From assembly GCA_016926755.1 (NCBI GenBank), contig JAFGNZ010000163.1:1-36953 (forward strand): DNA of 36,953 nucleotides, given 5' to 3'. Source of the stretch: Myxococcaceae bacterium. GTDB taxonomy: Bacteria > Myxococcota > Myxococcia > Myxococcales > Myxococcaceae. The position numbers were made by a program, and so were the translations under genes. Numbering within the stretch: position 1 is the first letter of the stretch; every line of letters begins with the position of its first letter. The notes below the pieces were generated by a model. It was not told the DNA's origin. It searched no databases and was given only the letters and a program-made list of their open reading frames with translations. Positions 1 through 36,953 of this stretch are shown in pieces.

Positions 1-2
1 CG

Positions 3-2888
3 CCTGCTCCCGTGGTTGTCACGCCGGCCAACGGCTCGACGACCAGCGACAACACGCCGACGTACACGGGCACGGCGGAGGCGGGCACCCTCGTCACCAT
101 CATCGTGGACGGCGCGGCGGTGGGCACCACGACGGCGGACCCGGCTGGCAGCTGGAGCTTTACGCCGATCGCGGGCCTGTCGAACGGCCCCCACACGGTC
201 AAGGCGACGGCGGCGGACGCGGTGGGCAACACCAGCGTCGATTCCAACACCAACACCTTCACGGTGGACACCGTTGTCCCGCCGGCTCCGGTGGTCACCA
301 CGCCGGCGGATGGCTCGACCATCAACGACAACACGCCGACGTACACGGGCACGGCGGAGGCGGGCAGCACCGTCACCGTGATCGTGGACGGCACGGTGGT
401 AGGCACCACGACGGCCGATGGCGCGGGGGCCTGGAGCCTCACGCCGGCTACGGCGCTGGCGGATGGCCCGCATACGGTGAAGGCCGCGGCGACGGACACG
501 GTGGGCAACACCAGTCCCGAGTCCAACACGAACACGTTCACAGTGGACACCACGGCTCCGGCCGCCCCGGTGGTCACCGCGCCGGCGGATGGCTCGACCA
601 TCGGCGACAACACGCCGACGTACACGGGCACGGCGGAGGCGGGCAGCACCGTCACCGTGATCGTGGACGGCACGGTGGTGGGCACCACGACGGCCGATGG
701 CGCGGGGACCTGGAGCCTCGCCCCGGCCACGGCGCTGGCGGACGGGCCTCACACGGTGAGGGCCACGGCGACGGACACAGTGGGCAACGCTGGCCCCGAG
801 TCCAACACCAACGCCTTCACGGTGGACACCACGGCTGCGGCAGTCCCGGTGGTGATGACGCCGGCCAACGGCTCGACGACCAGCGACAACACGCCGACGT
901 ACACGGGCACGGCGGAGGCGGGCAGCACCGTCACCGTGATCGTGGACGGCACGGTGGCGGGCACCACGACGGCCAACGGCGCGGGGGCCTGGAGCCTCAC
1001 GCCAGCCACGGCGCTGGCGGATGGGCCCCACGCGGTGAAGGCCACGGCGACGGACACGGTGGGCAACACCAGTCCCGAGTCCAACACGAACACGTTCACA
1101 GTGGACACCACGGCTCCGGTCGCCCCGGTGGTTGTCACGCCGGCCAACGGCTCGACGACCAACGACAACACGCCGACGTACACGGGCACGGCGGAGGCGG
1201 GCAGCACCGTCACCGTGATCGTGGATGGGACGGTGGTGGGCACCACGACGGCCGATGGCGCGGGGGCTTGGAGCCTCACCCCGGCCACGGTGCTGACAGA
1301 TGGGCCTCACACGGTGAGGGCCACGGCGACGGACACGGTGGGCAACACCAGCCCCGAGTCCAGCATCAACACCTTCACGGTGGACACCACGGCTCCGGCG
1401 GCCCCGGTGGTCGCCGCGCCGGCGGATGGCTCGACCATCGGCGACAACACGCCGACGTACACGGGCACGGCGGAGGCGGGCAGCACCGTCACCGTCATCG
1501 TGGATGGGGCGGTGGTGGGCACCACGACGACCGATGGCGCGGGGGGCTGGAGCCTCACGCCGGCCACGGCGCTGGCGGATGGGCCTCACACGGTGAGGGC
1601 CACGGCGGCGGACCCGGTGGGCAACACCAGCTCGGAGTCCAACGCCAACACCTTCATGGTGGACACCACGGCTCCGGTCGCCCCAGTGGTCATCACGCCG
1701 GTTGATGGCTCGACCATCAACGACAATACGCCGGTCTACACGGGCACGGCGGAGGTGGGCAGCACCGTCGCCGTCATCGTGGATGGGGCGGTGGTGGGCA
1801 CCACGACGGCTGATGGCGCGGGGGGCTGGAGCTTCACGCCCGTCGTGGGCCTGTCGAACGGTCCCCACACGGTGATGGCAACGGCGACGGACCCGGTGGG
1901 CAACACCAGCCCCGCGTCCAACACGAACACCTTCACGGTGGACGCCACGATTCCACCGGCGCCCGTGGTGCTCACCCCGGCGAACAACTCGGTGATCAAC
2001 GACACGACGCCGACCCTCACGGGGACCGCCGAGCCGAACAACACGGTGACGATCTTCCTGGGCTCCATGGAGCTGGGCACCACCACGTCGGACGCGGGCG
2101 GCAACTGGAGCTTCACGCCGGCGACACCGCTGATGCCTGCCATGTACGACGTGAGCGCGGTAGCCACGAACCCCGTCGGCAACACCAGCGAGCGCTCCAA
2201 CATCCACCGCTTCACCATCGACATCACGGCCCCCGAGGCTCCGGTGGTGACCCGCCCCGCCAATGACTCGGTGACGAACGACTCCACGCCGACCATCACG
2301 GGCACCGCCGAGCCGCACAGCACGGTGACGGTGCGCCTCAACGACAGCGTCGTGGGCACCGCCACGGCGGATGAGGCTGGCGGGTGGAGCCTCACGCCCG
2401 CCACTCCGCTGGCGGATGGCCCCTACACCGCTGTCGCCGTCGCCGCGGACCCCGCGGGCAATACCAGCCCTGCGTCCGACTCCGTCCGCTTCACCATCGA
2501 CGCGACGCCTCCGGACACGACCATTACCGCCGGGCCCTCGGATGGCACGCTGGACACGACCGCCACGTTCGACTTCAGCGCCAACGAGGCCGGCGTGACG
2601 TACGAGTGCAGCCTCGATGGCGCCGCGTTCGCGGCGTGCTCGGATCCCGTCACCTTCCAGGAGCTGGCGGTGGGCGAGCACACCCTCCAGGTGCGCGCGC
2701 TGGACAGTGTCGGCAACATGGACGCGACTCCTTCCTCCGCCACCTGGAACATCCAGGCGCCTCCCATCGACTGGGCGCTCCTCGGCAACGGCGTGGGCTG
2801 CGCTTCCTCGGGCGCTCAGCCGTCGTCCCTGGCGATGATGGGGCTGGCGGTGCTCGCGGCGCTGGGGGTGCGCAGGCGCAGGCGGTAG
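3..2888 (+). CDS. Ig-like repeat surface protein with MYXO-CTERM tail (5' partial)
   Basis: The reading frame is open to the left edge (codons for P-A-P precede the GTG at 12), so the true start lies outside the window. The protein consists of nine tandem Big_6-like (bacterial Ig-like) repeats of 93 residues, each with a DNTPTYTGTAEAGSTVTV-like core, a W-S-x-T-P strand and a final VGNTSPESNTNTFTVD strand. A different Ig-like domain with a Cys pair (YECSLDG...AACSDP, about nt 2505-2750) follows. The C-terminus has the MYXO-CTERM layout: an invariant Cys (codon 2799-2801), a short hydrophobic helix and five terminal arginines. Proteins with this tail are known to be processed at the Cys and displayed on the myxobacterial outer surface. 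A role in adhesion or as a surface spacer is inference. No catalytic domain is visible in the part present. Confidence 0.9.
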   Translation, partial: PAPVVVTPANGSTTSDNTPTYTGTAEAGTLVTIIVDGAAVGTTTADPAGSWSFTPIAGLSNGPHTVKATAADAVGNTSVDSNTNTFTVDTVVPPAPVVTTPADGSTINDNTPTYTGTAEAGSTVTVIVDGTVVGTTTADGAGAWSLTPATALADGPHTVKAAATDTVGNTSPESNTNTFTVDTTAPAAPVVTAPADGSTIGDNTPTYTGTAEAGSTVTVIVDGTVVGTTTADGAGTWSLAPATALADGPHTVRATATDTVGNAGPESNTNAFTVDTTAAAVPVVMTPANGSTTSDNTPTYTGTAEAGSTVTVIVDGTVAGTTTANGAGAWSLTPATALADGPHAVKATATDTVGNTSPESNTNTFTVDTTAPVAPVVVTPANGSTTNDNTPTYTGTAEAGSTVTVIVDGTVVGTTTADGAGAWSLTPATVLTDGPHTVRATATDTVGNTSPESSINTFTVDTTAPAAPVVAAPADGSTIGDNTPTYTGTAEAGSTVTVIVDGAVVGTTTTDGAGGWSLTPATALADGPHTVRATAADPVGNTSSESNANTFMVDTTAPVAPVVITPVDGSTINDNTPVYTGTAEVGSTVAVIVDGAVVGTTTADGAGGWSFTPVVGLSNGPHTVMATATDPVGNTSPASNTNTFTVDATIPPAPVVLTPANNSVINDTTPTLTGTAEPNNTVTIFLGSMELGTTTSDAGGNWSFTPATPLMPAMYDVSAVATNPVGNTSERSNIHRFTIDITAPEAPVVTRPANDSVTNDSTPTITGTAEPHSTVTVRLNDSVVGTATADEAGGWSLTPATPLADGPYTAVAVAADPAGNTSPASDSVRFTIDATPPDTTITAGPSDGTLDTTATFDFSANEAGVTYECSLDGAAFAACSDPVTFQELAVGEHTLQVRALDSVGNMDATPSSATWNIQAPPIDWALLGNGVGCASSGAQPSSLAMMGLAVLAALGVRRRRR
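9..2519 (+). repeat. Nine tandem 279-bp coding repeats
   Basis: The codons of the D-N-T-P core recur at 51, 330, 609, 888, 1167, 1446, 1725, 2004 and 2283, exactly 279 bp apart each time. Units 1-7 are close to identical at the DNA level over long stretches; units 8 and 9 have diverged (DTTPTLTGTAEPNN and DSTPTITGTAEPHS). Strict length with no indels fits 93-residue domains spread by unequal crossover. The array probably continues to the left of the window. Confidence 0.95.
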
Positions 2889-2974
2889 GCACGAGCGAGC
2901 AGCCATGGGGGCCCCCCTGGGCACGGGCAGGGCGCCCCTGGCCTGATCGCCCTCCCTGGAGCCGGGGCGGGAGG

Positions 2975-3006
2975 ATGCACACCTCTGGAGTGATGGAGGT
3001 GTGCAT
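2975..3006 (+). promoter_or_regulatory. Perfect 11-bp inverted repeat covering a ribosome site and start codon
   Basis: ATGCACACCTC (2975-2985) and GAGGTGTGCAT (2996-3006) are exact reverse complements separated by 10 bases. The right arm contains most of the GGAGG ribosome site (2995-2999) and the first two bases of the ATG at 3005. In RNA this hairpin would hide the start region; in DNA it could be a dyad operator. No U-tract follows, so it does not look like an intrinsic terminator of the upstream gene. Confidence 0.6.
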
Positions 3007-3577
3007 GTCGATGCGTTGGGAACCGCCGCGCCCCGCCCAGGCAAGGGGAGGCTGGAGCGCCAGGTGGGCGTGGACGCTCGCGGTGCTGGGGCTGCTGGGG
3101 GCGCTCGTGCTCCCGAGCCGGGCGGGAGCGCTGCCTGGGCCCGGCGAGCAGGTGCCCTCCTTCGTGGCGAAGGATCTGCTCGACCAGCCCCACGCGAGCC
3201 AGGAGTGGAGAGGCCGGCGGACGCTGCTCGTCGTGATGACCGAGCAGCACGCCGGAGACGAGATGCGGCGGTGGTTCGACACGGCCGCCACCCGGGTACC
3301 GGAGGACGTCCACCGCGCCTCCATCATCTCGCTCGGCCTCCCGTTCTATGTGAGCACCGGGATGGTGCGCGGGCGAGCCAGGCAGCAGGTGCCGCGGCAG
3401 TTCTGGAGCGACACCTGGCTGGACAAGAACGGGAAGATGGCGAAGCTGCTGGGGCTGGCGACGAGCCGGGAGCCCTACGTCCTGGTCCTGGATGAGCGTG
3501 GCACGGTGGTGGCCAGCGTGCATGGCACGGTGGACGCTCCGGACGCTGGGGCCATCTGGGATGCGCTGTCCAGGTGA
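3005..3577 (+). CDS. Exported thioredoxin-fold protein without cysteines
   Basis: The 190-residue protein starts at ATG 3005, five bases after GGAGG; an in-frame ATG at 2975 is the alternative. Residues about 20-40 form a signal peptide (WTLAVLGLLGALVLPSRAGA) with an A-x-A-like cleavage site. The mature part resembles a redoxin/TlpA- or YtfJ-like thioredoxin fold: GEQVPSFVAKDLLDQ strand, a hydrophobic strand RTLLVVMTEQ where a CxxC would normally follow, and a late strand PYVLVLDERGTVVASVHG. There is no cysteine in the protein, so it cannot be a classical thiol oxidoreductase; a binding or structural role in the periplasm is inferred. The next gene begins 14 bases after its stop, suggesting co-transcription. 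Confidence 0.7.
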   Translation: MSMRWEPPRPAQARGGWSARWAWTLAVLGLLGALVLPSRAGALPGPGEQVPSFVAKDLLDQPHASQEWRGRRTLLVVMTEQHAGDEMRRWFDTAATRVPEDVHRASIISLGLPFYVSTGMVRGRARQQVPRQFWSDTWLDKNGKMAKLLGLATSREPYVLVLDERGTVVASVHGTVDAPDAGAIWDALSR

Positions 3578-3591
3578 TGTAGAGACAGGGA

Positions 3592-4038
3592 ATGGCTGAC
3601 AAGCGCCGTTTTGATCTCTTCGCCCAGTTCATCGTCGAGCGCTTTCCCGCCCCCCGCATCTTCGACATCGCGGGTGGCCAGGGCCGCCTGAACGAGGCGC
3701 TGACGAAGCTGGGCCGGCAGGTCACCACCTTCGACCTGCGCCACAAACACCTGCCCGTGCAGTTCGCGCAGCGTGCGTTCACCCTGGACGAGCCATGCGA
3801 GGCGGAGCTGCTCGTGGGCATGCACCCGGACGGCGCGACGCGGATCATCATCGAATACGCGGCCAGGCACCGGCTGCCCTTCGCGGTGGTCCCGTGCTGC
3901 TCCGACAACAGCATGCCGTACAAGCCGTGGATGCGGCACCTGGCGGAGCTGGCGCGTGAGCGCGGCTTCACCCAGGTGGAGGAGCACTCCCTGCCCATGG
4001 AGGGCCGTGCCCGCGTCATCCTGGGGGCGTTCAGTTGA
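3592..4038 (+). CDS. Small SAM-dependent methyltransferase-like protein
   Basis: The 148-residue protein has an N-terminal Rossmann signature, FDIAGGQGRLNEAL (about residues 23-36), which matches motif I of class I SAM methyltransferases. A second strand, VTTFDLRHKH, follows, and VVPCCSDN lies where the motif IV/catalytic loop would be. At 148 residues it is shorter than most class I enzymes and may be a minimal fold or a partner subunit. The VPCC segment is seen in methyltransferases acting on RNA or protein, but the substrate cannot be read from sequence. The ATG at 3592 follows an AGGG ribosome site. Its last 8 bases overlap the converging mannosyltransferase gene. Confidence 0.65.
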   Translation: MADKRRFDLFAQFIVERFPAPRIFDIAGGQGRLNEALTKLGRQVTTFDLRHKHLPVQFAQRAFTLDEPCEAELLVGMHPDGATRIIIEYAARHRLPFAVVPCCSDNSMPYKPWMRHLAELARERGFTQVEEHSLPMEGRARVILGAFS

Positions 4039-5122
4039 TGTTGGACCAGTGCGCGAAGAGGTAGAGGAACAGGCCCTGCAAGAGGGCGCTCGCGCAGACG
4101 GCGGGCAGCAGCAGCAGGGGGCGCCGGGCCAGCCAGGCCCCGAGCGGGAGGAACGCGGGCCAGCACGACGCGCTATAGCGGCCCAGCCCGGCCAGCCCCA
4201 CCGTCCAGACGGTGAGCATCAGCCCGAGCGCGAACGCCGCGAGGACGCGCCAGCGGGGCTCTCGCAGCAGCAGCGCCGTGCCCACGCCGGGGACCAGGGA
4301 GAAGAGGAGGTAGAGGGAGATCTCGAGGGGGGGCTCCTTGCCGCGGGCGAGATCTCCCAGCCCGAACCACGCCAGCTCCCCCCAGCCCTCCGCGCGGTGC
4401 GTCCACCAGGCGAACGGCTCTCCGCGGGTGAGGTGCAGGTAGAGCAGGTAGAGCGAGGCGAGCCCGAAGGGGAGCAGGAGCCCGAGGAAGGCGGGGTGCA
4501 GCAGGAAGCGGCGGGGGTGGAGGCCTCGCTCCCGCACCTGCGCGGCGAGCAGGGACAGCCCCGCGACGATCGTGAGGTGTCGGGCGAGCACGCCGAGCCC
4601 CAGGATCGCCCCCGCCGCCACGTGCCGCCCTCGCAGGGCGAGGAACACGGCCAGGGCGCTGGTGAGCACCATGAGCGACTCGGGGTAGCCGGCCGCCTGG
4701 AAGAAGGCGAAGGGGAAGGCGGCGAAGAGGATCAGCCCGGCGCGGGCCACCTCCTCGCCCTCGGTCTCCAGGAAGACGCGGTACACGGCCAGCAGCGCGC
4801 CCAGCCCGGCGAGGTTCGCCAGGAGCACGAGCGAGAAGGGGACGGACAGCCCGGTGAGGAGCGACAGCCCCTTTCCCAGCAGCGGGAACAGCGGGAAGAA
4901 GTTGGTCCAGAACGGCTCGCGGTAGCCCTCGAGCGCGATGTGCGTGTAGTACAGGCAGTCCCACCGGCAGAGCCCGCCGAGCGAGGGCACCTGGAGCAGG
5001 GGGGGGCCCTCGAAGTGGAGCTGGGGATCCATGCGCAGCGACCAGCTCGTGAAGGCGAGGATGGCGGCGCGGGTGAAGAGGAACGTCGCCACGGGGAACG
5101 CGGCCCAGCGCAGGCGGCTCAT
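4031..5122 (-). CDS. PIG-V-like mannosyltransferase (GT-C membrane glycosyltransferase)
   Basis: The 363-residue polytopic membrane protein has about eight to ten hydrophobic helices. After the first helix there is the luminal/periplasmic loop signature CRWDCLYYTHIALEGY, equivalent to the W-D motif of PIG-V-type lipid-linked mannosyltransferases, and then FPLFPLLGKGLS. These enzymes transfer mannose from a polyprenyl-phosphate donor to an acceptor outside the cytoplasmic membrane; the acceptor here is unknown. The start is ATG at 5122, which overlaps the stop of the upstream gene in an ATGA arrangement, so the two are translationally coupled. A long open extension to 5239 lies inside the upstream gene and was discarded. 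The 3' end overlaps the converging methyltransferase-like gene by 8 bp. Confidence 0.75.
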   Translation of the reverse strand: MSRLRWAAFPVATFLFTRAAILAFTSWSLRMDPQLHFEGPPLLQVPSLGGLCRWDCLYYTHIALEGYREPFWTNFFPLFPLLGKGLSLLTGLSVPFSLVLLANLAGLGALLAVYRVFLETEGEEVARAGLILFAAFPFAFFQAAGYPESLMVLTSALAVFLALRGRHVAAGAILGLGVLARHLTIVAGLSLLAAQVRERGLHPRRFLLHPAFLGLLLPFGLASLYLLYLHLTRGEPFAWWTHRAEGWGELAWFGLGDLARGKEPPLEISLYLLFSLVPGVGTALLLREPRWRVLAAFALGLMLTVWTVGLAGLGRYSASCWPAFLPLGAWLARRPLLLLPAVCASALLQGLFLYLFAHWSNIN

Positions 5123-6588
5123 GGGCGCTCCCGCTTCAGCAGCGTGCAGTCTTCCCGCTCCGGCTCGGCGATCTTCACCCAGCCGCCCTCTCGCAGCAGC
5201 AGCTCCGGCAGGGCGCGGCCGGGGCCCGTCCGGTTCCACAGCACATAGTCGGGCGAGTACCGGGCCAGCGCCTCACGCCAGCCCGGCAGCGCGTAGACGA
5301 ACGTGTCGTAGTCGTCGTGGATCTGCTGGGGGAAGGGATCATTCCGGCTGTCGATGAAGACCTTGTACTCGGGGCCGGCGAAGTAGGAGAGGGCGCCGCC
5401 CATGATGAAGCGGTTGAGCACCTTGCCCGGGGGGAGCGACTTCAGCGCGTCGAAGCAGGCCAGGGGGAAGCGACCGGGGTAGAGCTTCTCTCGGACGGGG
5501 GCGGGGTGGAGCGCCGCGGCCACGCCGATGGCGGCGAGCACCAGGAAGGGCCAGGCCGTTCCCCCCGCACGCTGGATCCAGGCCGAGCTCCATCTCTCCA
5601 TCCGCCGGAATGCGCCGCGCACGGCGTCAGGGAGCGCCGAGGGTGCGAGGCGGTGGTGGTGCTCGGCGACGAAGACGGCCAGGAGCAGGGCGGCGAAGGG
5701 CGCGTGCCGCTGGGCACCCAGGGAGGCCACCGTCAGCCCGAGGGCGGGCAGCAGGATGGCCCAGGTCCGCGAGCGGGCGCCGCCGCAGACGAAGGCCGCC
5801 AGGAAGGCGAAGGCCAGGAAGTAGCGGGCCCAGCGAAGGGTCAGATCGAGCGGCTGCCACTCCTCCAGCGTCCCGGTGGAGGAGAGGACCGAGTGCAGGA
5901 TGGGGTAGAGGTAGATGCTCGGGCCGCTGGGGGAGAGCGCCGAGGCGAGGTAGGCGAGCGCGGCCGCTCCCAGGGCCAGGGCGCAGCGGCGGCGGTGGGC
6001 GGCGTCTCCGCCATCGAGGAGCGCGCCGACGGCGGTGGAGCCGAGCAGGGCGGGGCCGAGGATCCAGCTCCCGTGCAGGTTGGCCCATAGGGCACAGAGG
6101 GGGAGGAGCGCCCAGGGCGCGCGCTGGCTGCCGCGGCGCCACGCCTGGGTGAGCAGCAGGGCAAGGGCGAAGAGGACGTGGCCCAGGTGGTACGGCCGCT
6201 CCTGGTACCAGGTGAAGGCCTGGGACACGAGCGTGAGGGCGAGCACGCCCAGCTCCACCAGCCCTGGAGCGGAGGACGCGGAGCGGATGGCGCGCCAGCC
6301 GAGCAGGATGAAGGCCGCGACGAGGGTGGCGGTGAGCAGCTCGGGGCCGGCGGCGCCGAAGACGCGCAGGGAGAGCTCGGCCAGGATGCCGAAGCCCCAC
6401 TCATGGGGAACCCACCCCGCGGTGCCGGTGACGCTGAACGGATCCTGGCGGGTGAAGCCGTGTGTGAGGATCCACCGCGCCCCGGCGAGGTGGAAGAAGA
6501 GATCGTAGTTCTTCAGCGGCGACAGGGCGATGGGCACTGCCACCAGGAGCGCCAGCACCGCCGCCGGGCCGGGGAGGAGTCTTCTCAC
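5119..6588 (-). CDS. Polytopic membrane protein, GT-C glycosyltransferase-like
   Basis: The 489-residue protein has about ten hydrophobic helices. The first outside loop reads NYDLFFHLAGARWILTHG, then DPFSVTGTAGWVPHEWG. The acidic residue after helix 1 and the D-P-F-S...W...E-W pattern are typical of bacterial GT-C-like membrane glycosyltransferases of poorly known substrate. A soluble C-terminal part (FIMGGALSYFAGPEYKVFIDSRND) is probably extracytoplasmic. The start is uncertain: GTG 6588 gives a standard N-terminus before the first helix, while a TTG at 6618 would add ten residues; neither has a strong ribosome site. Coupling to the PIG-V-like gene downstream (4-bp overlap) suggests that both act on the same envelope glycan or glycolipid. 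Confidence 0.65.
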   Translation of the reverse strand: MRRLLPGPAAVLALLVAVPIALSPLKNYDLFFHLAGARWILTHGFTRQDPFSVTGTAGWVPHEWGFGILAELSLRVFGAAGPELLTATLVAAFILLGWRAIRSASSAPGLVELGVLALTLVSQAFTWYQERPYHLGHVLFALALLLTQAWRRGSQRAPWALLPLCALWANLHGSWILGPALLGSTAVGALLDGGDAAHRRRCALALGAAALAYLASALSPSGPSIYLYPILHSVLSSTGTLEEWQPLDLTLRWARYFLAFAFLAAFVCGGARSRTWAILLPALGLTVASLGAQRHAPFAALLLAVFVAEHHHRLAPSALPDAVRGAFRRMERWSSAWIQRAGGTAWPFLVLAAIGVAAALHPAPVREKLYPGRFPLACFDALKSLPPGKVLNRFIMGGALSYFAGPEYKVFIDSRNDPFPQQIHDDYDTFVYALPGWREALARYSPDYVLWNRTGPGRALPELLLREGGWVKIAEPEREDCTLLKRERP

Positions 6589-6698
6589 AAGGAGGCAGTC
6601 TAACCGGGGTTCTCGCAAGGCCCGCTTGCATCTCCACGCCGCCGCCTGTTGAGTCTGCTCCGGCTGGACCGGCCGAGGCCGGGACGCCGAGAGGGCCC

Positions 6699-7622
6699 AT
6701 GGTACCGCAGAAGATCACCGTCCCCCGAGAGGCCGCTGGAGAGCGGCTCGACAAGCACCTCTCGAAGCATGTGCCGGGCCTCTCGCTGGAGCGGGCCCGC
6801 ACGCTCATCGAGCACGGGCAGGTGCGCATCCGCGGGAAGAAGTGCCAGCCGAGTCGCAAGCTCTGGGGCGGGGAGGAGATCGAGCTGGATCGGCCTCCGC
6901 CGCGCGCCCCCCCGCGGCGCTCCGTGGAGGGGCCCGCCCTCCCCGTGCTCTACGATGACGAGGCGATGGTCATCGTGAACAAGCCCCCCGGGCTCGTGGT
7001 GGAGCCGGGCGGCTCGGAGCCCTCGGTGGTGGAGCTGCTCGCGGCACGGCTGCCCCCCTTCGATGTCGAGGGCGTCGCGCAGCCCGGCGTGGTGCACCGG
7101 CTGGATCGGGAGACGAGCGGCTGCCTCGTGCTCGCTCGCACCGACGAGGCCGTGGCGGCGCTGGACCGCGCCTTCCAGGAGAAGCACGTGGACAAGCGCT
7201 ACTGGACGCTCGTGCTGGGCGAGGCGCCCGAGCAGGGGCGGCTGGAGGGCCCCTACGGCCGCGACCCGAAGGATCCTCGGAAGTTCACCACGCGCGTGCG
7301 GTCCGCCCGCCGTGCGGCGCTCTCCTTCGAGGTGCGGGAGCGGCTCCGAGGCGCCACGCTGCTGGAGGTGCGGCTCGAGACGGGCCGCACCCACCAGATC
7401 CGCGTCCAGCTCTCCGAGGCAGGACTCCCCGTGATCGGAGATGCCCTCTACGGCCCCGCGGAGACGCGCGCGCACCCAGCCGCGCAGGCGCTGGGGCGGC
7501 AGGCGCTGCATGCGGTTCGCCTCTCGCTGCCACGCCCCTCCACGGGGGAGCTCGTGCGCGCCGAGGCCCCCTTGCCCGAGGACTTTCTGCGCGCCCTGGC
7601 GCTGCTGCGATCACTCCCATGA
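6699..7622 (+). CDS. RluA-family pseudouridine synthase
   Basis: The 307-residue protein has an N-terminal S4 RNA-binding domain (about residues 12-70: ERLDKHLSKHVPGLSLERAR...GQVRIRG). The RluA-type catalytic domain carries the family signature GVVHRLDRETSGCLVLART (about residues 129-147), whose Asp is the nucleophile that isomerises uridine to pseudouridine. The downstream motifs KRYWTLVLG and ETGRTHQIRVQL are also intact. S4 plus RluA domains match RluC/RluD-type rRNA enzymes and their paralogues; the exact target uridine cannot be told. It is divergent from the membrane protein gene on its left, with about 110 bp between starts. The ATG at 6699 follows a GAGAGGG ribosome site. Confidence 0.92.
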   Translation: MVPQKITVPREAAGERLDKHLSKHVPGLSLERARTLIEHGQVRIRGKKCQPSRKLWGGEEIELDRPPPRAPPRRSVEGPALPVLYDDEAMVIVNKPPGLVVEPGGSEPSVVELLAARLPPFDVEGVAQPGVVHRLDRETSGCLVLARTDEAVAALDRAFQEKHVDKRYWTLVLGEAPEQGRLEGPYGRDPKDPRKFTTRVRSARRAALSFEVRERLRGATLLEVRLETGRTHQIRVQLSEAGLPVIGDALYGPAETRAHPAAQALGRQALHAVRLSLPRPSTGELVRAEAPLPEDFLRALALLRSLP

Positions 7623-7654
7623 AGGCTCACCCCCTCATGAAGCGGCTCTGGAGC

Positions 7655-7665
7655 AAGGTTACAGG
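7655..7665 (-). promoter_or_regulatory. CCTGTAACCTT element, inverted copy upstream of the sigma gene
   Basis: The minus strand here reads CCTGTAACCTT, identical to the plus-strand sequence at 8436-8446 between the sigma and kinase genes. The two 11-mers therefore flank the sigma gene as an inverted pair. The copy lies 54 bases before the sigma ATG. A CGTC tetramer at 7686-7689, a common ECF minus-10 core, lies between. This may be part of an autoregulatory promoter or operator; the role is inferred. Confidence 0.35.
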
Positions 7666-7718
7666 GTCGCGCCGGGGAGCCCGGGCGTCTACAGTCCGGC
7701 CCACTTCAAGGAGGGGAG

Positions 7719-8429
7719 ATGTCTCGCCGGTTCGAGACGACGCGCTGGAGCCTGATCCTCACCGCCCGTCAGGGCACGACACCCGAGGCGCGCGAGGCTC
7801 TGTCCGCGCTATGCGAGATCTACTGGTACCCGCTGTATGCCTTCATCCGGCGAAAGGGGCATGCCGCCGAAGATGCGAGCGATCGGGTCCAGGGCTTCTT
7901 CGCCCGGCTGCTGGAGAAGAACCAGATCGCCGTCGCCGATCGCCAGCGTGGCCGGTTCCGTTCCTGGCTGCTGGCTTCATTGCAGCACTACCTCGCCAAT
8001 GAGTGGGATCGCGAGAGCGCCCTCAAGCGGGGTGGGGGCCAGCTCCTGGTTCCCCTCGACGCCACGGCCGCGGAGGACCAGTACCGCATCGAGCCCTCGC
8101 ATGAGCTCACGCCCGAGCGCCTCTTCGAGCGCCGCTGGGCGCTGGCGCTCCTGGAGCGCGTGCTGAACCTGCTCCGCGACGAGTGCACCCGCGCCGGGAA
8201 GGGGCCGTTGTTCGGCCAGCTGAAGGACAACCTTGCGGGCGAAGGGAGTGAAGCCTCCTATCAACAGCTCGCCGCCGCGCTGGGCTCTACTCCCGGCGCG
8301 GTGAAGGTGGCCGCCCACCGCCTGCGCCGCCGGTACCGCGAGCTGCTTCGCGAGGAGATCGCCCAGACTGTCAGCGGCCCCGAGGACATCGATGACGAAC
8401 TGCGGAGGCTGCTGGAGGCCTTGGGGTAG
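7719..8429 (+). CDS. ECF-type RNA polymerase sigma factor (kinase-associated)
   Basis: The 236-residue protein begins [15 protein letters not shown], the hallmark N-terminus of a large ECF-like group found next to Ser/Thr kinases in myxobacteria, acidobacteria and planctomycetes. Region 2 covers about residues 20-95 ([27 protein letters not shown], then [21 protein letters not shown]). Region 4 covers about residues 150-215, with the helix-turn-helix [20 protein letters not shown] and [14 protein letters not shown] after it. It directs RNA polymerase to a small set of promoters, probably including that of the neighbouring kinase. ATG 7719 follows a strong AAGGAGGGG site. No anti-sigma gene is adjacent; control by the downstream receptor kinase is the likely alternative. 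Confidence 0.88.
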
Positions 8430-8440
8430 TATGCCCCTGT

Positions 8441-8450
8441 AACCTTTCGG
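8441..8450 (+). promoter_or_regulatory. AACCTTTCGG element, copy 1 (before receptor kinase)
   Basis: The decamer AACCTTTCGG stands 35 bases before the kinase ATG and 11 bases after the sigma stop. It occurs again at 32858-32867 (minus) and 35631-35640. The AAC core recalls ECF minus-35 boxes, but no conserved minus-10 follows at 16-17 bases in the three copies. A role as sigma or regulator recognition site is inferred from position and repetition. Confidence 0.45.
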
Positions 8451-8485
8451 GGGCCGTGCTTTACAGGCACGAGGTGCACCCGCCC

Positions 8486-10636
8486 ATGGCAGAGCTCCCA
8501 TCTCCTCCAGCGTGTCCTCGGTGTGGCACGGACCTGAAGCTCGGCACGCTGGCGGGCCTGTGCCCCCGGTGCCTCCTGCTCCGTGGGATGGCGGAGGAGG
8601 ACCCGGAGCCCGATGCTTGGGCCGCGCCTGCCCCGGGTGGCTCCGGTGAGCGCGCGCCGCGCCTGGGGGAGTATGAGCTGCTCGAGCGGCTGTCCCGGGG
8701 GGGCATGGGCGTTGTCTACCGGGCGCGGCATCCGACCCTGGAGCGCTTCGTGGCCTTGAAGGTGCTCGCCGAGGGGGAGCTGGCGGGGGCTGACGCGCTC
8801 TACCGCTTTCGCGCCGAGGTCGAAGCCGCCGCCCGGCTTGATCACCCTCACATCGTCCCCATCTATGAGGTGGGCGAGCACGAAGGCCGCCCCTTCTTCA
8901 CGATGAAGCTGCTGGAGGGCGGCAGCCTCGCCGAGCACATCGAGCGCTCTCGGGCAGAGCCTCGCCGTGCGGCGGAGCTCGTCGCCACGCTCGCCCGCGC
9001 CGTGCACTACGGCCACCAGCGCGGCATCCTCCATCGCGATCTGAAACCCTCCAACGTGCTCCTGGACGCGGCGGGCCGCCCATACATCACCGACTTCGGG
9101 GTGGCCCGCTTCCTCAAGGAGGAGGCCCAGGTGACCCAGAGCGGCGCCGTGGTGGGGACGCCCGCTTATATGGCCCCGGAGCAGGCGGCGGGCCGCTCCC
9201 GGCACAGCACCACCGCCGCCGACGTCTATGGCCTGGGGGCCATCCTCTATGAGCTGCTCACGGGACGGCCTCCTTTCGAGGCGGATACGCCTGTGGCAAC
9301 CCTTCGCAAGGTGCTCGAGGAGGAGCCCCTCCCGCCGCGCACACTCGCTCCCCGCATGGACAGGGAGCTGGAGGCGGTCTGCCTCAAGTGCTTGGAGAAG
9401 GAGCCCGCGCGTCGGTATGGCTCCGCGGAGGAGCTGGCCGAGGAGCTGGAGCGATACCTGAGAGGCGAGCCCCTCATGGCTCGGCGCATCCACCCGCTGG
9501 CGCGCGCATGGCGGTGGTGCCGGCGCCACCGCGCCTTGGCGGGCCTGCTGAGCACCGCGGTGTGGCTGCTGCTTGTCACCACGGTGGCGGCGCTCTCCGT
9601 GGCGCGGGTCCAGGAGGTGGACCGCCGAAACGAGGAGCTGAGCACCAACTCCTTCGCCGCCCGGGCCATGGCGGGCACGGTGCTCTTCCGGCTCGAGCAG
9701 TACAGTGACGCCGTCGCGCGGGCCGCGGAGCGTGCCGAGCTGGCCGGGGCCCTCGTGCGTGGCGAGCTGGCCGCGCTGCAGGACTTCTGCAAGGCGCTGC
9801 ATTGGGGTTACGCGGAGCCTCGCGGAGAGGGGGAGCTCGCGGATGATCCAGCCCCCTTCGACTATTGGTTCATCCTGGACAGGCAGGGGACCGCCGTGGC
9901 CCGCTGGCCCAGTCCTCCTGAAGACTTCCTGGGCCGGAGCTTCGAGTTTCGCGACTACTTCCAGGGTGCGCGGCGGCTCGCCAGCCAGCGGCGGCATGAG
10001 GCCTACGTGTCGCGAGGTTTCGCATCCGAGGCAGACAAGAAGCACCGCATCGCCGTCTCCGCGCCTGTCTATGACGCGCAAGGAGCCTGGAGGGGTGTCA
10101 TCGTCGGAATGCTGGACACGGGCTCTTCTCTGGGCTCGCTCCGCCTGAATGATACGAACGCGACCGATACGCACGCGGCCCAGCGCACCGCCATGCTCGT
10201 GACGTTGAAGGATCGCTCCCGCGCCGAGTCCCAACAACTGACCCATCAGTGCCTCTCGCACCCGTACATCGTCCTCCTGCATGACGGCCTCGAGCCGGGG
10301 AGCACCACGGAGCTCGACTGGGAGACGACACGTCAGCTCCATGAGGCGCGCGGACAGCTGGCCCAGGTGGGGGGCACACAGCTGCAGATCCTCTCCCCCC
10401 AGTCGATCGTTTCCCTCGACGGCTACCGTGATCCTCTCTCGGAGCACCAGGGCTCGTGGGTCGCCGCCTTCGCACCGGTGGGCTACACTGGCATCGGCGT
10501 CATCGTGCAGACACCCTCGGATGCGGTGACCGCGCTGGACAAGGCGCTTGGTCTCCGGCTGGCCCTATGGGGCGGCGCTCCGTTCGTGCTGGGCGCGCTC
10601 CTCCTGGGCCTGCTGCTCTGGCGCTCCAGGCGGTAG
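8486..10636 (+). CDS. Receptor Ser/Thr protein kinase with zinc ribbon and dCache-like sensor
   Basis: The 716-residue protein has, in order: a zinc ribbon with C10-x2-C13...C26-x2-C29; a Hanks-type kinase domain (about 63-330) with glycine loop GGMGVVYRA, Lys92, HRD 183-185, DFG 203-205 and APE near 230; a membrane helix about 358-380 ([19 protein letters not shown]); an extracytoplasmic dCache-like sensor (about 390-665; [50 protein letters not shown]); and a second helix at 690-712 ending in WRSRR. All catalytic residues are present. The sensor probably binds a small ligand outside the membrane and controls phosphorylation inside. ATG 8486 gives the zinc ribbon immediately; a GTG at 8456 is less likely. 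The gene follows the ECF sigma gene, its likely partner or substrate. Confidence 0.9.
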
Positions 10637-10666
10637 AGGCGTGAGTCCCGGGGAGGGTGTGGCTGC

Positions 10667-11204
10667 TCAGCGGGGCTGGCCGTGCTCATGGGGCTTGAGC
10701 AGCCCGTAGAGCGTGGCCAGCACGGGCGTGGGGACTCCCGCGGCCCGGCCCCGGCGCACCACCGAGCCCAGCAGGGCTTCTACCTCGATGGGCTTGCCCT
10801 GCTCGAGATCGACGAGCAGCGAGGCGCGGGTGTCCGGAGGCAGCCGCTCCACGGCCTGGGCGAGCGCATCCATCCGGGTCGTGATGGCCACGCCCTCGGA
10901 GGTGGCGACGCGCGCCACCTCGGCCGCCGCCGCGAGGTACGTTCACCATCGGCAGGGCGGTGGCGTTGTCGTACGTCTTGACGGCGAGGATCACCACGTC
11001 CACGGCGCCTACCTGGGCAGGGTCGGCCTCGGCGCGCGCCCGGACGAGGCTGTCCCCGGCGGGGCTGAGGATCTCCAGCCCGCGCTGGCGGAGCGCCTCC
11101 AGGTGCGCGCCGCGGGCGAGGAACGTGACGTCATGTCCCGCCCGGACCAGCCTGGCACCAAAGTAACCACCCACTGCTCCCGAGCCGACGATGGCGAAGC
11201 GCAT
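10667..11204 (-). pseudogene. panE: Ketopantoate reductase remnant with central deletion and frameshift
   Basis: From ATG 11204 the frame encodes a clear 2-dehydropantoate 2-reductase N-terminus: MRFAIVGSGAVGGYFGARL with the GxGxxG NADPH site, then VDVVILAVKTYDNATALP at about residues 70-86. The homologous frame then ends. About 15 codons later, in another frame, an open stretch to 10667 encodes the enzyme's C-terminal end (VRRGRAAGVPTPVLATLYGLL, with DLEQGKPIEVEALLG before it). Intact enzymes have about 300 residues; the roughly 110-130 residues between these pieces, including the catalytic Lys region, are missing, and an in-frame TGA blocks the second piece near 10945. The gene is therefore very probably dead. 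It is divergent from the hydrolase gene by 26 bp. Confidence 0.8.
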
Positions 11205-11230
11205 GGGCCCGCGAGGTACATTGCCGGCCC

Positions 11231-11923
11231 ATGAATGTCGAGCATGGCCCGCGTGCGGGCCCCCGCTGGCTCTACCTGCACGGCTTCGCTTCGGGGCCCG
11301 AGTCCTCCAAGGGCGTGGCGCTCGCGGCCCACTACGCGCGTCAGGGCATCCACCTGGAGCGGCTGAACCTGCGACAGCCGTCATTGGAGCACCTGCGCCT
11401 GAGCGCCATGATGCGGACGGTGCGTGAGGCCATGGGGGGAGAGCAGGAGCGGGCCGTCCTCTTCGGCTCGAGCCTGGGCGGGCTGACGGCCTGCCGGGTG
11501 GCGGAGGAGGACGCGCGGGTGTGCGCGCTCGTCCTGCTGGCCCCGGCCTTCCGGGTGGCCGAGCAGCTGCGGCGCCGCCTGGGCGTGGAGGGCCTGCGCC
11601 GGTGGGAGGAGCAGGGCTGGCTGGAGACGGAGGACTACGCGGAGAAGCGGCTCGCCCGGGTGGACTTCGGCTTCTTCCGAGACGCGGAGACGATCGACGC
11701 GCGCTCCGCTGGCTGGCCGGACGTGCGCGTGCCCACGCTCCTCATCCACGGGCGGCAGGACGAGACGACCGACATCTCCGCCTCACGGCGGTGGGCACGA
11801 GGCAAGCGCCATGTCCGGCTCGTCGAGGTGGACGATGGCCACGAGCTGGTGGCCTCGATCGAGCGCATCGCCGCCGAGGCCGATGACTTCCTGCGGCCCT
11901 CCCTGGCGCCCGTGGGGGCGTGA
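11231..11923 (+). CDS. YqiA-like alpha/beta-hydrolase
   Basis: The 230-residue protein has the hydrolase fold landmarks: oxyanion strand RWLYLHGFASGPESSKG (about 12-28), nucleophile elbow LFGSSLGGLTA (Ser in G-x-S-x-G), an acidic residue after the strand VPTLLIHGRQDE, and the catalytic His in VDDGHEL near residue 205. The short cap and LHGF-x-S-x-P-x-S start match the YqiA/UPF0227 type of esterase, known to prefer short or medium acyl esters. The substrate in this organism is unknown. ATG 11231 lies 26 bp from the start of the divergent ketopantoate reductase remnant. Confidence 0.8.
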   Translation: MNVEHGPRAGPRWLYLHGFASGPESSKGVALAAHYARQGIHLERLNLRQPSLEHLRLSAMMRTVREAMGGEQERAVLFGSSLGGLTACRVAEEDARVCALVLLAPAFRVAEQLRRRLGVEGLRRWEEQGWLETEDYAEKRLARVDFGFFRDAETIDARSAGWPDVRVPTLLIHGRQDETTDISASRRWARGKRHVRLVEVDDGHELVASIERIAAEADDFLRPSLAPVGA

Positions 11924-11944
11924 AGGGGCGCCTGCCGGAGCGCT

Positions 11945-12005
11945 TGCACGAATTCTGCACGAACATTTCATGGGAAGTGCACGCGGCTGTCATTCGCAGT
12001 GCACG
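11945..12005 (+). promoter_or_regulatory. CreB-box-like array: four TGCACG boxes in 11-bp register
   Basis: TGCACG occurs at 11945, 11956, 11978 and 12000, so spacings are 11, 22 and 22 bp, and all boxes face the same side of the helix. The empty register position 11967 holds TTCATG. The first pair is TGCAC-N6-TGCAC, which has the same geometry as the CreB/BlrA box TTCAC-N6-TTCAC of enterobacteria and Aeromonas. The array ends 21 bases before the start of the CreD-like gene, and a CreB-like regulator is encoded 4 kb away. An operator for that regulator is inferred. Confidence 0.6.
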
Positions 12006-12026
12006 GCGCCACTCCATCCTGGCGCC

Positions 12027-13355
12027 ATGAACACCACCCCGCTGGCCGTCTCGGACACGCCTGCTCCCATCAACCCGCTCCCCCCTCCGCCCCCGAGCGC
12101 TCCTGGCCCGATCAAGCGAGCGTACCGGTGGCTGGTGCAGCACCACTTCTTCGGCAGCTTCTCCATCGTCCTCTTCGTCACCACCGTCATCGCCAGCCAG
12201 GTGACGAGCCGGAACGACTTCGCCAACTCCGAGCTGGCCCGGGACGTCGAGAAGCGGTGGGGCGCTCCGGTGGTGCAGCCCGTCCCCTCGCTTCGCTACG
12301 CGCGCAGCGGCACCATCTTCACCGAGCTCAAGCCGCTGCCCTTCGACAAGCAGCACGTCCAGGTGCAGGCCCGGATGAACTATCGCAAGCGCGGCCTGCG
12401 CTACTTCTCCGGCTTCGACTTCACCCTCACCGCCGACTACGCCGTGGTGAACCGCGAGGGGCACGACATCGACGTGGCCTTCATCTTCCCCATCGAGATG
12501 GACAAGTCCCAGGTGCTCCTGTCGGACCTGCGGTTCCTGGTCAACGGCACCGAGGCCAGCCTGGATCTGGGCGAGTCCGGCAACCGCCTGGTGTGGACGG
12601 GCCGCCTCGCTCAGGGCGCGACCAGCGTCTTCTCCATCCGCTACCTCGCCCGGGGGCTGGACTCCTTCATCTACAAGATGGATCCGGCGCTGCCGGCCCG
12701 CGATGTGCGGGTGAATGTCTCCGTGGAGGGCGGCAGCACCTACGACTACCCGGACCAGGTGCTCGCGGCCACCGAGGTGCGGACCGGGCGCGACACCGTC
12801 TCCCTGGGCTGGGCCTTCCAATCGCTCGAGTCCGGCGTCAGCCTCGGCGTCATCCTCCCCTCGGTGGAGCGGTATGACGGCCTGGTGGCCGCCATGGCGA
12901 GGAGGGCGTGGGTGCCTTTCTTCGGGCTGATGGCCCTGCTGGCCGTCTTCAGCCTCCGTCACCGCCGGCCGCTCGCCTTCTACGAGGCCTACCTGCTGGC
13001 CACCTCCTACGCCTTCTTCTTCGTGCTACTGGCGTACCTGGCGGCCTTCATGAACTTCTACCTGGCCTACGCCCTGACGGCGCTCGGGCTCGGCGCCGCC
13101 GTGACGCTCTTTGCGAAGCGGCTCTACCCCGACGAGCGCCTCTCCCGGCTGGCTGTCCTCTGGGGAGCCAGCGTCGTGGCGCCCACCACCGCGGTCCTCC
13201 TCGAGGGCTACACGGGCCTCATCTACACGCTGGAGCTGCTCGCCGCGCTGCTGGGGCTGATGGCGCTGTCTGGCCACGCGAGCGTGCGGGCCTTCCTCTC
13301 GGATCTGCCACTCGGCGGGGTGCAGCACTCCGCCGCCACCCCTGAATCGAGGTGA
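12027..13355 (+). CDS. creD: CreD-like inner-membrane envelope protein
   Basis: The 442-residue protein has a proline-rich cytoplasmic start, a membrane helix at about 45-62 (FGSFSIVLFVTTVIASQV) and a large extracytoplasmic beta-rich domain (about 65-290). A block of about six helices fills residues 295-430; EGYTGLIYTLELLAALLGL near the end parallels the last helices of CreD. In E. coli CreD is the main CreBC-controlled gene and affects envelope integrity and colicin tolerance; its biochemical activity is unknown. Similarity is moderate, so the name rests also on context: direct-repeat boxes upstream and a CreB/CreC-like pair downstream. ATG 12027 was chosen because the longer frame runs into the hydrolase gene. 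The next gene starts 3 bases after its stop. Confidence 0.65.
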   Translation: MNTTPLAVSDTPAPINPLPPPPPSAPGPIKRAYRWLVQHHFFGSFSIVLFVTTVIASQVTSRNDFANSELARDVEKRWGAPVVQPVPSLRYARSGTIFTELKPLPFDKQHVQVQARMNYRKRGLRYFSGFDFTLTADYAVVNREGHDIDVAFIFPIEMDKSQVLLSDLRFLVNGTEASLDLGESGNRLVWTGRLAQGATSVFSIRYLARGLDSFIYKMDPALPARDVRVNVSVEGGSTYDYPDQVLAATEVRTGRDTVSLGWAFQSLESGVSLGVILPSVERYDGLVAAMARRAWVPFFGLMALLAVFSLRHRRPLAFYEAYLLATSYAFFFVLLAYLAAFMNFYLAYALTALGLGAAVTLFAKRLYPDERLSRLAVLWGASVVAPTTAVLLEGYTGLIYTLELLAALLGLMALSGHASVRAFLSDLPLGGVQHSAATPESR

Positions 13356-13358
13356 ACC

Positions 13359-14510
13359 ATGTTGAGCCTCTCTCTCGTCGTGGGAGTGATGTTGAGCGCG
13401 AACGCTACGCCCGTGGGCTCGGCCACGGTGCCCCTCCAGGAGCTGCTCCCGCTCTATGAGCGGCGCCAGGGGGCGGTGCCGCCCACGGAGGCGATGGTGG
13501 TGAAGAGCGAGCTCGAGGGCCACCTCACCCCGGAGGCCCTCCTGATCGAGGCGCACTTCGAGGTGGAGGTCCTGTCCTCGGAGCGGTGGAGCCAGGTGCG
13601 GCTGCTGCAGCTCGGCCCGGAGGTGTACCTGACCGGGCTGCCCCAGCTCGAGGGCGCCGCGGTGGGCGCCTTGGACGGCCAGCTCACCTTCGTCTCCCAG
13701 CGGCCCGGCCGCCATGCCTTCGATGTGCGCCTGACGGTGCGTCCCTCGGGGCCCGGCCCTGAGCGCCTCGCGGAGCTTCGCTACGGCCCCCACGTCCCGC
13801 CGGTGCCCCTGCGGCTGGAGGCGGATGCCAACGCCTTCACGCTGCTGGAGCCCCAGGCCAGCGGCGCTCCGGCGCAGGGCGTGTACCCTCGGCAGGGGGT
13901 GCTGCGGGTGCGCTGGCGCACCGTGGGCTCGCAGGCGGTGGCCCAGCAGCCGACGCGCCCACCGCTGGAGCCGAGCATCACCGCGGCGCGGGCCTCCTGG
14001 GTCTCCACGCTGGAGGGGAGGGCCACGGTGCGCATGCACTACGCGCTGAGGCTGGAGCGGGAGCAGGAGCTGGAGCTGGAGCTGCCGGGAGAGCTGCGCC
14101 TCAAGCAGGTCCTCCTCAACGCCGTGCCCCTGGTCGCCTCCGAGAAAGAGGGTCGGCTCCGCGTCAAGGTAGCCCCGGCGAGGCTCGGGGAGACGGAGGG
14201 GACGCTGGAGGTGGTGCTCGCGCAGGAGCTGGGCGCCTTCCAGCTCTCCGGCCGACTGAAGCTCGCGGCCCCGCGGGTGGCCTGGCCCGTGGCCTCGCTG
14301 CATGCCCAGGTGCACCTGCCCGCCATCTTCAACTACCGACGCGAGGGCGGCAGCATGGAGCTGTACGAGGGCCAGGAGGAGGACGCGCTGTCCTCGCAGG
14401 CGGCGCTGCCCGGCAAGGTGCTCCACTTCCGCCAGTTCCTCGTGGCCGCCTCGGCTCCCACCGTGGAGCTGGGCTACTCGGTGGACATCTCCCAGAGCTA
14501 CTTCCGCTGA
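13359..14510 (+). CDS. Secreted beta-rich protein co-transcribed with creD
   Basis: The 383-residue protein has a signal peptide (LSLSLVVGVMLSANATPVGSA) and no later membrane helix. The rest is rich in alternating hydrophobic and charged strands with many Leu-Glu pairs (LEREQELELELPGELRLKQ), suggesting stacked beta domains of Ig or jelly-roll type. I do not recognise a named family. The start lies 3 bases after the creD stop, so the two are almost certainly co-transcribed, and the product probably works with the CreD-like protein at the outer face of the membrane. Its last 13 bases overlap the converging histidine kinase gene. Confidence 0.7.
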   Translation: MLSLSLVVGVMLSANATPVGSATVPLQELLPLYERRQGAVPPTEAMVVKSELEGHLTPEALLIEAHFEVEVLSSERWSQVRLLQLGPEVYLTGLPQLEGAAVGALDGQLTFVSQRPGRHAFDVRLTVRPSGPGPERLAELRYGPHVPPVPLRLEADANAFTLLEPQASGAPAQGVYPRQGVLRVRWRTVGSQAVAQQPTRPPLEPSITAARASWVSTLEGRATVRMHYALRLEREQELELELPGELRLKQVLLNAVPLVASEKEGRLRVKVAPARLGETEGTLEVVLAQELGAFQLSGRLKLAAPRVAWPVASLHAQVHLPAIFNYRREGGSMELYEGQEEDALSSQAALPGKVLHFRQFLVAASAPTVELGYSVDISQSYFR

Positions 14511-16147
14511 GCGGGCAGGGCCGGCGCGGTCTCCGCCACGACGGCGAAGGCCGCCCCCGTTCCCTCCGCGGGCAGCAGCTCCAGGCTCGCGCCGAAGGCA
14601 CGCACCATGGCCTGGGCAATGGTCAGCCCCATCCCCGTCCCTCCGCGATCCCGCGCCGTGGTGAAGAAGGCATCGAAGATGCGCTGGCGGTTGAACTCGG
14701 AGATGCCCTTGCCGTCGTCCCTGACGATGACGCGGGCCCGTCGCCCGCCCTCGAGCACCTCCACCGCCAGCCGTACGCGCACGCCCTCGCCGCCATGCTG
14801 GCGGGCATTGCTGATGAGCTGCCAGAGCACCGCCTCCAGCAGCTCCTCGGGCAGCGCCAGCCCGAGCCCATCCGGGACGGCGGCCCCCTCTACCGCGAGC
14901 TGCTCGGCCCTGGCACGCTCCACGAGCGAGGCCAGGAGCGGGGCCAGCTTCACCTGGGCAGGGGTCGCCGCCAGCGTGTCCGCGCTGCTCAGCTCCAGCA
15001 GCCGCTGCACCAGCCGGGTCAGTCGCCGGGTGTCCGTGTCGATGTTGGAGAGGAAGCGCTCGCGCTGCTCGGGGGACATGCGCTCGGCGCTGTCTCGCAG
15101 CAGCTCCACCGCGCCCTGGATCGAGGCGAGCGGCGTCTTGAACTCGTGAGACACATTGGCGGCGAAGGAGCGGATGTACTGGTTGCGATCCCGCAGCGCC
15201 GTGGCCATGCCCGCCAGGGCCTGGGAGAGCTCGGCCAGCTCCTGCACCACCGGGTGCTTCACCGGCTCGAAGCCCGCGGGGGCGCTGGCGGCGATGGCGC
15301 GCGTCTGCCGCACCAGCGCGCGCACCGGACGCACTACCAGCGCGGCCGCTACCAGCGACATCAGCGCCACCGCGCCCAGCAGCACCAGCCCCGTGGTGAA
15401 GAGGTTCCACCGGTCTCCGTAGAGCGCCTTGGTGAAGGTCATCGGCGTGCGCGAGAGCACCACGGCGCCCCAGACACGCTCGCCCTCGAGGACGGGCAGG
15501 GCCACCACCACCCGCACGCCGGTGTTCCGGCTCAGGGAGGCGAGCGGCGCATCCTCGCTGTCGGAGTGGCGCTGTCGCAGCAGGCTGTTGGGCTCGCCGC
15601 TCAAGGCCCGCCGCACCTCCTCCCGGGCCGCCAGGGTGGTGCCCACGCCCGCGGCGCTGCTGGCCACTACCACGCCCTGGAGATCCACCACGCGGATGCC
15701 GGCCAGGGTGGCACGGGCTGCCTCGGCCAGCAGTGGGGAGAGCCGCTTGCCGGCCTGCTGGGCTCGAGGCTCGGCCGGGATGAAGGCGAGTGGCGCTTCC
15801 GCCACGGGGGGCAGCCACTCGCTCGCGGCGCGCAGCGAGGGGAGGACGGGCCGGAGCCGTGTGTCGGAAGGGACGGGGAATGGCCACGGGGAGCTCCGTG
15901 CCAGGCCATAGGCTTCACCCGCACCCTGCGCGAGCAGGAGGGAGCGGTACACCTCGGCGACGACGGCCCCCTGGGCAATGAGCTCGCCCTCCGTGTGGCG
16001 GATGAGCTGGTCGTCATAGACGCGGACCAGGCTCAGGCCGAGCAGCGCGAGCACGAAGGCGCCCAGCCCCACCGCGGCGAAGACCATCCACAGGCGCGCG
16101 CGGGGGCGCCTGGCCTCATGGGAGCGCGAGCCGATAGCCAAGGCCAT
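14498..16147 (-). CDS. creC: CreC-like sensor histidine kinase
   Basis: The 549-residue protein has a membrane helix at 21-43, an extracytoplasmic Cache-like sensor domain (about 44-245), a second helix at 250-272, a HAMP linker (about 272-324), a HisKA domain with phospho-accepting His334 in NVSHEFKTPLASIQG, and a HATPase domain with N box (WQLISNARQHGGEG), G1 (VRDDGKGIS) and G2 (GGTGMGLTIA). It phosphorylates the adjacent response regulator. ATG 16147 overlaps the regulator gene by 32 bp; ATG 16087 is possible but would start inside the first helix region. Gene order regulator-kinase and proximity to a CreD-like gene suggest the CreBC system, though many envelope-stress kinases share this layout. 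Confidence 0.8.
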   Translation of the reverse strand: MALAIGSRSHEARRPRARLWMVFAAVGLGAFVLALLGLSLVRVYDDQLIRHTEGELIAQGAVVAEVYRSLLLAQGAGEAYGLARSSPWPFPVPSDTRLRPVLPSLRAASEWLPPVAEAPLAFIPAEPRAQQAGKRLSPLLAEAARATLAGIRVVDLQGVVVASSAAGVGTTLAAREEVRRALSGEPNSLLRQRHSDSEDAPLASLSRNTGVRVVVALPVLEGERVWGAVVLSRTPMTFTKALYGDRWNLFTTGLVLLGAVALMSLVAAALVVRPVRALVRQTRAIAASAPAGFEPVKHPVVQELAELSQALAGMATALRDRNQYIRSFAANVSHEFKTPLASIQGAVELLRDSAERMSPEQRERFLSNIDTDTRRLTRLVQRLLELSSADTLAATPAQVKLAPLLASLVERARAEQLAVEGAAVPDGLGLALPEELLEAVLWQLISNARQHGGEGVRVRLAVEVLEGGRRARVIVRDDGKGISEFNRQRIFDAFFTTARDRGGTGMGLTIAQAMVRAFGASLELLPAEGTGAAFAVVAETAPALPAQRK

Positions 16148-16817
16148 GCACCGTTTGAACGACGTCGCCCCCGGCGGCGGCGAACTTCTGCCGGATGCGA
16201 CGCACGTGGCTGTCGATGGTGCGGTCGCTCACCACCGCATCCTCGTAGACGCGCGTCATCAGCTCATCCCGGGTGAAGACCTTGCCGGGAGCGCGAAGGA
16301 GCACGGCGAGCAGGTGGAACTCGGTCACCGTGAGCACCACCTCGCGCCCTTCCCAGGACGCGCGCCAGCGCTCCAGGTCCATCCGCAGCGGGCCGCGCTG
16401 CAACACCTGGGCAGGGGGGGCATGGGAGGTGGGCGCACCCGCGGGCGGCCGGGTCCGGCGGAGCACGGCCTTGATGCGCGCCACCAGCTCGCGCGGGCTG
16501 AAGGGCTTGGCGAGGTAGTCGTCGCCTCCCAGCTCCAGCCCCAGGATGCGGTCCACCTCGTCGTCCCGCGAGGAGAGGAAGACGATGGGCACCTCGTGCG
16601 CGCGGCGGACCTCGCGGCACAGCTCCAGCCCGTCCATCTCGGGCATCATGATGTCCAGGACGATGAGGGCCGGCACGGCGCGCTGCACCCGGGCCAGCCC
16701 TTCACGCCCGTTCTCGGCCTGCTCCACACGGAACCCGGCCTGCTCGAGCGCGAAGCTCACCACCTCGCGCAGGTGCGCATCGTCATCGACCACCAGGATG
16801 GAAGGCCGGTCCGTCAT
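16116..16817 (-). CDS. creB: OmpR-type response regulator, CreB-like
   Basis: The 233-residue protein has a receiver domain (5-120) with acidic pocket D11-D13, phospho-acceptor Asp55 in VLDIMMPEMDG, and Lys104 in YLAKPFSPREL. A winged-helix OmpR/PhoB DNA-binding domain follows (about 140-230; LTVTEFHLLAVLLRAPGKVF, SDRTIDSHVRRIRQK, VHGLGYRLALP). It should bind direct repeats as a head-to-tail dimer; the 11-bp spaced TGCACG boxes at 11945-12005 are the best candidate in this window. Its ATG overlaps the stop of the VanZ-like gene (ATGA), and its 3' end overlaps the kinase gene, so the three genes are translationally linked. Confidence 0.85.
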   Translation of the reverse strand: MTDRPSILVVDDDAHLREVVSFALEQAGFRVEQAENGREGLARVQRAVPALIVLDIMMPEMDGLELCREVRRAHEVPIVFLSSRDDEVDRILGLELGGDDYLAKPFSPRELVARIKAVLRRTRPPAGAPTSHAPPAQVLQRGPLRMDLERWRASWEGREVVLTVTEFHLLAVLLRAPGKVFTRDELMTRVYEDAVVSDRTIDSHVRRIRQKFAAAGGDVVQTVHGLGYRLALP

Positions 16818-17374
16818 GGAGGGTGGGGGAGGGACGAGGCAGGCGTTGGGCGGACGCTGGTGCGCACGAAGCGCACCAGCGCCAGGGCGCTCAGCGCCAG
16901 GAGCCCCGCGACCGCGTTGAAGGCCACATCTCGGAGATCATAGTAGCGGTGGGGGAGCAGCCCCTGGAGGAGCTCGTCCCCCCAGCCGGCCGCGGTCACG
17001 AAGAGGGCGCAGCGGACGAAGCGGGCCTTGGCGCCCCAGTGCGTGGGCGCGGCCAGATCCGCGAGGAGGGCCACCAGGCCGTATTCGATGAAGTGGAGCT
17101 TCTCCTCCGGGCTCTCCATGGGCCAGATGATCGCCGCGTAGACGGCGGCGCACCCGGCCATGGCCCCGAGGACCCGCCGCGAGCGATTCAGCGGCTCGCG
17201 CCCGATGAGCACCCCTGCGCCCACGGCGGCGAGCGTGAAGGCCACGGCGACGGAGATCCGCAGGAGCCCTGCCCCCCGCAGCGTCTCCGTGATCCGCCGC
17301 ATGATCCCGAGCGTGGCGTAGATGGCCCCCAGGTAGAGGGGGAGCGCCACGCGTGCCGCCTTCCGCAGATTCAT
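16814..17374 (-). CDS. VanZ-like membrane protein
   Basis: The 186-residue protein has about five membrane helices. The VanZ hallmarks are present: EEKLHFIEYGLVALLADL (the K-x-x-H-x-x-x-Y/F pattern) and, in the last third, WGDELLQGLLPHRYYDLRDVAFNAVAGLL (E-x-x-Q and D-x-x-x-N). VanZ proteins act at the membrane in resistance to some glycopeptides and lipopeptides by an unclear mechanism, and many homologues have no known role. I chose ATG 17374; an extension to 17407 is possible. The stop overlaps the CreB-like ATG by 4 bp, which places an envelope protein in the same operon as the envelope regulator. Confidence 0.75.
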   Translation of the reverse strand: MNLRKAARVALPLYLGAIYATLGIMRRITETLRGAGLLRISVAVAFTLAAVGAGVLIGREPLNRSRRVLGAMAGCAAVYAAIIWPMESPEEKLHFIEYGLVALLADLAAPTHWGAKARFVRCALFVTAAGWGDELLQGLLPHRYYDLRDVAFNAVAGLLALSALALVRFVRTSVRPTPASSLPHPP

Positions 17375-17461
17375 GGGCGCGATCCTACTGCCTTCCGCCC
17401 CGGGCATGAACCTTCCCCACCCCTGCTGGGGCGAGCACCTTGCCGTCCCGACGTGGTGGGC

Positions 17462-19333
17462 TCAGCGGGGCTGGCGGAGGGGAAGCTCGACCTCGAAGGT
17501 GGAGCCTTCTCCGGGCTGGCTCCGCACCCGGAGCTCGCCGCTCAGCGCGGTAACGATCTGCTTGCAGATCCAGAGCCCCACCCCGAAGCCGCTGTACTGC
17601 TGCCCCGGCGTCGCACGCTCGAACCGCTCGAAGATTCGCGCATGATCGTTCGGGGAGATGCCGATGCCCCCATCCCGCACGGCCAGGCGCGCGCGTGCGC
17701 CGTCGGCCGCGACGGTGACCTCGATAGGCCTGGCGGCGCCGTACTTGATCGCGTTGCTCAGGAAGTTGGAGAGCACCTGGTCCAGCTGGCTCCGGTCCCA
17801 CTGGCCGATGACGGGGCGCTCGGAGCGCAGCGTGAGCGTGCTGCCCGCGCAGCTCGCGTCGTCGGCCATCCGGTCGCACACCTCTCGCGCGAGCTCCTGG
17901 AGATCGAACTCCTCGAAGTGCGGGGTGAGCTTCCCTGCGGTGATGCGCGAGAGGTCCAGCAGATCCGTCACCAGCGACTCCAGGCGCCTGACCTGCCGCG
18001 CCACCGCCGCCGCCTTGGCGATGGAGCGGGCCGCGGGCTCCTCCCCTGGCCTGCCCTGGCCCAGCTCTCGTTGCAGGGACTGGACCTGGAGCTTCATCGC
18101 CGCCAGCGGCGTGCGGAGCTCATGCGCGGCGACCGACAGGAACTCGTCCCGCAGCGTGACGGCCTGTTGCGCGCGCGTGTAGAGCCGGGAGCGCTCCAGC
18201 GCCTGCGCGCTCTGCGCCACCATGGTGGACATGAGCTTGCGCTCGTCCCTGTCAAACACGCGGGGCGTCGCGAAGCGCACCCAGAGCACGCCCAGGCTCT
18301 CTCCGCGTGACACGAGGGGCAGGGCCGCGGCGGCCTGGTAACCTGCCTCCGAGATGGCCCTGAGCAGCTCGGGGAACTGCGCTCCGTAGCGCGCCACGTC
18401 CTCGAAGTAGAACGCCGTGCCCTGGAGGAACGCGTGCGCCACCGGGTTGTTCGCGGAGAGGGGCAGCCTCCGGAAGCGCTCCAGCACGTGAGGGGCGTGG
18501 ATGTGACCCACGTGGGACACGATATGGAGCTCGGTGCGCTCCTCGTTCGGCAGCACCAGTGAGCCGGCGACGCCTCCCATGGAGGCGACCGCGAGGTGGG
18601 CGACGACGGCCGCGACATCGTCGGGAGTGACAGCGCTGGAGAGCGCCGCGGTGACCGCCTGCAGCCGCTCCATGCGCGAAGCGGCTTCCGCGAGCCGCTG
18701 GCGGTCCTCCCAGAGCGCGGAGTGAAGACGCGCGCTGTCCAGCGCCATCGCCGCGCAGTCCGCGATCGCCTCGACGAACTCCCGATCCGCCTGGGTGTAC
18801 GGAGGGCTGCCCGGATCGCGCGTCAGCCACAGCGCGCCGTGGACCCGCTCCTTTCCGGAGATGGGCACGATCAGCAGGCTGTGCACCCCGACGCTCTCCA
18901 GGTAGGCCCTGTACTCCGGCACGGTGCTCTCTCGGAGGCTCTCCGGGTCGGCAATGGGGAGGAAGAGCGTCACCCCCGAGGCGACGACTCCTCCGGCCAG
19001 CCCCTCGCCGATGCGAAGCCGCCGGGCCGTGTTGACCTGCTCGATGAGCACGCGCCGTGCCGGCTCTCGGTGCCGGATCGTGATGGGATCGAGCCAGGTG
19101 TCATCCTCCGCCCGGAGGTATGCGGCACAGCCGTCCCCGAGCAGCTCCACCACGCGCGCGGCGACGGCGTCCAGGACGAACTCGAGATCGGTCCTGGCCT
19201 CGGCCAGCAGCCGCGAAAGTTCGACCAGGACGCGCAGGCGCGCCGCTGCTTCCGCCTCGGGAGCTTCGGCTGTCGTCGTTCCTCCCGCAGCCGTGGCAGT
19301 GCTCCCGGGCGGAAGGCGTGGACCAGGGTCCAT
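17462..19333 (-). CDS. Soluble double-GAF sensor histidine kinase
   Basis: The 623-residue protein has no membrane helix. It comprises GAF1 (about 33-205; LRVLVELSRLLAEARTDLEF, LLIVPISGKERVHGALWL), GAF2 (about 220-385; LPLVSRGESLGVLWVRF, DRDERKLMSTMVAQSAQALE), a HisKA domain with His404 in VAAHELRTPLAAM, and a HATPase domain with N box (NFLSNAIKYGA), G1 (VRDGGIGIS) and a G2-like GFGVGLWI. GAF domains bind small ligands, chromophores or redox signals; none can be assigned here. It has no receiver domain and no adjacent dedicated regulator. The VanZ-creB-creC genes follow after 87 bp on the same strand, so read-through transcription is possible. Confidence 0.88.
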   Translation of the reverse strand: MDPGPRLPPGSTATAAGGTTTAEAPEAEAAARLRVLVELSRLLAEARTDLEFVLDAVAARVVELLGDGCAAYLRAEDDTWLDPITIRHREPARRVLIEQVNTARRLRIGEGLAGGVVASGVTLFLPIADPESLRESTVPEYRAYLESVGVHSLLIVPISGKERVHGALWLTRDPGSPPYTQADREFVEAIADCAAMALDSARLHSALWEDRQRLAEAASRMERLQAVTAALSSAVTPDDVAAVVAHLAVASMGGVAGSLVLPNEERTELHIVSHVGHIHAPHVLERFRRLPLSANNPVAHAFLQGTAFYFEDVARYGAQFPELLRAISEAGYQAAAALPLVSRGESLGVLWVRFATPRVFDRDERKLMSTMVAQSAQALERSRLYTRAQQAVTLRDEFLSVAAHELRTPLAAMKLQVQSLQRELGQGRPGEEPAARSIAKAAAVARQVRRLESLVTDLLDLSRITAGKLTPHFEEFDLQELAREVCDRMADDASCAGSTLTLRSERPVIGQWDRSQLDQVLSNFLSNAIKYGAARPIEVTVAADGARARLAVRDGGIGISPNDHARIFERFERATPGQQYSGFGVGLWICKQIVTALSGELRVRSQPGEGSTFEVELPLRQPR

Positions 19334-19372
19334 CGCACACTCACAGGTAGATGAGCGCCCGGGCTAACAAAA

Positions 19373-19389
19373 TTGTCTCCGGGGGACAA
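19373..19389. promoter_or_regulatory. Candidate dyad TTGTC-N7-GACAA upstream of GAF kinase
   Basis: TTGTC (19373-19377) and GACAA (19385-19389) form a 17-bp dyad 40 bases before the GAF kinase start, next to an A/T-rich patch (AACAAAATTG) that is unusual in this GC-rich DNA. It may be an operator or part of a promoter. The arms are short and chance is not excluded. Confidence 0.25.
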
Positions 19390-19475
19390 GGTGCGGGCCC
19401 CCGGCGGCGGGCGTCCCTGGAGGGCAGTCAACGCTTCCGACGCCGCGGCCGGGGCGGAGGGGTGGCGCTCGGGCG

Positions 19476-19802
19476 CTACTCCTCGCGATGGGAGACGGGC
19501 TCCTCTCCTCGCGCTCGCGCCTCCTCGTCCTCGTCCGCCTCGCGGAGCTTGATCCCCGACTCCAGGCGCGCCTGACGCTCACTCGCCGTCCATGACTCCT
19601 CGGCGTCCCGAGCGTGCACCCGTGAGGCAGCCGCGTCATCCTGCTCGCCGGTCCACGTCGTATGCCCGCCTGCGAAGCCCTCCAGTGGGCGTGCTCCCCG
19701 CAGGGCCTCCACCTCCAGATCCCTCTGCTCCTGCTCCCGGAGCCGCTGCCGCTCCTGCTCGCGCTCGCGCTGGTGCTGCTTGTCGATGGAGTCATCAGCC
19801 AT
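19476..19802 (-). CDS. Small highly charged hydrophilic protein, unknown function
   Basis: The 108-residue protein has no recognisable domain. Residues 5-32 are a run of Gln, Arg and Glu (QHQREREQERQRLREQEQRD) likely to form a single charged helix or coiled coil. The C-terminus is strongly acidic (LREADEDEEARARGEE). ATG 19802 was chosen because CCTCC at 19811-19815 on the plus strand is a perfect GGAGG site on the coding strand, 8 bases away; a longer frame to 20057 has no such support. The composition suggests an intrinsically disordered cytoplasmic protein. It is divergent from the Rpn-family gene. Confidence 0.6.
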   Translation of the reverse strand: MADDSIDKQHQREREQERQRLREQEQRDLEVEALRGARPLEGFAGGHTTWTGEQDDAAASRVHARDAEESWTASERQARLESGIKLREADEDEEARARGEEPVSHREE

Positions 19803-20055
19803 GCCCGGCACCTCCTGCCTCAAGGTGCGAACTGTCGTCGCGCGCGTCATCCCGTCAGCGGCTGCTCGTGGCCGCATGCCAGGACGGGGGGCGTGTGGCG
19901 AGGGAAGCGCCACGGGGAGCCGTCTCCCAGGCTGGACTCGCCGTCCACGTGGAGAGAGTCTCAAGAGCGAGGGACGGGCTTCGAGGCCTCTCGGGCGCAA
20001 GAGAACTGCTCCTTCGCCGCTGAGCTGGCACGCCCCGTGCTGTGCCTCGTGCGCC

Positions 20056-21042
20056 ATGCCGGGCCCTCATGATCTCTTTGCACGCTTCACCTTCGGTCAC
20101 CCCGAGCGGGCGGCGGCCGAGCTGCGCGCCGTATTGCCGCCGGAGGTGGTGGCCCGGGTGGACTGGAGCAGCCTGCGCCGGGAGCCGGGCAGCGTGGTGG
20201 ACCCGGAGCTGAGGGAGAGCCAGAGCGACCTGCTGTTCTCGGCGCGGCTCCTGAGCGGACAGCCGCTGCTGCTCTATTTATTGCTGGAGCACCAATCCTC
20301 CGTGGACCGGTGGATGGCGCTGCGGATGCTGCGCTACGTGGTGCGCCAGCTGGAGCACTGGCGCCAGGAACACCCGGAGAGCGAGGTGCTGCCTGTGGTG
20401 GTCCCGGTGGTCATGTACCACGGGTTGGAGGGAGCATGGACGGCCCCACGCCGGATCGAGGAACTCTTCGATCTCCCAGCAGAGCAGGAACAGCGGGAGG
20501 GCTGGCGGGTGTGGGTGCCGCGCTTCGAGTATCTGCTCGACGACTTGACGAGCGAGCGTGAGGAGGCGCTGAGGGCGCGCGCCGGGCCTCCGCTGGCGCG
20601 GCTGGCCTTTCTGGTGCTGCGCTATGGGCGCTCCAGAGGCCTGGCCCAGCAGTTGGAGAGGTGGACAGCCGTGTTCGCACAGGTCTACGCAACCCCCGAG
20701 GGTCTTGAGGAGCTGCGCGCAGTGGTAAACTACCTGCTCGAAGTGGGAGACCTGTCGGCACGCGGGCCGATGCGGCGCGTGTTACGAACCGTGGTGGGTA
20801 CTCAACGAGTGGAGGAACTGATGAGGACCATGGCGGACGAATTCCGAGAGGAAGGGCGGCGGCAGGGGCGGCGCGAGGGACGGGCCGAGGATGTGCTGCG
20901 GATCCTCGCTGTGCGTGGCGTTGCCGTGGACGAAAAGACCCGCGAGCTCATCCTGACGTGTACGGATCTGGTGACTCTCGATCGGTGGTTCGAGCGCGCC
21001 TTGACCGCCACTCACCTGTCGGAGTTCCTGGAAAGCCAGTGA
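20056..21042 (+). CDS. Rpn-family PD-(D/E)XK nuclease / putative transposase
   Basis: The 328-residue protein begins HDLFARFTFGHPERAAAELRAVLP, typical of the Rpn (recombination-promoting nuclease, YhgA-like) family. The PD-(D/E)XK core is visible: Asp in ESQSDLLFSARL, and LEHQSSVDRWMALRMLRY, where the E-x-Q replaces E-x-K as usual in this family. A variable helical C-terminus follows, with the REEGRRQGRREGRAE segment often found in these proteins. E. coli RpnA-E are Ca-dependent nucleases that raise recA-independent recombination; a phage-defence role has also been suggested. ATG 20056 begins the conserved domain. The asparagine synthetase starts 35 bases after its stop. Confidence 0.85.
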   Translation: MPGPHDLFARFTFGHPERAAAELRAVLPPEVVARVDWSSLRREPGSVVDPELRESQSDLLFSARLLSGQPLLLYLLLEHQSSVDRWMALRMLRYVVRQLEHWRQEHPESEVLPVVVPVVMYHGLEGAWTAPRRIEELFDLPAEQEQREGWRVWVPRFEYLLDDLTSEREEALRARAGPPLARLAFLVLRYGRSRGLAQQLERWTAVFAQVYATPEGLEELRAVVNYLLEVGDLSARGPMRRVLRTVVGTQRVEELMRTMADEFREEGRRQGRREGRAEDVLRILAVRGVAVDEKTRELILTCTDLVTLDRWFERALTATHLSEFLESQ

Positions 21043-21077
21043 GGCCCGCATCGTTCGGGCCTGGAGGAGAGCGGCAC

Positions 21078-23003
21078 ATGTGTGGCTTCGTTGCATCCGT
21101 ATCGAGTCGAGAGCGTGTCTCTGCCGAGGCGCTGCGCCGGGCCACGAAGAAGCTGCGGCATCGCGGGCCTGACGCCGAGCGCGTCTGGGTGCCCGAGCAC
21201 GGCCGGGTCGGCCTGGGCCACGCGCGGCTGAGCATCATCGACCTCACGACCGGCGACCAGCCCATCGCGGGAGAGGATGGCGGCCTCCACATCGTCGTGA
21301 ACGGCGAGTTCTACGGCTTCGAAGCGATCCGCGCGGAGCTCGAGTCGCAGGGACACACCTTCAGGACGCGCTCCGACAGCGAGATTGCCCTCCACCTCTA
21401 CGAGGACCTCGGCGCCCGCTGCCTGCACCGGCTCCGGGGCGAGTTCGCCTTCGCCATCTGGGACGAGCGGGACGGGGTGCTGTTCGCTGGGCGGGATCGC
21501 TTCGGGATCAAGCCCCTGTACTACGCGCTTCACAACGGGGCCTGCCACGTCGCCTCCGAGATCAAGGCGCTCGCTGAGCTCGGCGTGACGCTGCGTTGGG
21601 ACCGGGAGGCCGTGGTCGACCTGCACTCCGGAGTGATGAACGCTCCGGACCGGTCGGCCTTCGACGGCATCTACCAGGTGCCGCCGGGCTGTTACCTGAT
21701 CAGCGACGGCACCCGCGCGAGCATTCATTCCTATTGGGACTGGGATTATCCGACCGCGGACCAGACGCGGCTCGACCGGGATCCCCAGGAGTGGGTGGAG
21801 AGGGTGCGGACGGTCCTCGAGGAGTCGATCCGCCTGCGTCTGCGCGCCGACGTGCCGGTGGCCTGCTACCTCAGCGGCGGCGTGGATTCCTGCGCGGTGC
21901 TGGGCATCGCCTCACGGCTCTCTCCGCGGCCGCTGCGGGCCTACACCTTGTCGTTCGACCATGCCGACTACGATGAGCGCGCCCTCGCGGAGGAGCAGGC
22001 GAAGCTCTGCGGGGCCGAGTTCTTCCCCATCGACATCCGCGCGGAGCACCTCGCCGAGCATTTCGCGGACGCCGTCTACCACGCCGAGCGGCCCTTCGCG
22101 AACGCGCACGCCGTCGCCAAGTTCTTCTTGAGCCGGGCCGTCCGCGACTCGGGGGGGAAGGTCGTCCTCACGGGCGAGGGCGCTGACGAGGTCTTCGCCG
22201 GCTACCCCTTCTTCCGCCGGGACATGCTCCTGCACAACACCCAGGGGCAGGATCCGGAGGCGCTCAAGGCGCTGCTCGCGCGGCTGAATGAGACCAATCG
22301 CGTCGCCCAGGGGTTGCTCATGCCTCGGGGGGCCAGCCGCTCCCTCGAGAACGTGAAGCGCATCCTCGGCTTCGTTCCCACCATCATGGAGGCGTGGGCC
22401 CAGGATGGAGGAGCGATGTCGGGCCTGCTCTCCGAGGACTTCAAGGCCCAGTTCCGCGACCGTGACACCTTCCGCGCCGTCCTCAGCCACCTCGACATCG
22501 AGCGGCAGCTCAAGGGCCGCGACGCGGTCAACCAGTCCCTCTACCTCTGGGCGAAGACGGCTCTCCCGAACTACATCCTGAGCAACCTCGGGGACCGCAT
22601 GGAGATGGCGCACTCGGTGGAGGGGCGTCTGCCCTTCCTCGATCACCACCTCGTGGCCGAGGCCACGCGCATGCCGATCTCCATGAAGATCCACGGCATG
22701 ACGGAGAAGTACGTCCTGCGCGAGGCCGCCCGGCCGGTGCTCTCCGAGTCCGCCTTCAAGCGCCAGAAGCATCCCTTCCTCTCTCCGCCGTCCACCCTGC
22801 AGCTGGAGGGTGGCCTGTTCGCCCTCGTCCAGGACACGCTCCGGGGCTCGGCGCTCGAGAAGGCCGGGCTCTACGATCGCAAGAGGGTCGTCGGCCTCCT
22901 CGATGCGATCCCGGGCATGGATCCCGGGAGGCGGGCTGGCATCGATCCCGGTTTGATGGTGATGACCAGCATGTGCCTGCTGCATCAGCGGCTGGGGCTC
23001 TGA
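21078..23003 (+). CDS. asnB: Glutamine-hydrolysing asparagine synthetase
   Basis: The 641-residue protein begins M-C-GFVA, so Cys2 becomes the N-terminal nucleophile that releases ammonia from glutamine. The glutaminase domain (2-215) has RHRGPD, LSIIDL, NGEFYGF and GRDRFGIKPLYY. The synthetase domain (about 240-610) has the ATP-pyrophosphatase loop SGGVDS at 266-271, LTGEGADEVFAGYPFFR, and EGRLPFLDHHLV. All motifs of a working amidotransferase are present. It may make asparagine for the cell; members near polyketide clusters are also known to amidate carboxylic acid intermediates. Its 3' end meets the biosynthetic operon with 4 bp between stops. ATG 21078 follows GGAGG at 21063-21067. Confidence 0.9.
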   Translation: MCGFVASVSSRERVSAEALRRATKKLRHRGPDAERVWVPEHGRVGLGHARLSIIDLTTGDQPIAGEDGGLHIVVNGEFYGFEAIRAELESQGHTFRTRSDSEIALHLYEDLGARCLHRLRGEFAFAIWDERDGVLFAGRDRFGIKPLYYALHNGACHVASEIKALAELGVTLRWDREAVVDLHSGVMNAPDRSAFDGIYQVPPGCYLISDGTRASIHSYWDWDYPTADQTRLDRDPQEWVERVRTVLEESIRLRLRADVPVACYLSGGVDSCAVLGIASRLSPRPLRAYTLSFDHADYDERALAEEQAKLCGAEFFPIDIRAEHLAEHFADAVYHAERPFANAHAVAKFFLSRAVRDSGGKVVLTGEGADEVFAGYPFFRRDMLLHNTQGQDPEALKALLARLNETNRVAQGLLMPRGASRSLENVKRILGFVPTIMEAWAQDGGAMSGLLSEDFKAQFRDRDTFRAVLSHLDIERQLKGRDAVNQSLYLWAKTALPNYILSNLGDRMEMAHSVEGRLPFLDHHLVAEATRMPISMKIHGMTEKYVLREAARPVLSESAFKRQKHPFLSPPSTLQLEGGLFALVQDTLRGSALEKAGLYDRKRVVGLLDAIPGMDPGRRAGIDPGLMVMTSMCLLHQRLGL

Positions 23004-23007
23004 GGCT

Positions 23008-23652
23008 TCACCCCAGCTCCGCCGCCTGCGATTCCCTCGCGGCGGCGCTCCGCCTCAGCCAGAGCTCGGCGGCCACCAGGTTGGGGACCCAGCAGAGCCA
23101 CGCGACCAGCTGGTACGTGAAAGGCCAGTCGCCGCGTGAGAAGAGCATCAACAAAGGCAGCCAGATCCGCAGGGTGATGCCGGCACAGGTCAAGGCGTAG
23201 CTGCGAATGATCCACTCGCGGTGCCGGGCGAACTGGCGCTGGCGCGCCCTGAGGAAGGCCAGCCCGGTCGTCGCTCCCCAGGCCACCGCCAGCGCCCCAA
23301 ACCCCAGGTGGGTCGTCATCCCCTGGTCCGTGAAGGGGGTCAGCAGCAGGGCCGCTCCCATCCCCGCGGCGACCGAGGCCACGTAGAGCCGGCCCAGCCA
23401 GCGGTGGCGCCCCCGGGAGGCGGGGCGGAGCTGGAGCGCTCCGATGACCAGCGCCACCGCCCCCCCCACTATGTGGACCCGGAAGGCCGCCGCTCTGAGC
23501 GCGAAAGACGGCCGCAACTGAGGGGGAGGGTAGCCGCTCACGGCCACTACCAACGCGTAGGCGGCAACCAGCGCCGCCAGCACGAGCAAGACTCTCAGCG
23601 CCTTTCGGCCCTTCACCGGCTTCAGCCGGTCCATGGCAGCGGCTTCGCTCAT
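23008..23652 (-). CDS. DUF2306-like membrane protein
   Basis: The 214-residue protein has about six membrane helices and several conserved histidines and arginines near the membrane surface: FRVHIVGGAVALVIGALQL, RHRWLGRLYVAS, THLGFGALAVAW and FARHREWIIRSYALTCAGITLR. This matches DUF2306, of unknown function, whose His/Arg pattern recalls heme-binding or quinone-reactive membrane proteins. It is the last gene of the type I PKS operon, 22 bp after the halogenase stop. It might serve in export, self-protection or a redox step, but nothing proves a link to the product. Start chosen at ATG 23652; GTG 23670 is the alternative. Confidence 0.7.
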   Translation of the reverse strand: MSEAAAMDRLKPVKGRKALRVLLVLAALVAAYALVVAVSGYPPPQLRPSFALRAAAFRVHIVGGAVALVIGALQLRPASRGRHRWLGRLYVASVAAGMGAALLLTPFTDQGMTTHLGFGALAVAWGATTGLAFLRARQRQFARHREWIIRSYALTCAGITLRIWLPLLMLFSRGDWPFTYQLVAWLCWVPNLVAAELWLRRSAAARESQAAELG

Positions 23653-23674
23653 GGCTCCAGGGTTCGCCACGGTC

Positions 23675-25186
23675 TCAGGCCTGGAGGGTGTCCCGGGTCT
23701 TCACCACTATCTTGAGGAACGATTCCTTCATGCCCTGGAACCAGCTCTCGGCGCGTCCCATCTCGACGAGGCCGAGCGAGCCAGTCTTCATGCGGATGTA
23801 GTGGCCATCGATGGCGTCGAAGGGATCTCCAATGTTCTCCTCGAGGGCCTTGTTGGCCATGAGCTTCGCGACCGGGTTTCCGGTCGGCATGTTGTGGAGC
23901 TCGAACATCATGTCGGTCGTGTACCGCATGGCGCGCTTGACGATGTCGAGGCTGAGATCCTTGTGGTTCACGTCGGTGTTGCCCGACACCACCTGCTGGA
24001 TGAGGTGGAAGGCGTCCTGGAAGCTCTGCGCCTCGAGCCCCTGGATGGTGTAGGCCTCCTGCTGGCGGATCTGGTTGTAGAAGCCGGCGACCAGGACGAC
24101 GAAGCGCGTATAGGCGCGGCGGACGTAGCGGTCGTGGAACCGCGCCGCCTCGTCTGCCTTGAGCTCGCCGCGGAGCTCGGCGCAGATCGTGGCGGCCGAG
24201 GAGAGCCCCCCGAGCATCGCGAGGTGCACGCCCGACGAGAACAGCGGGTCGATGAACGCGGCCGCGTCGCCAGCGAGACGGAAACCCGGGCCCGAGAACC
24301 GCTCGGAGACGTAGGAGTAGTCCGACCATTGGTGCAGCTCGCTCTCGAAGGTCGCGCCCTCCAGCAGCTTCTGGATGTCCGGCGCCAGCGAAATGCCTTT
24401 CCGATAGACCGCATCGTTGTCACCGAGCTCCGCCTTCCACTTCTTGTAGGTGTCGCGATGAATCACGACCCCCAGGCTGAGGAGCCCGTCATGAAGCGGG
24501 ATGGCCCAGATCCACCCGCTGCTGTCGGCGAGCGCTTCCATCGAGAACGCGCCCGGGTGCTGAGTGCCCTGCTCGTCGGTGTAGGGGCGGGCGTTTCTCC
24601 AGTAGCCGCCGATGGCGACGTTGGCGAAGGTCTCTTGGAAATGCCTGTTGCGCAGGTACTTCTGGGCCATGAGGCCGGTGAGCCCAGAGGCGTCGACGAG
24701 GTAGTCGAATTCGGTGCGGCCCTTGGCGCCCGACTTCTGCGACCATTCGACGGCCACGGGGCGGTCCTTCTCAAAGACAATCTCCTGCACGGCGGTCTCT
24801 TCGAACACCTGCGCCCCGCATTCGCGGGCGTGCTCGAGCAGGAGGTGATCGAACTCGGAGCGGCGGACCTGGTAGCTGTACTTGTAGGTCTGGTTGCCCC
24901 GGAAATCGATGTGGCCGGCGGGCATCCCCTGCTTGACGCGGAAGAACCCGCCGTACTTCTTCACGAAGCCGAAGTTGTCGACCTTCTCGCGGACGCCTGC
25001 CAGCTCGAGGATGGGGTGAAGGGCTGTCAGCAGCGATTCGCCAATGTGGTAGCGGGGAAACTTCTCCCGCTCGAGGAGCGTGACTTCGACCTTTTCGCGG
25101 GCGAGCAGGGTCGCGGTTATCGCTCCCGCGGGACCACCCCCGATGACCAGCACACGGCTTCGCGAAGCAGGTACGGATTGCGACAT
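23675..25186 (-). CDS. FADH2-dependent halogenase
   Basis: The 503-residue protein has the dinucleotide fold GGGPAG at 16-21 and FPRYHIGESLL at 43-53, typical of flavin halogenases that act on aromatic or carrier-bound substrates. Lys76/Lys77 in FGFVKKYGGFF are in the place of the catalytic lysine that forms or guides HOCl. The halogenase signature WIWAIP (W-x-W-x-I-P) is at 225-230, and the FAD-binding GFRLAGDAAAFIDPLFSSG follows. The W-x-W-x-I-P motif blocks the monooxygenase reaction, so halogenation rather than hydroxylation is expected; chloride versus bromide cannot be told. The likely substrate is the aromatic ring made by the type III PKS upstream. A reductase to supply FADH2 is not encoded nearby. 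ATG 25186 has a GAGGA site 5 bases away. Confidence 0.85.
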   Translation of the reverse strand: MSQSVPASRSRVLVIGGGPAGAITATLLAREKVEVTLLEREKFPRYHIGESLLTALHPILELAGVREKVDNFGFVKKYGGFFRVKQGMPAGHIDFRGNQTYKYSYQVRRSEFDHLLLEHARECGAQVFEETAVQEIVFEKDRPVAVEWSQKSGAKGRTEFDYLVDASGLTGLMAQKYLRNRHFQETFANVAIGGYWRNARPYTDEQGTQHPGAFSMEALADSSGWIWAIPLHDGLLSLGVVIHRDTYKKWKAELGDNDAVYRKGISLAPDIQKLLEGATFESELHQWSDYSYVSERFSGPGFRLAGDAAAFIDPLFSSGVHLAMLGGLSSAATICAELRGELKADEAARFHDRYVRRAYTRFVVLVAGFYNQIRQQEAYTIQGLEAQSFQDAFHLIQQVVSGNTDVNHKDLSLDIVKRAMRYTTDMMFELHNMPTGNPVAKLMANKALEENIGDPFDAIDGHYIRMKTGSLGLVEMGRAESWFQGMKESFLKIVVKTRDTLQA

Positions 25187-25261
25187 GGAGTCCTCTTTTC
25201 AGTCGTTCTTTTCAGGCAAGTCTAGCATGGGTGCACTGTGAGCCTCTTCGCGCCGCGCCCC

Positions 25262-26383
25262 CTACCAACGGAGGAGCACGGCCTCCTGGGAGAATCCCGG
25301 TCCCATGGCGACCATCATCCCGTACGTGCCGGGCGGTGGCGGAGCTCGTTGGATCTCTTCGAGCATGAAGAGCACGGTGGAGGAAGACACATTGCCGATC
25401 CGGGCGAGCGTCTCTGCGCTGAGCGAGAGCGTCGACTCGGGGAGCCCCAGCACTTCAGCGGCTGAGCGAATGACCTTGGGACCGCCTGGGTGGACAATCC
25501 AGCGCCCGATGTCACCGATGCCGAGCTCGTGCTCTTTCAAGAGGCCGAGGATGACCTCGCCGAGCCCCGCCTTCGCGCGCACTGGAACCTCCGCGCCGAG
25601 GATGTTGCGAAGGCCCGTGTCGAGCAGCTCGAGCCCCATGAGGTGAGTGGTGTTCGGCAGGAGCATGGATCTCGAGCCGAGCACCCGCGGGCTGCCCGAA
25701 GACTTCGCGAGCGGATGCTCTCTCCCGACCAGGAGGACGGCGCTGGCGCCATCCCCGAAGATCGCGGAGAACACGACGTTCGACACGATGATCTCGTCGC
25801 GCGACGGATCCGTCTTGCGCTGCTGCTCGAGCGCGAGAAAGTCACGCTGCAACGAGCCATGCCACATGCCCGAGCAGAGCTCGGCGCTCATGAGGACCAC
25901 CGCCTCGCTGGGGTGCCCCGCGAGGTAATCGGAGATGCGAGCGATACCCGCCGCACCCGCCATGCAGCCCAGGCCGACGAAGGGCATGCGCCGGGTGTGC
26001 GTTGGAAAGCCAATGCAGTTCATCAGCCGCGCCTCGAGCGACGGAATGGCCACGAGGTTGGTGACCGAGGCGAGCAGCGAGATGTCCTTCGGCCGTAGAC
26101 CCGCGCGGTCGAGCAAGGCGTTCACATTCGTCTCGCACATCTCCACCGCGATGGCGTTGGCGTCTTCCATCTGGTAGCCGGTACCCAGGGGGTCGGCGAA
26201 GCGCTCCAACCCGAACGCGCAGTACCGCCCCCGCACCTGCGAGTTGCGGAAGATGTTCTGCACCGCGCCTGGCGCGAGGCCAAGATCGTGCGCGGCGAAG
26301 AACTTCGCCCACTCGGTGCTGAGGCGCTCCTGATCGTAGTAGGTGGGCGGAAGATCGGTTGCGACGGCGACGATGGTGCTCAT
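25262..26383 (-). CDS. Type III polyketide synthase (chalcone/stilbene synthase family)
   Basis: The 373-residue thiolase-fold homodimer-type enzyme has the full catalytic triad: Cys140 in VGLGCMAGAAGI, His298 in VHPGGPKV and Asn331 in GNVSSSTV. VTNLVAIPSLEARL (about 107-120) and the C-terminal GPGFSQEAVLL loop are also typical. Such enzymes load an acyl starter on Cys, extend it with malonyl-CoA and cyclise the chain to resorcinols, phloroglucinols, acylated phenols or pyrones. Its ATG overlaps the stop of the type I PKS by 4 bp, right after the ACP-coding end. This suggests direct hand-over of an ACP-bound chain, as shown for Azotobacter ArsA/ArsB phenolic lipids. Ring type and number of extensions cannot be read from sequence. 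Confidence 0.9.
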   Translation of the reverse strand: MSTIVAVATDLPPTYYDQERLSTEWAKFFAAHDLGLAPGAVQNIFRNSQVRGRYCAFGLERFADPLGTGYQMEDANAIAVEMCETNVNALLDRAGLRPKDISLLASVTNLVAIPSLEARLMNCIGFPTHTRRMPFVGLGCMAGAAGIARISDYLAGHPSEAVVLMSAELCSGMWHGSLQRDFLALEQQRKTDPSRDEIIVSNVVFSAIFGDGASAVLLVGREHPLAKSSGSPRVLGSRSMLLPNTTHLMGLELLDTGLRNILGAEVPVRAKAGLGEVILGLLKEHELGIGDIGRWIVHPGGPKVIRSAAEVLGLPESTLSLSAETLARIGNVSSSTVLFMLEEIQRAPPPPGTYGMMVAMGPGFSQEAVLLRW

Positions 26384-29300
26384 GCTGGGCTCTCGTGAGT
26401 AGGCGAAGGTGCAGCGCCAGTGCTTTCGTTCCCCATCAACTCCAAGACGTGCTCGGCGAGCTGGTGGAGCGACGGCCCCTCCAGCAGGCGCAAGAGCGAG
26501 AGGTTCACGCCCGCCGTACGCTCGATCAGGTTCGCCAACTCCGTCGCCATCATGGAGTCGAGCGCCATGTCCTTGAGCGTCACCGATGGGTCGAGCTTCT
26601 CCGTCGAGATGCCAAACACGCGCGCGACGATCTCGCGGAGCGCGTTCGTGAGGAGGGGCAGGCGCTGCTCGGCGGGGGCGACCGCCAGCGCTTCGCGGAG
26701 CGACGCCCCTGTCGCGGCGCTGTCTTTCGTGTCGCGCGCGGCGACGGCGTCGAACCGTGGGCGTGCGGCGGCCTGCGGATAGATGCGGCCCCAGCGGCGC
26801 CAGTCCGTGCCCATGGGCGTACAACGCGACACCCGGGCGCGCAGGGCGAAGTCGAGCACGGCGAACGCCTGATCCATTGACAAGGGGATCGCGCCTTGCT
26901 GCTCGAGACGCCTCGCGACGCCCTCATCTCGGGCGACGAGGCCCGCGTCGAGCGCGCCCCAGTTGAGGCTCGTCGCCGGCAGCCCGAGCCCCCGTCGATG
27001 GTCGGCGAGCGCGTCGAGGAACGAGTTCGCCGCGGCGTAGGACGCTTGTCCCTGGAAGCCCAGCACGGCCGACGCGGAAGAGTAGAGGAGGAAGAGATCG
27101 AGAGTCCGCTTCGCGGTCAGCTCGTGCAGGTTCCACGCGCCGAGCACCTTGGGAGCCATGACCGCCGACAGCCGCTCTGAATCGAGGCGCAGCATGAAGT
27201 CGTCGTCATAGGTCGTCGCAGCGTGCACCACGCCGCGGAGCGGCGGGAGCTCGGCGTCCATCCGTTCGAGCAGCGTGGCGAGCTCGGCGCGAGAGGTCAC
27301 GTCGGCGCGCGCCACCCACACACGCACGCCGTTTCGACGGAACGACTCGATGCGCTCCGCCTCCGCTCCGCGCGCCTCGCCGCGGCGGCTCGCGAGGACC
27401 AGGGAGCGTGCACCGCGCTCCACGAGCCATTGCGCGGTCGTCAGACCAAAGCCAGCGAGCCCGCCGACGACGAGATAGGTCGCGTCGGCACGGAGTGAGG
27501 GGCCGTGGCGCGGGGGCGCGATGGAGAGCTTCTCGTGCTCCGACCTTTGAAGGACGACTGGCAGGAGGCCCTGCCGCGCCTGCTCGTACGCGCGCCCCGC
27601 GTCGGCGAACGAGAACACTCTCGCTGGAGGCGGACGCAGGCTGCCCTCCGCAAGGAGCCGGGAGACCTGGGAGAGCAGGGCGGAGAGCCGCTTCGGTTGG
27701 GCCTTCGCCATGCTCGGCAGATCGACGCGGTCGATGCCGAGGTTCTGGACCTTGGTGGCCTCGAGCGGCGTCGCGCCGTCCGCCGCCAGGTCGACGAACC
27801 GGCCTCCCTCTCCGACAGCCAGGAGGCCCCGCTTGCCGAGCGGGCCTTCGATCGTGTTGATCACCAGATCGACGCCGCGCCCTTCCGTGAGCCGTTCAAG
27901 CGCATCGGCCCAGCGGCCGTCCCGTGCGCGGCCCACGACCTGTGCGCCCAGCTCGGTGAGGAGCCGCGCGGTCGCCTCGTCGTCGGCGGTCGCGAGGATA
28001 CGCGCGCCACGGAGGCGGGCCAGCTTCACCGCCGAGAACCCGGGCGTCGTGTCCGCTCCATGCACGAGCACGGTCGATTCGCGATCGAGCGATGGTGCCA
28101 GCTCCAGCGCGCGCACCGCCGCTGCGAGCGCAAGCGGCGAAGCGGCTTCGATCGCCGGTCCCGGCTGGCGGTGGGCGACGAGCTGAGCGGGCGCCATGAA
28201 GGTGCTGGCGTGACAACCGGGAGCCACAGCGATCACGGGGTCGCCGGCCTTCATGTGGTGCACACCCTCCCCGACCGCCACCACGGTCCCCGCGCACTCC
28301 GCGCCCAGCGCTCGGCGGGCGTGCAGATCGGCGACATCGCGCAGGCTCACGGCCGTGGCCTCCACGCGGACCTGGATCTCGCCCGGCCCGGGCCCCGCAT
28401 GAGCGCGCTCTCGCCAGACGACCGGTGAACCGTCGCCCCTGCGCGATGGCTCCAGAGAGAACGGGAGCTCGTCGCCGGACACCTCTCGATGGCCCGCGGC
28501 CTCCGGGTCGAGCCGTCTCTCGCGGTGGACGTGCTGGACGGATCCGCGGAGGGCAAGCTCCGTCTCGGGGCCGTCCGCCAGAAGCTCCCTGGCCAGCGCC
28601 GCCCACTCACGGGGGGCGTCGCCGGAGGCTCCGCCGAGGTCCACGAGTGTGCAGCGGTGCTGCGGATGCTCGTTCGCGGCAACGCGCCCGAGTCCCCAGA
28701 TCGACGCATGGCTCGGATCGACGCGCGCGCCGCCCGGCCCCTGAGCGGACGTCGTCACCAGCCACAACCGGGGCGCGTCCTTCCATCGAACCTTGGCGAG
28801 CGCCTGGATGGCGGCCAGCGCCCCCGTGCCATGCTTCATCGCCTGCTCCGCCGGCGTACTTGCCTGGGCGGCATCGGTGGCCAGGAACACCAGGCCCGCG
28901 CACGGCGGTGAGGCGGTCCGTAGCTCACCGAGCGAACGGCGGAGCGAGGCCAGATCATCGGGCGCCGCGTGGACGCAGCGGGCGCCGTGTTTCTCGAGCT
29001 CGCCAGCGAGGAGCCGCGCACCCTCACCTCCGGAGGAGACGAGGAGCCACGTCCCCGCGGCTCGATCCGGCGCTGGCCGGGTGCCCGCCTCCTGCTCCGC
29101 GGGCTGCTCCTGTTCCCAATGGGAAGCGTAGAGAAGGCCGTCGAGCTCCTCGGACCTCGCCGCGGCCGGTCCCGAGATCCGCTCGCAGTGAAGCCCGCGC
29201 ACCTCGGCTACCGGCGCTCCCTCTGGGTCGAAGAGCATCAGGTCGGCCCGCACCGAGCGCTCGTCGCGGGCGATGACACGGCCCCAGACGAGCATGCGCG

Positions 29301-32300
29301 GCGGCGTCCCGTCCGAGTGGAGGACGAAGCGATCGATCCGCACCGGCACCATGACGGTGCGCTCCTCGCTGGCTGGCTGCGCGGCGAGCAGGGCGTGCAG
29401 CGCGGCGTCGAGGATCGGGGGGCTCAGCGGCTGCGTGGAGGCCTCCTCACTCTCGGAGCCCTTGGCGGCGATCTCCGCCAGGCACTCGTTCTCTCCAATC
29501 GAGATGCGCGTCACCTTGCGGAACGCCTCTCCGTAGCGCAGCCCGCGAGAGTCGAGCCGCGCGTAGATCTCCTGGGACTCGAGGACCTCGCCGCAACGCT
29601 GCTCGATGGCGCGCGCGTCCACCGAGAGCGGCGGAAAGTGCGTGCGCTGGATGATGTGGGCGGCTGCGTGGAGCCTCCACTGTGAGTCACGTGCCCGCAC
29701 GCGGCTGTGCACGGACACGCGCTGTGCGTCCTCATCGATCAAGGTCCGGAGCAGCACCTCGTCCGCGCCGATCACGAGCGCGCGCCGGAGCTCGATGTGC
29801 TCGAGCGCGAGGGTGCTCTCACCCAGTGCAAGCCGGGCCGCGGCGATGGCGGACAGGATGTAGCCGGCCCCGGGGAACACGACGGCCGCCTCGACCTGGT
29901 GATCCGCGAGCCACGGAAAGAACTGCGCGTTGACCTGCCGCTCCCACGCGGGCTGTGGCCCCTGCACGCGGGTGCCGGGCAGCACGGGCTCTCCATCGCC
30001 GATGCGCTCGCTGCGTGAAGCGGCCGCCTCCACCCAGTGCCGCTCGCGCTGCCACCTGTAGGAGGGGAGCCGGACCCTCTTCGCCGGCTCCGCGAAGAGC
30101 CGCTGCCAATCGGGGCTCAGCCCCAGCGTGTAGAGCTCGCCGAGGCACGCGAGGAGCGTCTGGCGCTCGGGCTGTTCCCGGCGCAGCGTCGTCAGCGCCG
30201 TGGCCTGCCGGCCCGAGCGAGAGATTCCTTCCTTCAAGGCGGACGACAGGACGGGGTGGGGGCCGACCTCGACGAACGTGTCGAAGCCATCGGCGAGCAT
30301 CGCGTCAACGGCGTTCGCGAAGAGCACCGGCTGACGAACGTTCCGCCACCAGTAGGCCGCATCCCAGGAGCCCTCGGTCCCTCCGGTCACGGTCGAGTAG
30401 AGCTTGAGGGTGGGGCGCTGGGGGCGAATCGAGCCGAGGGCCTCTCGGAGCTCGTGCTCGATGCAGTCCATCTGGGCGCTGTGGTAGGCGATCTCGACGC
30501 GAAGCTCGCGGTGGAAGACCTGTCGCTCGGCGAGGATGCGCGCAATCTCCGCGAGGCCCGCGTGATCGCCAGCGAGCGTCACCGCGGTCGTCGAGTTGAT
30601 GGCTGCGATCGAGACGCCGGAGGCGTGCCTGGCCAGAAAGCTCTCGGCCTCGGGCACCGAGAGCCCGACGGCCATCATGCCCCCGCGCCCCGCGGTCGTC
30701 GCTTGAAGGCGTGCGCGATGAACGCTGACGAGCGTGGCCTCTCGCAGGGTGAGCGCTCCCGCGGTGTACGCCGCGGCGACCTCACCGACGCTGTGCCCCA
30801 CGACGGCATCAGGGCTGATGCCCCAGGAGCGAAGGAGCGCCGCGAGCCCCGCCTGGAGGGCGAAGTTCGTCGTCTGCGCGACCAGGGTGAGCGCCATCTG
30901 GGACTGCGCCTCGTCGCGCAGGAGCTCTTCGATCACCGAGGGTCCACCGTGCGCACGCATCGCCGCGTCGCAGGCCTCCACCTCGGCGCGGAAGACGGGC
31001 TCGGACGCGAGGAGCTCGCGGCCCATGCGCCACCACTGCGGCCCCATTCCGGTGAAGACGAAGGCCACGCGCGGCCGTCGATCCCGGCGCGCACGCCCGA
31101 CGAACGCCGCCGGCGTCCGCTCGCCCCGCGCAACGCTCTCGAGTGAGGAGGCGAGCTCGCTTCGGCGAGCGGCGACGATGGCCACCCGGTGCTCATGGTG
31201 GGTTCTGCTCACCGCCGCGGCGCGCGCCAGCTCGTAGACGTCCTCCGCCGCGTTGCCCGCGCTCAGCTCGGGCAGCTGGAGCCAGGCCGACGCCGCGTCG
31301 CGAAGGGCCCCGGCCGAGCGCGCGGAGAGGACCACCAGCTCAGGCTGCGAGCCCCGCTCGCGCGCTCTCGCGATGCTCTTGGCGTGAGGCTCCCGTGCCA
31401 GGACCACGTGCGCGTTCGTCCCGCCATAGCCGAACGAGTTCACACCGGCGAAGGCCTCCCCCTCTTCGCCGTCGCCGCGGCCAGGCAGCGGCTGGGCCAC
31501 GTTCGCGACGCGCAACCCGAGCGAGTTGAAGTCAATGGCGGGGTTGGGCGTGGCGAAGTGCAGGTGAGGCGGCACCTCGCCGTGACGGAGCACGAGCGCG
31601 GCCTTGATCAGCCCCGCCATCCCCGACGCGGCCTCGAGATGGCCGATGTTCGTCTTGACCGAGCCAATCAAGCACGGGCGCTCCGGAGGCCGTCCCGAAC
31701 CGAGGACCGCCCCCAGCGCGGACGCCTCGATCGGATCGCCGACCGGTGTGCCGGTACCGTGGGCCTCGACGTAGGCGACGCTCGAGGGCGAGACGCCCGC
31801 CCGCTCATAGGCGAGGCGGAGCAGCCGCTCCTGCGCGGGGCGAGAGGGCACCGTGATGCCGTCCGAAAATCCGTCCTGGTTGACCCCGGTCCCCCGAATC
31901 GTCGCGTAGATGGGGTCGCCGTTGGCGAGCGCCGCGGAGAGCGGCTTGAGCACGGCCACGCCCGCGCCCTCGCCGCGCGCATAGCCGTTCGCGCTGGCGT
32001 CAAAGGCCTTGCATCGCGCGTCCGGTGAGAGGAACCCCCCCTTGCACATGACCACGACGAACCCGGGATCGAAGATGAGGTTCACCCCGCCGACGAGCGC
32101 GGTGGAGCAGTCGCCGCTCCACAGGCTCATGCACGCCAGGTGCGTCGCGACGAGTGACGAGGAGCACGCGGTATCGATGGTCTGGCTCGGGCCCCGGAGA
32201 TCGAAGGTGTACGAGAGCCTCGCCGCCAGCATCGTGAAGCCGACGCCCGTCGCCGTGTGGCTGCCGATCTCGTCGCGGTTCAGAGGAGACGACTGGAGCA

Positions 32301-32751
32301 CGAGGCTGTCCATCGTGAAGCCGCCGACGAAGACCCCTGTGTTGGTGCCCGCGATCCGCTCGAGCGGGATGCCCGCGTCCTCGAGCGCCTCCCACGCCAC
32401 CTCGAGCAGGATCCGCTGCTGAGGATCGAGCCTCGCCGCCTCGCGCGGAGAGAACCGGAAGAACTCCGCATCGAACTCGTCGATCTTCTGTTGCAGGAAA
32501 CCGCCCTGCCGGATGTAGAGCTTGCCAGGCCTGGCCGGATCGGGATCGTAGTAGCGCCGCCAGTCCCAACGATCTTTCGGGACGTCGACGACGGCGTCCG
32601 AGCCCTTCATGAGCAGCTGCCAGAAGCTCTCCGGATCGTGTGCGCCTCCGGGAAAGCGGCAGCCCACGCCGACGATCGCAATGGGCTCGCGCGTCCCGTG
32701 CGCAGCGCCTGCCGTTCCGGTTCCATTCGCTGACGGGGGGGCTGCGCTCAT
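26380..32751 (-). CDS. Single-module reducing type I polyketide synthase
   Basis: The 2123-residue protein has these domains in order: KS 23-450 (Cys196 in DTACSSS, His331, His371); AT 560-880 (Ser654 in GHSVGE, AYHS at 755-758, suggesting malonyl-CoA); DH 930-1195 (His951, but Ala955 in place of Gly in HxxxGxxxxP; Asp1115); a pseudo-KR 1230-1420; ER 1450-1735 (degenerate NADPH motif [12 protein letters not shown]); KR 1755-1935 (GGLAGFG, Ser1892, Tyr1905, Asn1909); ACP 2035-2110 with Ser2066 in LDSMM. There is no thioesterase and no docking domain. With one module and no release domain it probably works iteratively and passes its chain to the overlapping type III PKS. The weak GGAG site lies 12 bases before ATG 32751. 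A phosphopantetheinyl transferase must come from elsewhere. Confidence 0.92.
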
Positions 32752-32789
32752 ACGTATTCTGGCTCCGCTCAGTGTTGACGGGTATTCCT

Positions 32790-32825
32790 ATTATTCAAGA
32801 ATATTGGATAAAACCTTTATGTCTA
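32790..32825 (-). promoter_or_regulatory. AT-rich promoter candidate for the PKS operon
   Basis: The segment 32771-32830 is only about 32% GC in a window near 70%. On the minus strand TAGACA (32825-32820), a 16-base spacer and TATTCT (32803-32798) form a plausible housekeeping promoter with a leader of about 40 bases. AATAAT at 32795-32790 is an alternative minus-10. TATTC-AA-GAATA (32792-32803) is a dyad overlapping the minus-10, and another TATTC stands at 32783, so a repressor may bind here. Confidence 0.45.
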
Positions 32826-32857
32826 GAATCACACGGATGGGGGGCCTGAAGGCCGAC

Positions 32858-32867
32858 CCGAAAGGTT
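32858..32867 (-). promoter_or_regulatory. AACCTTTCGG element, copy 2 (upstream of PKS operon)
   Basis: The minus strand reads AACCTTTCGG here, 106 bases before the PKS start and upstream of the AT-rich promoter candidate. It is identical to the copies beside the two kinase/sigma pairs. It also lies downstream of the kinase stop at 32938, outside any gene. Confidence 0.45.
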
Positions 32868-32937
32868 CCGATCCCTCGGAGGGCACGTGGCGCGTTTGGT
32901 GCTAGCAGAATCGCGCCCTTACCTCGTCCATATCGCC

Positions 32938-35550
32938 TCACCGCAGCGTGCGCAGGAAGGTGTCCACGGCCTCCACCCGACTGCTGAAGCCCGAGCCGCC
33001 CTGCTTCCAGGCCTCGCGCGCCTCCACGGCCAACCGCCGGGCCTGCGTGGGCTTGTGCAGCGCCGCGAAGACACGCGCGAGCACGAAGCGTGTGTCCGCG
33101 GCCTCGTAGGGGCCGTCGTCGCCCCGAGCAACGAGAGCCAGGGAGCGTTCGAGCAGCGGCCGGGCCCGCTCCGGCGCTCCGGACGCGAGCTCCACCTCGC
33201 CCAGATTCGACAGCACCGCCGCGAGCTTGGGGTGGTCCGGTCCCCAGGCCTTCTCCTGGCCCGCCAACACGTGGGCGAAGGCCGCCCGCGCCTCGGCGAG
33301 GCGGCCCTGCATGAAGACGGCGGCGCCCAGGCCGAGCTCGCTCGACAGCGTCGCCACGTGCTCGGGGCCCCGCGCCCGGCGCAGGATCTCGCTGGCGCGA
33401 CGCATCAGGGGCTCGGCCTTGGCGGGCTCGCCTCTTCGCAGCCACACCGCGGCCATGTTGTGCGACACCTGAGCGATGTCCGGGTGCTCCCCTCCCAGAC
33501 GCTCCACCAGGGTCCGCTGCGCCGCCTCGAAGTCCTGGAGCGCCTCGTCATAGCGGCCCATCTGCCAGGCAATGGTGCCTCGGGAGAGCCGGGCTCGAGC
33601 CGCGCCGAGGCTCGTGGCACCCGAGCGCTTCTCCTGCTTCGCGAGGGCCTGCTGGGCGAGCTTTAGCGCCTCGTCATAGCGGCCAGCCACCATGCGGAAC
33701 TCCGCGGCGGTGCGGTCGATCCTCGCGGAGAGCGCCTCGTCGCCCCCACTCCGAAGGAGCAGCGCACGGCCTATCCGCAGCGCGCGCTCTCCTTCATCGA
33801 AGCGGCGCAGGTGCACGCCCTCAATCCATAGCAGGCCGAGCGCCGCCTCCGAGGCCGCGGCGTCCTCACCGAGCTCCAGCGCCGTGGTGAGGGCCTCCAG
33901 GAAGCTGGCGGAGGCGCGCGTGTTGTCCTCCATGCGGCCCCGCGCCTCCGCCAACGCCAGCGCGGCGTCCACCCGGCGCGCGGGGCTCCCGCTCTTCTCG
34001 AGCTCCTGGTGCGCGGCCTCGAGCAAGGGCGTCGCCTCGGCGCAGCGCCCGGTCGCGCACAGGGCTCGCCCGCGAGCGATCCTCGGGTCCGCGGGCACCT
34101 CCCCTCCCGAGAGCAGCGGGCGCGGGCCCTCGCAGCGATCGGGCGCTGGCAGACGCTCCACCGCCTCCAAGGCGCGGCCGAGCCCCTCGGGTTCGATCAG
34201 CACGTCCAACAGCGCGGACAGCTGCAGCCGCTGCTGCTCCAGACACCCCAGCTGCCGCAGGTACACGCTCTCGGAGCGAGTACGGCGCTCATACGTCTCC
34301 GCGCAGGCATGGGTGGCGGTGCGCTTCCAGGACGTCGTCCACGCCTCGAGCGCCTGGAGCGTGGCCCCGCGACTTCCCGCGACGAAGGCGGGCGCATGCG
34401 CGAAGCGCTCGTCCAGCCGGGCCACCACCGCCGGGTTCCAGGTCGGTTCGAGCTCCGCGGTCACGCCCTCGCAGTGCGCCACCGGACGCAAGAGGAGCCC
34501 CCCGGCGCCGATGAGCCCCACCCCCCCGAGCACGGCCAGCACCCGAGGCCATCGCGGGCGTCGCGGCGCCAGCGCCTCGAGCAGCGCCCGCATCGAGGGG
34601 AAGCGTTCCGTCGGCGCCATCCGGAGCCCGCGGTCGATCACCTGCTGCACGTGACGCGGCAGCCGCGCGGTGTCCTTGACCCGCTCGCCCCGCAGCAGCG
34701 CCTCGCGGTAGGTCTCCAGGCGGGTGCCGGCGAAGGGCCGCACCCCGTGGAGCACCTCGGAGAGGGTGACGCAGAAGCTGAACTGATCCGCGCGAGCGTC
34801 CGCGGGCTGGCCCAGAAAGAGCTCGGGCGCCACGTAGCCCGCAGTCCCCGCGATGCCGGCCTCGGAGCCCTCTCTCGGAGCCGCCAGACCGAAGTCCGTC
34901 ACGTAGGCATGGCCCGAAGCCTCGACGAGGATGTTGTCGGGCTTGACGTCCCGGTGGACGAGCCCCGCCTCATGCGCCGCCGCCAGCCCCTCGCCGGCCT
35001 GCCGCAGCAGCGCGAGCCGGTGCGAGAGGCTCCCCGGGTGCAGCGCGAGCCACGCTCGCAACGTGTGGCCTTCCACATACTGCATGGCCACGAACGTCCA
35101 GCCCTGGTCCTCGGCCACGTCGTAGACGGCGGTGACGTGCGGGTGGTGCAGCCGCGCCAGCGCGCGCCCCTCCTTCAACAGGCGCTCGAAGTGCACCCGA
35201 GAGGACTCTCCGGCGCGAGGCATCCGCAGCTTGAGGGCGACGGTGCGGTGGAGCAGCGGATCGTGCGCGGCGTAGACGACACCATTGGCTCCCTGCCCGC
35301 GCTGCTCGAGCAGCACATAGCGCGACAGGGGCGTGCCCGGCTCGGGGAGCCGCTCTGGAGGCCGCGCCCCGCCCAGCGTCCCGGTGACAGGTACCACCGA
35401 GCCCTCCCGGATGACCTCCGCCACCACCAGCCGACACTCGGCGCACACGTCGAGGTGCTCCCGGACAGCGTCCGCTGACTCCGCGGCCAGCGTGCCCTCC
35501 GCGACGGCGGCCAGCTGATGATCCGGTGGGTGGGGCGAGGTAGGTTTCAT
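32938..35550 (-). CDS. Ser/Thr kinase with anti-sigma-type zinc motif and TPR tail
   Basis: The 870-residue protein starts with a short helical domain with H32-x3-C36-x2-C39 (HLDVCAEC), the zinc pattern of zinc-type anti-sigma domains. A Hanks kinase domain (78-330) follows with glycine loop GQGANGVVYAA, Lys107, HRD 199-201, DFG 219-221 and APE 241-243, all intact. A membrane helix (about 338-358, VLAVLGGVGLIGAGGLLL) separates it from an extracytoplasmic region of some 500 residues with many TPR-like helices (RYDEALKLAQQALAKQE, RYDEALQDFEAAQRTL, RRGEPAKAEPLMRRA). It is divergent from a sigma factor gene 103 bp away. The likely role is to hold or modify that sigma in response to a signal sensed by the TPR domain. 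The N-terminal zinc motif fused to a kinase is the point of interest. Confidence 0.88.
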   Translation of the reverse strand: MKPTSPHPPDHQLAAVAEGTLAAESADAVREHLDVCAECRLVVAEVIREGSVVPVTGTLGGARPPERLPEPGTPLSRYVLLEQRGQGANGVVYAAHDPLLHRTVALKLRMPRAGESSRVHFERLLKEGRALARLHHPHVTAVYDVAEDQGWTFVAMQYVEGHTLRAWLALHPGSLSHRLALLRQAGEGLAAAHEAGLVHRDVKPDNILVEASGHAYVTDFGLAAPREGSEAGIAGTAGYVAPELFLGQPADARADQFSFCVTLSEVLHGVRPFAGTRLETYREALLRGERVKDTARLPRHVQQVIDRGLRMAPTERFPSMRALLEALAPRRPRWPRVLAVLGGVGLIGAGGLLLRPVAHCEGVTAELEPTWNPAVVARLDERFAHAPAFVAGSRGATLQALEAWTTSWKRTATHACAETYERRTRSESVYLRQLGCLEQQRLQLSALLDVLIEPEGLGRALEAVERLPAPDRCEGPRPLLSGGEVPADPRIARGRALCATGRCAEATPLLEAAHQELEKSGSPARRVDAALALAEARGRMEDNTRASASFLEALTTALELGEDAAASEAALGLLWIEGVHLRRFDEGERALRIGRALLLRSGGDEALSARIDRTAAEFRMVAGRYDEALKLAQQALAKQEKRSGATSLGAARARLSRGTIAWQMGRYDEALQDFEAAQRTLVERLGGEHPDIAQVSHNMAAVWLRRGEPAKAEPLMRRASEILRRARGPEHVATLSSELGLGAAVFMQGRLAEARAAFAHVLAGQEKAWGPDHPKLAAVLSNLGEVELASGAPERARPLLERSLALVARGDDGPYEAADTRFVLARVFAALHKPTQARRLAVEAREAWKQGGSGFSSRVEAVDTFLRTLR

Positions 35551-35630
35551 GACGGCTCAGAGGGGTATTTGCCCGGAGGAGCGCAAGGTGTCCAGTGGCC
35601 CCATGGACGCAGGGGCATCGTGGAAGTCAC

Positions 35631-35640
35631 AACCTTTCGG
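35631..35640 (+). promoter_or_regulatory. AACCTTTCGG element, copy 3 (before sigma gene)
   Basis: AACCTTTCGG lies 12 bases before ATG 35653 of the sigma gene, or 30 before the alternative ATG 35671, in the divergent region with the kinase gene. It is so near the start that, if it is a promoter element, the downstream ATG would be favoured. It is identical to copies 1 and 2. Confidence 0.45.
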
Positions 35641-35652
35641 TATGACGACCCC

Positions 35653-36342
35653 ATGGAGCTGAGTGTCGACATGGAGGTGGTGCGGCGTTGCCTCGCGGGA
35701 GAGGCCGAGGCGCTCCGGCGGTTCGACGCGCTGCTGGCGGAGGCGGCCCGGGTGCTGGAGCGCCGGGTTCCCGACGCGGCACGGCGCGAGGACATCCTCC
35801 AGGACGTCCGCGGGAAGCTCCTGGTGGCGGAAGCAGGTGCCACGCCGAAGCTGAAGCAGTTCGGGGGCGAGTCCACCCTGGTGAGCTGGCTCCGCACCGT
35901 GCTGGTGCGCGAATCCCTCAGTCACCTGCGGGGACGCGGCCCCAAGCAGGGCGAGCTGAGCGAGCTGGTGGAGTCGCTTCCCGCGCGCGGCCTGTCTCCC
36001 GAGCTGGACTTCGTGCGCCGCTCGCACCGGGTCGTCTTCACCGAGGCCTTCACCCGTGCCCTCGAAGGGCTCGAGCCCCGAGAGCGCTCGGTGCTGTGGT
36101 TGTCCTTCGTTGAGGGGCTGAGCATCGACCAACTCGGCGTCCTGTACGGCGTGCACCGGACGACAGCGGCCCGCTGGGTGGTCCGCGCGCGCGAGCGCCT
36201 CGTCGAAGGCACGCGGGCCTGGCTGTCCACGGTGCACCGGCTTGACACCCAGGATATCGACGAGCTCCTGGCCAGCCTCCAGAGCCACCTGGGCGTGTCG
36301 CTGCTGAGCCTGCTGCGCATGGAAGAGCCCGAGGTCACCTGA
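35653..36342 (+). CDS. Sigma-70 family factor of the myxobacterial kinase-linked type
   Basis: The 229-residue protein has region 2 (about 15-105: LVSWLRTVLVRESLSHLRGRG, following REDILQDVRGKLLV) and region 4 (about 135-195: LEGLEPRERSVLWLSFVEGLS, then the helix-turn-helix IDQLGVLYGVHRTTAARWVVRA). It resembles the Myxococcales-specific sigma group (TIGR03001-like) whose genes stand beside Ser/Thr kinases. Unlike the classic ECF it has a longer C-terminal tail (LDTQDIDELLASLQSHLGVSLLSLL), possibly a contact for the partner kinase. ATG 35653 has no ribosome site; ATG 35671, with GGAG 12 bases before it, would give 223 residues and is equally possible. Confidence 0.8.
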   Translation: MELSVDMEVVRRCLAGEAEALRRFDALLAEAARVLERRVPDAARREDILQDVRGKLLVAEAGATPKLKQFGGESTLVSWLRTVLVRESLSHLRGRGPKQGELSELVESLPARGLSPELDFVRRSHRVVFTEAFTRALEGLEPRERSVLWLSFVEGLSIDQLGVLYGVHRTTAARWVVRARERLVEGTRAWLSTVHRLDTQDIDELLASLQSHLGVSLLSLLRMEEPEVT

Positions 36343-36447
36343 CAAGCGGCGGGACCAGGACATTTTCAAAAAAAACGCGCTCGCCGTGCGACTTGCGCGA
36401 GCACGTTGCGTCTGGGGGACGAACCCCTTTCCCCCCTGCGAGGAAAC
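36343..36447 (+). other. Short intergenic region with an A-tract
   Basis: This region between the sigma and lipoprotein genes contains ATTTTCAAAAAAAACG (36361-36376), a rare A-tract in this genome, and a GCTCGC/GCGAGC inverted pair. It may hold the lipoprotein promoter; no clear minus-35/minus-10 pair or hairpin with U-tract was found. Confidence 0.3.
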
Positions 36448-36822
36448 ATGTCTCTCGTTCGCGCTCTGCTGTTCGTCGTCGTCTCCTTCGCGGCCCTCTC
36501 CGGCTGTGGCTCCAGTGTGTGCTCCGGCACCAACTGCCTGTGCCTCGATGGCGACACCTGTGACTTCGATGCCTGCGACAGCTCCACGGCGAGCTGCAAC
36601 TACGACTGCGGTGCCGCCGCCACCTGCAGCGGGACCTGCGGCGCCGACTGCAACGTCAACTGCTCGGGCACCTCGTGCACCCACACCGTGGGCGCGGGCT
36701 CCAACATCGTGTGCAGCGCGGGCACCTGCAAGATCACCTGTATGGGAGCCTGCTCAGTGGTGGGCAGCGCTCAGGTGACGTGCGCCGGCGGCACCCAGGC
36801 CACCATCACTGGCTGCGAGTGA
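36448..36822 (+). CDS. Cysteine-rich lipoprotein
   Basis: The 124-residue protein has a lipoprotein signal peptide (VRALLFVVVSFAALSGC) with lipobox L-S-G-C. The mature part of about 103 residues holds 19 cysteines including the lipidated one, spaced 3-11 apart with many small residues (TCSGTCGADCNVNCSGTSC), leaving 18 for up to nine disulfides or for metal binding. No named domain is recognised; short Cys-rich lipoproteins with such repeats are common in myxobacteria. ATG 36448 was chosen as it gives a normal signal peptide and follows GAGGAAAC; the longer frame from 36406 spoils it. It lies 105 bp after the sigma gene on the same strand and might belong to its regulon. Confidence 0.72.
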   Translation: MSLVRALLFVVVSFAALSGCGSSVCSGTNCLCLDGDTCDFDACDSSTASCNYDCGAAATCSGTCGADCNVNCSGTSCTHTVGAGSNIVCSAGTCKITCMGACSVVGSAQVTCAGGTQATITGCE

Positions 36823-36951
36823 CAGGTTGTGCTCCAGCACCTGGAAGCGCGCTCCCTTGGGGAGAATCCATTCGCGCATCACGGCTTGCTTCCAGGGCTG
36901 GAGGTGGGGCGGCGCCCGCGTGGGAGGATGGGCACGTAGCATGTGCCCTTG
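36754..36951 (-). CDS. Possible C-terminal fragment of a converging gene (partial)
   Basis: A minus-strand frame enters from the right edge and encodes WKQAVMREWILPKGARFQVLEH. The E-x-x-L-P-x-G-x-x-F-x-V pattern resembles the final strands of ADP-ribosyltransferase-fold proteins, but the piece is too short for assignment. If real, its stop at 36754 would overlap the lipoprotein gene tail-to-tail by 69 bp, which weakens the case. Confidence 0.25.
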   Translation of the reverse strand, partial: QGHMLRAHPPTRAPPHLQPWKQAVMREWILPKGARFQVLEHNLSLAASDGGLGAAGARHLSAAHH

Positions 36952-36953
36952 AA

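Follow-up and report, generated by a model that had tools for sequence, protein, structure and literature searches.

The phenolic-lipid (Ars) system of Azotobacter has no halogenase; in it, a type I synthase passes an acyl chain on to a type III PKS. To our knowledge, few systems hand a chain directly from an ACP to a type III enzyme. The hybrid type I/III system of CylI had, by 2021, not been identified outside cyanobacteria, according to the excerpt of that report used here (PMC8086630). In Dictyostelium, StlB is a type I-type III fusion and the flavin halogenase ChlA comes from an adjacent gene (PMC9489281, in the section consulted).

Here we describe a minus-strand operon (positions 23008-32751) from a myxobacterial genome that would share the Ars type of hand-over and encodes a type I PKS (PKS1), a type III PKS (PKS3), a flavin halogenase (HAL) and a DUF2306 membrane protein. 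The window, meaning the whole stretch of DNA that was analysed, is 36,953 nucleotides long. Judged from sequence, there is about an even chance that the operon makes a halogenated polyenyl resorcinol by a short assembly line, in which a polyenoyl-ACP would be converted to a polyenyl resorcinol whose ring is then halogenated; product, chain length and halide are all predictions. Myxobacteria, cyanobacteria and fungi are each known to have some of the parts, and their combined logic is probably like that of signal-molecule synthesis in social amoebae.

The amoebal likeness is one of function. StlB (Steely), ChlA and DmtA, which make DIF-1, supply the same functional set, a type I builder feeding a type III cyclase together with a flavin halogenase, whereas in sequence the comparison extends only to a weak match between PKS3 and Steely1 (59.8 bits). 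StlB is a single fused protein of an amoeba, while the bacterial operon has two genes overlapping by 4 bp; DIF-1 synthesis also differs in its saturated hexanoyl starter, its acylphloroglucinol product and its methyltransferase. An earlier statement, in a first-pass annotation of this DNA, that no described pathway has exactly this set therefore needs qualifying, since StlB and ChlA form the same functional set in the amoeba as far as the consulted section goes (PMC9489281).

Layout and distribution of the operon

All four genes were found where the first-pass annotation had placed them, and the 4-bp ATGA overlap that it reported between the two PKS genes is present in the sequence. Spacings along the operon are -4, +75 and +4 bp, and no stop or frameshift interrupts any of the four genes. 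The features are as follows.

26380-32751, minus strand: PKS1, single-module type I PKS, 2123 aa, KS-AT-DH-ER(degenerate)-KR-ACP, no TE (Pfam, KS tree and motifs)
27568-28389, minus strand: degenerate ER domain of PKS1, aa 1455-1728 (Pfam bounds and alignment)
26446-26643, minus strand: C-terminal ACP of PKS1, aa 2037-2102 (Pfam)
26380-26383, minus strand: ATGA stop/start overlap of PKS1 and PKS3 (sequence)
25262-26383, minus strand: PKS3, CylI-clade type III PKS, 373 aa, Cys140-His298-Asn331 (CylI identity, tree and model)
26036-26074, minus strand: loop of PKS3, aa 104-116, one residue shorter than outside the clade (alignment)
25802-25858, minus strand: 19-residue insertion in PKS3, aa 176-194 (in CylI-clade rows only)
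23675-25186, minus strand: HAL, flavin-dependent halogenase, 503 aa, with GGGPAG, WIWAIP, Lys77, Asp313 and Phe316 (Pfam, PDB match and residues)
23008-23670, minus strand: DUF2306 predicted membrane protein, 220 aa (PF10067, 131 bits, cut-off 31.6)

The PF10067 match bears out the membrane protein called earlier. The longest open reading frame in the type III frame (25262-26824) overshoots the PKS3 gene; in favour of the start at 26383, the alignment with CylI begins at the same Met. The full four-gene set was present in this genome and in no other genome searched; the contig scan, run with two peptide patterns only, was not exhaustive. Synteny with genomes of the same genus was compared in two stretches (G002 C7 and G006 C52) taken from a DNA search that listed part of its matches; counting matches above 150 bp, these shared just a histidine-kinase gene (17462-19333), so no empty site can be defined.

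PKS1 is a relative of MchA-like synthases

Pfam places KS, AT, DH, ER, KR and a C-terminal ACP in PKS1, and its matches include no thioesterase family, in agreement with the single-module, ACP-terminated enzyme described before. Catalytic motifs were found for KS, AT, DH, KR and ACP. PKS1 is the only full-length match in its own genome (six matches in all). Its KS is the sister of the KS of MchA-like PKSs, with support of 100/99 both with 22 rows and with 37; rows were first picked from DNA matches and later widened with ER-KR and plasmid matches, and the long-branched L049 was left out of the second tree. At full length PKS1 scores 1216 and 1213 bits against MchA-like PKSs and 1192 bits (39.6%) against L107, kinships that are about equal on this measure and are separated by the KS tree only.

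We take the single-module PKS of this sister group to be MchA, the iterative polyene synthase of the myxochromides; the literature searched for its identity makes no mention of "myxochromide". Both MchA-like PKSs examined have the order KS-AT-DH-KR-ACP, with no ER match at E 1e-6. PKS1 resembles them in its size of a single KS-AT-DH-(ER)-KR-ACP module, in domain order and in KS clade, but differs in what follows. The MchA-like gene in G005, the sole genome checked, precedes NRPS genes (Pfam) and is taken to feed them, whereas a type III PKS gene comes after PKS1. The tail of PKS1 is short, at 57 residues past the DSM serine; two MchA-like PKSs have 90 and 92. Overall, PKS1 resembles an iterative synthase of polyenes whose ER is damaged.

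The ER domain and chain saturation

In an alignment with five myxobacterial PKSs, MAS and SpnB, the GG[VL]G motif is kept in all seven comparators and is replaced by TTPG in PKS1 (HGADTTPG, aa 1564-1571, window positions 28039-28062), where the N-terminal part of the domain is also shortened. The description of PKS1 as "reducing" is thus only partly right: an ER domain is present, but its NADPH-binding motif is gone. Loss of this motif makes a polyene the more probable chain. For the phenolic lipid proposed earlier, a form with a saturated chain is less likely than a polyene phenol, given that PKS1 looks iterative and MchA-like and has a damaged ER.

The same hand-over could still deliver a saturated chain, and hence a halogenated 5-alkylresorcinol phenolic lipid, if the ER works or if one encoded elsewhere acts in trans. 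The domain scores above Pfam cut-offs all the same (ADH_zinc_N_2, 56.2 bits), and the catalytic Lys, absent from PKS1, is present in only four of the seven comparators, so the ER may be active. The best full-length PDB match of PKS1 is MAS (897.8 bits), by name an enzyme with a working ER, and CylI itself makes alkylresorcinols, as the excerpt of PMC8086630 has it. The TTPG replacement, the shortened N-terminal part and a KS sister group in which neither PKS examined has an ER match weigh against saturation, which we regard as unlikely while giving it real weight.

PKS3 falls in the CylI clade

PKS3 would turn the polyenoyl chain into a resorcinol. It has the intact Cys-His-Asn triad claimed for it (Cys140, His298 and Asn331), is 45% identical to CylI, and scores 340.9 bits against CylI vs. 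224.5 against Pks11. The CylI clade, PKS3 included, comprises 9 of 58 rows with support of 100/99, in a comparison set from which ArsB and ArsC sequences are absent; its SH-aLRT remained 99-100 when the insertion columns were removed, whether three long rows were kept or left out. Both indels, the 19-residue insertion and the one-residue loop deletion, occur in 9/9 rows of the clade and 0/49 others, and were defined in this analysis, not by a published clade definition. L035 and L036, tried as members on the strength of their matches (E 1e-72), have neither indel and fall outside. An AlphaFold2 model of PKS3 (pLDDT 89.6) found CylI structures as its best eight Foldseek matches (TMq 0.94-0.96), followed by Pks11 (0.88-0.89). 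By their PDB titles, these include CylI with a resorcinol product and with an acyl-SNAC, and CylI has also been crystallised with a beta-ketoacyl substrate.

Since the closest relative of PKS3 is cyanobacterial CylI, a resorcinol former, we favour an aromatic ring over a pyrone, which narrows the "aromatic or pyrone head" of the first-pass annotation to its first half. A tri- or tetraketide alpha-pyrone, halogenated by HAL, would suit the name of Pks11, the next closest solved enzyme, as an alpha-pyrone synthase, and the part of PMC12766979 consulted links myxobacterial type III PKSs to alkylpyrones. PKS3, however, is a member of the CylI clade, with both indels, and not of the type III lineage native to its host, and a complex with resorcinol product exists for CylI; we hold a pyrone to be improbable. 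An ordinary myxobacterial alkylpyrone synthase was rejected as an identity for PKS3, the genome's own copy at C200 falling in a large myxobacterial group and PKS3 outside it.

As in the cylindrocyclophane-type hybrid, a type III gene of this clade, with both indels, directly follows a type I PKS gene. There, though, the modules end in a beta-keto module, whereas PKS1 is a single, apparently iterative module that has KR, DH and a damaged ER. The partners of CylI-clade enzymes in cyanobacteria and in G160 end with a non-reducing module, unlike PKS1; this and the beta-ketoacyl substrate in the CylI crystal count against the proposed reading. The cyanobacterial halogenase is CylC, while the enzyme here, in another phylum, is of the flavin type. 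None of the four operon genes encodes a FAAL (presumably CylA in the cylindrocyclophane system) or a dimetal halogenase by Pfam. With no AMP-binding domain among the hits of its four genes (the whole genome has 42 matches) and a flavin halogenase, the operon lies outside (7.7)paracyclophane clusters as marked by a FAAL, a CylC-type halogenase and a CylK-type alkylating enzyme. The idea that both PKS genes were inherited together from cyanobacteria is not supported, the KS adjoining the Moorena CylI-like enzyme not being sister to that of PKS1.

HAL and the fungal halogenase RadH

HAL has GGGPAG and the W.W.IP motif, read correctly before as WIWAIP, and matches Trp_halogenase at 108.8 bits (cut-off 21). 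Its best PDB match is RadH (Rdc2), the fungal radicicol halogenase (314 bits, 40.7% identity), whose K74, D325 and F328 correspond to K77, D313 and F316. K74 and D325 are essential in RadH, as given in the consulted part of PMC5637929; Lys and Asp are also kept in other variant-B rows, so these residues do not single out RadH. HAL groups with RadH at 98/96 (20 rows) and at 89/95 (16 rows, four long rows left out), while cyanobacterial and actinobacterial plasmid halogenases score 300-335 bits pairwise to HAL vs. 295 for RadH. The placement beside RadH is moderately supported. No halogenase was found beside cyanobacterial CylI-like genes: four of the eight genomes searched gave only weak matches (best 53.9 bits), and one of 292 cyanobacterial genomes has a match at 1e-50 (37%).

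The bacterial halogenases scoring 323-335 bits adjoin NRPS or PKS genes, one of them, we presume, in the cryptophycin cluster, and HAL might likewise act on another substrate, such as a carrier-bound tyrosine, and merely share a transcript with the phenol-forming PKS1 and PKS3. We rate this quite improbable, slightly more so than a pyrone: a scan of seven window proteins turned up no NRPS or tyrosine gene, the F328 site is Phe in HAL but Leu in the high-scoring bacterial rows, and both trees place HAL with RadH. A silent or decayed cluster, in which the lost ER motif marks a PKS drifting from use and the four-gene set is absent from other genomes searched, is very improbable with four genes free of stops and frameshifts, the remaining catalytic motifs all kept and related PKSs without an ER match conserved in other genomes.

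Proposed pathway

Hand-over from the type I ACP to the type III PKS, followed by halogenation, as first proposed, is still the best reading. PKS1 would iterate with malonyl-CoA, KR and DH acting and the damaged ER idle, to leave a polyenoyl chain on its C-terminal ACP, where it may remain with neither a thioesterase nor the longer tail of NRPS-coupled relatives. PKS3, presumably made in translational coupling with PKS1 through the observed overlap, would take the chain onto Cys140, add malonyl-CoA units and close a resorcinol ring as CylI does. HAL, supplied with FADH2 by a reductase encoded elsewhere, would make hypohalous acid, hold it on Lys77 and halogenate the ring (Cl or Br) beside a phenolic OH. 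The DUF2306 protein might, at a guess, serve to position the lipophilic product or to export it.

Implications

More tentatively, and with the balance somewhat against it, the operon may be a third separately assembled combination of a chain-building type I PKS, a type III cyclase and a flavin halogenase, in which an iterative polyene synthase of the myxobacterium itself was joined to a resorcinol former of CylI type and to a halogenase of phenols, to make a halogenated polyenyl resorcinol. If so, the product would be an aryl-polyene-like pigment whose enzymes are unrelated to those of known aryl-polyene pathways, and in bacteria it would parallel the chlorinated alkylphenols that social amoebae make. 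Consisting of a single type I module, a type III enzyme and a halogenase, this is the smallest bacterial set met here, small enough for reassembly in a laboratory host. Hybrid type I/III systems of the CylI clade now extend to two myxobacterial genomes. Should the product be a halogenated polyene phenol, the operon would test whether a change of C-terminal tail and partner can divert polyene synthases from peptide-making partners to enzymes that form aromatic rings, and would provide a bacterial comparison system for the amoebal DIF-1 pathway.

Operon layout and genomic setting

The first-pass annotation had proposed a minus-strand operon of four genes, and this proved to be real: the genes lie on the same strand, with an ATGA overlap between the type I PKS (PKS1) and the type III PKS (PKS3), followed by gaps of 75 bp and 4 bp.

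26380-32751, minus strand: PKS1, type I PKS
25262-26383, minus strand: PKS3, type III PKS
23675-25186, minus strand: HAL, flavin halogenase
23008-23670, minus strand: DUF2306, predicted membrane protein, last gene of the operon

G+C content is uneven across these genes (71% in PKS1 and DUF2306, 66% in PKS3 and 64% in HAL), a weak hint that the operon is of mixed origin. The genome to which the window, contig C249, belongs comprises 9.59 Mb in 409 contigs, with an estimated contamination of 3.67% and a G+C content of 70.5%. We took this contig as genuinely myxobacterial because the sigma factor at 35518-36342 passes the cut-off of an NCBIfam Myxococcales family (157.7 bits vs. 154.6), the histidine kinase gene at 17462-19333 is matched at 77% on the DNA level by a genome of the same genus (among the matches listed), and the PKS1 ketosynthase (KS) is sister to same-genus KSs. 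Phylum names given to comparison genomes are those we infer.

A gene for asparagine synthase (glutamine-hydrolysing; 20958-23003, plus strand) converges with the operon, and only 4 bp separate its stop codon from the DUF2306 stop; the enzyme might have a role in the pathway or be unrelated. Directly upstream of PKS1, at 32938-36342, lie the gene for the sigma factor of the Myxococcales family and a divergently placed gene for a Ser/Thr kinase that begins with a zinc finger (zf-HC2) and has TPR repeats; the two may form a regulatory pair. The stretch 20026-21046, over the ORF at 19780-21042, is repeated at several sites in two comparison genomes (G002 and G006; 69-78% DNA identity among the matches listed), which suggests a mobile or multi-copy gene. 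At 12-2888 (plus strand), a 958-aa repeat protein ends in a Gly-Cys stretch, a hydrophobic segment and an Arg-rich end, a tail that we take to resemble a MYXO-CTERM sorting signal.

PKS3 groups with CylI

In a sequence search of the PDB, PKS3 matched CylI, the resorcinol-forming cyanobacterial enzyme of cylindrocyclophane biosynthesis, first (340.9 bits), with Pks11 next (224.5). Identity is 45% to CylI, 47-48% to Moorena proteins and 45% to an Anabaena protein. A 58-row tree placed the window enzyme in a CylI clade (100/99) with G160, a second myxobacterial genome, and seven rows from cyanobacteria, which include four near-identical Moorena sequences. An insertion of 19 residues and a loop shortened by one residue mark the clade (9/9 clade rows, 0/49 others), which persists in quick trees without the insertion columns. 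The eight top Foldseek matches of the PKS3 AlphaFold model (pLDDT 89.6) are all CylI chains, and CylI PDB titles include complexes with resorcinol product, acyl-SNAC and beta-ketoacyl-SNAC.

At E 1e-72, PKS3 has matches in four of 195 genomes of the phylum, its own included; G160 is the only one of the other three whose enzyme falls in the CylI clade. The other clear type III enzyme of the own genome, on contig C200, belongs in the same tree to a general myxobacterial group, which we link to the conserved alkylpyrone cluster of PMC12766979. Two type III PKS rows of that tree, from a Stenotrophomonas plasmid (L073) and a Lysinibacillus plasmid (L074), hardly differ, with branches of 0 and 0.03; this may reflect a mislabelled record or movement of the plasmid.

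G160 provides another myxobacterial example of a hybrid type I/III cluster whose type III enzyme is in the CylI clade, on loci L054 and L057 (type III PKS at L054:8392-9975, minus strand). Besides that enzyme, the cluster encodes a modular type I PKS and a KS-AT-TE protein. It also codes for an ICMT-type methyltransferase, a P450, a polyketide-cyclase-like domain and a flavoprotein that matches Trp_halogenase and has just 23.6% identity to HAL. The order around the type III gene (PKS with TE, type III, ICMT) resembles that of Moorena, where locus L038 carries consecutive genes for a PKS with TE, a CylI-like type III PKS, ICMT, an O-methyltransferase and a sulfotransferase, with an ABC transporter upstream. 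Among the CylI-clade loci compared, it is the window, with its compact set, that departs from the pattern.

PKS1 and its relatives

Pfam domains of PKS1 are ketoacyl synthase, acyltransferase (AT), dehydratase (DH), zinc-type reductase (ER), KR and PP-binding. The KS Cys/His/His, AT GHSVGE, DH His and Asp, KR Tyr and ACP Ser are present, and the AT motif IAYHS, which we assume to be malonyl-specific, is close to the VPYHS of MchA-like relatives. The ER has TTPG in place of GG[VL]G, which is kept in all seven comparators (five myxobacterial PKSs, MAS and SpnB); its N-terminal stretch is shortened relative to theirs, and it lacks the Lys at the GK.D position that four of the seven keep.

MchA, the myxochromide PKS, is an iterative polyene synthase. 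The PKS1 KS is sister to KSs of G001, G003, G004, G005 and G160 (100/99 in 22-row and 37-row trees), which in G005 and G160 sit in single-module PKSs of 2172 and 2152 aa; neither MchA-like protein gave an ER match at E 1e-6. The two genes after that of G005 carry NRPS condensation and adenylation domains, a layout we take to be MchA-MchB-MchC of myxochromide; this neighbourhood was established by domain scan in G005, a single genome, and the neighbours in G160 are large ORFs. PKS1 has 57 residues after the ACP serine vs. 90 and 92 in the two MchA-like proteins, and the absent C-terminal piece may be read as an NRPS docking tail. Over the full length, the PKS of locus L107 scored 1192 bits vs. 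1216 and 1213 for the MchA-like PKSs, a comparison that does not single out MchA; the best full-length PDB match is MAS (897.8 bits).

HAL resembles a phenol halogenase

The top PDB match of HAL is RadH, the fungal radicicol halogenase (314 bits; second, 207), and HAL K77, D313 and F316 align with RadH K74, D325 and F328. In RadH, K74A and D325A abolish activity, the substrate must have a free phenol OH, and halogenation occurs ortho to it (PMC5637929). A 20-row tree joins HAL to RadH with support of 98/96, which becomes 89/95 without four long rows; in pairwise BLAST the RadH piece (295 bits) is outscored by halogenases from four plasmid rows (300-335). A phenolic substrate is therefore likely, and a resorcinol plausible. 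Among the 195 phylum genomes, HAL has no match at E 1e-60 beyond its own genome.

Proposed pathway and known systems

PKS1 would build a polyene chain and hand it over from its ACP to PKS3, CylI-type closure would give a resorcinol ring, and HAL would halogenate that ring. We judge the whole chain of steps, with a ring-halogenated polyenyl resorcinol as its most likely product, to stand about an even chance of being correct; our confidence is higher in the CylI-type closure and ACP hand-over than in the polyene and the halogenation site. In searches of open-licence literature on type III PKSs, halogenases, resorcinols and myxobacteria we found no description of the four-gene set.

In the cylindrocyclophane pathway it is the alkyl chain that the halogenase modifies, and a later step removes the halide (PMC8406957, PMC8916777), unlike the ring halogenation proposed here. 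In Dictyostelium, StlB is a fused type I and type III PKS with the flavin halogenase ChlA encoded by the adjacent gene, and their products are chlorinated DIF-1 and antibacterial dibenzofurans (PMC9489281, PMC12767764); both papers describe such fusions as not known elsewhere. Chlorinated alkylresorcinols have also been obtained from Dictyostelium (PMC6356392). The window set follows the same logic, but is bacterial and split into separate genes, and by best match the type III lineage of PKS3 differs from Steely (Steely1, only 59.8 bits).
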